Positions 1 to 64,000 of a stretch of DNA of 64,000 nucleotides are shown in pieces. Position 1 is the first letter of the stretch. Every line of letters begins with the position of its first letter. The stretch is from positions 88,720,886-88,784,885 of the forward strand of contig CM026426.1 in assembly GCA_014871385.1 (NCBI GenBank). Reading direction: 5' to 3'. The notes beneath the pieces were generated by a model that was given only the letters and a program-made list of their open reading frames with translations, was not told the origin of the DNA and did not search any database. The position numbers and the translations under genes are program-made. This DNA comes from Ceratodon purpureus. Taxonomy: Eukaryota; Streptophyta; Bryopsida; Pseudoditrichales; Ditrichaceae.

Positions 1-1860
1 CGCACATGGCCTTTTGGAAACCTGTTTTTGCACTTATAGTATAAGTCTGTGAAAATCTTATAATTTATTTTGGAATAACTCTGCGGAAGAGTGTAGTTCA
101 CTCTACTATTTCGTATTTATATGTTATTTTCGTATTTCTAACCCTTCGTACCAAGTACTCTATTTTATTTTAGGGGAACTATTGTAGTTATTTCATAATT
201 ATTGTCAAGATGAAAATATTAGGAATTTGAAAAAAGTATAAGAAATAATAGAGTTCCTCTTAGAAAACTTATAACAGAATTTAGAAAGCATCATTTTACA
301 GATATGAGAAGAAAAAATGCTACTCCTTTCTATGCCAAGCTCATGAATTTGGGGAGCATTTCATTACCGACAATAGGATAACATTGATGTCACTTGGGAT
401 ATTCTCAACTGTGTTAATGGCAAAGAGTCCCTTACCACGGGCTATTTTACAAGGCCTTTTGTAGACCCCATTTTGCAACTAAAGTGATGGTCTCATGAAT
501 CCTCGAAGAACAATTGAGTTCGTATTTACAACTCCCCATTGTAGAGCTTGTAATCTTACAAGACCAGGTCTTATAACTGTGAACAAAGGTCCTCGAAATA
601 AATTTAGGAGAACATTGAAAAGAAATAGGAAAAGTCAATTTTTTTTTAATGAAAACGTAAATCAAAATAACAACGAGGATTGCCTTACAGTGCGCCTTGG
701 AGACCTCAAATTTCTGCTAACGAATGTTTTTTTCATTCTGAATCAAGTAGAGTTTGTATCGAAAATTTTCAATAATGAAGCTTGTAATCTTTTAAGATTG
801 AGTCTTGTGACTCTGGAGGAAGCGGTTAAGGCAATAAAATCACCAAAAAAGTAAAGGCAATTGGGAAAACATTTAAAAATAATACATTGATTAGAGGACC
901 CCATTAAAAGAAACCAAAGAAACAAAAAAGCACTCAAACATTTTAAAAACAGTAACAAACAAAACCCAAGATAATAAACGATAAGAAAACAATCCTAAAT
1001 TAGAAACAAAATAATTAAAAGAAGTCAAAATAAACAAAACACCTGCAAAAAACCTCTAAAATATATCCAAGAACAAATAATAATTAACGAGCTGCTGTCC
1101 TTGTCCCGGTCTTGTAGACTATATTTATTAATATAAATTAAAATGTATCAAATCATTTTAGTAAACTTTTGATTATTCCACTCCCCTCCAAAGGTCTGAA
1201 AGTATACATTATGAACATAAAGAATTACAAATCAAACCTGAAAAGGAACTAAATATTCATGAAATAATTAAGTTCCAAAATGACTAAATTGAGAAATTGA
1301 ACATGAAAAGAAGCGGAATAGAACAAAAACCATTCTTTTATAAATATTTAACTTCGTTATCGTTGACTGTAGTTCACATTACAATATTGAAAGAATAAAA
1401 TAAAAGAAAAAACACAATATAAACCCAAATAAATAAAAAATGAAAGGTAAGAGAATTAATTGAAATTTTCCAGGAAAGAAAATAAATCAAATGGAGCCAT
1501 AATAAGAACCAAATGAAATTTAAACCTTCTTTGGCAATTACAAAATAAGATAAAATTAAAAGTTTGCAAACCATTAAAAGAATGAGAAATAAATTTAAAA
1601 AGATATAATAACTAACGAGCTTCTCTCCTCTTCCCGGCCTCGTAGACAATTTTCAGCAATATCAATTCAAACGCTAAAGATTAAGTTAAAAAGATCTCAT
1701 GTATTCAACTTTGATCTCAAGGTCTTACAGAATACTTGTACTCTTTCAATTATTATTTGGTAATTCTCAAAAGAACTTTCAAAAACATCATTCTATAGCA
1801 ATGAAAAAAAACATGATAAGAAGTAAACAAAACAAAACCTAGAACAAAACCATGAAGTAC
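1..1860. other. AT-rich region without a supported gene
   Basis: No credible coding region is visible. A 119-codon open frame at 495-854 has no recognisable domain and contains an internal duplication: the stretch near 545-590 resembles the one near 777-822, both starting GCTTGTAATCTT. A diverged direct repeat lies at 1081-1119 and 1610-1647, both reading AACGAGCT near the start and TGTAGAC or CGTAGAC at the end, in similar A-rich surroundings. This suggests an old tandem duplication of roughly 530 bp. Confidence 0.5.
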
Positions 1861-1923
1861 CCTCCTAAAAATCATTGTATAGAAAGGAAAAACACATCAA
1901 CTATGCTGAAGTGTCTGAGCCCC

Positions 1924-4900
1924 CTAGTCGCTGTCAGCATGTGCAATGTTGACATCGGAGGCAATATCCTCCCCGGCACCCCTATTGCCAGCATCCGCGA
2001 TGTCCTCATCGTTGTTAGAAGCGTCCCTCTGTCCATCTTCCTCGCCCCCACTGCCAACCATGTCCCCGTTGGCATTCCATTCCGGCTCTTCTTCCATCAT
2101 GCCATCTCCTTCGCCCTCCACGACTTCTTCAAGAACATATGCTCCTCCAACACGCCTCCTCCTTGACCTCCACTCCTCGCACGCGATGGCAGCATTTGAT
2201 TGTTGCCACCGCTCGCGTCTTCTGGATGCCGCTAAGGCCCGTGCTCTAGCGTCCGAGTCAGGTACAGCTCCCTGGATCTCCATTTTTTTCCTATATCGAT
2301 GTTGTATGTTTCGGTACCAATGCTGGAACTGCTGGAGAATCGCACTACTATGTGCTTTTCCACCACCATGGGTTGTATGTGCTTGATGTGCCGCCTTTGC
2401 TTGGTGGTGTGATTTCTCCATGCCTTGGCAGCTCCAGACTCCAAGGCTCCTATAGTGTTCCACAAACCAAGTGGAGTGCCGTACAATTACGTGCTGTCAA
2501 CAAGAAGAAGGAAGTTAAAGGCCGGATACTTAGGTCAAGTAGACGGTTCACTGAAGAAACACCAAAAGCAACAACAGACAGAGCCGTGAGCATACCATAT
2601 AATGGGTAACATGCTCTTCTCCGAAGGCCTTTAAGTATGCCTTTCCCCACTCGTGTATCTTCTGCTTGAACTGCATCCGTTGCTCTGCTGTCAACACCAA
2701 TCCTGTCAAATATGGTATGACCTCTTCAAAGGCTTGCCACATCTGGTACTTTCCAATGCGGTCAACTCCACTTCCGGCATTATTATTCTCAGCTTGACAT
2801 ATATCCTTCCTGGCCTTATCATTGCCAGACCAAACGCTTGGCCTAAAAAGCTTGCTGGCAACGGTACCACTCAAAGAGGGTTTTTGCGGCACGTTTCCAG
2901 TGTTGCCACTGAGCTTGGGGTCCCTCTTAATCTCCACGTTTCCACCATGAGCCCCAATCGCGGACAACGACTTCTCCATTTGTTCAATTTGCAGTAGCCC
3001 TCAGTCTCTGATTCTGTATGTTCCAAACATACATGATATGCATGTGCACAATCTTCTCCGTCAATCGAACCAAGGCATGCAATGTACAAATGTGTACTCT
3101 GGACAAAGGAATCGGCAGGATAGGCCTCCACCAAGTAGATGTTGTCATGTCACAAGGTTCCTCAGGTACGCTGCTAGAAAATAGCCCCCCCACCCAGTTT
3201 GCTTTACCACGGCTCTTGATGGCAGCGTTTGCCTGACTTGCTGTCCCCAGAGTGGGCTTTATCCTCTTCTGGTCGCAGTATATGCAGTTCATTGCACACG
3301 ACGGCCCAGACTAAAGCCCGTACATACACTTGATCGTCTTCATGTCCGCAGCAAGATGCCTCTCCACCTGGAATTCTCCAACTTCAGGGACCGTGAGTTT
3401 CTCGCCACTTGACTGTGCTGCTATCACAGCCGGGATGTTCGACTTTCCAAATATCCACGAGAGAACATCGTAGGACTCCTTCTCGACCTGAAACGTGGCA
3501 ACTGGCCAAATCTCCTGCTCTGATTGTACTGAGAAGTACCTCTCGTGGTCCACCTGAATGTTAGTGTCTAGGGCCTGATTCATCAACGTGATGCTAACAC
3601 GTTCAGATTTCTTCCCGTTTACAATCTCAGCCTCATCCAGTTTGAGGACAAATATCAACGGAGCCCCTGCCAACTCTGCAAGAATATCCTCACGTGAGAA
3701 TGTTTCTATAATGCAATCGAATTAGCTTCCTTTGTTAATGACACACAATGCAGTTGCTGGCACCAAATCGACATTCACCTTTGCTGGCAACAGGATAAAA
3801 TGAGGATGCATACCTGATTCCGTGATGCCATAAAAGATCACCATGCTCTGCTGGACCACCTCAAGGTCCGTGAATAGCGAGTTTTTTTCATCTAAGACCA
3901 CCTCCTTTCGCTGCTCTTCGGATTTCTTGGTTTTCTTTGACACTGCTGGCAGCTCCATCCTTTCCTCAGCGTGGTAGTACTGGCCAATGAATTGTGGCAA
4001 GTTCGCATTTAGCTCCTGCCGAAGCCTTCTAACGTGGATGGGACTAGGTAGTATGTTGGATTTGCCATCCTTGGTCAAATCCCGAAGTGGATCCTTCACG
4101 GCTTGGTAAATTGCACCATAGCCGCGATAAGACACCCCTGCTTGGTCGCAGGCAGCAAGAATATTACCAGGCCCTACCCTTTTTCCAATTGCCTTGGGGA
4201 CGTTACTAGCAATCTTTCTCTTAACATGATCCATAGATGGCTGAGTTGCGAGGGCGAGACCTTCATGCCCAGACAGTATCTTTGCTAATGCTACAGCAGT
4301 TACTGTTTGGGAGGCTTTATCCCCATGAAGTCGCTGCTTCTCATGGTTGACCCGGTTGTTGTTGTTGACAGCATCCACGAGATGAGGTTGCAAATGCGTC
4401 CTAACGAGCTTCACTCTGCGTTTTGCCCACCCTGAACCATGATTCAACTCATGAATCCCCCTGAGCGATCGAGCCCTACGTCACATCCCCATAGGCGTGT
4501 CCTTCAAAGGGCCAAGCCCCTCCTGTAGGCGCTCACTTGCTTGCTGCCACCGACGCACCTCGGTCTCCAAGCCCTGCACCGTCACCCTATGATTTCTCTC
4601 CATGCTACTCATCTCGGTTCGAAAAGTCTCCAATTCAATCCGCAATTGCATGCATGTATCCTCAATGTCCGTGTTATGGTCGAGCCTTTCTCTGCTGCCA
4701 GCAAAGTGATCTCTCACCTTCCCAAGTTCTTCTTCTAAATGTTGGCACTGCATTTCCATCTCACGCCCTGTAGGTCCTCCTCCATCAACGAGACCCAATG
4801 TGCGTGCATATCCATACAGACCTTGCTCTCCATGACATATGAATTCCAAGCAATGTCGAAGAGTTGTGAATGGAGGTGGCCTCCCTGTTCCTGGATCAAC

Positions 4901-5083
4901 CGGATAAATGCTGCCATCGACCCACAAGTCAATGCTTGTATCCCCGGCTGCCCTCCGTCGTGGAAATGTTGATGGGCAGGGTTGCTCGGATCTCATTGAA
5001 CCTCTCCTAACAAGTGGTGCGTAGCGTGCATCAAGCGAAAGTGAGGGACGGTAGCTTGAAGCCTCTGCCACTCCTGCTGCCAT
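1924..5083 (-). pseudogene. Unrecognised coding repeat, copy A (broken)
   Basis: A chain of minus-strand open frames reads from a start at 5083 to about 1924 and matches copy B at 41015-44107 block for block. In order it has an N-terminal block (IDLWVDGSIYPVDPGTG, then FICHGEQGL), a coiled coil near residues 110-200, a basic block (RRVKLVRTHLQPHLVDAV), a block with SLFTDLEVVQQSMVIFYG, a block with LKLDEAEIVNGKKSERVS, a cysteine pair (CIYCDQKR), and a conserved RVHICTLHALVRLTEKIVH segment. An intron of about 138 bp at 3676-3813 has GT..AG ends and sits at the same place as the intron of copy B. The reading frame is interrupted at several places, so the copy is not functional as written. I do not recognise the family. 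The conserved acidic residues and CxxC would fit a transposase-like protein, but that is a guess. Confidence 0.65.
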
Positions 5084-5799
5084 CGTGAGTCCAGAATTCC
5101 GAAGTACTGCTTCAAGCTCTCAATGCCCCCGGTCGGCCTGGAAGTATGTAGATAAACGTTTTTAAGATTGCCAAATACCCAAAACTTGAGAGTTTTCAAC
5201 AAGCAAACCCTATACCATAGCCACTCAAGGAAATTGCAGGATCAAATGAATAGCATGCAATGTACAAATGCACGACCCAAACTTGTCATAGAGAAATCGA
5301 CACTTACACAACCTCTTCAATCCACGGTAGTAGGTGTTGCAAGAACACCCTTTGAATGCTTGCTGCTCAAATTTGTAACTGCTGCCAGCGCGTATCTATA
5401 CAATCATGGTCGCTGGTTTAGTTGTCACAATTTCCCTTGACTCTCTCGAATTCCACCTGCGAATTGGGTTGTTGGTCCTGCAACACCCAAATTCTACGCA
5501 CCCAACTTCGATTCTCTCCATTCCCAGGTCGGGAGACCAACCTATTCTCCACCGAGCTCCATGGCTTCGTCCCGTTGTGGCAGCAAACTTCGAATCTTCA
5601 AACGGTTGACACCAATCTCCCTTCATCTCTCCTTCGAATCGGGCTTCATGGGCAGTCAATGCGAGAAGGCATGGTTCACCAAACAAGGCAGCCACCTTGG
5701 CGCCACTAGGCACACCGACTCCGCCCCGCAACCCCATCCCGAGACCATTAAGTCGCCCTATTAACTCTGCGGGCAGCGATCCTGGCACCCGCTGCCAGC
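1930..5799. repeat. Dispersed 13-bp odd palindrome PAL-A, left cluster
   Basis: The core is GCTG-N-CAGC, at best TTGCTG-C/G-CAGCAA, which is its own reverse complement apart from the central base. Exact cores lie at 1930-1938, 3945-3953, 4694-4702, 5381-5389 and 5791-5799. Near matches occur at 2852, 3781 and 5573. Some fall in reading frames of copy A (encoding AGS or PAV), one near match is in its intron and others lie in its upstream DNA. By chance about one exact core is expected per 65 kb. Confidence 0.7.
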
Positions 5800-7130
5800 G
5801 ACAGTGCCGCATTTGGGCAGGGAGTTCACCTAGAAAGGGCAGGCTTACAAGGCCTTTTCAAGACCCCTTTTTGCACCTAATGTCAAGATACGCTCCTGGC
5901 CACCGTCCCTTCTAGTGCGGAAGTGAATAAATATTGGGGCCTTGCACTGATTCCCTTGGTCTGCTCTTGCTTTTCCTCCTTCGTTGTTCCTCCTACAGAT
6001 CCACTAGCTATGCAAGTTCCTGTTTCTCCCGTTCGAGCCGTTTTTATTCCCTCTGTTGTGCTGCCTCCCAAAGACGACAATTGAACTCAGTCGCCAGCCG
6101 TGTCAAGTGCGGCTCTACCAGCCACTGCAGCTCTGAATGCCATTAGAGTTACAATGCTACTCACATCGGTGCAGTGGGATGCAAGGCTTCTAGCTGGAGG
6201 AGATATTTACCTGGGTCTAGCCTACCTTGGGCTTGAAGCGTATGATGCATTCTAGCCGGCTCTCGCTTGAACAACAAGTCAGCCCTGAACGCCTCTAGTG
6301 CCAGTCGGTCCTCCTCTTCCTGTTCCGACTCAGCTTGTAGTCTGAATTCATCTTTTAAGTGAAGATTCTTACCACACATGCGCCTTTCGGTTTGTTCGCA
6401 GGACCTTGATCCTGAAGTGATCGACTCTTTGTTTTCTTCAACCTCACGTCCAAGTCCCAAATGTCAACCGACGTCCACAAAACGACGTTTCACAGTCAAC
6501 GAGATCACCAAATTAAATTCCGCAGAGGCAACCAAGGTCCCAAATTGAGGTCCACAATTCAAAATTCAAAATTTTAAGATCCTAAATCATAAGATCTAAG
6601 ATATAAAATTTGAAATCCTAGAATTACGAGTTACTTACCATTCGTCCATTTTCACAGTGGAAGTTCAGATCTACCTGAAGCCACCCTATCTGCTTTTTTG
6701 AATCTTGAACTGCCCTCAATTCACAGGGAACGACTCCGTGGCAAATCTGTCCCTTCAACTCCTTATAGCACCTGCGCCCACCAGCCTGCGGGAGAGCTAA
6801 CCCTGCTGCTACTGCCCCCTGGACACGTGCTTGACTGCAACCGTTGCTCCACCACTACTTCCACCTCTGCGAACACTTGAAACGTTTTCCCGCCACTGTC
6901 CTCTTTATTGCAACAGTTTACTCACTTCAGCATCCCTTGGACCTTGCCAGTGACAGGACAACACACAAACAATCCAATTTCAAGATTGCAGTGAGTCCTA
7001 AATCCTGACAATGACTGTTGAGCACCTCGGAATTATTGTTTCAGCGATTTAGCACCCCTAAAAACCCTTGACAGTGACTGGTTGCACGAGTTTCAGAGCT
7101 TCATTACCCTCGTCACTAAGGGCGGGAGTG
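5084..7130. other. Upstream DNA of copy A and unassigned repeat-rich DNA
   Basis: This stretch holds the 5' region of copy A, with PAL-A palindromes at 5381 and 5791. It then has moderately GC-rich sequence with open frames such as 6161-6460 (minus) and 5883-6080 (minus). These have charged, low-complexity translations and no recognised domain. Around 6540-6640 the sequence is a simple A/T-rich run with repeated AAAATT and AAGATC words. The purine-rich run near 7118-7132 followed by TG could be the 3' edge of an old LTR element, but I cannot pair it with another LTR. Confidence 0.35.
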
Positions 7131-7687
7131 TAAAAGAGGGACCGCCTCTCTTAGCGGGCAGCCTCGACTGCCCCTCGCCTGGCCTCGTCCCACAACGCCC
7201 GTGCTCCCAGTCCTAGCCCTTGTTTGGGGTCGTCGTCGCCAAAGCCTCATCCGTCAGAGGCGTCCGTCCCGCATGTCGTCGTTCGTTCCGCATGTCGCCG
7301 TCAAACTTGCCGGTTTAACATTCTTCGCGTGGGAAATGCTTCGTCTCCCTGCTTCGTCGCCCTGCTTTCGAGACAATTTTGAAGCTTAATCTCCCCTTCC
7401 AGTGCTACACAAGTTCTGGGGCGTTTCTAAACGAGTTATGGTTGACACTCACCGTTGTGTGCAGGTATGGGAAAGCTAGGGTCAATGGTTTCGGTTTCCA
7501 TATTCGTTCATTAACGATGTTTGTTCATGTTACTATTCTGATTGATTGCGACTTGCAATCAAGCAATAGATGAAAGCAGATGAGTATTTGCTGATGCATG
7601 CGTGTATGTGACTTGTCAGGTCACTATGAAGGGAGGTGTTTTATGCTACTTTTAAGCTGTTCTAGTCAAAGGATATTGGTTTACGAC

Positions 7688-7937
7688 CAGGGTTTTCTAT
7701 CCCGTCTGGTCGTGACTATCCCGTCGCGACGTCGGAAAGGGTCGCGACGAGGGTCCTCCGACCTCATAATAGGTTTTGTAGTGTAAAAATGAAAAAGTAT
7801 AAATGAAAAGGTTGCATTTCGGAGTTGGGCCGTCATAATAAAGACCGAATGGGACGTCCGGTCGTGACTCTAAACCGTCGTGACGTCCTGACATTATGAC
7901 GCAAGAGGGCCAGGTCACGACCGAATAGAAAACCCTG
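7688..7937. mobile_element. hAT-type MITE with 8-bp target site duplication
   Basis: The 250-bp element has terminal inverted repeats starting CAGGGTTTTCTAT at both ends, with subterminal GGTCGTGAC also inverted. It is flanked by a perfect 8-bp direct duplication, TTTACGAC, at 7680-7687 and 7938-7945. An 8-bp duplication with CAGGG termini fits the hAT superfamily. The element carries several internal CG-rich words (GTCGCGACG, CGTCGTGACG) and no coding capacity, so it is a non-autonomous MITE. The intact duplication suggests a fairly recent insertion. Confidence 0.88.
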
Positions 7938-7945
7938 TTTACGAC

Positions 7946-8712
7946 GCATGGTCTATCTTATGATCAAAGAGATTTTCCCTTCAAGTGGTGGTTTCTTGAG
8001 GTTCTTGGAACGGTTGAATTGGTGTAGGATGGGTTTTCGAGAGGATAATGATTAGGATACGATGAAGTTATATGAATTGTAGCGGTGATTGTGAGCGCTT
8101 GCTTTCGCCGCGAGAGGATGCAAAGTGGGTGCTTAGTAATTTCGGTACTCTGTAACTTGCTACACATTTTTTATAAGTTTGTCATACCTTTCACAATATC
8201 GTATGACAATCGTGTGAACCATTCACAAATTAAATTCTGACACCCATATTGTTAGCAAATAATTTGTAGATTTGAGTTTTTGAATTGAGAAGGAGGCGAG
8301 CGAGCTGTTTTTCACACACAATCTGTAAGGTCGATGGTGCAATATCCACCCTTTTTTTTTTAAGATCCTGAGTCTACAATTTCATATCCTTCAACTTTCT
8401 TTCAACATTTTCTACATCTGATTCCTAGCGAACAATGATGGTGCATCATAAAATCACTTCCTAACTTGCCGCCGATTTCCATCATCTTCTCTTTGTAATC
8501 TGTCCATACTGCAATGAACAAGGCTGCTGAAGTGCTGAGGTGAACTAAATGCACGCTTCATATCAACAAGTGCAACAACCGTCTTCTTAGCCTCCTCTCT
8601 GAACTCATACATTGCGGAGCTGGTACATGTAACAATCAATAAGGAAACAAGAAGGGTTGAAACAGAAGACCTATATGTTTTGAGTTGCAGTGTGCTAGTC
8701 CTAACGTCTCAC
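7946..8712. other. AT-rich DNA, no gene seen
   Basis: No coding region or structured repeat is supported here. Open frames at 7964-8167 and 8454-8639 are short and lack recognisable domains. Confidence 0.4.
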
Positions 8713-9273
8713 ACCAACTAGTTTTCAGGTCAAATTAGGCTATGAAATGCTAAAGTTTTGTAGAAGCAATTCCCTCCACTTCAAATTTTGGAGGTCCAAA
8801 CACAAGAGTATGTGGGCCTAAATCATTGAACCTGACTCTCAATCTAGTCAAAACAACAAACGCTGACTTGAGAATCACTAATGCCATTCAAGTATTGAGA
8901 ATTTTCAAGAGGATATTAGTTCAATTGGTTTAGGGTATAATTGTCATGACTGAAAGTTTATATCAAAAACATCTAGATATGAGGAAGTCCGTGACCAATT
9001 AAGATGGTTTCAAAATACTTTTCACACATTGGGTAAATTTCCACCGTAGGAATGGTTGGTCCAGAAAATAGTGCAAACAACTGAAGTTATTGGATTAAGG
9101 TATCTCCATTTAAAACTCTAAACCCGGACCCTGTGAAGTTGTGAATAGTTACATCAACGTCTGTGTATGCTGCTGCATAGCATAATTCCTTTCACTGCAC
9201 AAGCTCCTTATCTTTAATTACAATACAATTAGTAACTCAATATCTTAGCCTAATTTGACTTGAAAACTAGCTG
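8713..9273. mobile_element. Non-autonomous element with about 35-bp imperfect terminal inverted repeats
   Basis: The left end reads ACCAACTAGTTTTCAGG then TCAAATTAGGCTATGA. The right end at about 9240-9272 is its near-perfect reverse complement (two or three differences). A further partial copy of the same end (ATAGCCTAATTTGACCTG) follows at about 9284-9303, so more than one related insertion or a rearranged end is present. No target site duplication could be fixed with confidence, and the family is unknown. Confidence 0.5.
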
Positions 9274-10040
9274 GTATAATATCATAGCCTAATTTGACCT
9301 GATATATTAATTTAAGAGAAACTGTAGGGTTTCATAGCCTACTGCTACAATTAATTTTTTGAAATTAAATGATATTGCTTCAGAGAAACTGTAGGGTTTC
9401 AAGAAGCGTACTTTAAATAGAATTGGGAATTGGACAATGATAAAGAAGGATATGACGAAACAGATGTGAAGTCTGACCTTTCAATCGTAATGTGGGATGA
9501 GGACATTGACATTGCATCACCAAATTCACGCACAAGTCATCGTCATCGTTGTTTGAGAACATACCAATTCAAACGTTCCCAAAGTATATTCATTTCACAA
9601 TGGATTCTCTACACTTAATGATTAATTGCTTACAAAATGGAGATTCTCCAATATACAATCAAATTCATGTGGCGGATTCTTCTTTTGTTCCCCTTCCAAA
9701 TATTCATGGGCATTCCACAAAAAACAAAGACGAATACTATATCCTATTGAGCGCTGGAAGGCTTTACCAAAAAAATTGAAAATTGTAGAGGGTGATGAGG
9801 GCTTTGGATTGTCTCCTCTAAATGACTCCAAAGGTAGAAGAATACCACCAAAAGAACTGTGAGGGGGCAATTGTCCTCAACCGTCATGCCGATAACAATA
9901 GCAAGCATTTATCGCAGACTTTTACATTAAATGCAATCCAAGACCAATGGAGTACCAAAATCTATGTGGGAGGAATCTCGACAGCTTACATTAGAAATTG
10001 TGAAAGTTTTTGCGAAGATTGTAAAAATCGTAGCATTTGA
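9274..10040. other. AT-rich DNA with small direct repeat
   Basis: A 19-bp direct repeat (GAGAAACTGTAGGGTTTCA) occurs near 9316 and 9382. Several overlapping short open frames between 9430 and 10040 show no recognisable domain and are not called as genes. Confidence 0.35.
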
Positions 10041-10094
10041 GATGAAGCTCATAGTGTTTCATTAGAGCATACAGTTTATACTATGAGCTTCATC
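10041..10094. repeat. Perfect 15-bp inverted repeat
   Basis: The arms GATGAAGCTCATAGT (10041-10055) and its reverse complement (10080-10094) flank a 24-bp loop, immediately left of the LTR-retrotransposon fossil that follows. It could form a hairpin. No function is inferred. Confidence 0.6.
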
Positions 10095-10930
10095 AGTTGC
10101 CACGAATTACACGACCAAGTGGGTCGAGGCCAAGCCACTGTGCAGTATCACGGCGGTAGTCACGGCGACATTCTTATATGATAATATCATTACACGGTTT
10201 GGTTGCCCCCTAGAGATCGTGTTGGACTAGGGAACCCATTTCGTTAACTCCGTTATCGAGGACCTCATGGAGAAACATATCATCAAGCACCAAACCAGTA
10301 CCGCGTACTATCCTCAAGGAAATGGCCAAGCTGAATCCACTAACAAAACTATCATAAACATGCTTTGCCGATTCATACATGCCAACCAAGCCGACTGGGA
10401 TGACTGTTTCCTTCCTGCTCTTTGGGCCTATCGTGTAGCTACGAAAACCGCCACCCAACTTAGTCCATTTAAGATGGTCTATGGAACGCAACCCTTGCTT
10501 CCCACGGAGTATATCACCTCGACCTTTCAATCTATGAATCCCAGAGAGTACTCACCTTACAAAGTCTTCGCAGCCTGTATCCAAGACATTCACCACTTGA
10601 AAGGAATCCAAGCCCTGGCAATTAGAATCATCACGGACAAACAGGCTCTCAACGCCAAATATTTCCAAGCCTCCCAACGTGCCCGACTTTTTCAGAAGGG
10701 GGATCAAGTGCTCTGGTGCCCCAGCGATCCCAAATTGAAGAAAACAAAGTTTGAATCCATCAGGCACGCCCCGTACCGTGTTCAATTAGTGTTACCAAAC
10801 AATACTGTTCTCTTGGTCAATAATGAATATTATGACTTCCAAGCCACTATTGTTAATACCAATAAGCTTAAGCATTATCATACCACATAGGCCAATGTAG
10901 CACCTAAGTTTAGTCTGGGGGAAATCTACA
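10080..10930 (+). mobile_element. Ty3/gypsy LTR-retrotransposon fossil: integrase end of pol
   Basis: The translation carries the C-terminal part of a Ty3/gypsy integrase. It shows the conserved YYPQGNGQAESTNK segment of the catalytic core, then WDDCFLPALWAYR, then a C-terminal segment with FQKGDQVLW. A G-rich run just after the frame (near 10913) fits a polypurine tract. Only the 3' part of pol is present and the element is broken. It is an old copy with no matching LTR pair identified. Confidence 0.85.
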
Positions 10931-11699
10931 CTAACTTAGCAGCCAAAGCATAAACCGCAATAGAACCAACCAAAGGCACCACAGTCACCAAGGATAATGT
11001 CCCCACCGAAGAGTCCTAAGCACACGTCCACGTCAACCATATCCAGGTGGAGATTTGCAAACCCGCAGGTACCTATCCAGGGTATGAGGCATGTCCTGAG
11101 ACCATGCCGCATGATGCCCTTGCCACGGATCTCAACTGTAGATTTTGCAATTCGGGTATCTACCCGGGTATGAGGCCTGTCCCGGGACAACTCTAGACAA
11201 TCCCATTACTAACTATCCAAACCATTTTGGCAGGTCTAGACAACCAAGCTTCCCTAGAATTCATCGTTTCCCAAGGATACTCACTACTCATGCCCCAAAC
11301 TCACGAACCCTCAACCATTTAGTCTATCACCTTGGCCATCATGGACACCCCAGACACGTCCCACCAAGCCAAGGCTACCCCTCTATCGAGCTAGCTCTTG
11401 CTCATGGACAACCACCACACTACTGACATGGGCGTCTAAATCACCATGATCAACCCCGACTAGATAGGACTCCGCCGCCATCATCCGTAGACAGCACACC
11501 AAAGCGCATCCTCTCTGTCCAAATCTGCTTCTAACCATCAAATCACACCATGGAAATCCCATCAATCTCTTTTACAACAACCCAAGTGCGTCTCCTTCTT
11601 CCCCCTCCTTCTTCCTTTCTCAGACTCCTGGACGCACATTCTCTCAGTCTTTCTACACTCCGCACCACAACCCACAGCATCCTGTTTTTCTCTCTTGTC

Positions 11700-13060
11700 T
11701 ACTTGCCTTACACCGCCCTTGCAGTTCTCTTACGCATCATGGACACCAAGACCTCCATAGGACCGATCTACATCCCAAGGATGGTGCGGGAATGGAAGAG
11801 GAAGCCAGATGGAGCTTCGTTGACAAAAACCAACGTGATCAAATACTAGACTCGCTTGGACTGCAAAGTAGATTTAGCCCGTTGCCTGGAGTTCCTGAAA
11901 TCGATGAATGAGCGCAGCAAGGAGGAGTAATCTCCGCGCCCGTCGTGGACGGGATCCTTGTCCAATACTTCCCTCGGTATCTCCATGCCTTCTTTGGCAG
12001 GGATGGAACCAGAGTAACAGAGTGGACACCGGAGTGTAGAACTCCACAATCCAATGTCATTGAGGCCATCGATGGTTTCTTCCCGACAACGACGGCAGAT
12101 ATGATGTGTATGCCCTAGGGAGTGCGTTACAAGAGCCATGGTTTGCTATGATGCGGGAAGTGTTTAGCCAGATTTTCTTTAAAAATAATCGCAATTGTAT
12201 ATAGCCCGCGCACCTGGCTGTCTTCCTCCGCGCCGACAAGGGGGAGAAGATAAACTTGGGACTGATCCTGGATGATTAGTTCCGAGTCCAGCTCCGTGGG
12301 TACCGCAGGAGCAAGGATTATTCCAGCCTGATAGGCCCATTCCTCACCGCATACATCACCAAGTTCCTTGCGTATTACAGGACAAACCACCTGCCGCCGC
12401 TGATGGGTACATTCCTTGATTTGCAAAGGGAAATGGCCATGGCTGCCAACAGAGACTCGGCTGCACCATTGACCAGCAAACGCCCATGGGTATCGGAGCC
12501 TACAACACCCGAGGGAGGCAATGTGAAGACAGACCTCGGACCCCAGGCCATTGAATTTTGAGAGCTGGGCAAGGAATTGGCTACCTGTCTGGAGCGCCTC
12601 CTTCAAGTCGTGCTTACCGTGGAGTAGAAGCGGATGGTGATGACCACACAGCAAGGAGAGATCGAGGAGCGCCACAAACACAAAGCCATACAGACCATCC
12701 AAGCTGCCCAGATTCGAGCCAAGCAAACGATCACTGACGCTAGGAAGGAGTGTTGATCACAGCTCTCCAAAGCACATCGGCAATTTCTGAAACCAGGTGG
12801 CTACTCTAGAGCTAGAGCTAGCAGCTTCACGCAAACAGGTTGACGCTATGGAAAAAGCCAAGAATCTAGCCGAGCAGCGAGCCCTGCGCTTGGAACAGCA
12901 CCACACCGAGACCTTGGCCCGGTGCAAAGTCCTCAGCGAGGCCTCATCGCAGGGTGCAGGTACATCGGCCATGGAACCAAGGAATACGGAGGAAATGACT
13001 TGCCTGTAGTAGGCACGCATTGAAACCGAGATTGTCAAGACAAGTTTTGAGGCAAACAAG
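11700..13060 (+). mobile_element. Probable LTR-retrotransposon fossil: accessory or structural region
   Basis: Broken plus-strand frames include a coiled-coil stretch at 12797-13009 (LELELAASRKQVDAMEKAK) and a charged block near 11740-11850. Location next to the integrase fossil and general composition suggest the 3' accessory region of the same or a nested element. It is clearly broken in several places. Assignment is tentative. Confidence 0.4.
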
Positions 13061-13299
13061 GCAATCTATGTGGAGAATGCCGCAAGACTCATCGCCATTC
13101 ATGCACATCGCATGTTGTGGGAGAAACCATTGGCCTCGGCAGTCTCCGTGTGGACACTCCTTGTTGTAATGTCCATCCTCTCCACATTTGGTATACCAAA
13201 CGTTGTTCGGAGGGTAGGCAGTGCTTTCCTTGCCTTCTTTTCTTCTGCCATCTAGACTTTGAGTTCTTCGATGCTACTCACCAGGTCTTTGATCATCCG

Positions 13300-14330
13300 T
13301 TTCTCTTATGGATACTCCTCTTTTACCCTTACTATCGTCCGCTCCTTCTCCTTCCGGTAGCCCTTGCTTGCTGCCGTCTTCTGGTGGGAGCGTCCGTCCT
13401 CACTGTTGCTGTCATCCGTCTCCGAGCTTTCTTCCAAGCTGGAATTGCAGGACTCAAAACTGAAGTCCCGGTTCCTTCGTAACTTCCGGAGACGTCTTAA
13501 ACTCTTCCCGGACTTCCTGTACTGCCGTATGGATTGCTTGGAGTTCTCATATTTCTGAGCAGCTTCCATTGCTTCCGGTAATGTCTGGGGTCGGGTTTGC
13601 CTTACATGAAAGCCCATCCACTCGGGTAAACCCGCATCATACCACTCCACTTGGATGCTGGCTGCGATTCCGGGACTCAGCTTGTGAATCAAACTCCTCA
13701 CCCTTTGCCCATACTGGCGGACCGATTCTTCCAGCTCCATCTTCATCTTGCTAAATTTCCTTAACAAACATGCTTCTCCTTCTACCTCCCGGAATGCCTT
13801 CTAGAAGGCAATGGACAAGGCTCCCTTGTTTCCCCTTACATTTTCCGGTTCCTCTTCGTACCACTGAAGCGCTTCCTTCTTCACCAATCCTTAAAACAAC
13901 CAGAGCTTGACTGCTTCATCCTCTTGGTTAGTGGCGGCAGTGGCGTTAAACTTGCTCAACCATTCATCCACGTCCTCCCAACCATCCCCCCTAAACTTCT
14001 GGTACTTCAATCTTGAAAACGTCTAAGCTATGGGAACCTCCTCTACTTCTCCACCAGCCTCCGGCCCTGCTTGCCCTCCTGATCCGGAAGTCCCGGCTAT
14101 TTTTTGGTCTATGTGTTTCTCACAATCTACTCTAGTAGTGTCGAAAGGCCGAGCTTCCGGCTCTTGATCTCCTCTCTTCTTTGTAATAGATCTGCGCAAT
14201 CCTTTCGTCCCCTCAAAATTCGGATTCATGCGATTTTACAACCTGATCAAAATGGCGAATACGGTATCTATTTGGAAGGAAGAAAATCATATAGATCTCT
14301 GGCAGCGGCGCCAAAAATTACATGTAGCAC
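13300..14330 (-). mobile_element. LTR-retrotransposon fossil: gag-like region and primer-binding site
   Basis: The minus-strand frame at 13306-13767 has a gag-like retrotransposon segment (ESVRQYGQRVRSLIHKLSPG) followed by a basic, serine-rich tail. Near 14295-14320 the minus strand reads TTTTTGGCGCCGCTGCC, typical of the primer-binding site of Ty3/gypsy elements, so the LTR should lie to the right of about 14325. The fossil runs on the minus strand, opposite to the integrase fossil at 10080. It is old and broken, and the LTR borders are not fixed. Confidence 0.7.
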
Positions 14331-15440
14331 GACGTAGCATTAGTATTCCTGCGGAAAGCACTTAATTGACACTAAATACCCTCCAAAGTAAACCACTCCC
14401 CGTTCGTTCCCACGAAGGCCTATAGTTTTCCTCCTTTAAGACAATAACAGTAATTCACCACCCGGTTCTGTCCGTTCCATACTACCTAGACCAGTTGCTC
14501 TAAGCCGGTCCTTTTGCCACGTTCCTATTTTCCGGCTTTTTAGACTAGTCGCCGATTCCCACTGATCCGTCTATGCTTTCAAGTGGCTCGATTCTCCACC
14601 GTCCCAGAACTTAAAGTGACTAGGCACCCCACTGTTCCTACCTAACAACCGGAGAGGGAGGAGTGCTCCCTCCGTATGACTATGGACCGGTCTGGATAAC
14701 TACTCAATACCGGTTATAGAGACGGACTTTACACTACAACAACATCACATGACGGTTGCCCGGTGTCCTAACTATATCATCTCTCGTTCCGGATTGGTTC
14801 GCAGTGAGTAGTCTAGCTTTTGTCCTATCGTCAGGAAGCGACCGGCCCTATCCATGATTCCGGTGTTCACACGACCCTTCGTATCCTTAAGACTACCAGC
14901 CCTTGCTGCAGTATGTCTTCCCTCCCCTCCAGGCTCCTTCTGGACGTTCGAAAGTGTCAACACTCCGCGTTTGACACTTTTCCACTCTCTTCCGGCAATT
15001 CTCCAAACTCTCACACTGTCGAACACTCTCCCAAAACTCTATCAGAGACAACAGTACCAGCAAACTGTTACTGCAACAGTTATGTCCGACAACCGTTCTA
15101 CACAACAAATCCAAAAGTATATTCTCAATTGCATAATAAAAAAAACGGGGTACAAAAACAAGGCCCAAGCCTTGGAAAAACTTCTGACTTAAGTACTACT
15201 TCCTACCGAGCCTCTAGAAGACAAGTGGCCAACTGAGATTCCGAATTTCCGGATCTTGGACTCCACGAATCCCGGACCGGTGGCCGCCTTCTATTCCTAG
15301 TTAATGCCGCTAACTATCCGGATTGACAGCTAGGTGCAACGGAGCCCCATCGTTAATCGCTGCCATTTTATTTGGTACCTATCCTACCCCTACTCCTTCT
15401 CGATCCTTGGGCTACGCCGGGAGTCTTCCGGTCTTCCTTT
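14330..15440. mobile_element. Probable LTR or untranslated region of the minus-strand fossil
   Basis: This stretch follows the primer-binding site on the minus strand and has no coding capacity. Repeated CCGG-rich words fit an old LTR. I could not locate a second LTR in the window, so its far border is not determined. Confidence 0.35.
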
Positions 15441-17320
15441 CAGGCCGCCTTATTTCAACCGTTTCAGCGACAAACCGGCTATGGGAGTTTCTGGCACCGG
15501 TCGGTCGTCGGCCTTCCGGATGCCACTTGCTTGAATAGCTAGGGAAGGAGACCGTGTAGCAACCGGAACTGCATCAACGATTGTCTGTGCTTGTTCGGGA
15601 GACGGGGTTCCTTGAACAGGCACAAAGGCCGCTCCTATAGGTGACGCGGGACTCCGCCTTGGACTGATGACCTCTGGATTAAAGGTCTCCACCCCTTCCG
15701 GGATGGGAATACCGTGAAGATTGTCCAAGGTATGTGCTAATGGCCGTCTCTATTCAGGCCGAGCAGGCGACTGGATGGCCAACTGAATCAAATATTGAAC
15801 TTGGGGTACCTGGTCCGGACCCACATCCGGTGCTAGCGCCTCCGGAGTTTTAAGTGCCTCTCGTTCCTCTGGTGGAACATATGGAGCCAAAGGGTCGGCT
15901 CTATTCTGCTCAAGGCTTGCCACCAATTCCCTCACCTTTGTCCAAGTTCCCTCCATCTCCTGGGTCAGGTCACACATGAACGAGACAATGGCTTTTCGGG
16001 TTGGATCCGCTTGGCGCGTCAAAAACTCTTGGTAAATGGCGCACTAGTTGGCCACATCTACCGAATGAGCTAGAGTTGCCTTGACCTGCACCAGGCTCCG
16101 GACAACTGCAGCTGCCTGGTCCTGAGCTTCCCGGAAGTCTACCCGGTCGTCGTAAAGCTCCTGTTGGAGCTTGATCACCTTCTCCCGGTGATGCTCCAAT
16201 TGCTCCTCCTGGGATCTGTGTAGGCCCATCATGTCCCGGAATCTTTGGAGCTGGGCGATGCATTCCTCTACTCGGAAGGTTCCCGTAATAGCAATCACCT
16301 CTTGCACCAACCAGTGTTTGTGCTTGGTGATTTCTTAGAGGTACTGGACGTACTGGGTCATTTGTCCGGCCGGGTGGGTCAAGTCGAGACATGGGTCCCC
16401 GGTGTGTTCTGGTGGACCAATAGGTTTGAGGGCCTCCGTGCTCAGGTTACGCTTGGGCGGTGTGAAGGACTGGGGTATTCCTGACGGTTGTCCTACTTCC
16501 GGGTTAGGCCGGCCTTTCTTCGAAGTAGGCGAATTTCCTGTATGTCATCATCGTCGTCAGAGACTACCGTCTCCGCTTCCGCATACCTTTGGAGACTCTT
16601 CAACTTATTGTACTCCACTATCTCTCGGGGTGTCAATAGTCCCTTAAACCGGTAGAGGTGGATGACGAAGGTCAGAAGGCAAGTGGGAGGCTTCTTCACC
16701 CTCTTGAGTTTCTCCACCTCCCGGTCGATGATCGTCTTCATCATGGCATTCTAGTCGACTTGGATCCACCCGTGCATGGCCCTAATGAAGGTAGACGCCC
16801 ACTTGATGGTCACCCGTTTGGGCTTTTCCGGGTGGAAAATCGGGTTAAGAAACCCTACCACCATCCGGGCGTCCTCATCATTGATGTCTTCTAGAGTCCA
16901 CCCCTCCTGGGCATTCCCGGCCGTCTTGATGAACTAGCTTATGAAATCCCGAGCCTCCGGCGTCGAGACTTCGCCTGGCCAGAAGTCATACGTATCCCTC
17001 CACATTTGTGCCGTCCACTGCTCCGGCTCTCCTCGGATAGTCGTTCGGTTATTCGGGTTCTTGACCAGAATGTCCTGAGCCGGAAGTGCCTCTGGCCATG
17101 CCCACGCCTTCTCGAGGAACAACGGACACCCCATGATAACCACGATCTCCTGGAGGCGTCCCGGCGATCATCCGGTGGCATCAATGGCATAATCCGGGCT
17201 ACCTTCAACAAAGGGCTTTCTTCCGGTTCTCTCCCTCTCCTAGCCACACTACCGATCGTCCTTACAGTCACACCGGTAACCCTTGCACGCACGGGCCTCA
17301 CGCAGTCCCTCAACTATCGG
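15440..17320 (-). mobile_element. Probable LTR-retrotransposon fossil: structural ORF remnants
   Basis: A row of minus-strand frames (15450-15728, 15750-16022, 16044-16310, 16493-16744, 16934-17143) reads as one decayed protein. It has a coiled-coil or Q/E-rich block, an acidic DDDDD run and proline-rich parts. It is broken in several places. The composition resembles the accessory or structural region at 11.7-13.0 kb on the other strand. Family assignment is tentative. Confidence 0.4.
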
Positions 17321-19140
17321 AAACACTTCCTTCTCACCGTCCCTCTCCTATCTACCTAAGTACTTAGTGCGACATACACCGAGGAGCACACGGTCCTGGC
17401 GTGCACAAGACGACAAAAGAAAAGAGGATCACGACCTCCCTTTTGCCTTTTATGCCTTGCCCCAGCCCTAGCTATTTGTAGCCTTTCATCATTGACGGTC
17501 GTAGCTCTTCATCATGGACAGTCACAACTGGTGGCGCTTTGATTGTTGCCGCCCTGGTACAAATTACTGCTCCCGGCCGCTGCCCTAAGTTTGACAGTTT
17601 CAGGATCCGGATCCGGCTCCGGCCCTGAGTCCAACTGGTTCCGTTGGTCTGGGCCAAAGTCCCTTGAGTCCGTCTGGGCGTTATTCAATGAGCTAACCGT
17701 CTTAACCGGTTGTTACTATTATCTAAGTAAAACATACGTAATCGTACGACCTAACTTCTAATTTTTTTCATTTTTTTTGACCGGAACTAGCATTCATGTG
17801 GATTAACAGTGCAAATCACTTTACACATAGCGATTTAGGTCGTTTTGAATTCAAAGACCTTGCACATTCTAGTGTCTTCTTCCTTTCTTGATTCATAACT
17901 AGTTTGAGCAGTTGGCTGCATTTTGCTTCCAATTTGGACGCACAAGAAATTTCCATTACTCTTATCTACTTAAAGACTCTAGCGATGAGTGATCTAAGAG
18001 CTCCTGGAACTATCATTTGCAATGGTGGTGGAATGATCTTCTAGATATCCTTCACCAAGACTTTTAAGATTGTGGAGTCTTTAACTAGAATCTCTGGCGG
18101 CTTCTTGACATATATGGATTATTTTGTCTTTAAGTAATGCTCATATAGAGTAGCCTCGGCAAAAATCTCGCCCAATATCCCCGTGAATTTCTAGATTTGG
18201 TCCAACACAATTGATTGTTTTGCGTGGTACTGGCAGACCTCCTTCTTGTTTTCTGCCACATCCTTTTCATCTGCGTCACTTGTGCTATTGGTCGGGCCTT
18301 TCCAGTCTAGAATGCCTCTACTATCTAATGATTTTTCTTCATTTCCAATTCCAAAGAATGATAAAAGCCTAATTCACACAATTCAAAACCTTTTTTGGAG
18401 ATGGCCGAAATGTAATTCTTTAGTAGAATTGGCATGATTTCTCCTTTGTCTATTAACTCTCTCACACCTTCTTTAATACTAATCTCTTCTTTTAAATACT
18501 ACACGGATCTTTGTGATCTATTTTGGAACCTTAGCAATCCAATTGCTAATGACTCAACAAGTGAAAACAACCTCACTAATCTACTTTATTTCATATAGGC
18601 AAAAAATTTGGGTTTATTCTAGGTAGGTGCTCATACATGGAACAAGCTCATCTTCGTCACACTAAGTTCAAAACTATGAAGGATTTAAATATTTGGCACG
18701 TTATTGTAGGTACAAAGAGACTCCTTTAACAAAAACAACGACTCTTTTGCGATTTTATGAATTTGAAGGACTACAACATTTTTAATATATACCTGAGAAT
18801 CAGCGTTCAAGGAAAAGGAATAGTAAGGTTTTTGTTCATAAGAGTATTGTGGACAAGTTTGGTAGTAGTATGAATCTCGTGAACCATAAGCAACCAAACA
18901 TAAACCTTTAGGATTTATGGAATATCTTTGAACTTCTCAAATGTGTGAAAGGATAGATTGCCATGGCATGACATGTTTATGATAGAAAATATCATAATGT
19001 AATGACAATTGCTTTTTATAATATATAATTTGAAGATGCAACAACATAGGAGCTTCTTCAAACCCATGTAAAGAAAAATCGTAAATTCTCGGCGTCAATA
19101 ATTTCTTCATGAATATTACGGGAAATAATTAATTCTACCC
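17321..19140. other. Unassigned, increasingly AT-rich DNA
   Basis: No gene is supported. The first 450 bp share the CCGG-rich composition of the retrotransposon nest. From 17760 on the sequence is AT-rich with only short chance frames. It ends at the GC-richer leader of the PAH gene. Confidence 0.35.
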
Positions 19141-20500
19141 TTTATTTTTTCGCGTGGCCGTTTCTCCATGGTGGGGGAATTCCGCCGAAAAATCTGGGAG
19201 GCTTCCGCAACGTTTTATTTTGCGACGGGAGGATCGCTGAATGTTGAGAAAAAATCTCCAACGGAACGGCTTCATTTACCTCATTGACCGCGGAGTGCTT
19301 TCGCAAGGGAGGAATTAGCCCAGTCCAGCTTCTGTGCGGTGCAGTAGGGTTCAGGTTTGGAAATTTAGGTCCTGAAATCGTGGTAGAGTATGTCAGAGAT
19401 CTTGATTTTCTCTCCGAACTGGTGAATTTGGCGTCATTGAACTGGTATGTTTGGTGTTCAATATACCTTTTTATCTCTTGTGTGCTGAGTTTTGATGACT
19501 TGGGGTGACAGACCTGGTGAGAGGGGGATTCGGGGTTTGTGGGGTTGGGGTCAGTGTGACTCGAGGTTGGTGTCCGTGAGGTTCTGAGTGAGATTGGACT
19601 TGGAAGATCTTAGAGACCAGGGAATACATCGCCTCGGTATTGGCGCAGGTTTGAAGCGATTCACAAAGGGAGCAGCCGGGAGAAATGGTTGGAACCGAAA
19701 ATTTCGTCAAATACTCCTCATTTTATGATCAACTCGTCCTTATCCGAGTTGTTGTAGTAGGCTTAACTTAACAGGGATATTATATACTAGGCGCAAACTG
19801 TAGTCGAAAAGTTTTATTTTCACCTTTGCGAATTCCTCTACGCAACTTGGGAGTTTCAGTGGGGTTGAAGGCATCTAGTGTTAGCTCAGGACTCCGGAAG
19901 GAAAGGCATTGCTGACTATCTTCTCAGCTTTCTTGTTGTTAATTGATATATATGGTTTGGACGGAACATATAGTTTGTAACGGAAATATGACATGGTCAG
20001 CACTGGGTCCCTGCCAGGATGGGTACGTACTGTCTTCAATTTTGATAAGGATTTATGCAGCCGGAGGAGTTGAGTTGGATTGTAATTGTAAAGAGAAATA
20101 TTCGGGATCTTTAGAATTTCGGTCTATTTTGAGAACACACTGACGAAATAGAGCAATTTCGGGAGTAGGGTTCCGAAGTTCAGGTATGTTGCGGTGCCTA
20201 ATTCGTTTCTATTGTGGTAATGTGATGCGACAGTACATTGGTCTGGGTTGGGTTCAAGCTCGTGTGATTGGTGGGGGTTGGGGAATGTGGAGAAGGTAAC
20301 GTCGACGACCAAAGGTTTGGAGGACGTGCTGTTTAGCTGCGTAGTTCGTGTTTGCTTTAGTTGTGATTGTGGACACGGGGAGAGTATTCGACGAGGCGAA
20401 GTACGCTACCATCTCTTCGGGCGGGAGCTAGGAATGGGAAGAAGTCGAGGGGGAGGATCTTGTTAGGATGTTTAGGTTTGCCTTGGTGAGAAGGTCCAAT
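19141..20500 (+). promoter_or_regulatory. Promoter and 5' untranslated region of the PAH gene (probable)
   Basis: GC content rises near 19141-19330 and the sequence leads without any long coding frame into the PAH start at 20501. Plant PAH genes often have a spliced 5' leader, and several AG|GT-type sites lie here, but I cannot assign introns or the transcription start. A possible in-frame earlier ATG at 20468 would add 11 residues. The ATG at 20501 is preferred because it places the conserved N-terminal motif at the usual distance. Confidence 0.4.
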
Positions 20501-23500
20501 ATGTATGCAGTTGGTAGGCTTATCTCCCAGGGAGTTTACACCGTTGCTGGGCCATTTCATCCCTTCGGAGGCGCAGTTGATATTATTGTTGTACAGCAGC
20601 AGGATGGATCTTACAAGAGCTCGCCCTGGTATGTCAAGTTCGGCAAATTCCAGGGCGTATTGAAGCGGAGTGAGAAAGTTGTTAATATTGCCGTCAACGA
20701 TGAGGCTCTTAAATTTCATATGTTTTTGGACTCAACAGGTAGGTTTTCTATTTTCTTCCCTTGTGTTGTGCAGGTCCGACGAGTCACTTGATTGCGTGTA
20801 TTCTATGTATTGTGCGATGTCTTGATTTAATGTACTGCGTGATGATGGTGATTTGTGGTGACTGAACAGGGGAGGCTTATTTTTTGAAAGATTCGGAGCC
20901 GGACAAGGAACCTTCGTCGTCGCATCTTGCAATCACATCCGGTCATGAAGTGTTAGCTTTGGAAGACTGTCGAAGTAAGTTGGGGAATGTATTGGAGAGT
21001 AAAGTTTCCGAAGAAGATGTGGAGAAAGGCGAGAGCAGCGATGAGAGGGACAACAATCTTGCGTTGAGGTTCGAAGGGAGGAAAGCATCCTACCTTCTTA
21101 TGCAGCAGGTTTGTGGTGGTTCATCTGCTGTCCGCAAACTGGACTTTGTCGATTAGTAGTAGCTCGATGGTCATAACTTTAACAGCCCCCAGTAAAACTG
21201 GTACGGATCGTTACAGGCTTCAGTTCAGCAAATATTTATAACGTAAATGCCCTCTACTTGTCAGAATTGTAGCAGTGAAGCAATGTCGCGAAGATCTTCA
21301 GAATTCAACAGCAGACTTTGGGATTGGTTTTGATCATCGGAATGCTGGAATCATACCAGTTAGTCTTGTGAATTAGAGTCGTATTTCATTTGAGAGAGTC
21401 TGCTTTGCCAATGGTCATGAACGCCCTTTTCTGAGGCTTGATTTTAGAGAGTTGATGCTTCGAATTCTGAAGCTTTTCAACTTGAATAACCACCTTGTAC
21501 GTTACGATGATTACATTGTAATTCCTATGTGCTGCGGGTTTGGCAGGCTGCTGAAGCTCAGGCTGCTAAAGCTCGTGCTGCTGAGGAATCTGAATTTGAA
21601 GAAGTCAAAGATGAGGCTGAATTTCCAGAGAGTAGTACGTTCAAAGAGGACACAGATATCAAGGGAAATGCTGAATTTCTAGAGAATATTACACGTGACG
21701 AATACACAGACGTTGTAACGAACACTAAACTTTTGGCGAGTATCGCCCGTAACGAGTACACAGTCGTTCAAAACGATGGCGAACTTCCGAAGAGTATTAC
21801 ACTTCAGGAGGACACGGATACTCCAGGGGAGTCTGAGCTGTTAGAGAACAGTACTCTGAAGGACGACCATGGAACCGTACGAGGTGCTTCAAATGACCTG
21901 CTCTCATCGGTAGGAGCTTTGAAGTTGAAAATATCCTCTATTGACGAGATCGAGATTGCTACAGGAGGATCCGCTCTTCATTCGCTTCTAAGCCGATCAG
22001 TTGGGCTTGAAGGACAGCAGAAAGCAGGACGTCCTTCGTGTTCCCTTGTTGCGCAAGCTGCTCTTGCGGCAGTTGCTAAAGCTGCCTGGGAACCAGGTAT
22101 CAAGGATTCATTCAAAGGTCTTGGAAATGATTCTGGGGACTCATTTGAGATAGTAAATAATAGTGGGGAGGTTATTGTTGAAGGCTTTCGGCTGAGAAAG
22201 TCAAAGTCTCTGAATCTTAGGTCAGGAGAGATCGCTGATGAACCGGTGTGTGTCCAAAGAGCAAGAAGTGAACCAGATTTGAGACTCCCTGAAAATGACT
22301 TTGAAAGAATAAAAAGTGAAGCAAATCTGAGACATCGTGAAATTGGAGATAACCCGCCTGAGCTTTCAACTCTTACGATCACTAGTGCTGATGGAGTTGT
22401 CGTTCTGCACACGCCTAGACGTGGCAGTCCACCCACATCGACTTCCCGAGATGACCATATTCAAACTCTTCAACAACCGATTATTTTCGAAGGAGATGGG
22501 CTGGAGAAGCCCGTAGTCCTAGGCATGTTGTCTTTTGGACAGGTTGTTACAGACAATACTCAGGGAGATACTCCAGCAGGCGGGCTTAATTCTTCTCCTG
22601 ACAAGAAGGAAGTGGGTGCTTTGATAACCGCGGGAAGCGGTGGATGGAAGCTTTGGCCATTTCCTCTGAGACGTTCAAAAACCCCAGAGATGATCGGGTC
22701 TACACCAGTGATATCTCGAGAAGCGTTGATGGCAGCCGCAAGTGCAGGAATGGACAGTGCATTGGTGAATAAGCTGGTCTCAGAAGGTGATTACTATCTC
22801 CGTTCAAGGAAGAATAAAGTGCGCTCGTTTTTGCCTTCTTCCCAGATGCTTTCATCCCTGAATCTCAAGGAAGGCAGTAACCGCATCACGTTCACGTTCT
22901 TCACACGAGTGCTTGGCAAACAGCAGGTTCGTGGATTTCATTTTACTTCAAGTGGTGCTGCTTTAGGTAAACTCGAGTTATGTAGCAGTGGTGATAAGTA
23001 TTCAAGAGTTGTACCTTGACTTATATTGGCTATTTGAATCGATGAGGCCTCAGGAACGTCACAAGTCGGTCTGCTTTGACCTTGCTCCTGTGCAAGAGCC
23101 CCTGAGCATTGGCTTTAGTTTGTTGCTAGTTCGAGTTCTATTTCTTAGTCTAAAACGCGTATAGGGTATTGTATTGCTCTACAGTGTTTGATGAATGTGG
23201 CTGATGTTGAAGGTTTGGTGTCTAAATATATTGTGCAGGTTGATGCTCGTATCTACCTATGGAAGTGGAATACACGTGTTGTTATTTCGGATGTGGATGG
23301 CACCATCACAAAGTGAGTTTGGTTCTTGATACCGTCATTTCTGTTATTTCTAATATGACATTCACCTTGTATTGAGGGTTTATATTGTCTCAGTGCTGTT
23401 TATCAGTTGAAGATCTCTGTATACTGTGGGTACTCTTGATACTGTCTGTAGAGCCAACTTTTTTCATCTGAGTTTCTGAATGACGTCCAGAAATTGTGTA

Positions 23501-25785
23501 AGCCGCGCTCGCAGGAGTTCTTCCTACAGTATTTTGAAGTATATTTGGGTATTTTGATATTGTGTAGACGTCGCTCATGATCTTCTCTCTAGTGTTGTGG
23601 AAGTTCGAAAATGTAATTACGTGGTTATGCTGTAGGTCAGATGTTTTGGGACAGGTGATGCCTTTGATGGGGAGGGACTGGACGCAATCTGGCGTTACTC
23701 GTCTATTTTCTGCTATTAAGGTGCTCACCTACGTACGATCTTTTGTCTTTCGATCCGTTAAAGTTCCCTGATATGATTGAGTTCTTCTGGTGATGATTAT
23801 CTTGAATGTGTCGAGCCGGTCATTTCTTTACCTGGAATTTTAGCAGGAGCTTTTATTCAATACTTCTGGGCTTAAGTTGCGGCAAGTTTCTACTATAATT
23901 TAATCCTTTTGACGCTAAATGTAGCACTCTTATCTGATGTTTTGATGGAACTGAAATTAGGTCCAGTTTTCTGATATATGTTTCTTGAACAACGTTGCTG
24001 CTACAACTGACTCTATAGTGTGGTTATCAGGAAAACGGTTATGAAGTTATGTTTTTAAGTGCACGTGCGATCTCACAGGCATATCTTACCCGTCAGTTTC
24101 TGTTTAATTTGAAGCAGGTGAGCATTTGCTTTTAAAAAATCATACAGGTCTGCTTATTCTGAAGTACTCACTTTTAACCAGATATACTTTCGCCACCGGA
24201 TCCCCAGTAGTGTGGTTCTGAAGATATCTTGACATCTTCTCGTCAAGATGCCTAAAGTAAGAACTTGTCTATTTTAATTTTGTTGTTGCAGGATGGTGAA
24301 GCACTGCCAGATGGTCCAGTGGTGATTTCTCCTGACGGACTCTTTCCCTCTCTCTATCGCGAGGGTGAGTGCATGGTTCAAACTAAAATGTTGTCGGCTC
24401 TGAAATTGTTATTGAGGTCATGCTTCATGATAATTTCGTTAATATCCGTTAAATACAGCAAGCACGCAACACGACGTGCACAAAGCCGATCTATTCTGTT
24501 CTTTGGTTAATTGCCTACCATAGGATTTTTTCAGCGTGTGTTTGTTTTTTGCAGTCATACGAAGGGCCCCTCATGAATTCAAGATTGCTTGTCTTCAGGT
24601 ACGCTTTTTTATGTAAAGTATGACTTTCGTCATGCTCATTTCGTAAAGTGAACTTTCTCAAGTTTACATGTAATGTCTAGTATTTGAGACCTTGTGCAAG
24701 AGACGCATGCATCTTATGGCCCATTGAAGATTGATTGTCTCTTGTGCAGGATATACGTGATCTCTTTCCCGAAGATTGTAATCCATTCTACGCTGGATTC
24801 GGGAATCGTGATACTGATGAAATTAGTTACCTCAAAGTTGGTATTCCCAAAGGCAAAATATTTATTATCAATCCCAAGGTAACTCCGGTTCGTCTTTACT
24901 GGTTCTTAACGTGGCGTTTTTGTGGCTTGAGTAGTTTTTGCATCAGAAGAGTGTGTTGTCGGGTGCAGCCTCTTATAAATTTGGTTTTGCAGCTTGTTAT
25001 TCGTTCGGAAAGTATCTTCTATACTATTGTGCAGGTTGCATCCAGTTGCTTAATTTATGAATATTTTATCACGTTTCTGCTCAATTTTACAATGCTTGTT
25101 TGCAAAGTTTGGCTGCTTTCACTGTACTGTGCCTTGAGAGTCCCCAATTGAAAATTTTCGACTGCAAATGGTTGTTGATTTTCGAAGTTTTATCATGCAG
25201 GGAGAAGTTGCCGTAAACAATAGAGTAGACGTAAAGTCATATACTTCTCTGCACAAACTTGTTGATGATATGTTTCCTCCTCAGACATATACTGAGCAGG
25301 TATGAATATTGGAATTCCCTCTGAGCTGTGTCTACTGGATTAGATACTCAATATTTTAGGTTTTTGGACACTCTCATTTACCTTAGAGTTACAGATGAGG
25401 TAATTTTTGTACTGCCGATGAAAGGAAATAGTTGTTTTATAGTTCGAAATAGTTGTAGTACGCTTTCAAATCGTGCACCACTTAGTATTCTTACGTCATG
25501 TTTGGCCGGTTTTCAATGGCAGGAAGATTTCAATTCTTGGAATTACTGGAAAATGCCGCTACCAGACATTGAAGATGAATTGAGTTTCGCAAGGTTCTCA
25601 GTTTTTATTTTTCCCGCCTTGTTAATTACACTTTGTGACATACATTTGAAATGTCCTGTTTTATTCAAGTAGTCGTGCATTTATTAATTTCATGTAATTA
25701 CAACTTCATCGGTATCTGTTGATGGATTTGCATGTGCAGTGGTTCGAAGGGCAGTGGTTTAAATCCTAGGAAGACCAAGTCATGA
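20501..25785 (+). CDS. PAH: Phosphatidate phosphohydrolase (lipin family, plant PAH)
   Basis: This is a Mg2+-dependent phosphatidate phosphatase that turns phosphatidic acid into diacylglycerol in ER-associated lipid synthesis. Coding exons: 20501-20738, 20870-21108, 21547-22926, 23239-23312, 23636-23720, 24031-24117, 24292-24364, 24555-24598, 24750-24878, 25201-25299, 25523-25593 and 25740-25785. They add to 2565 nt, an exact 854-residue frame, and every junction has GT..AG. The N-lipin domain spans about residues 1-110 ([20 protein letters not shown]). The long third exon encodes a disordered, acidic, variable middle. The C-terminal lipin/HAD domain starts near residue 575. Its catalytic motif DVDGT is at residues 637-641, followed by FLSARAISQ and [12 protein letters not shown]. 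Size fits plant PAH1/PAH2 (about 900 residues). The last exon is less certain: read-through of exon 11 would end at 25672 instead. It is the only clear housekeeping gene in the window. Confidence 0.95.
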
Positions 25786-29699
<3,914 letters not shown>

Positions 29700-29842
29700 A
29701 GCTCTCAAATGTGTATGTAGATGTGTAGGTGGCGTATGGTATTGAAGTTAGAGTATTAGACTGTAAAAAAGCTGCTCGACGACAATTGTAGAATAGGAAT
29801 CATTATTGGAAGAGATAGAAAAATTAACTCTTTCACAGGATT

Positions 29843-30085
29843 GTACATAGTTTCACATGCTACAACTACACTTGATTAGTGTAGAAGTTCCAATGTACAA
29901 ATTTATGTGGTTACAATTTAAAATCTCCATTTTTTAGATCTAGATATTTGATAATGTATCAGCATATTTGGATCTAGTCGACCTAAATGAGCATGCACTA
30001 CAATTAGAAATGTGCATCATTTCAGATGCTGCAACTACACTTGCCCCATGTAGAAGCTCCAATATATAGATTTGTGCGTTATACA
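29843..30085. repeat. Diverged direct repeat pair of about 80 bp
   Basis: The stretch from about 29848 (GTTTCACATGCTACAACTAC) recurs at about 30014 (ATTTCAGATGCTGCAACTAC), and both continue through GTAGAAG..CCAATATA-like sequence. The spacing is about 166 bp. It is an old duplication within non-coding DNA. Confidence 0.6.
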
Positions 30086-30589
30086 ATTCAATATTTTTAG
30101 ACAAATTGAATCATTTTTTTATTCTTTACAACAACTTGAGTTTGCTTTGCAAGTTTGATCCAATATGAGTAGTATGTTGACTAAACATACACTTTACTAC
30201 TACTTACTCCTTTAAGAATGGACTAACTTGCTAGGAATCTTAGAGAATTTGGATAGAGAAAATCTCCCAAAGCCTTGGAATTCTTCCAATATAATGTCTT
30301 TAAAAATTTCCTTAACTCAACCTCACATTAATCCCACACGGTAACAATCTATGTCAAATTTGAATAGTGCCTTTTGAAACCGCAATAAGCCTTTTACATT
30401 CTAGAAATTGTATTTTTGTTGATTCTAGAGCTAACAAAGTCTACTATGAATTTCCTCCAACTACGCACAAAGTTTTAGCATTTTTGTTAGTTACTCTTTT
30501 GGACTCAAATTGGCAAGTTTAAACTCCATCCAATTCTAAGTTTGTCCACTCTAAATCACTGCCTATTGTAGCAAGCCTACCACAATATC

Positions 30590-30860
30590 CTAGCTATCCT
30601 CCTTCTCCTTAGAAATGAAGTCAAAAATTTGTTCTAGTAATCTAAAGGCTAGTAGAACATCTATCAATGGGTATGCAAGGTAAATTCCTCCATCTACCCA
30701 CAAATCTATCTTGGTTGCCTTTTGCAATCTACATGAAGGAAATTTGAGTATAAAGACTTGCTTATAAAGGGGATGGCCCCTCTTAAATGATGGACAGAAT
30801 TGGGTTTGAAGAGTCACATTAGAAATGTAAACTTGGCCTAATAAGTGCGCTCCATTTGTA
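30590..30860 (-). pseudogene. Decayed copy C of the unrecognised coding repeat (N-terminal fragment)
   Basis: The minus-strand translation contains KIDLWVDGGIYLAYPL then IFDFISKE. This aligns with IDLWVDGSIYPVDPGTG...FICHGEQG of copy A and the same part of copy B. Only this N-terminal block is recognisable and it lies in AT-rich DNA, so this is an older, more decayed copy than A or B. Confidence 0.6.
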
Positions 30861-33800
30861 ATATCACTGACCTTTGTTCATAATCCAACTTCAACATAAA
30901 TCAAAGAACACTCTTAGATCAAATCAACCACCACTCTTTCAATTAACAGTGAATCAAAGCCACCACTCTCACAAACATCTACAAAAACTTCTTGTTAAGT
31001 ATAAAAAGAATCAAGTCTGAATCAAAATTTTATTCCACTCGTCTAAACTCCTTGTTGAATTCACCTTCTTTCATGTCATTTTTGAACCTTTACATGCTAT
31101 TGTTGTATGGCGGATTTTGGCGGCCAAGATGTGCAAACCTAAACAACTTCAATGTGGAGTTTTGCTAAAAAAAAAGGTAGAGTCATCAATGTAAAATTGG
31201 CATAAGTCAAGAATAATCATCTATTCCTTAAACCCTCATCTTTAGAATAGTATTGTCTATGATTAAAACTTCTGATAAAATGAAGAAAAAATATAGTGGA
31301 TTCAACATATAGTATCCACATTGGAGCCATTCCACAATACACCATGAAGGCTTCAAAGCATACTTGTAGCAAAAGCACCTTTTAAAGTATCAGCAACTAT
31401 AACCAATGTTTATCAAACAATATGCCCTTGCAAACCCTCTGTTACTTTAAAGGTATCCATCTCTCAAGTTGTTTCCACGGGCTACTGAAGCAAATAAAGA
31501 CAACTAGCTTGGATTTGCGGAGGATTGAAAGCTGTGCAAGCAAGAATGCACTCATTGTTGGCACCACATAGCCTAACATCATGTGGCAATAGTACATTGA
31601 GCTCGTCTTTTTAATTTTTTTCTAGTTTTCAACAACCCATCGCTACAAAGCAGTGGAGCAATTATGCAATCTCTTTGCCAGCCTCTTGAAGGGCCAAATT
31701 TTTTTGGATTCTTAGACCAAAACTAACAATAACGTGGCACAACAAAAAACACAACACAAAACTAACAATAGATAGGCATATGTCCATAAGTGAAATGGGA
31801 CATAGCAATATAATTGTTAATGAGTGCATGACTTAAGGTCTTTGACCTTAAGACATAGGCTTCAACACTGTTGGCCAAGTTAGTTGCATGAAGTACTCCT
31901 CTTGGATTCAAACCTTAGAGGGCATGGTTAGATATAGATTAGCCGATATCCAACACAAAGGGCTCAATTATGGTTTTGCAACCCACATTGGGTGCAAGGC
32001 ACAAACCTTACAATCAAGCCAAAGGGGTCTTTCTTCTTGCAGAGCATATGTATGGCGTGGCAAAAGTATGGAAAGGTCTCACTAAAAGTTAGCTAACCTA
32101 TATTGACAAAATTAAAAGCCATAACCTACTCTAAGAATATGATAGTTGCATGCCTTTGACCTCTCAATCTTTGGTCATAATGTCAACCCGTTCTTGGTAG
32201 GCCTGCATTTATTGATTATGTTTTTATTGTTAACCTCTAACCTCTAAAGTTGAAAGGTTTTAAAACTACGAAAAACTCTCAAAACAGACATCTTTCAATA
32301 CAAGGTATACGTTTTCAAGTTTTGATGTATTTTGGGGGAAAATAACCGTAAGATCTAGTACCTTACTTGTACATGTATATGTAGCCCAAATCTAAGATTC
32401 AAACTCCTTACCGTTTGTGAGACTATAATATTCAAAAATGGAAAATATAAATAAATCTTCCTTGTCGCAAAATGGGGTTGAATTGTTTTGTAAGCCAAAA
32501 ATCAATTCCAAAAGTAATTTTGACTTTAGGCTCTCCTAGTTCTTATCCTAGCTGAGTTAAAAATATCTCCATGCATCTTTTTACCCTCATAATACTTGTA
32601 AAAACCTAATGAAATGCTTGAATTTTCACATGGAGGTATACTGAAATTCAAATACATGTAATTTATTTGCATGTAAAAGAAAGAAAATTTGAAAAAATGC
32701 CAAATCCCAAAATTTGGTGAATTTATGAAGTTTTTGTGATCTAATTAATCTTGTGTAGATTTTAGCATGCCCTAATAGATTTTTAAGCTTTGAGAGTAGA
32801 TATCTCCTCAAGTATGAGGAATTTCGAAGCATGATTAGACTTATTGGAAATGTATAGAAAAGCTCTATTATCTATTTAAATTACACTTTACATAATCTTA
32901 ATTTAGGTGCTTGCCTAAAGTCAAATTGACCACAATTAAGTCGATTTTGACGTGAAGGATTAAAGAACTTTGCACTAGTCCAAAACAACGATACGTATAC
33001 CAAACATTAACACTGAACCAGTGCCCCGGGTATTCAGTCTATTTGGACGGATGTTTGTAATTGGACAAGACGATTCTGTGGTGGGTCCCGTGTGGACCAC
33101 CATTGTTGGTAAGCCCGAACCTGTTTTGGTTGATAACCTTGCAATGAAAAATAAGACTATTCGGAAAGCATAAATTATAGTGTGCCACGCATTCTCCCTA
33201 TAATAGACGGTGAGATCTTACATCACTGAAGATTTACAGCCTAGGCCGTATGGTAACAGCTGTCGCGTTAAAAGGTATCACCTTGCTCTATTCATCCACT
33301 GCTAGATATGTGAAAGTATAATCTCTTGATGTGAAGGCAGTGACAAGCAAATTTTGGCCTTGGAGGAGAAAGTGAAAGCATATTCTAAGTTAGGACAAGG
33401 CAAGCAAAACACCGCGAAGCATATGGAGAAGTTTGTTTCAACGTTGGAGAAGGCTCTCTCAATTCAGAGCCAATGAGTGTCACTGAAGCGCATGCAGGTC
33501 GAGGCTCTTCAAGCAGAGCATGCACACCTTGGGCGTGCAAGTGTTGGCTTGCATATGAGACCACTGCCCTTGGTCTATTCACTAGGGGAAGCATGCAATA
33601 GTGGAAGATCCATTGACATAGGCGGCTGCTCTCTTTGAGAATTTATGTTTCCACATTCAAAGATCATTGTCTCTAGTTGTAGTTACATCTACCACCCATG
33701 GTGTGCATTGGTAGTATTTACTCGTGGCTCGGAATGCTATGCTCTTGGCTGCAAACAGGTCCAATCCATATAATGGATCATGAATTTTGGATGGAGAGGT

Positions 33801-34000
33801 GTGCATGGTTGGGGACGTCCTGGCAGCGGAGGTGATGAGTGGATCAAGATGCTCACAATGTGTGTGCATCTACTACTACTGCAGATTTAGCAGCTAGTAG
33901 TGAAGCCGCTAGAGCACATCTTAAGGACCATTAGGAGCAGTTTGGGGTCTCCAACGGGCCTTTTCCATGTTATTTGTGCCAAAATTTTGGGCATGCCCGT
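30861..34000. other. AT-rich DNA, no supported gene
   Basis: Nothing with coding support is visible. From about 33000 the sequence becomes more balanced in composition and holds short open frames (33385-33594 minus, 33657-33869 minus) without recognised domains. These could be remnants of transposable elements. Confidence 0.4.
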
Positions 34001-34007
34001 GCACTTT

Positions 34008-34036
34008 ACCTGCTGGCACCAACTGTGCCAGCAGGT
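34008..34036. repeat. Perfect 12-bp inverted repeat with 5-bp loop
   Basis: The arm ACCTGCTGGCAC is followed by CAACT and then the exact reverse complement GTGCCAGCAGGT. The arms contain the TGCTGGCA/TGCCAGCA core of the PAL-A palindrome, so this may be two PAL-A half-copies in inverted order or a hairpin-forming variant. Confidence 0.8.
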
Positions 34037-34695
34037 CGCCAAAAGCGAGCCAAATTGTGAATGGGGGGGTCCGGCCAATAGTCGCGCAGGAAGGCTTCCC
34101 TCCCCCGCGCGTGTAGTCCCGCAGGTCGAGAACGGAGCCTCTTCGCGCACGGAATTCGAGCATTGTAGAAGGGTGTCAGCGGTGGTGGGCTTTATGAACT
34201 CCTGCAAAACTGACTCCACAGGCCACCTACCGAAATCGAATTGCCGCTCCCCCTTTGAGATGCAACGTGCACAAGGTGTTGATGTCAAAATGCTGCCAAC
34301 GGTCATTCCGAACCTCATGCGTTCCCCTGAGAGAGTTGTTGTCGTTGCGTTGTCAAGCAGGATGGAGCGGTGGAGGCCTCCAAAGGCTGGGCGAAGTTGT
34401 TCGATTTCGGTTGTGGGTGGTCACGCATTGTGCAGTAGAGATTTAGGGTTTAGCTGTAGTGGTCTTCCAACGCTGCCAGCGGTCTGCCATCTACATAGGT
34501 TGGAGAGAGCACCTGAGTTGGGAATTGGGGTTTCGGGATGAGGTTTTAGGGTAGGTCGTACCTTGGTTGCGAGGCCGTGGACGCAGGTTTCAGCCGTTCG
34601 TGATGGCGGAGGGTGTGTTGACAGCGTGTAGTTCTGGCGGTTGATGACAGCGACGACACCATTTGTAAGTTTTTGAGTTCACAGTCGAAAATTTC

Positions 34696-36034
34696 ATGCA
34701 TTCTAGTGGTATGGCTTCACGGCCAAACTCCCTCGTACAGAGTGTCATTCTGCATAATACTCAAGACTTGGAGGGCAACTGGATCCCCATGAGGGTGGAT
34801 CGTGATTCATGGGTTATGCTGCAACCAGCGTCGGATGGGCCTTGGGGTAGAGAGGCAAGGCGACATGGTGGAGAAAATTTTCGGGGGGCCTTCAAAGCGC
34901 AGATTAGAGATTTCTCTTGGATCTCCACGGAGCATGGAGCATGCGACCTCGATAAGGTGCTTGTGCAACATGCATATCAACCAAGGCATCTGCGCTTGGA
35001 TCCTACGGAGGCAGCAACCAAATTGGGAATGGCAAACTACCTGTACGCGTCGGTTTTGGAGGATTGGGTACATCCTGCATCTATCCTTGGTCCCATTCTT
35101 GTGCTCCATGTTGAGATTGGGGAGGCAACACGGAATCGACAGAGCCACGCGGAGTTGCTGGACATAGGTACATTCTTCCTTGGTGGTCTGTATTTGCCTC
35201 CAACAGGTGACACGTTGTACGGGAAGGTTGAAGCACTCCCGCTTCCAGGGTTCAACGATGTGGAGTGGCCTTTGCCAGACATGCACACATGTGAGGCGTT
35301 TAGAACAAAGCTCACTCTCGATTTTGCAAATGCTATAAAAGCAACAACTGGTAGCAGCTTCGTCCACCAGCAATGGTTTATGCCAATCCATGTTATGGTT
35401 GATTTGTTTGCGGTAGCTGCTGACAGCATTAGGCGGACACCTACATTGTTTGTTTTGAGTAGTCCATCCGAGGCTCTGCTGAGCAGTCTAATGAACCCAG
35501 GGTGGAACGAGAAGTTCCACATTGGCCAAGATGTCATCAAGTGCGTTGCCAACAGGACCAGCATTGTTTTCCGCTATCACGTGGGAAGACAAACATTATA
35601 CACCAGGTTCATGTATACAAGGTATAGGGGGGCTGCCAACAGTCAGTGGGAAGCGATGGATCACCTACCAGAGGAGGTGATGGTGGAAGTGTCTTGTATG
35701 TTTAGGGGGAACTTGCTGCCAACATTCGAAGTTGGCAAGGGTTGGCCAGTATCCCACCTGCGGCACGAAATTGCAATGGCACTTGGAGATGACGTACCTG
35801 GGCAGTACAACCTGGTTTTGATAGAGGCCAACGGTGTTCGTGAGAAAAAGGTACGAGTCTAGCCGAATTCATGTAGTCGTTTTGATGTGTTGGGAATTGG
35901 CTGTTCAGAGCTCCTTGCTGCCAGCAAACGAAAATGACAGGATTTGTTGGATGCAGATCAACCAGCGCCATGAGAGACACCTTACAGCTGCGGATGTCAC
36001 GGTTCCCAAAAGGATGAAGATTGTGGAGCTGTAG
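34696..36034 (+). CDS. Two-exon gene of unknown function
   Basis: I do not recognise this protein. Exon 1 (34696-35850) ends AAAAAG|GTACGA and exon 2 (35957-36034) starts after GATGCAG. Together they give 410 residues and a stop, with the frame kept across the junction. Exon 2 adds INQRHERHLTAADVTVPKRM and a short tail. The N-terminal part has NWIPMRVDRDSWVMLQPASD; the middle is globular (WPLPDMHTCEAFRTKLTLDF, HQQWFMPIHVMVDLFAVAAD) with no signal peptide or membrane segment. An alternative start lies at 34711. The 106-bp intron contains a perfect PAL-A palindrome at 35915-35927, about 30 bp before the acceptor. Location between repeats suggests a gene of a mobile element rather than a host gene, but this is inference. 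Confidence 0.6.
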
Positions 36035-37013
36035 GAAAAGTGATTTCGGGGATGGGTAGTCACAGTATGTGGGAAGTCATTAGGTTCTTCGCGAAGTCGT
36101 TAGCGAGTTCAGGTAGTGGTTTTGCTTACCATTCAGGACTTTCTGTGGGACATCCTGTATTAACGTGTTATATGGAGGCAAATTTGTGATTACCCTTGAT
36201 CTTCGTGCTGCCAGCGGAAATAGAAAAGAAAAACAGTTACAATTACCAGTGGTGAATCCTAGGTTGCAAAATGAAAAATAGAATAAAATACAAGAAGTCT
36301 GAAGAATGGCCGGGGTTTCAGAGGGCCTGGGTCTGAATCGCAAAATTGCTTCGAACCTGTGGTGGCGCCATTGACGCTGGAGCCTACTGCCAGCGCAAAA
36401 TAAGAAAAGAAAAACAATTGCATACAATAGAGCACATGACCCTTCAGAGGCACAAAATGGAGTTTGGCACTTGACAAATATGAAGTAATTAGGAAGGAAT
36501 GTAAAGTTTGTTACTTCCTCCGAAGAGGTTGGCTCCTTCGTGAACCTGGTGCTCTGAACTGGCAATGGCGGGCACAATGCAGCCCTTGGTGCCAACAAAG
36601 ACGAAAAAATGAAGGTTGCAAATAAAAAAAGAACCACGCTTGATTCTAATAGAACAAGATAAAAATAAAAAACAGTTGTACATAAGAGATGAAGTAGGTC
36701 GCAGGTGGTAAATAACAACAATGGCCAAATTTGAAAGGGACCATGGTGGCGAATAATGAAATAAGAAAAAAAAAAAAATGGCGGCTAAAGAGCAGCCCTT
36801 GCTGTCAGCAGTCCACAATAAAGAAGAAATACAGTTGCGAATAAAAAGGAAGGGTTACAAGAATGCCATATCTTTCAAAGAGACATGGCAGTCCAGAGGC
36901 AAATTGTTTTCAAGTTCGGAAAAGTTTAAGAAATGTAGCCCATAAAAGTCCGGACCAAAAGTCGCTGCCAGCAAACCCCTAACCCGGCCTACGGAACTAT
37001 CTAAGGTGGGAAT
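36035..37013. other. Intergenic DNA with PAL-A copies
   Basis: No gene is supported. A long minus-strand open frame (36080-36721) is rich in Phe and Leu from A/T-rich runs and lacks domains. PAL-A cores lie at 36207, 36801 and 36964, with a near match at 36386. Confidence 0.45.
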
Positions 37014-38950
37014 CTACTCCACGGCTGCATCTGTGGCAATTGCCTCAACAAGGCTGGACAGTCCCTCCATGTTGGTGTCGTCCTCGTTCTTCTCAGCTGC
37101 ACCTGGTCCTTGCGTGGTGGCAGATGAGCCCTTGTTCCCTTCTCCGGATAGGGCTGCCTGGGTCTCATGAGGAGAGCGTTGCGTGGGATCGAACGCCAGG
37201 GAGTCTGAGTCGGGGAGAGCATCCTCTGTAGTTGCTGCCAGCAAACAAGAATTAGAAAATAAGAATTATTCGGATGTAACAACGAATTAGGCAAGTAGCA
37301 ATGGGCAGATAGGTTAAGGGGCAACAAACCTTGGTCGCCCTTGGTCTTCTTCCACGGAAGCGCGGCCACAGAGGGGGCAGCGGGCCTCTTGCTGCCAGCA
37401 CGTGGTGAAGCGGGCTCGGCCAGGAAGATCTCCTCCGTGAGACGTAACTCCTCCGCGGCCTTGGAGTCGAGGTCGAAGCCCCACTGCCCAAGCCATCCTC
37501 CAGTCATCCCCCGCTCGCATCGACGGCACCGGGCGTCTTGGGAGAAGACTGCCTCAAACATACAATGGGGATGTGCCAAGCAGCCGCAGAACAAAGGTAC
37601 GCAGCAGGTGTCAACGAAGTAACGCTCGCAGAAGGGGCATGGGTCGTTCAGGGCTATTGGCAACACCTGGAACTCCAATGGATAACGAGCCAGCACCTTC
37701 TTCGGGCACAAGAAAGCTGAAGCCAACTCCAAGGCCGAGATCTCCGCTGTCAGCGCGGAGACCTCGGCGTGGCGTCTCTGCTCATCGGCTTCCATCTCCT
37801 CCAACTTCTTGTAGACCCTGTCAATGCGGGCTTGGGCCTCAAGGAGTGCCTTGCTTGCAAGCCCCAGCTTGTCTTGGCCTAAGCGGGCCGCGTGATCAAA
37901 GCGCCTCTTCTCTTGGTCGTTGCCATCAGCCGCGGCCTTCTTGGCGGCCTCGCGGGCGGAGAAGATGTCGTCATAGAGCTTGGACTCCTCGGCCTCCTTG
38001 GCCTTGATGTAGTCCCGCTGGGTTGCAAGGTCGACCTTCACGCGGTCCCGGCTGGCCTCCACCTTCACAAGTGCCGCCTCCAAGGACTTTTTCTTGAGGC
38101 GCTGCTGCTCCAGGACCTGCTTCGGATCCGTTGCCACCAAGGACTGCACCTTGATGGCAACGGCAGCAAGGGCCTTCACGGACTTCTTCTCAGCCACGGC
38201 CTTGGCAGGAGGGGGCAGGGATCTAGGTCCCCTGACCTTCTTCGCCTCCGCGGCCGTGATCAAAGCCTTGGAGGTGGCTCCAACTGGCTTGGCTCCTCCG
38301 CTCGACTCCGCCCCTCCTCCCTTGCCCTTGCTGCCAGCACCGGGGATGTGGCCAGCGAGGAAGTCGATAATGGCTTCAATCTGCTCCCTCAAGGCCGGGG
38401 GAGTCAACTTCTGCGGATTACGCCCTGGCAGCTTCTCACGCCCCTTCACAATTGCCTCCGCCTTCTAGGCGAAGTTGACATCCACGCCCTTCTCAAAGTA
38501 GAGGTGGCAAGCCCGAAGAAAGGAGGTCCCGAATGCCCAGTTGTCGGGGTCACCTCCATAAGTCCACCGGTACATCTCGCAGTATTTCCTCTGGGCCTCC
38601 GGATCCTCACAGTCAGCAACGTAGTGCCGCCCAGAAGAACGCTCTGGCCATCTGTCGATGAAGTCGGCCTTCCTGCAATGCTTGTCGCCGCTGAGGTCAC
38701 TGAACTTGAGCCCCTTGTTGGAGAGCTGCAAGGTGCGGGCGAAGAAGTCCTCATCGTAATCCGCAGCCTGCCTACCCAGCAGAAATGGGGCGAGGTGGTG
38801 GAGCTGTGCATGAAGTGCAGGGGGTAAGCCGTCCAAGTCGAAGGCGTCATCCCACGGCGTCTCAACATCGTTGCCATCCTCCTTGCTGTCAGCAACCTCG
38901 ACGACCTCCTTCTTCACGACGGCCTCCTTTCCCTTCCTACGGCTCGACAT
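37014..38950 (-). pseudogene. Coiled-coil and RING-like zinc finger protein gene with one in-frame TAG
   Basis: Coding order on the minus strand: exon 1 38950-37330, intron 37329-37226 (GT..AG), exon 2 37225-37014, 611 codons in one frame. An in-frame TAG at 38465-38467 interrupts it after GVDVNFA; reading continues as KAEAIVKGREKLPG. The first part is acidic (VVEVADSKEDGNDVETPWDD) followed by a globular block. Residues about 290-420 form a long Ala/Lys/Glu coiled coil. Then comes a RING-like Cys/His cluster: CPFCERYF, CCVPLFCGC, HPHC and CRRC. The tail is acidic and disordered. The intron carries a PAL-A palindrome at 37232-37244, immediately before the acceptor. A C-to-T change of CAG would explain the TAG. 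The family is not recognised. A RING-type E3 ligase or a zinc-binding protein of a mobile element is possible. A long plus-strand frame at 37892-38827 is its shadow. Confidence 0.6.
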
Positions 38951-39239
38951 CCCTGGCGCTGGTAGTGCAAAAACAACACGTTTTACGAAAGGGGGATTGC
39001 ATATGCTAGCTGAAAGGAGAGAAATGGACAAGGTATTATTCTTGCAGATTAGAGATTTAAGCTACACATCTCTAAACCATTACCCCCTGCGACCCTAGCA
39101 GCCATTGCTGAGCAACTCTATTCTCTTCACCATGGTCGGTACGCTCCAACATGGCCAACCGCAACATAAGGAGGAGCAAGGTTGCAAAAAAATAGACACG
39201 ATCAGATCACTAACCTCGCAATGCTTCACTGTCAGCGGT

Positions 39240-40020
39240 GGAAGACGGTGCAGCTTGAAGCCCCTCTCGCCGCGCGTGACAATGCGCCTCTAGATTCTGC
39301 AGCCGAGAAACCTCCACCTCACCCCACGCTCCCAGCCCTGCTGCTCCACCCCGCTTCTTCTGCTATAGCTCACCCTCCCCTCTCTCCGGCTGGCCTCGGT
39401 TCTTCTCCACTCCGCTCCTCACGCTGCAGCTCCACGCCCGCTCCTCACTTCGCCAATGAGCTCCACGCCTGCTCCTCACTATTCGAGAGCTCCACCCCGC
39501 TCCTTGTGCTGTACCCCCCTCCCCTCGGGCTCCCGACCGTGCTGCTCCTCCCCACACCTTGCGCTGTAGCTCCCAACCGCAAGAACTTGCCTTCAGCTCC
39601 ACGGCCGCTCCTCACGTGACCCTCAACGCGAGCTCCGTGTAATGCAGCTCCGCCCCGCTCTATCACCTTCCGTGACCCACCACAGTGCTTGCGCTTCCGT
39701 TTCTTCTTGCCAACGACGTTGCTGCTCTTCCTTCGTCCTCCTTGCTGTACCTCCCCGCAGCTGTCGACCCTGCTGCTGCTCCTCGCTCCCGACCTTGCTG
39801 TACCTCCCCGCAGCTCTCGACCCTGCTGCTGCTCCTCGCTCCCGACCTTGCTGCTCCAAAACCGCTCACGACCCCCTTGCTCCACCTGCCGTTGAATCTC
39901 CACGGCCCTCCTCGACGGCTTGCTCCTCACGCTGCAGCTGCTTCGTGCAGTCGACCGCAACGGCCCCTTCCTTCAAAGTCGTTGCTGGCGGTACTCTTCG
40001 TCTCCTCACGCGATCCTCAA
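39240..40020. repeat. GC-rich minisatellite region with 53-bp tandem unit
   Basis: The sequence is a patchwork of related C-rich words such as AGCTCCACGCC, GCTCCTCAC and CCGACCTTGCTG. The clearest tandem has a 53-bp period: CTTGCTGTACCTCCCCGCAG begins at 39741 and 39794, and the tail of a third unit reaches about 39855. Open frames here on both strands (39445-39960 minus, 39642-40124 plus) are products of the repeat and not called as genes. Confidence 0.65.
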
Positions 40021-41014
40021 CGACCCAAAGGGGGTGCGTGACTGTACCGCCCTCTGAACATCCAACTTCCCCACGGCGCCCACAAAACTGCCAAGGTAAT
40101 TGCAATCGCGAGGGCGCTTGCTGACAGCAAGAGGACGACTGAAGAAGACAGAGGAGCTGAAGAGGTGTTGGAGTCAACGGAGGGTGTCGTATGGGAACAA
40201 GGCAGGAAAAGAGAGAGGCCTTCCTGCCCGAGTCAACCACATGTGCGTCCTTGGAAACTAGGCCGGGTTTACTTCAAGAGGATATTGGAACGCTTTTAGG
40301 GGAGGTTTGGGGGGCTTAGAGGGAGTTGAGAGTCTCAAACAGAGTTTAATGAAGGGAGGTTGAGGAGTTGGTGCAAAGCTCTCATTTCTCCCTTAATTGC
40401 CACTCTATGCAAATGATTGCCATGGCCCAAAACCACACATCCCCATTTGATGTGGGTACTTAGAAAATCGTCTTAGAAATTAAAATCTTAATTTGAGCTA
40501 ACCGGTACATATGATTACTAAGACCATTAATTATGAAGATTAATAATTGCATGGACTAGGCACTTTAGTGAGCTATCCACAAAACAAGTTTAGGGGAGAA
40601 ACATGGCCTAACTCATTCAAAAAAAACATTGTTGCCAGCCACATTCTACATAGCTCTAACATAATTACCAAAATACATTGCGGTCAAGTCACACACGGCC
40701 ATTGCTCGCGTCGTCACTGTCCTCATTGCTGCCAGCGACCTCACTGTCAGTGGACTCCCCTTCTTCTCCATGGGTGCCTCTTTAATAATTATCGAGATTA
40801 ACTTAGCAATGGATAAGCCATTTTAGGGAATTGCTCGAAAAAATCCTCATTTTTTGATAAATCTATCCGTAAATGGCTATTCTAGAATGAAACCAAAAAA
40901 CATGTTAAAGAAGAACCACTGTCTACTCCGATCAAAAAAATTAAAAAAAATTAAAAACTTGCTACATTATAGATGTCCATCCAATGAGTTTAGAACGCAT
41001 AATTTGTACTCAAT
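40021..41014. other. Intergenic DNA, no gene seen
   Basis: This stretch holds a near-perfect PAL-A palindrome extended to 15 bp (CTTGCTGACAGCAAG, 40118-40132) and another core at 40728. The open frames lack recognisable domains. The right end leads into the 3' end of copy B. Confidence 0.4.
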
Positions 41015-44000
41015 TCATACAGGCTCGTTGCCAGCGTCATCGCTGTCCACGTTGTTGCCAGCGTCGTCACCGTCAGTTGAGTTGCGTCCTTCCTCAAGAT
41101 CCACATTGTTACCCTCCTCCCCGGGGTCATCTTCGTTGGCAGATCCTCTTGCTTGATCATTGTTGGCTCCATCACCTCCAACGGTGTTATCACACACCCA
41201 AGCTTTGCCAACACGTCGTCGCCTTGACCGCCAATTCTCCAAAGCCCTGGCAGCATTTGATCGATGCCACTGTTCTCGCCTTCTACGTGTAGCCTCCATG
41301 CGGGCCTCATCGTCCGGGGTATTTAGAACCCTGGTGCACTCTAATTTCTTCTTATACCGATGCTGTATATTTCGGTACCAATGTTGGAATTGTTGCAAAA
41401 TAACACTGATGCGCTCTTTGCCACCACCGTGAGCTGTATGCGCTTGATTCGCTGCCTTCGCTTGATGATGGGATTTCTCCATACCCTGGCAACTCCATAC
41501 GACCAGACTACCGTATTCCTCCACAAACCAACTGCCATGCCTGACAATTACATGCTGTCAACAGCCACTCCAAGGTTAGTCCTGGATAGAGAATTGACAA
41601 AAGTGAGGTCAGCCATCAACCCCTAATTCATCCCAAACCTCGTTCATATAACTCACCATGTAGTGCGACACATGCTCCTCTCCGAAGGCCTCCAAAAATG
41701 TTCTCCCCCACGTTTCTATCTTCCCTTTGAACTGGAGTCGTTGTTCTGCTGTCAGCACCAAGCCGCTGAAATATGGTAGAACCTCTTCAAAGGCTTGCCA
41801 CATAGCAGCCCTTGCCCTACGATGTGCACCGCCGCCACTATTATTGCTCTCTGCTTGACATATGTCTTTCCAGGCCTTGTCGTTTCCAGACCATACGCTT
41901 GGTTTAAATAGTCTGCTAGCAACAACCCCACTGAAAGATGGCTTCTGTGGCACATTCCCTGTGCTGCCACTCAGTTTCGGATCCTTTCTAATCTCCACAT
42001 TGCCACCGTGAGCCCCGATAGCTGACAAGGACTTCTCCATTTGCTCTATGGCTGTAACCCTCAGTCTTTGATCTTGTATGTTCCAGACATAAATGATGTG
42101 TTGATGCACAATCTTCTCCGCTAGGCGAACTAGGGCGTGAAGTGTACAAATGTGCACTCTTTGCAACGGAATTGGCAAGATAGGCCTCCACCTTGTATGT
42201 GCACGCATGTCACATGGTTCTGGCTCCACAGAGTTGGCAAACAGTCCCCCCACCCAGTTCGGTTTCCCACGTTTTCTGATGGCAGCACTCGCCTGGCTTG
42301 CTGTCCCTACGGTAGGCTTAGCCCTCTTCTGCTTGCAGTATATGCAGTTCATCGCACACGACGGCCCCGACTGAAGCCCGTACATACACTTGATCGTCTT
42401 CATGTCCGCAGCGAGATGCCACTCCACATGGAATTCTCCAACTTCAGGACCGTGAGTTTCTCGCCACTGGACTGTGCTACAATCACAGATGGAAATTTGG
42501 ATTTCCCAAATATCCACGAGAGAACTTCGTAGGACTCTTTTTCCACTTGAAAGGTTGCCACTGGCCAGATTTCCTGCTTCGACTGGACCGAGAAAAACAG
42601 GGCATGGTTTCTCTGAATGTCTGGGTCGAGCGCCCTATTCATCAATGTGATGCTGACCCGTTCAAACTTCTTGCCATTGACAATCTCGGCCTCGTCCAAT
42701 TTCATGACAAATACCTGCGGTGCCCCTCTTAACTCTGTGGAAACATGGCGAGTGGATGTGTAAGTCACGGTTAATTGATAAATAACCCTGCTGGCAGCAA
42801 ACTCTGAAAACAACAGTCTGAGGTGATTACGTTACCTTCTTCCGTGATGCCGTAGAAGATCACCATGCTCCTTTGGACCACCTCAAGGTCTGTGAATAGG
42901 GAATTCTTGTCAGTCAATACGACTTCCTTTACCATGTCCTCGGACTTCTTGTTCTTCTTAGAACTTGCTGGCAGCGTAAGTCGACCTTCAGCATGGGAGT
43001 ATTCGTCAATATACTGTGGCAGGTTTGCATTTAACTCCTGCCGAAGCAGTTTCACGTGATAGGGGCTCGGCAAAATACTCCCGGAGACTCCTTTGTTCAG
43101 AGCAGCAATGGGAGCCTTCACAGATTTGTAGAGAGCACCATATCCCTGATGGGAAACCCTGTCTGGTCGCAAGCAGCAAGAATTTTGTCCGGTCCAATAC
43201 TCTTACCAATCAATTTAAGTACATTGTTCACAATCTTTGACTGAACATGTGCCATTGCAGACTGAGAAGCGAGTGCTACACCTTCATGCCGTGACAAAAT
43301 TCGAGCTAGTGCTACTGCAGTCCTATTTGGGGACTCTTTATCCCCCCGCAGTCGAGAGCACTTCCGGTTCTCTCGGTTCCTTTCGACAACAAACTGCACC
43401 ACATCTGGTTGCAGCACTGTCCGCACAAGCTTCACTCTTGCTTTTGATCCACCTGATCCAGGTTTTAACTCGTCAATCCCTCTAAGAGCCCGACTCCTAT
43501 TTCGCATGCCCATGGGGGTCTCCTTCTCGAAGCTCGCCCTCCGCTGGCAGCGGTCAACGTCTTCTTGGAGACCCCGCACATGGCGCTCCTATTGCTCCAC
43601 CCTTTGGGCATGGCAATCACGGACAGCCTGTAATTCAGCTTGCAAATCCCTGCATTTCTTCTCTAACTCAAGGCAACGCATTCTCCCCAATTGGACATCT
43701 TGGGCTGCCCTTGAGTTGCTGGCCAGAGCTTCGCCTCTAAGCTGAAGCACTTCTTCGCTCAACTGTGCCAACTGGATCCACGTCTCCTCCTGTGTAGGAC
43801 CATGTACACAATGATCCAGCAGCCTGTGTGTATATCCGCGAAGACCCTGCTCTCCATGACATATGAATTCAACGAACTCTTTTAGCGACTTGATTGGAGG
43901 TGGCTTCCCTGTCATTGGGTCAACAGGGTAAATGTCTCCATTGATCCACAAGTCAATGTTCGTGTCTCCACGCAACCTCCGTGTTGGAAACGAGCTCCTC

Positions 44001-44107
44001 ATGCACAGCTCCACTTGCGTAGAACCTCGTCTCATGACCGGGGCATAGCGTGTGTCCTGTGCAAAGTGGGGAATGTACTGATTGCTTCGTTCAGCCCTTG
44101 CTGCCAT
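41015..44107 (-). pseudogene. Unrecognised coding repeat, copy B (broken)
   Basis: This copy parallels copy A over its whole length and is better preserved in the C-terminal half. The frame at 41609-42517 holds ERHLAADMKTIKCMYGL-like sequence, CIYCKQKRAKPT, RWRPILPIPLQRVHICTLHA and a long helical C-terminal part (EAFGEEHVSHYMV). The N-terminal block at 43589-44107 has IDLWINGDIYPVDP and FICHGEQGL, then a coiled coil. An intron at 42735-42835 has GT..AG ends at the same position as in copy A and contains a PAL-A core at 42790. The C-terminal segment 41015-41524 is rich in Arg, then Asp/Gly/Asn. The frame is interrupted a few times. Two similarly built copies plus fragment C mean this is a mobile or duplicated coding unit. 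The family is unknown to me. Confidence 0.65.
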
Positions 44108-44761
44108 CGTGGACCCTATAGTCGGTAATCTTGATTGAATCTCCCCTGGTCACACTTGGTGATTTGCTGTTATTCGAGAGAACTTGTTCTGATCTTGGGA
44201 CACCTCGTACACCCAATGAAAAACTGAATTCACAACCTCAAATACTCTGAACCTAATTCGATAGACCTGCGTGGCATCTACAAGCGCTGTCGACCACGAA
44301 ACCTACATTGCCTTATGCCGTTGTGGCAGCAAGGGCTAATGAAATCGAAATGCAAATTGCTCAAAAACCCAGTAGCCCCTGAACACCCCACAAAGGTTTA
44401 TCGAATTAGGTTAACTTACCTTCCCTTCAAGTACATCAGTTTTCATCTCTTCGTTGAAACCTTGGTCGCCGACTGAGAACAACCCCTTGCCGCCGTCGCT
44501 GCCAGCGGACGCTGCCAAGAAATGAATTGCAATCTCAATTTTGCTCCTCCGGTCTGGGGCGCCATCGCCACTCGGAATCTTTGGAGCAAATCACATACGA
44601 TTGTGCGTCCCACAGTGCCAACAACGACTTGCTTGAAGCAGAACAGGGCGCTTCGTTTTCTTGGTGCTGAACGGCGTAGAGCCGGTGGCGCCATCGCGCC
44701 CAGACCGTTGTGGCAACAACTCGAACAATCCTTGGATCGAGGCCGGTGTAGCTTGTATGGT

Positions 44762-44795
44762 AGCGGCGAGCGGCGAGCGGAGAGCGGCGAGCGGA
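44762..44795. repeat. Short GCGAGCG tandem repeat
   Basis: Four or five imperfect copies of a GCGAGCGG/GCGAGCGGA word stand in tandem upstream of copy B. Confidence 0.6.
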
Positions 44796-44885
44796 GATTT
44801 GGTGAGCGACGAGCAGAAAATAGAGGTCTAAATCTAAAAACAGTATTATTAGTACTAAAAAAAAAAACTATTATTAGCAAATTCG

Positions 44886-44924
44886 AATATTCTCAGAATA
44901 TTTTTAGAATATTCTGAGAATATT
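44886..44924. repeat. Nested palindrome PAL-D
   Basis: A 17-bp odd palindrome, AATATTCT-C-AGAATATT (44886-44902), is followed by TTTAG and then the same palindrome with G at the centre (44908-44924). The pair therefore also forms a larger hairpin with a 5-bp loop. The half-word TTCT..AGAA resembles heat-shock-element units, but the chance of this in AT-rich DNA is appreciable. Confidence 0.7.
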
Positions 44925-45273
44925 ACTATTTTTGGTAATAATTATGACCCTATAACCGTGGACTGGAATTCACTATTTCTGATAATTTTGATTTTTCATT
45001 TGTGTTATTCCCTTCTTGATTTTATTTTTAAATACTATTTACGGTTCGTATTAATGCATCATCTAGAAGTTGCATTTATTATCTTATATTTTTTTAATTT
45101 TTAATTTTTTTTAACATTTTATCTTTTAACTCTTTCTTATCATTTATTCTTTTTATCTTTAATCGTTTTTTAATTATTTTCAACTTTCATACCTTTTATC
45201 TTTTCATTGTTTCTATTTTCTATTATCATTAATTTTAGTTTATTTTACACTGTTTTCTTTTTTTTCTTCAATT

Positions 45274-45305
<32 letters not shown>

Positions 45306-45560
45306 ATCATCTTTTATCTTTTTTGATTTCTAATTTTTTTAATCACTTTTTTTTTTTTTCATTCGTCCTCTAGTTTACTATCTTCTAAGTCTTTACCTTT
45401 TCATTTGTTATCTTTTATCTTTTGAAAGACCTTCTAATTCACTCTCCATTGATGGTTTAGGGTATTTTGTCTACAAATTAATCAAAATAGTGATGACAAA
45501 CCTACTCATGCCATGGAGTGTTATAATATTTAGACCTTCTTATATATCCCACTATTCAAA
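44925..45560. other. T-rich low-complexity region
   Basis: Long runs built from TTTTATCTTTT, TTTAATTTTT and a (TA)n tract near 45277-45304. There is no gene. Confidence 0.7.
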
Positions 45561-45584
45561 GGCGCCGAGCATGTACCTCCTCAA

Positions 45585-45592
45585 TATTTAAG
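45585..45592 (+). promoter_or_regulatory. TATA-box-like element of the 45668 gene
   Basis: TATTTAAG lies about 80 bp before the ATG at 45668. The following bases (AGAAGTGGCAGTAGAAGCTCT) resemble those after the TATA-like box at 50510 (AGAAATGACTGAAGCTCT), suggesting related core promoters. Confidence 0.45.
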
Positions 45593-45667
45593 AAGTGGCA
45601 GTAGAAGCTCTCATCCTCTTTGTTCGTGCTCTTCTTGAATCAAGTTCCAAGAAGAGCGTGTTGTGAT

Positions 45668-46120
45668 ATGGAAGTTGCCGAAGTAACCACTATCTCACTT
45701 GGTGATGTCCTTGGCCCATTTCATCCGTATGAGGAGGTCGAGGGGGAAGAGGAGTTGAATGGGTGCAATGAAGGGCATTCTGAAAATGATGGCGTGGAAG
45801 CAAAAATAGATGTGATAGGAGACATAGTGGCTTTAGAAGAGCCACGCGTTCTCGTAGTTCCCCAGGAGGAACCGATTGTCCCTTTGGCACCTCATGCATA
45901 CTCCAAGGTCGGAAAGATTCCACCGGGGACTTATTCTAGGGAGGCATTACGTGGAAAGAGTGAAGCTATTCCATTGTTGAAACGTCCCCGCCCACGACAA
46001 GTGCCAATTAGGGAACGAACAATGAATGTTAATGTAGCTTGTCCTGTAGTGCAGGAGGTAGTTCGTGATTGTGCTGAAAATGCGAAGGGGATACCTAAAC
46101 GCATTAAGTTCAAGGAATAA
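45668..46120 (+). CDS. Small protein of unknown function
   Basis: The frame is 150 codons from the ATG at 45668. An upstream ATG at 45620 would add 16 residues, but the later one follows the leader shared with the 50625 gene. The N-terminal half is acidic (VEGEEELNGCNEGHSENDG); a proline-rich middle follows (VVPQEEPIVPLAPHAYSKV); the C-terminal part is basic (LLKRPRPRQVPIRERT) and ends KGIPKRIKFKE. There is no signal peptide or membrane segment. It converges with the MULE gene on the other strand. It may be an accessory gene of the same mobile block. No homologous family is recognised. Confidence 0.5.
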   Translation: MEVAEVTTISLGDVLGPFHPYEEVEGEEELNGCNEGHSENDGVEAKIDVIGDIVALEEPRVLVVPQEEPIVPLAPHAYSKVGKIPPGTYSREALRGKSEAIPLLKRPRPRQVPIRERTMNVNVACPVVQEVVRDCAENAKGIPKRIKFKE

Positions 46121-46379
46121 AATCTATATTTGAATGTATTCATGGAGTGAGTACAGTCCAATTGTGCGTTGATATAAATAACAAATGCCACTTGTTGAAA
46201 TGAATGGTATTGTAATACAATGTAATAAATGTGAATGACAAAACCTTTATATTGAAATAGGCAATACGAGATTTGTATTGCTGACTCAGTACAAGGAAAA
46301 ATTCAATCACCTCGGGCTAAGTATCCGCATGTACCACTGTCCACTATGCATACTTGAGACCATAATAGTATAGTGCCTC

Positions 46380-49300
46380 CTATTTTTTGGCCAAGGGGTG
46401 TGTCAAGATTCCGCTCTCTAGGACTAGCTTGACTTCGTTGAAACTAAAGGTAGGCGCATGGATGAAAATCTCGGCCTCCGGATTTCGGTTGCAGACCTTT
46501 AAAAGGATGTAATAAATATGTTTACAGTATGAAAACTATATCTTACCTCGAAACTTAGTCATCGTCTTCCTGAATGCTGGACAAGTGCAACTCGGGTAAG
46601 ACGTGATGGTGATGTTGTACTGTGTGATGTTTGGAGCAACGCCCGAATCCAGCCCGATGATGCAACCATGGCCTGGATGAGGTATCATGGTGATGGAACG
46701 GAGGCGAGCCTTGAGGGACTGAGAGGAGCCCATGGAGAGTCGCTGCGCCGGGTTTGGTCGAGTTGCTGTGCGTTTGACCATCTTCCCATCTCGCTTACCA
46801 GGGTAGCGGTCAGCCTCTGCTGGAATCGGCAACGAAGCGAGGTTTGGAGGAGGCGGAGCAGACGAGAAGAGACGTCTTGGAGAGACAAGCTTCTTCGGCG
46901 GGAGTTGGAACCCTGCAGCTTCAAGGGCGAGGATCTCATTAAGCTTCAGGTTAGTACCTAGTTTTACGGGCCACACCTCTGGAATCGGCGGCACTTCAAG
47001 GTCCTTGGAGTAGTGTGCAACCCACTTGCGCCTTGCGCCTTTCACGCAGCGCTCAATATCATCGGAGCAGAAGAAAAACTCTGTCCTCTCAACCGTATTC
47101 CTGCGATAGTTTGTCCAAACTCCGGTGTAGGTCGGTGCAGCAGTGAAGTTTGGGCCCCTGACAATTCTCTCAGTGCACTTCTTTTTTGTACCAGCTCTTT
47201 GGGCCCAGCAGCACTTTGCAGAAGCTTTGTGAAGTCTTGCAATGTGCCACTCCTTCACATCAACCTTGGTTTCTTCAACAGCGTTGACATGGCAAACGCC
47301 GACCTCGTTCACAGGAGACGTTGGGGGCGAGTAAGCTTCTTGGGCGGGAGATTCTTGGGCCTCTTCTTCTTCAGAATCGTCCTCGACGATGATGGGCAGC
47401 TGGACAGTGCGAGCTCGAACGTTGCGTCCAACACCTCTAGGACGTGAGAAGTTAACCTTGTCTGGTCGGTGTGACTCCTCGTCAGCTCCGATGGGAACGT
47501 CCGCCTTACGCTTCTGTGATCCAAACACCTCTGCTCCGGCCAGGATAGGCTCACGGGTGCAGAAATCATCTACACCAGGCATATCCAGCATCGGATCTTT
47601 AAGGACTTTAGGATTTCCTGTTTTCTTCGCCAAGCGTTCCGCCATTCGAAGCTTGAGTTCCTTTTTCGAAGGTCCAGTTCCGCCTACATCACCTTTCAGG
47701 AACTGATAGTAGTTTACAACCTGCAGAAAGCCCCGAACGTAATCATCGACAGTCGCAACATAGAGGTCGCTGCCGTTGTTACCTGATGCTTGTAACCACT
47801 TATTGTGAGCTGTTTCGGCGAGGTTACAGGTCGGCATCTCTGTGAGTTCTTCTTCAGTAAATTTCTGCAGTTTGAGCAGTTACAATAGTTAGGATCAATT
47901 ATAGAAGTGATGTCGATTAGATTTACCTCAACAGAAAACAAGTACAGCAGCAGGGTTAAGTAGCATCATACCGCAGACATGAATCCACCCCATTGACGAT
48001 AGCGGTGGTGCCAGAATGCGAGCCAAGTCCCCAGATTGGTTAGGGCCTTCTCTCCCAGGACCCCAGTAGATATCCACCATGCTTGCAACGCGTGATAAAG
48101 ACTGTCCGCCTCTGTCAAAGTCATTGCTGTCCTATACTGGTTGCACATCTTCTTGTGCTGTTCCCGGAGCTCTTCGGGAAAGTACTTGTCAGTGTACTGG
48201 ACCATGTTCTGGGTCCAGTGGAACAGGCATGATCTTTCCCGATCCTCCATTTTGTCTTCTTGATGCCGTTTCCGTAGAGAATACGCACCGCATTCCAATT
48301 TGCTTGTGCATTGTCCGCCATGAAGCCTTTGAAGTTTGGCGTTGCAACGCCATTCCTCTCCATAACGCTGTTTAGGTTCTTCCAGAAGACCAGCTGAGCC
48401 TCGGTGTCCTCGGATTGCATGTCGCAACTTGCAATCGTCATGACGCGGCAGTAGGTGGCGTCATATACATGGCAAGCCATCGTGGACCAATCCCGTACAC
48501 GCTTCACGTGGTCGAACATAATCCAAGCGTTGTCAAGATCCCCACCAGGTTGCATTCTGGTGACCTTCTCTCTGTCAGCTCCTTGGCCCGGGAACTTGTT
48601 CTCCTGGACGAAGGCCCACAAACTGATCCCACGGAGTTTGGTGATGGCGTCCATCACTCCGTATCTTCCAATTCGCTTGAACGTCATCACCTTGTTGCGG
48701 ATATTTGGGGAAGCCATGTCCTTGCACCGGTCAAGTACAGGAATGAGCTCCTCCATAGTGAGCTTCTTCGGTGGTGCGTCCTCAGGCTGTAGGAGGTAGT
48801 TCCCAATCAGAATCTTGCTGGCCTCCAAGACAACGGCGCTCTTCGTAGCCCGGGGAGTATTCTCCACCTGTTCTTCAATCAAGCTATTGATCTCCTCCTT
48901 AGTGTCTCTATAGTCTCCAACCTTCACTGGATGATTATGTGTTCCTTGATGGATACATGCCCTAGTCTGATTGGATTTACCTAGAACGTAATAAATCTTG
49001 GCTCCGCATGTAGCAATGCATGCAGGAGGTTCTTTACATACCTTGCAGACAAGTGTTGCATCCGTTGGGGGTGGCTGATTCACTGTAAAAGCTTGAAGGG
49101 TACTACCCTCAAACTCAGTCTCGTTTACCTAAACGATTCGAGGTCGACGGTTGAGAAATTCACATTCTTTGTTGACGCAGCGCAGCCAACCAACGCAGCT
49201 GGAATAGCGGAACGACAGGCTGAACTCATTAGTGATGTTGGTAGTGATTGTTTTCGTCCAAATATGGCCGTCGTACCGCTTGTCCATCCCCTTCATAGCC

Positions 49301-50094
49301 TTCGCTTGCGTCTTGGAAGCCCCGTCACCAACTGGAGGGAGCTCAAATATCACATTGTTGTTGAAGACTGCAGGTAAGTACTCCACCTTCTCCTGACGAA
49401 CTGTGGAGAAATCTATTCTCTTCAGAATATTTTTCCTCCCAGGTCTCTCTGCAAGTGTCCTAATGAGTGGCAGTACATTGACAGTCTCCTCCTTTGATGT
49501 CTGTGAGGTACTGGCACATTTCTCTGGTAGTGTAGCTGGCGTGCTAGATACTACAGTCTCTCTAGGCAAAGCAGGTGATGCCTTGACAGGACTAGTCTCC
49601 TCATCTAACGAGAGGGAGATGACTGGTGTTACATCAGGAGTGTCCAAGCCAGGCTCTACCTTAACCTTCACATCACGAGGCAGAGGAGTCTGAACAGTAA
49701 ATGATCTACGAGGAGTTAGAATCTCAGTAGACGCCTGCATTTGGGACTCTGTAAGACCATAAACTCTGTATCTACCAGGATAAAGGTTCCAGAACCTATT
49801 ATCATCATCATCTTTCTCAGAAACCTGATCTAGCGTATGTGTAATCTCATTTGTCTCATCATCATAAATCTCTTCCTCTAAACAGATAGTCTCCTCTCTA
49901 AAGTGAAATCTGAGGCTAAGGCGTTGTGCCGTCACAAGGGCCAAGCCATCCTCATCTACACGTACTGTAAGTGGAATACCAACACCCTGTGCTCTGAGCA
50001 CGGCCATGCCTAACACTCTGTCTGCAGGGAGATGAGCCATGCTAAGATATGTGCTGATAGATTGAACTGGTGCTAAAGGAATTTGTGAACACAA
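46380..50094 (-). pseudogene. MULE (Mutator-like) DNA transposase gene with SWIM zinc finger, decayed
   Basis: Order on the minus strand: N-terminal variable region (start 50094 or 50040), a cysteine-containing segment (WLRCVNKEC; LVCKVCKEPPACIATC), a MULE-type DDE domain (YDATYCRVMTIASC with the first Asp; FMADNAQANWNAVR with the second), a helical part ending FWHHRYRQWGGFM, an intron at 47876-47971 (GT..AG), an acidic linker, and a SWIM finger made of CTCPAF and CKHIYYI, then FIHAPTFSFNEVK and a stop at 46380. Three lesions are visible: an in-frame TAG at 49129-49131, a 1-bp frameshift near 48256, and an in-frame TAG at 46536-46538 between the two halves of the SWIM finger. Frame and similarity resume after each. 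The element would move DNA by cut-and-paste if intact. Terminal inverted repeats were not found. Confidence 0.85.
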
Positions 50095-50509
50095 ATTGAG
50101 AGGAATAGGACATTGTGCTCACTCTATTTATTCTAAGTAGAATTATACATTCATTTAAGTGAATCCTATATACCTCAAATCTGTAGATGAAAAGGACTAT
50201 GAGAGAATAGAATGAATCAATTATGAAGCCGTCATTTGGTGCGCAGACGTGTCATTCCAAAGTATTTTCAAAATTCGCATCATGGTCCACTTCCTACTCG
50301 TCAAATGTTTGCACATTATTAGGCATAGCCGTCTTTGAAATAAATTCTAGTTAGATCTGGTATTAGAATTCTTATTTCTAGTTGAAAATAGAAAATCCCT
50401 TAAATTTTGGCTTTGTACGATTTGGAAGTCTGCAGATTCAATTGAATGTCAATGTTGTAGAGGACAGAACTCGTTCATCCATGTATTCTTCGTTATTATG
50501 AGAGGACTC

Positions 50510-50517
50510 TATATAAG
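50510..50517 (+). promoter_or_regulatory. TATA box of the ParB-methyltransferase gene
   Basis: TATATAAG lies about 110 bp upstream of the ATG at 50625 in the gap between this gene and the divergently transcribed MULE gene. The downstream leader resembles that of the 45668 gene. Confidence 0.5.
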
Positions 50518-50624
50518 AAATGACTGAAGCTCTTGTCATCTATTTTCTAGGGTGTGTGTGCATTTTGCTGTTATGAGTGTAACCTATCATTTTGTTGTTT
50601 GCCTCTTGATGTTTTGAGTGTGCT

Positions 50625-53600
50625 ATGCTGGCTATACCTAAGAAGCGGCGAAAGAAAGTGTCGTCTCATTTTAGTAGCACTAAGGCCCTTAGACGTAGTA
50701 AGATGGCTAGAGCTAGAAAAGAGGCTGAAAGATTTCAGAAGGATGGCATAACTAGAGCATTAGACTTCGAGAAGACAGACGGAGACTCAGCATTAGGGGG
50801 CATTGAAGAAGACAGCACATTGCGTTACGGAAGGCGTGTCAAGCATCAGAACCCCAAAGTCGTGGAATCTGATACAAGTGTAAGCGCTGGAAATAAGGTA
50901 TGAGATATTTTATCTTTTCATTTACAAATTTCTTTATGAAATAGATTACTGAGCTTTACCGTGAAAGCTTACCATCAGTAGTTCCATTTGCCAACATTTA
51001 CACAACTCTGAAAACACTATTAAGCGGTTCCAGAATGTCAAATCGTCACCTTTTCCGTTAATTGGGTTTTCCTTATGATCGCTAGTCCTGCGCAAGTCTA
51101 GATTCCTTTCCATGGCTTTAGGGTTAGGGCAAACTACATTTCTTCGGTTTGGAGTTTGTTGCTGGATTGTATATGGCGTAAGAGGTCAGGAGGTCTTCAG
51201 GATTAGCACTTCTTCGTTTCGTTCTTTTATCTGTAATTATTGTTGCCGATTGAGTTCAGAGAATGGAGCCGCTGGTTGATGCCCCGGAGCAATCAGAGGA
51301 GGAGGTGACGCAGGGCAAGGCGTCAGGAGTGCCGCTTTCTGAAGTGGGTGATGAAGACGAGGCCATGGAAGAACCCGAGGCTATGGAGGATGAGCAACGG
51401 ACAGAGGGAAGAGATCGCGGTGACAATGATGACCCAGAAGATGATGCCGAGACTGAGGAACAGCCGGAGCCATCTGAAGGTATGTGTATAACCCACCTTG
51501 TGACTTTCTTATTGCAGCTCATTTTGATTTTGTTGCGACTGGGGTCAAGCAATGGTTTTGCTGGCAGCAAAGTAGACCAAAGTGCGATAGTTTCTACTCC
51601 TTAAGATAATTTATTTAGGTTATCACTGTAGTTGATAGATTTAAAAATTTGATGTTTAAATCATAGCTCGATGCTCATGTTGTACACCAGCGTCGATGGT
51701 TAAGGTTCATGGACTTCTGTAAATGCATCTGTAGTTCTGCACTTGCTTGGAAATAGTACTGCCGTTAACGGCAGTATAAATTTGTGGTTCGCTATTACGG
51801 GATTCAGCTGAAATCTGCTCTTTATCTTCAAGTGTGAAAATCTTGGTGTCCACCACTAACAGGTGCTTGCCATAGTACTGCCGTTAACGGCAGTACATTA
51901 TCATGGCTTTTATATCCATAGGTGTGTTGACTCAATTGGTTGTCTTAGAACTCCGAAATACTACTGCCGTTAACGGCAGTACAAACCACACCGTTAATCC
52001 GGCTTCTTCCTTGCCGTTAATCCGGCTTCTTCTTTGCACAGAAGTGTGGACACTAAGATATTTGAATGGTTAATAATTGTACTGCCGTTAACGGCAGTAC
52101 AAATTTGTATAATTTATTCGCATATCACTGTCTTTGCATTGGAATGTAGGTTACAGTGTCAATGTGATCTAGACAATCTGTGCTAACTGTTATCCTACTA
52201 CCATTAGTCTCCTGTCTTAGAAATGCGCTGTTTAGCACTCTGGCTATTCTAGAATTCCAAAATTCAATCATTCCAATATTCTTGTGTATGTAATAGATTT
52301 GACCTTAAGTTTTAATTATTGACCTAGAGTTACTGATTTCTACCGAATAGGTATCAAGACTCGTGTTTTTTCTTGTTCGCAAGTTTTGGCCCAGAGGTAC
52401 TGCCGTTAACGGCAGTACCATTGGACTCAATAATTTAAAAAAAAAATATACTAACTTATACGTATTGCCGTTAACGTTAGTTGAGTTCTTTGGTTCTTTT
52501 GACTTGCTTAATTTAATTCAATTGCATTTCCACTCACAGCAGTAGCCTTACAAAATACATTTGAAGCAGTGTCTGATTGCCTTGAGATGCATGTTCAAAC
52601 AAATAGTGACTAATGTATGCCTTTAAAAGCTATGTCCAATCAAATATGCAAACAAATAGTGCATTTAGAAGGTTTGATCAATATATGAGTCGCTCTTTTG
52701 GTACTGCCGTTAACGGCAGTACCAATTCCATGCTATTTTCTATGCATTGTTCGCTTAGCAAGCGGAGTATATTATAATAAATTTATGTACTACCGTTAAC
52801 GGCAGTACATTATCATGTCAGAGTATGTGGGTACGATTGGGTCTCTAAATGTACTGCCGTTAACGGCAGTACCAATTCCATGCTATTATCTATTCACTGT
52901 TTGCTTAGCAAGCGGTCTCAAAATGTACTGCCGTTAACGGCAGTACATAAATGGATGCTTTCTTCTTTGAAATTGTTATCTTTCTTGGAAAATCTGAAAC
53001 GCCTTTGTGTAAGTTCTGAAGTGTTGTTTTGGTACTGCCGTTAACGGCAGTACTAATTCGCTGATGTTTTCAATGTTTATATTGACACCAAGGCTAATTC
53101 TGTTACCGGCAATACTATAGTATTGGATTTGGAGATACTTATTCTTCCCTGTATTTAGGTACTCTGGTTAACGGCACAGCAATTTCGAGATTCTTTTGAA
53201 TGACTCGTTGCGTACATCTTCATTTGATTTGTGATCTTCTGTACTTAAAGTTACAAAGCCTTGAAATATATTATTAATAAGATTATCATTGCATGTATTG
53301 CAGAAGCAATTTCATTGACAGAGAGCGAGGTGAAGGCAAAGCTCCACGACTTGGTAGAGAAGGAGATACCAAATACTGCGTCTCAGCTTGATCAGTTGAA
53401 ATGGGAGCCAAGGACTAAGGGAAGACTGTTTATTCCACTTTGTAGAATGATATCGTTGCCTGTCGTGCGGCCTTATCTGAAGACGGATGTTTCACAGTTG
53501 GCCTCATTCTTTGTAAAGACTGGTTACTTAGAAGGGAACGGATTCTTTTACGTTGCTCTACAGGATAACCTCGGCCACACCATCGATGTCACACCGGCTA

Positions 53601-56600
53601 TTACAAGCACTTGGAGCCCGGAATGGAGAGAAGTTAATGAAGATTTTGAGAAGACTCTCCAGGAGGACGAAGATTTAAGAATGTTTTCTAACAAGATGTT
53701 TCAGGTGTGGGACGGCAATCACCGTCTGCAAGCGTGGTATTCAATCATCAATGAGTATCACCCCCGGGACATAAATTGGCACTATAGGGTGGAGAGCATC
53801 GTACTCGATCCAAAAGGCGATATACCTGCAGTCATTGCGGCATTACACGAAGTCAATTGGTAAGCTCCATTTTGCATTGACCTTCTGCTTTTTTTTTATA
53901 TATGGGATCATAGCTGTTACTCAAGGTTCGACTGCTAAACAGGAGGAACCAGAAATCACACGTGACAACGAATTTGGTTCACAAACTCTTTAGGATCCAG
54001 AGCGTAGCACCACAACCTTTCAGCTATTTTGAAGGTCTTGTACCACCTGCAGCAATTGAAAGTGCCAAGAAGAAACAGGCTGGGGCAAAGCGTACTTGGT
54101 ACACTCTTACTGTTGAGTCCCTTAATGCATTCCTTTATCAGGTACTTATTCTGAACTTCTAAATTTTGTGATTCTTTGTTTTATTTTTCAAAAATTCTAG
54201 CTATTCTAACTACATACCATGGTGATATCGCAGCAAGAAATAGGTGAAGCAGCCTCAAATGCAGAGCTGCGATTTTATGAAATGTATCCAGAGAAGCATA
54301 TGTGGACCAACAAGTCTGTAGACGAGTGGGTTAGGTTGGCCGTGGAGAAAGTTGTTGCCACGCAACAAGGAGAGCTCAGAAAATTCCTTCCGGTGGCGGA
54401 TCCGAAGCATACACCTGCTTTTTTGGAGCAGGTAAAGGTTCATTATGAGAAGAACGAGTCTCCTGAAATGCAGCAGGAGAAACTCCACATGTTCGCCACG
54501 TCTGCTATTCCAACCAAGATGAAGATCAAGTGGTTAGAACGCTGGAATTCTCCTGAGTCCATTCGCAAATCTCACCGGTTTCCAAAGCCATCATTTGCAG
54601 ATACAGTATTTCCTCCATGGCTTCACCGAGCAACATGGTGGGCACAGGTATTTTATTTTAATCGACTTAGCTTCTTTGGTTTGATATGAACTCTATGCTT
54701 TGAAAGATGCTTTGATTTTTATGATGTCTATCTCCCCTTTAATTTATATTGTGCTCTGCTGCTATGGTACTGCCGTTAACGGCAGTACATATCTGTCCCA
54801 TTTTCATGTCACGGGAATTAGCTCGGAATGTACTGCCGTTAACGGCAGTACCAATGTCTTCCTTTTTTTAAAGTCGCATGTCTCTTTATGCAAGGCAAAT
54901 TTTGCAACGCATCACATGTTTTATGTTGAAAAGGATTTGTGTGACTTCCATTTGTCAAAGCTTTCGACTCGGCGACTCGCTGTCTCGTTACTGCCGTTAA
55001 CGGCAGTACGTTTTTTGGTGTCTGAAAATGTACTGCCGTTAACGGCAGTACCAAAGCTCGCCCTTTTTTTAAAAGCAGCGTGTTCCTGTATCTCTATATT
55101 TAGGCTCATTTATCTATACACATCATATGTTGTATGTTTAGGTGCATTCGTTTTAAATCCATGATTTAATTCATATGACTCGCTGTCTCGGTACTGCCGT
55201 TAACGGCAGTACCTTTTCGCGTTTTCTTCTACTGCTCGTGACTGAAATTCTCCCGTTTTTGTATTCCATCGTGTCTCTGTATGCAAGGCAGATTTTACGT
55301 TTAGGCATCTTAACATCACATGTTGTATGTTTAGGCTTGTTGCTGTTTCGGTACTGCCGTTAACGGCAGTACATTTAAATTCATTTATTGTCACAATTTT
55401 GGTGACTGAAAATGTACTGCCGTTAACGGCAGTACCGAAGCAGAACCATACCTTGGCTATTTTATTGTTGGTCTTGGCTTTGTTTGCTATGCACGGTTTG
55501 CTACACACATTTGCCATGATTTTGTATGCATTAAATCATTAACATATTCTTTCTAACCAGCTTTTACTAAATAATATGTTGATTGTGTTGTCTAATTCAT
55601 TGACTATCGGGGTAAATTAATTTGAATATATTAACTGTAGTATCTTAAGAATACTTTGTTTTTAATATTTGTGTGTCTATATTAGCTAGGCACGGTTATA
55701 TTTGCGTGTCTTTTTATGTTTGCTTGAGTCCGTTTGCAACTTTGCATTCAGTTATTGACATGTTGTTTTTTAACCGCCAGTAATGATTGATATGCTGATA
55801 TTATTGCTTTACTGATTGACTACGACGCTACTCAACTTGGTTTGATATTGCTTCTGTGAAATATCATCTGGATTAGGAATTAGATGGTAATTGTTTAAAT
55901 CGAAATGCCGTGACTTAAGTTGTACTAATTGCTTACCGGTCTGTGCAGTTGGCAGTAGAAGCGGAGGAGCTCTTCGAGGCAGTGGTCACTGACCTGGGGG
56001 TGAGAATCAATTATTGCCCAAATGGCGAGAACCCAATTGACAGTATTTTTGACTATGTCGAGGGCATGCGTTGCTCTCTTTGGGATATAGCTTTTTTTAG
56101 GGAATTCATGGGACCAGATCAGGCACACAAGAACAAAACAAAGGATCAACAACCTAATTTCCAGCCAGCATTGAGGAGAATTTTGTACATGTATTTTAAG
56201 TACATTTTGCTTCCTAGGAAAGCAGTGACCCGGGTACCTGCCTTCTTCCCCACATACCTGGATACCACTAGTCCTGAGTGCATGTTCACCCCAGCCATTC
56301 TAAAGGCTTGGGACAACTGTCACTATGATCGTTGTGGATGGTACCTTCACTGCCCTGTCAAGAAGCCCCCTCCCTTTGATGTGCAACTGAGGGACTCGCT
56401 CCAACCCACACTTGCGACCCTTGCCCCTGCTCCAGCACAACCAGGTGCCTCTCCTACCTTGCCAAAGAAGACCAGAAGGGCTGCTGGAGCAAGCAAGTCT
56501 CGGGGTGCTAAACGCAAAGCTGCTGAGGTCGAAGAAAATCTTGATGAGGACATTCCTGCTACAACGGCAGCGAGTGGCGACTTGGTTGATAAACAACCTC

Positions 56601-58276
56601 CTGTTGAGGTAGCACCCATCCGTACTAAGTCCCCTGCCCCAAAACCTCAAGTTCTGAAAAAGCCGCATGTCGAAGTTCAGGACCCAGACTCAGGTACCCC
56701 ACTCATTCCTCCATCACTGAAATCCTTGGTAATTACCCAGCCATCATCCAGTTCAGCACATAGCTCGCAGGTCTTGATCCTGAACGACACGTTTCCGAAT
56801 ATGATGGACTACAAGAACAAGCACAAGAAATTTCCCAAAAGCTTTGATGACATGATTCACTTTCTCCTAAAGGTAATTCGATCAATCTTTAATTGTATTG
56901 TAATTTAGGACCTTGTTTTATTGATCATAAAACTTAATGCCTTTTGTTGGATTTCAGACTGGTGAGAAACAGGATTTTTATTTTTCGGGAAAACTCATGT
57001 TCAAGCCAGGAGTGGACCTTGTTATAGCGGATTTTCCAGACGGCCTCTCGGTTCCTGGTGTCTCCGACCCACTCACACAAGTACCTGCCTGGACCCAACA
57101 AGTTAAGTCCTTTATTAAATTTGTGATTGGTTTTTGTGGTGGTTACTTGCACGACGATGGAGCTCTGTTAATTTTTGGTCCCGATAGCCTACACTTCAAG
57201 AAGGAGTTGATTGCTTTTCTCAACAACAACGATCTAAAGGACATGAAGGAGTGGTCAATTATCAACGCTCTTCACCTGATTCATCCCACGGACCCCGACA
57301 GTTTTGTAAGAAATCTCTGGAACTCTGCGTATGTGTATTACCTGTGATTATTTTTGAGAATGGGATCATAATGTTTTGTCTGTCTTGGTTGTTAGACTCT
57401 GAAATTCAAGGCGTTCCTGCTTGTCCGATCCTTTGGGGCCTCGGTAGTTAGGCAGCCAAAGCCTCTACTCCTCCCTTCGAGCAAGGGAATGGGCATGACT
57501 GACTTGGCAAAGGACGATGTGCTATTCAACTTTGTTACCGATAAGGATTGTCTTAAACGGAGTGACGGCAAGCCATGGAGGGGCGCGAAAGAGAAGTCAT
57601 ATGCTTTACTGCATTCCCTCATTTTTGGAACCTGTCCATTAAATGGCACGATCGTCGACCTTACAGCTGGAACAGGTATGAAATTCAGTCGTTGAGTTTT
57701 TTATTCCAAAACAATTAGTTTTATATTTCTCTAATCAGCTACAATACGAAACTAACAATTTTATCTTTTAGGTGCCTCGGTCCGTGCTGCAATATCCACC
57801 AACAGGAATATTGTCGCTCTTGAAGGGGACCGCGAGATCTTTGAGGAAATTCTGCTACCACTCCAAACGCCTCCCAAGGAAACCGCAAGTACTGATCAGA
57901 CCGATGTTCAGGAGCTCTCTGACGAAGAAGCACCATATCCTGAAGAAGAAAAAATAAATCTATGTGAGTAAGTTCCATGCTGACACGTTTATACTTCTCG
58001 CTTCAATTCTCATTTCTGCTGTTGTTCAACATTCATTCTGATAAATGAAATCTGTCTTGCAGTCGCATGAGTGGCACTTCACCATCCAGCGAGTCCTGTT
58101 TCAATTATGAAAATACTTGGAATCTCCCATGTTATGCCGAGGCAAGAGCTCAAGCCCTTGCTGAAGAATCTGAGCATAGTTCCAGTGCATCATCTTCACC
58201 TCGTAGCTTTGATCCAAGAGTTATGCAATTTATTGATCATAGTGCAATAGAAAGCGATGACGTGTTTTCTCCCTAG
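50625..58276 (+). CDS. ParB-like domain fused to beta-class amino-methyltransferase-like protein
   Basis: Exons: 50625-50897, 51260-51479, 53304-53859, 53943-54141, 54234-54647, 55949-56872, 56958-57305, 57396-57675, 57772-57967 and 58063-58276. They sum to 3624 nt, an open frame of 1207 residues, with GT..AG at all nine introns, so the gene looks intact. Residues 1-91 are basic (PKKRRKKVSSH) and 92-164 acidic. A ParB/sulfiredoxin-like segment follows, with VWDGNHRLQAW (DGNHR at 301-305). Residues 350-555 are helical. Residues 710-830 are a disordered linker with a basic, nuclear-signal-like stretch (KKTRRAAGASKSRGAKRK). The last domain has, in order, DLVIADFPDG (887-891, where DPPY is expected), FCGGYLHDDGALLIFGP, then the SAM-binding DLTAGTG (1066-1072) and NIVALEGDREIFEEIL. 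Catalytic motif before SAM motif is the beta-class order of DNA amino-methyltransferases. ParB plus such a methylase is a known phage/bacterial fusion. Activity is uncertain because the catalytic motif is altered. Confidence 0.8.
51558..51570. repeat. PAL-A palindrome in intron 2
   Basis: TTGCTGGCAGCAA, a perfect 13-bp odd palindrome, lies about 80 bp into intron 2 of the ParB-methyltransferase gene. It is the only PAL-A copy seen to the right of 44.5 kb. Confidence 0.85.
51756..53180. repeat. Palindrome cluster PAL-B in intron 2 (10 good copies)
   Basis: The unit is a 22-bp perfect palindrome, half-site GTACTGCCGTT joined to its reverse complement, with GTTAAC at the centre. Copies begin at 51756, 51875, 51961, 52079, 52397, 52701, 52787, 52851, 52925 and 53032. 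Most are perfect; 51756, 51961 and 52787 carry one change. Decayed forms are near 52462 and 53159. Some flanks are duplicated too: the bases after 52701 and 52851 match for about 46 bp, and those after 51875 and 52787 share ATTATCATG. All lie inside intron 2 (51480-53303). Confidence 0.95.
54767..55435. repeat. Palindrome cluster PAL-B in intron 5 (7 copies)
   Basis: The same 22-bp palindrome begins at 54767, 54830, 54988, 55030, 55191, 55351 and 55414. All are perfect except 54988 (first base). Copies tend to occur in pairs 42-63 bp apart. In the 54767/54830 and 55351/55414 pairs the left copy reads G|palindrome|AT and the right one AT|palindrome|C, so each pair also forms a larger inverted repeat. 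All lie inside intron 5 (54648-55948). Confidence 0.95.
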
Positions 58277-59460
58277 CTTCCACATGACTCTTTGAACTTT
58301 TGTTTTATGTTGATTTTGGTTGGTAGATGCTTGAGCATATTTTTTGAAAGGATTTGGATAAACATCCCCGTTTCTCAGCAGCTTTCATCTTTGATACCTG
58401 TTATCACTTTTCTTCGATTGGACAAACTGTTCATAATTTGTCCATGCAAAGTACCATTCTAACAATGAACAGACACAAGTCCATCTCTTTTAAAATCCGT
58501 CCTTGTGATTAATCAAGACGCGTATGAAACTCGGATGACTACTTTTAAAAAAAATTATAAATTGATACTCATTTAATTAATTTACATGCTCAGTTGAACA
58601 ATTGTGCTATGTTCACTGTGCTGTTCTGACATCTCGAACTGAGGCATATTAATTTTTAACTGATTAGAAGTTTAGCAGGGATAAGAACCAATAAACTGGA
58701 AATAACATCCATTTATCATCATACTATTGAATCTACGAATTTTATTCTGCTAAAGTATATTTTACTTCTGCCATCATAAACTTGACTTGCAATTCTCGGA
58801 AACCTAAGTTTCGTAGCCATGCCTGTTTTACTACATCTCTCAAGTATGTTTGTCCCCACATCTTTCAATATTAAACTACCTTGGCTATTTTGGTTGTTGT
58901 GATCTGTATTAGACTAACTCGTGTTATTAAAGGTTTAATCTTTTCTAATTGGAGAGCCTTAGAACACCATATTCGTTATTTTGGGAGATTTATCATCTCC
59001 CAAAATAATGCATTAGGTCAGGTCGAGTTAAAATGGGCACAATGGTCCCATACTTGACAAGGAAAAGCTTATAAGCAATTTCCATTAATTTGGGACATGA
59101 TCACACAGTACTAATGGGAAATGAAAGAAGGTAGTGGTTTACTAGAAATACTTGAAAAAATACAAGGTAGGTCGAACCATTCTAAATGAACATCAAACAA
59201 ATAACAAGAAATGGACACAACGGATATGCTCGGAAATCTTATATTATATATATGTGTGGAAATACAAATTAGGTCGACACTCCTTAAATGTTGAATCCGT
59301 GACAGGCTCTTTCAGACCTGTACAAACAATCAAGTTGTTCGACTAACATAGCTGCCTACAGTTTCCGGAGTATGATATGCAATCCAAGAACATACGGACT
59401 TCATAATAGTCCCATGCCAACAAATATATGTTATCGGCTCTACTTCAGAGATCCAAACTA
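58277..59460. other. AT-rich DNA between convergent genes
   Basis: No gene is supported. A hairpin with 14-bp arms TTATTTTGGGAGAT and its complement (58977-58990 and 58996-59009, 5-bp loop) is present. Half-site-like words AGGTCGA or GGTCGAGTTAAA, resembling PAL-C halves, occur near 59022, 59166 and 59271. Confidence 0.5.
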
Positions 59461-59461
59461 G

Positions 59462-59815
59462 GAACTTCAACGCTAGATGTCGTTTAGGTCGCCTCGACCT
59501 AAATGGCTGTTATGTGGCAGTACATATGATATAGAATCAACGCTTTAGGGTACTAAGTAAAAAGCTACACTAAGAACTATAGGTGACCTGTTGGTATCCC
59601 GCACTCGTAAAGTACGAACTTCAACGCCAAATGCAGTTTAGGTCGCCTCGACCTAAACTGCGGTCTATAATGTGGTACACATGATAAATAAGGAATGGAC
59701 AGAAACACTTAAGTAGTGTTCCCTCCAATTAAATATATGTAATTATCTAGTATTCAAAACATAAATACGCTAGAACTAATACGCTATAACTGATCAGGTC
59801 GACTCGAGCTAAACA
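59462..59815. repeat. Left-flank relatives of palindrome PAL-C
   Basis: Two direct repeats of about 85 bp start at 59462 and 59616 (GAACTTCAACGC). Each holds an inverted repeat: TTTAGGTCG-CCT-CGACCTAAA at 59483-59503, and a longer one with 13-bp arms GCAGTTTAGGTCG at 59633-59661. A third, intermediate form at 59795-59814 reads CAGGTCGACTCGAGCTAAAC, whose right half equals that of the array at 62869-63270. They lie just beyond the 3' end of the DUF7869-type gene. Confidence 0.75.
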
Positions 59816-59934
59816 TCTACCTTTGTCTTGAAAACAGAAGGGACGAACGGTATTCAGTTCAGTCGTCTTCAAACGAATATAAGGGATCTGACTAAATTCA
59901 GAACTTCAAGACCACCAACTTCAAAGCTACATGT

Positions 59935-62771
59935 TTATTCAGAATCCGGAGACACAAATCTCTCCAAGGAGGCCTTTATAATGTCCAGTTGTTTCGGTGG
60001 GATCTTCAGCGTTGGATCCTTGCCAACGCCCCGGTCGTTGACATTTTTTTTAACTTTGGATTTCCAAGCTGTTATGACTGCATCAGTACTCTGCCACGAC
60101 TCGGGTACATCCTTCTCAACTGTCCAACGAAGTCTCCCATCCACATCCCAGCCGGTATAGAATTTCAAAACATTTTCATCTCGGGAAATTGGGCGGTAGA
60201 ACTCTACTTGGAGCGTGTTTGGGAGGTCATGGTTCGAATTAGGGTCAGTCAAGGCCCGCGCAAGCCAAAAAGGACGATCGTCTTCATCGCAGGGTCGTAA
60301 TGCTAAGAAGTACCCTGCAAAAAGGTCTCGCGCAACACGGAACGACGGTCCTGGGCGATCTCGTTTGTGACCAACAAAGTGATCATCCTCTGCGAACTCC
60401 TCGCGCAAAGTTCCATCTTCCTGAAACTCGTCTTCGACGGAGTGAGCGAGCCGCGTGGATGGCCAAAAACCATGCTCCAAGGCGGGGACAACATCAAAGG
60501 GAATGGAAAGAGCCTGTTTAACATCGTTCCAATAGTATGAGAGTGGCTCATAGATTCTTCTGGACTCGACTGAATCCGAAGATAGCCTCTCCCAATGATC
60601 TACAAAACCCGACAAGCCCTTAATCACATCAGGCAGGTGCCGCATCTCGCGAGGCGCCACGGCACCAGGAACACCACGGGGCCATAAAGATCGACCTTCT
60701 GAATCCTCCTTCCACAACTTGATGCCACAACCATCTCCTTTTGGCAACCAGTCGTCGTCGTGACAGAAGATTTTATACTTCATGACTGGGCATCCTGAAG
60801 AATCTACATAGAATTTGAACTGATGAGCTTTAGTGTGACCCATTAACGTATCGTCGCCATCAAGCATCCACTCCGCGATGAATTTCTTGAAATCTGGGAC
60901 CTCCTGAATAAGATGCGGAATTGTTGGTACTGCTTCATGTTTCATGAAGGACTTCATGAGGAGAGGTACTGTGGGGAAGTCCTCCCTCCGCAAAGCCATG
61001 CTCCATCGCCCGAAAAGGGCATCAATATCGTCATGAGTATGGCCGACCAGCATGAAATTCACGTACACTTCGCGAAACACCCGCTTCGCGACTAATAGGG
61101 ACCAGAATGAAAATACAAACCTATTCTTGTTATCACTGACAGCGTTATCCATTTGGACGTTAAGAATGGGAGGCAAGGGTTTAGCAGCAATAGGAACCTC
61201 AGGAGGAGGGCCAAGAGGATCCAAACACATCTCTGAACCATGCAAAAGCGCGGCATACAATGGGTGGGAAGGATTCTCTTGAAAGAGTTCCCTAGAGGTG
61301 GATTTAGGGGGTGACTCAAGGTCCCAAAGGAGCTTCGCAAACGATCCAACCGTGTAATTAGCGTCGTGTGAGTAAATGTCAAGGCCATAATGGGCGTAAC
61401 GTTGGTCCACATGCCCATGAGCAAGCATTCCCGTGACAGCAAGAGGAAGCTTCATGAGACCGTCTAAGTGTTTGACCTTGTGGGATAAGGCCGGCGACGC
61501 CGTCTTCGAGTGGTCCATCTTGTCATGCATAATAGTAAGAACTTCATGCGGAGTAGCCTTCGACCTGAATCGATTTAGGTAGTACAAGTCCCTATGCGCC
61601 ATTGCAGAGTCATTGTGCAGCCTCATTTTCTTAGACCACAACAGGGACGCCTGAGATCCTGTAACCGTCAACTTCTTCTGGGACTGGAACTCATCACATT
61701 TTGAGCAACGAGCGAAGTTGTCTCCTGCCCGTTTGGCGTAATATTCTGGATAGCTAAGCCTCCTGATCTTGCTCAAGTTAGAAGCGGACATAGGAGGCAA
61801 TCCGCAGTCCGCTAAATGCTCATCGAGGATGGGAATCTGTTCCTTCCATTTGAAACTGGAAGGCAGAACTTTAGCTACAACTGTCTCCCCTGAAGGCAGA
61901 ACACGACTCTTGTGGGGCATGTGGTCGGCATGCCTGTCCAGGATGGCCCCTAGGACGGCAGTTGCTACGACTGTGTGATTTCGAGGTTTACGTAAACCAG
62001 TATTACCGTGAAATTGAGCCTCGAAACCAGCAGCAGCATACTGGGCATTTCTATAGAATGTACTGGAGCTCACTCCCATAATCTTCATCCAGGCGAAGGG
62101 GCAAACATCTATGCCCTCCAGAGTCACCACACTCTTCCCCGCTGAATCTTGTGGATCTGTCTATGCACGTCGAGCTTTATGTGATTACGGAACTGCACTG
62201 TGGTCTTGTCGTACATACGCGACCGTAGACTAGAGATTTTATCTCTGGGATAGTGTTGGACGCATAGGTGAGCGCAGCACGTGTTTGCCGCTACAGAGTT
62301 GATAGATGGCTGGGTCATCAGAAACTCAGCGTGACGTGATATAGGAGGGGGGGTATTCCTAGAGGAGTTATCATACGATCGGGTACGATCTCCCAGGGAT
62401 CGGTTACGCTCCGCAACCCAACGGTTATACACATCACGTTGACTATGGTGCTCTAGGCTAACTCCATCCAGATAGACGTGGTTGATAGGCCACGTTTTGA
62501 AGGAGTACCTCCAATCATCCTCTGACTCTTCTTCGACCAAAGAACTTGATACCTGGACGACGACAACGGAATCACCAAGGGGACCAACCGTGTCAGATAC
62601 CAAGCTGGACCGTGGGTTCCGGATCAAACCTTCTGCTAACGGGATATTGTCGTCACTATATATTGTTACAGTCTTGTTCTGCCATTGTCTTGAGGGTACA
62701 ACCACGAAGTCTGGAAGGTCTGGGTTTACGGGCACTTCAACGGGAACCTCGTCATCTGAGACATAGTCCAT
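59935..62771 (-). pseudogene. DUF7869-type transposase-like gene with one frameshift
   Basis: The frame begins at 62771 (MDYVSDDEVPVEV) and runs 215 codons to about 62124. A second frame resumes in register with the family and runs to 59935. The switch lies near 62140-62160, between LDVHRQIH and SAGKSVVTLEGIDVCPFAWM, and is best explained by a 1-bp gain or loss. Features: acidic N-terminal region; a CCAHLC cysteine cluster; SSTFYRNAQYAAAGF (helix-turn-helix-like); a CxxC pair (FARCSKCDEF); HDKMDHSKTA; QMDNAVSDNKNR; and the signature VGHTHDDIDALFGRWS. The spaced Asp residues fit an RNase-H-like fold, as suggested for this family. About 945 residues in total. It converges on the ParB-methyltransferase gene and lies between PAL-C palindromes on both sides. 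Except for the frameshift it is well preserved. Confidence 0.75.
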
Positions 62772-62868
62772 TGTACCTGAAATGCAACAGACCCATTTCT
62801 GTTAGAACATATTATACTCCTTAAAGAGAATTAATCTCTAAATTTGTAGGGAAACATATCCCAGGCGC

Positions 62869-63270
62869 AGTTTAGCTCGAGTCGAGCTAAACTGATCCTG
62901 GACAATGGGAATCATGAGTTTAGCTCGAGTCGAGCTAAACTGCTGCTGCCTTTTCGATGCAGAAGTTTAGCTCGACTCGAGCTAAACTCGTGTTGCCCTT
63001 TGGATACAGATGTTTAGCTCGACTCGAGCTAAACTACCGCACCCATAGGGCGCCAGAAGTTTAGCTCGACTCGAGCTAAACTCGTGTTGCCCTTTGGATA
63101 CAGATGTTTAGCTCGACTCGAGCTAAACTACCGCACCCATAGGGCGCCAGAAGTTTAGCTCGACTCGAGCTAAACTTCTTCCGCCCTTTGGGTGCTTGAG
63201 TTTAGCTCGAGTCGAGCTAAACTCATGATGCTCTTTGGATGCAGCAGTTTAGCTCGAGTCGAGCTAAACT
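62869..63270. repeat. PAL-C array: nine 25-bp palindromes with 47-bp period
   Basis: The unit is half-site AGTTTAGCTCGA, one central C or G, and the reverse complement of the half-site. Copies are at 62869, 62917, 62964, 63011, 63058, 63105, 63152, 63199 and 63246, spaced 48, then seven times 47 bp. Copies 4 and 6 differ only in the first base. The 22-bp gaps vary but share a CCCTTTGGATGCAGA-like consensus; two of them alternate, giving a 94-bp higher-order repeat from 62961. The first copy lies 98 bp upstream of the ATG of the DUF7869-type gene. The palindromes are much better conserved than the gaps. Confidence 0.97.
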
Positions 63271-63867
63271 GCAGTCCGCAAAAAGCGGCGCTTTAATAGG
63301 TGCTTCCATCTTCGGAATTCTGAGTCGCAGACTCAGAGTACGCTTACGGTGTCCGCTCTAAAACGTCTGTAAGAAGGAAAGAGAGACACTGCAAATACAC
63401 CATGACTTGAATCAATAGAAAGCATACAACAAGCAGATATCAATGAAGTGTACTGATGATCGGAGAAAACTAAAGAGAAGACGTACAACAGAAACGGCGC
63501 AATACAGCTTCCGCCCAGAAAACAACAACCTCCAAGTGAGCGCCGAGAGCTCCTACAAGCGAGAGAAGCAAGTGAGTAGAGAAAAGACTTCGACCGGGGA
63601 CGATTCCAGAGGTCATTCTTTAACGTGTGACCGTTTTCATGCCGCTTCAGTTTTGAAAATAGGCGGGAATCATGCATGACCATTCGACCCTCCACATTTC
63701 GGGGTGTGAGAAAGCGCGGGAAATACCACTTTCCACACTTCTCGGCCCTTTAGATAGATGCAGATGCAAAATATTTGGTGCATTTAATCAAATGGGATGG
63801 GTTGGAAGTCCCTATAGCGCCAGATAGAGTGTTGACTTTTGGCCGCGAACTTTTCTTCCTCTATCAG
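63271..63867. other. Upstream DNA right of the PAL-C array, no gene
   Basis: No gene is supported. A small palindrome TCTGAGTC-GCA-GACTCAGA lies near 63320-63338. The open frames on both strands at 63333-63695 lack domains. Confidence 0.4.
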
Positions 63868-63953
63868 GGTTCAGGGTTTAGGGTATAGGGTTCAGGGTTA
63901 AGGGTTTAGGGTCTTAGGTCCAGGGTCAAGGGTTTAGGGTATTAGGGTTAAGG
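63868..63953. repeat. Degenerate plant telomere-like repeat
   Basis: The tract is made of GGGTTTA/GGGTTCA/GGGTTAA units, mostly 6-8 bp long, with repeated TTTAGGG words. It matches the plant telomere motif in degenerate form. It is short and followed by ordinary sequence, so it is an interstitial or subtelomeric remnant and not a chromosome end. Confidence 0.85.
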
Positions 63954-64000
63954 CATTTTTAGGGACATTAAATATGTCGTACATGGAATAAAATTAAATC

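What the first reader, a model, noticed from the sequence alone, without database searches (positions are those of the whole stretch)
51756..55435. Seventeen copies of one 22-bp perfect palindrome, all inside two introns of a single gene
Seen: half-site GTACTGCCGTT plus its complement occurs ten times in intron 2 and seven times in intron 5, at least thirteen of them letter-perfect, while the surrounding intron sequence is unrelated in most cases. None is in an exon and none was seen elsewhere in the window. Inference: the palindrome spreads or is kept on its own, as a mini mobile unit, by gene conversion, or as a protein-binding site of the gene's own ParB/methylase product.
Basis: partly seen in the sequence, partly recalled or inferred. 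Interest (0 to 1): 0.87.

Follow-up and report, generated by a model that had tools for sequence, protein, structure and literature searches.

The report
Transposon introns carrying lineage-specific palindromes
In what is probably a moss genome, a large jumping-gene family carries rows of one exact short palindrome inside the introns of its own methylase-like gene, and different lineages carry different versions of the palindrome, as if these were address tags by which the element recognises its own copies.

Summary
In detail: 17 copies (13 exact, 4 with one mismatch) of GTACTGCCGTTAACGGCAGTAC, ten in intron 2 and seven in intron 5 of one ten-exon gene, none elsewhere in the window. The gene is cargo of a large Mutator-like DNA transposon (terminal repeats; 9-10-bp target duplications in 4 of 4 copies with both ends read). 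Genome-wide the 22-mer (up to 2 mismatches) occurs 1227 times, its reversed control 0 times; of the first 50 perfect places listed, 49 sit at the intron 2 or 5 position of gene copies. Other lineages carry different palindromes there, built on GCCG-N4-CGGC (13 of 13 gene copies read). In two of three tested copy pairs the sites change about 4 and 10 times more slowly than flanking intron; the third is not significant. Between the window and copies D, A and E, synonymous sites are saturated while the backbone is 91.5-95.7% identical, so gene-plus-palindrome cassettes have moved between elements. Most likely these are self-recognition sites, working like the motif arrays of Arabidopsis VANDAL/VANC elements, with a methyltransferase-like protein in place of VANC. 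The binder and the anti-silencing role are inferred. The ParB assignment was not supported.

The parts
44743..44989 (+). left terminal repeat and subterminal region of the Mutator-like element (GGTGTAGCTTGTATG here; more G-rich in other copies)
   Evidence: similarity to copies B, D, E and F begins at 44745; target duplications shown in other copies, not testable here because no right end was found
46536..50094 (-). transposase-like gene, read as ORFs 46536-47837, 48121-49083, 49129-50094
   Evidence: main pieces about 90-97% aa identical in copies A, B, D, E, short pieces 88-96%; no Pfam match; MULE assignment rests on target-duplication length, terminal repeats and a catalytic pattern recalled by me
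50625..58276 (+). ten-exon gene for a 1207-aa methyltransferase-like protein: exons 50625-50897, 51260-51479, 53304-53859, 53943-54141, 54234-54647, 55949-56872, 56958-57305, 57396-57675, 57772-57967, 58063-58276
   Evidence: open spliced frame, all introns GT-AG; Pfam N6_N4_Mtase E 0.0022 here, 1.4e-5 in copy A, both below the curated cut-off; within-pair dN/dS 0.09-0.18 for exons 3-5
51756..53053 (.). palindrome cluster 1, intron 2: ten 22-bp sites starting 51756, 51875, 51961, 52079, 52397, 52701, 52787, 52851, 52925, 53032
54767..55435 (.). palindrome cluster 2, intron 5: seven 22-bp sites starting 54767, 54830, 54988, 55030, 55191, 55351, 55414
58277..58962 (+). part of the element downstream of the gene still shared with copy B; beyond this the window departs from copy B

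Best explanation
The palindromes are self-recognition sites of a large Mutator-like DNA transposon family. Each element carries, beside a transposase-like gene, a variable cargo gene for a methyltransferase-like protein, and the large introns of that gene hold arrays of a symmetric site GCCG-N4-CGGC whose outer bases and spacer are characteristic of the gene lineage. A sequence-specific protein, most likely a dimer of the cargo gene's own product, binds these arrays and marks the element's own copies, probably to lift or escape host silencing, as VANC proteins do for VANDAL elements in Arabidopsis. Shown here: the element, the intron placement, the lineage-specific variants, the retention of the sites in two copy pairs, purifying selection on exons 3-5. 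Inferred: which protein binds, that it binds as a dimer, and that the outcome is anti-silencing.
For: Target duplications of 9-10 bp at 4 of 4 copies with both ends read (A, B, D, E). Of the first 50 perfect 22-mers listed, 49 lie between exons 1 and 3 or in intron 5 of five gene copies, 1 in relic F. Core GCCGN4CGGC upstream of exon 3 (intron 2 position) in 13 of 13 gene copies read, intron 5 position in 12 of 13, 0 of 13 in the exon 3-5 block. Different palindromes by clade: GTAC-TTAA, GCAG-TTAA, GCACC-GGTACC, GGTGCC types; also intron 6 and the gap between two transposase-gene pieces in one lineage. Sites change less than flanking intron: W-B 3/374 vs 211/2533, D-L032 7/352 vs 175/2356, permutation p 5e-5 and 2e-4. 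W and D introns are otherwise unalignable (52-57% mismatches outside the sites) yet hold the same 22-mer. The backbone is near-identical while the cargo gene is saturated at synonymous sites, resembling the conserved VANA and variable VANC, whose motif arrays lie in introns and other non-coding parts and differ between families (PMC5735166, Results read).
Against: No binding, expression or methylation data. Motif type does not track the cargo protein perfectly: copies A/E carry the exact GTAC palindrome of the window although their exon 3-5 product is only 65-66% identical to it. A-E, the youngest pair, shows no significant slowdown (3/330 vs 44/2132, p 0.19). L034 has no core in the intron 5 position and L035 one. 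The methyltransferase motif IV is altered ([DNE][FLV]P[DE] instead of DPPY), so the domain may be inactive. Homogenisation by conversion could also keep the sites alike. The binder could be a host factor.
Confidence: 0.5

Rival explanations
1. RNA hairpins: the intronic palindromes act in the pre-mRNA as short stems (9-bp stem, 4-base loop) that steer splicing, intron retention or small-RNA production.
For: They lie in introns; spacers TTAA, GTAC, GTGC, GCAC could be loops; some copies have perfect palindromes of 44-110 bp; in the GCAG type G-U-compatible stem mismatches outnumber A-C ones 17 to 6, with 42 others.
Against: In the GTAC type stem mismatches are G-U 15, A-C 12, other 33 (120 sites with up to 4 mismatches), no clear RNA-pairing bias; the central four bases of that type are changed no more often per position than the stem (7 substitutions); outer bases are characteristic of the lineage, which a generic hairpin does not need; the non-palindromic spacer occurs in both orientations in L031/L036, as for a double-stranded DNA site.
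Confidence: 0.15
2. Host-factor sites: the arrays are enhancers or insulators bound by a host transcription factor, gained by the transposon to drive its genes.
For: The same core GCCG-N4-CGGC in all 13 gene copies read; the same GTAC type in distant gene lineages W and A/E.
Against: 1227 copies, 0 for the reversed control, and nearly all listed and inspected places in this element; lineage-specific changes of the site are not expected if one host protein reads all; placement in introns 2 and 5 rather than at the promoters.
Confidence: 0.17
3. Methylation targets: an active cargo methyltransferase methylates the symmetric sites (GTTAAC or GGTACC adenines, or CCG cytosines) as a self-mark.
For: Methyltransferase-like C-terminal domain; palindromic sites as for bacterial DNA methylases (recalled).
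Against: Catalytic motif IV altered in 6 of 6 copies in which it could be read (W, B, D, A, E, L029up; the fragment of C does not reach it) and in L044; the L031/L036 core GGTGCC is not an adenine-containing palindrome; recognition sites this long are unusual for a stand-alone methylase (recalled).
Confidence: 0.08
4. Neutral repeat dynamics: small palindromic units inside introns multiplied by slippage and conversion and have no function.
For: Clear tandem arrays in some copies (period near 127 bp, 57 sites in L034; 212-bp spacing in L044); site numbers differ between close copies (W 17, B 19); A-E shows no significant slowdown.
Against: In the window only 5 of 17 sites share a 30-bp flank; the 22-mer is kept while flanks diverge in W-B and D-L032; the same 22-mer persists between lineages with saturated synonymous sites.
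Confidence: 0.1

Closest known systems
VANDAL21/VANDAL6 elements with VANC anti-silencing proteins (Arabidopsis; PMC5735166, PMC10398659)
   Same: Plant DNA transposon with a conserved transposase and a fast-diverging companion gene; short motif repeated at high density in non-coding parts including introns of the companion gene; motif differs between related families; tandem-repeat expansion of the motif regions
   Different: Companion protein here is methyltransferase-like, and Pfam reports no DUF1985 or DUF287 in it; sites are 22-bp palindromes, not 8-9-base motifs arrayed in one orientation; binding and hypomethylation are not shown here
ParB-parS and ParB-N6_N4 methyltransferase fusions of phages (PMC12704722, passages read)
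   Same: A methyltransferase-like domain, and palindromic sites near the gene (that parS is palindromic is recalled)
   Different: No ParB match in Pfam; profile comparison with five phage ParB proteins no better than shuffled columns
Miniature inverted-repeat or foldback elements (recalled)
   Same: Short inverted repeats in many copies
   Different: No own target duplication seen in the window sites; the listed and inspected copies sit almost entirely in introns of one transposon's genes

Membership tests
Mutator-like element (MULE) | about 9-bp target-site duplication and terminal inverted repeats | tested here: met
   A CGAACTGTT, B CGTTGCAGT, E CTTGCCAAG, D (T)CTCCCTTCC: 4 of 4 copies with both ends read; left and right ends, read inward, share GCGTGCGGCGAGCGGCGAGCGGAGAGCGGCGAGCG in E. 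The window copy itself could not be tested
Mutator-like element (MULE) | MULE transposase and SWIM domain | tested here: inconclusive
   No Pfam family for the transposase ORFs; pattern resemblance only, recalled
VANDAL/VANC system | VANC protein with DUF1985/DUF287 | tested here: not met
   Pfam scan of the 1207-aa product (E up to 0.5) gives only N6_N4_Mtase
VANDAL/VANC system | family-specific motif arrays in non-coding regions of the element | tested here: met
   13 of 13 gene copies read, types going with clades except that A/E share the window's type
VANDAL/VANC system | companion protein binds the motif and removes DNA methylation | not testable with these tools
   needs EMSA, ChIP-seq or methylome data
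ParB/parS | ParB-CTPase domain | tested here: not met
   No Pfam match; hhalign scores 10.0-11.7 against 17.5-20.0 for the best of 60, 60 and 40 shuffled controls; the resemblance of DGNHRLQA to ParB is by eye. Small alignments, so a very distant relation is not excluded
N6/N4 DNA methyltransferase (PF01555) | profile match above the curated cut-off | tested here: not met
   18.4 bits in the window and 25.6 bits, E 1.4e-5, in copy A against a cut-off of 26.7; PHROG DNA methyltransferase E 5.5e-9 for the copy A domain still supports a distant relation
N6/N4 DNA methyltransferase (PF01555) | catalytic motif IV, (D/N/S)PP(Y/F/W) | tested here: not met
   [DNE][FLV]P[DE] in 6 of 6 copies where it was read and DFPD in L044; the consensus is recalled, and the Latilactobacillus phage protein aligned reads DPPY
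MITE/foldback element | own target duplications and dispersal outside the host element | tested here: not met
   flanking 8-mers of the 17 window sites show no duplications by eye; 49 of the first 50 perfect places at gene-intron positions, 1 in a relic element

The most novel reading that the evidence does not exclude
A second, independently evolved class of transposon self-recognition system in land plants: a Mutator-like element whose companion gene has a methyltransferase-like, perhaps catalytically dead protein as the specificity factor, which reads long symmetric sites placed inside its own introns. Gene and site types travel together as exchangeable cassettes between element backbones, giving several private recognition codes in one genome, including on the 110.5-Mb chromosome that I take for a sex chromosome.
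Probability: 0.35. Interest if true: 0.9.

Novelty: new variant of a known kind. Interest (0 to 1): 0.77.

Why it matters
If right, sequence-specific self-recognition by plant transposons is not an oddity of Arabidopsis VANDALs but has a counterpart with a different protein. It offers a natural series of site specificities, each with many natural sites, for learning how a protein-site code evolves, and a possible explanation of how one element family reached a high copy number in this genome. The cassette exchange between old cargo genes and young backbones is itself a testable picture of an arms race.

Tried and rejected
Mini mobile element: rejected on distribution and lack of own duplications. 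Simple tandem duplication in the window: rejected for most sites by flank comparison, though true in other copies. ParB: not supported. Relatives of the exon 3-4 region in phages (five hits, best E 5) and of exons 3-5 in viral contigs (87 pattern matches, no relative): nothing. Solved structures: none or chance level (best E 0.14). Rfam and tRNA genes: nothing in the window. Structure model of exon 3 without an alignment: mean pLDDT 39, not used. Transposase as the reader of the motif: L031 has a 94% identical transposase stretch but another motif; A/E argue against the cargo protein alone in the same way, so the reader of the motif is open. Genome counts of the other palindrome types were asked for (GCACC-GGTACC type) or planned and never answered. 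Literature: one search found 13 papers with the 10-base core and, by its ranking, none with the 14-mer or 22-mer; searches listed no paper on such a moss element, but they list only 10-15 of 38, 43, 224, 520 and 951 papers, so this is weak evidence of novelty; a paper that I recall as the genome paper of Ceratodon purpureus is not held.
Full report
WHAT WAS CHECKED. The 22-bp palindrome GTACTGCCGTTAACGGCAGTAC occurs 17 times between 51756 and 55435 (13 perfect, 4 with one mismatch; 0 in 100 shuffles). I read the gene around it from the sequence and joined ten exons with GT-AG borders into an open frame of 1207 residues. Ten palindromes lie in intron 2, seven in intron 5. No exact half-site occurs elsewhere in the 64 kb, and the looser core GCCGN4CGGC occurs 16 times, all in the two clusters.

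THE GENOME. The window lies on contig C6 (110.5 Mb) of an unnamed assembly of 362.5 Mb. I infer the moss Ceratodon purpureus and one of its sex chromosomes: a table in PMC13120521 gives 358 and 349.5 Mb for two strains (passages), and PMC8000587 says that U and V each exceed 100 Mb of a 360-Mb genome (passages).

GENOME-WIDE. With up to two mismatches the 22-mer occurs at 1227 places, its reversed control at 0. The first 50 perfect places listed fall into six loci on C1 and C2. In five of them (A 7, B 18, C 4, D 11, E 9 places) they lie between exons 1 and 3 or just before exon 6 of a copy of the same gene, that is at the intron 2 or intron 5 position; exon 2 was located only in the window and B, and C keeps only exons 6-10. 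The sixth (F, 1 place) is a relic of the same element without recognisable exons. The exact 14-mer core TGCCGTTAACGGCA occurs 1344 times, control 0. Of its first 50 places I inspected 43: 34 lie in introns (2, 5 or 6 position) of gene copies, 3 in the gap between two transposase-gene pieces, read as an intron (L045), 5 in relic F, and 1 (L046) stands alone with no element beside it, about what chance gives for a 14-mer; 7 were not inspected. Six gene copies on C1 that rank in the exon-3 search carry no perfect GTAC 22-mer; the three of them that I read (L029, L030, L036) carry other palindromes or near-palindromes instead.

THE ELEMENT. Copies B, D, E and F align with the window from 44745 on. 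Complete copies are about 18.6-22.3 kb long, with ends of the form GGGGTAGCTTGTATGCGTGCGGCGAGCGG and GGGGAAAGTTAGCATGCGTGCGGCGAGCGG (small variations) and target duplications of 9-10 bp in 4 of 4 copies whose two ends I read. This is the signature of Mutator-like elements (recalled). A transposase-like gene lies on the minus strand at 46536-50094; its identification as MULE is by target duplication and pattern, since Pfam gives no match. The window copy seems truncated or interrupted: similarity to B ends at 58962 and no right end was found downstream to 10 kb beyond the window.

CASSETTES. The transposase backbone is 91.5-95.7% identical in DNA between the window and A, B, D and E, yet the cargo gene ranges from 94% (B) to 64% (A, E). 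Exons 3-5 of the window and D differ at saturated synonymous sites (dS 2.45, dN 0.057) although the backbone of the two is 95.7% identical; within the three close pairs dN/dS is 0.09-0.18. The W-D similarity of the backbone ends at 50902, next to the end of exon 1, and that to A and E ends at 50131, between the two divergent genes. So old cargo genes, with their introns, have been exchanged between young backbones. Not all backbones are this close: the transposase pieces near L029 are 80-83% identical to the window's in protein. A search with exon 3 scored 150 of 1858 candidates, all 150 matching at 62-100% identity, so the family is large.

LINEAGE-SPECIFIC SITES. Eight further gene copies (L029-L036), chosen from the hit list for different identity levels, were read. 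Seven carry other sites at the same places: GCAGTGCCGTTAACGGCACTGC (L029, L030, L034, L035), GGACCGCCGTTAACGGCGGTCC in intron 5 of L029 and L030, GCACCGCCGGTACCGGCGGTGC in intron 5 of L033, and the imperfect TGCCGGTGCCGGCA in both orientations (L031, L036); L032 has the window type. In the gene of L029 intron 6 carries GGACTGCCGTTAACGGCAGTCC as well. All share GCCG-N4-CGGC, found at the intron 2 position of 13 of 13 copies (4-36 each), at the intron 5 position of 12 of 13 (L034 none, L035 one) and in the exon 3-5 block of 0 of 13 (borders are approximate except in the window; copies C and F were left out as truncated; L031 has 5 more upstream of the border I set). On a tree of exons 3-5 the types go with clades, with one exception: A/E form a separate clade but have the window's GTAC type (13 sequences, the deepest split has support 0.72).

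MAINTENANCE. In alignable pairs the sites differ less than the flanking intron: W-B 3 of 374 positions against 211 of 2533; D-L032 7 of 352 against 175 of 2356; A-E 3 of 330 against 44 of 2132; L034-L035 (intron 2) 14 of 263 against 208 of 1455. By permutation p is 5e-5, 2e-4 and 0.19 for the first three (17, 15 and 14 ungapped sites); the A-E difference is thus not significant. The other pairs are diverged or partly unalignable, with sites again lower: L029-L030 45 of 242 against 427 of 1209 and 5 of 110 against 56 of 596; L031-L036 42-50% against 52-54%; W-D 21-41% against 52-57%. Sites were picked by closeness to the motif in either copy, which favours low divergence somewhat. Synonymous divergence of W-B in exons 3-5 is 0.057, so the sites (0.8%) are also slower than synonymous sites. 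Selection and local conversion are not told apart by this. In the window only 5 of 17 sites share a 30-bp flank; L034 in contrast has 57 sites with a period near 127 bp.

THE PROTEIN. The C-terminal part is a divergent DNA-methyltransferase-like domain: Pfam N6_N4_Mtase E 0.0022 in the window, 1.4e-5 in copy A, just below the cut-off, PHROG DNA methyltransferase E 5.5e-9 for copy A. An alignment with phage ParB-methylase fusions places DLVIADFPDG on their DPPY motif and DLTAGT on motif I (E 0.004 but probability only 8.6%). The altered motif IV suggests loss of catalysis. The ParB reading of the first reporter is not supported.

MECHANISM. Exact symmetry, high density, non-coding placement, lineage-specific variants and slow change at the sites fit binding sites of a dimeric, sequence-specific protein. 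In Arabidopsis, VANC proteins of VANDAL elements bind short motifs packed in introns and other non-coding parts of their own family, the motifs differ between families and spread by tandem duplication, and VANC expression removes DNA methylation; the transposase VANA is much more conserved than VANC (PMC5735166, abstract and Results read; PMC10398659, abstract and passages). The element here shows a similar anatomy with a different companion protein, so I propose the same working. Which protein reads the site is open: L031 has a near-identical transposase stretch but another site type, and A/E have a distant cargo protein but the window's site type.

VERDICT. A real and striking feature, a new variant of a known kind if the function is as proposed. 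No binding or methylation evidence exists here.

Noticed in passing
window 59935-62771 (-): Gene with DUF7869 (Pfam E 4.4e-43), probably of another mobile element lying where the window departs from the Mutator-like element; the stretch upstream of L033 also encodes a relative (34% aa over 657 positions).
   Followed up: no
window 1924-5083 and 41015-44107 (-): Two stretches with similar predicted ORFs in the same order, apparently two copies of one repeat family (ORF list; by eye).
   Followed up: no
window 62867-63273: Dense direct and inverted self-similarity, related to a stretch about 7.7 kb further downstream, beyond the window.
   Followed up: no
L034 (G000:C3:9168654-9174100) with L038: About 7 kb of the intron-2 region filled with 57 palindrome sites at a period near 127 bp; a related copy (L035) has a perfect 110-bp palindrome.
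   Followed up: partly
L027, about 6.3 kb upstream of the window (G000:C6:88714621): Right end of another element copy; a gene copy 94% identical in exon 3 lies at C6:88703281.
   Followed up: partly
window 10267-10890 (+): ORF that looks like the end of a Ty3-type integrase (by eye; Pfam gave only a weak DUF3850 match).
   Followed up: no
copy E, G000:C2:4740001-4760000, between the cargo gene and the right end: Two further long frames, 344 and 505 codons stop to stop, on the strand opposite to the cargo gene, of unknown function.
   Followed up: no
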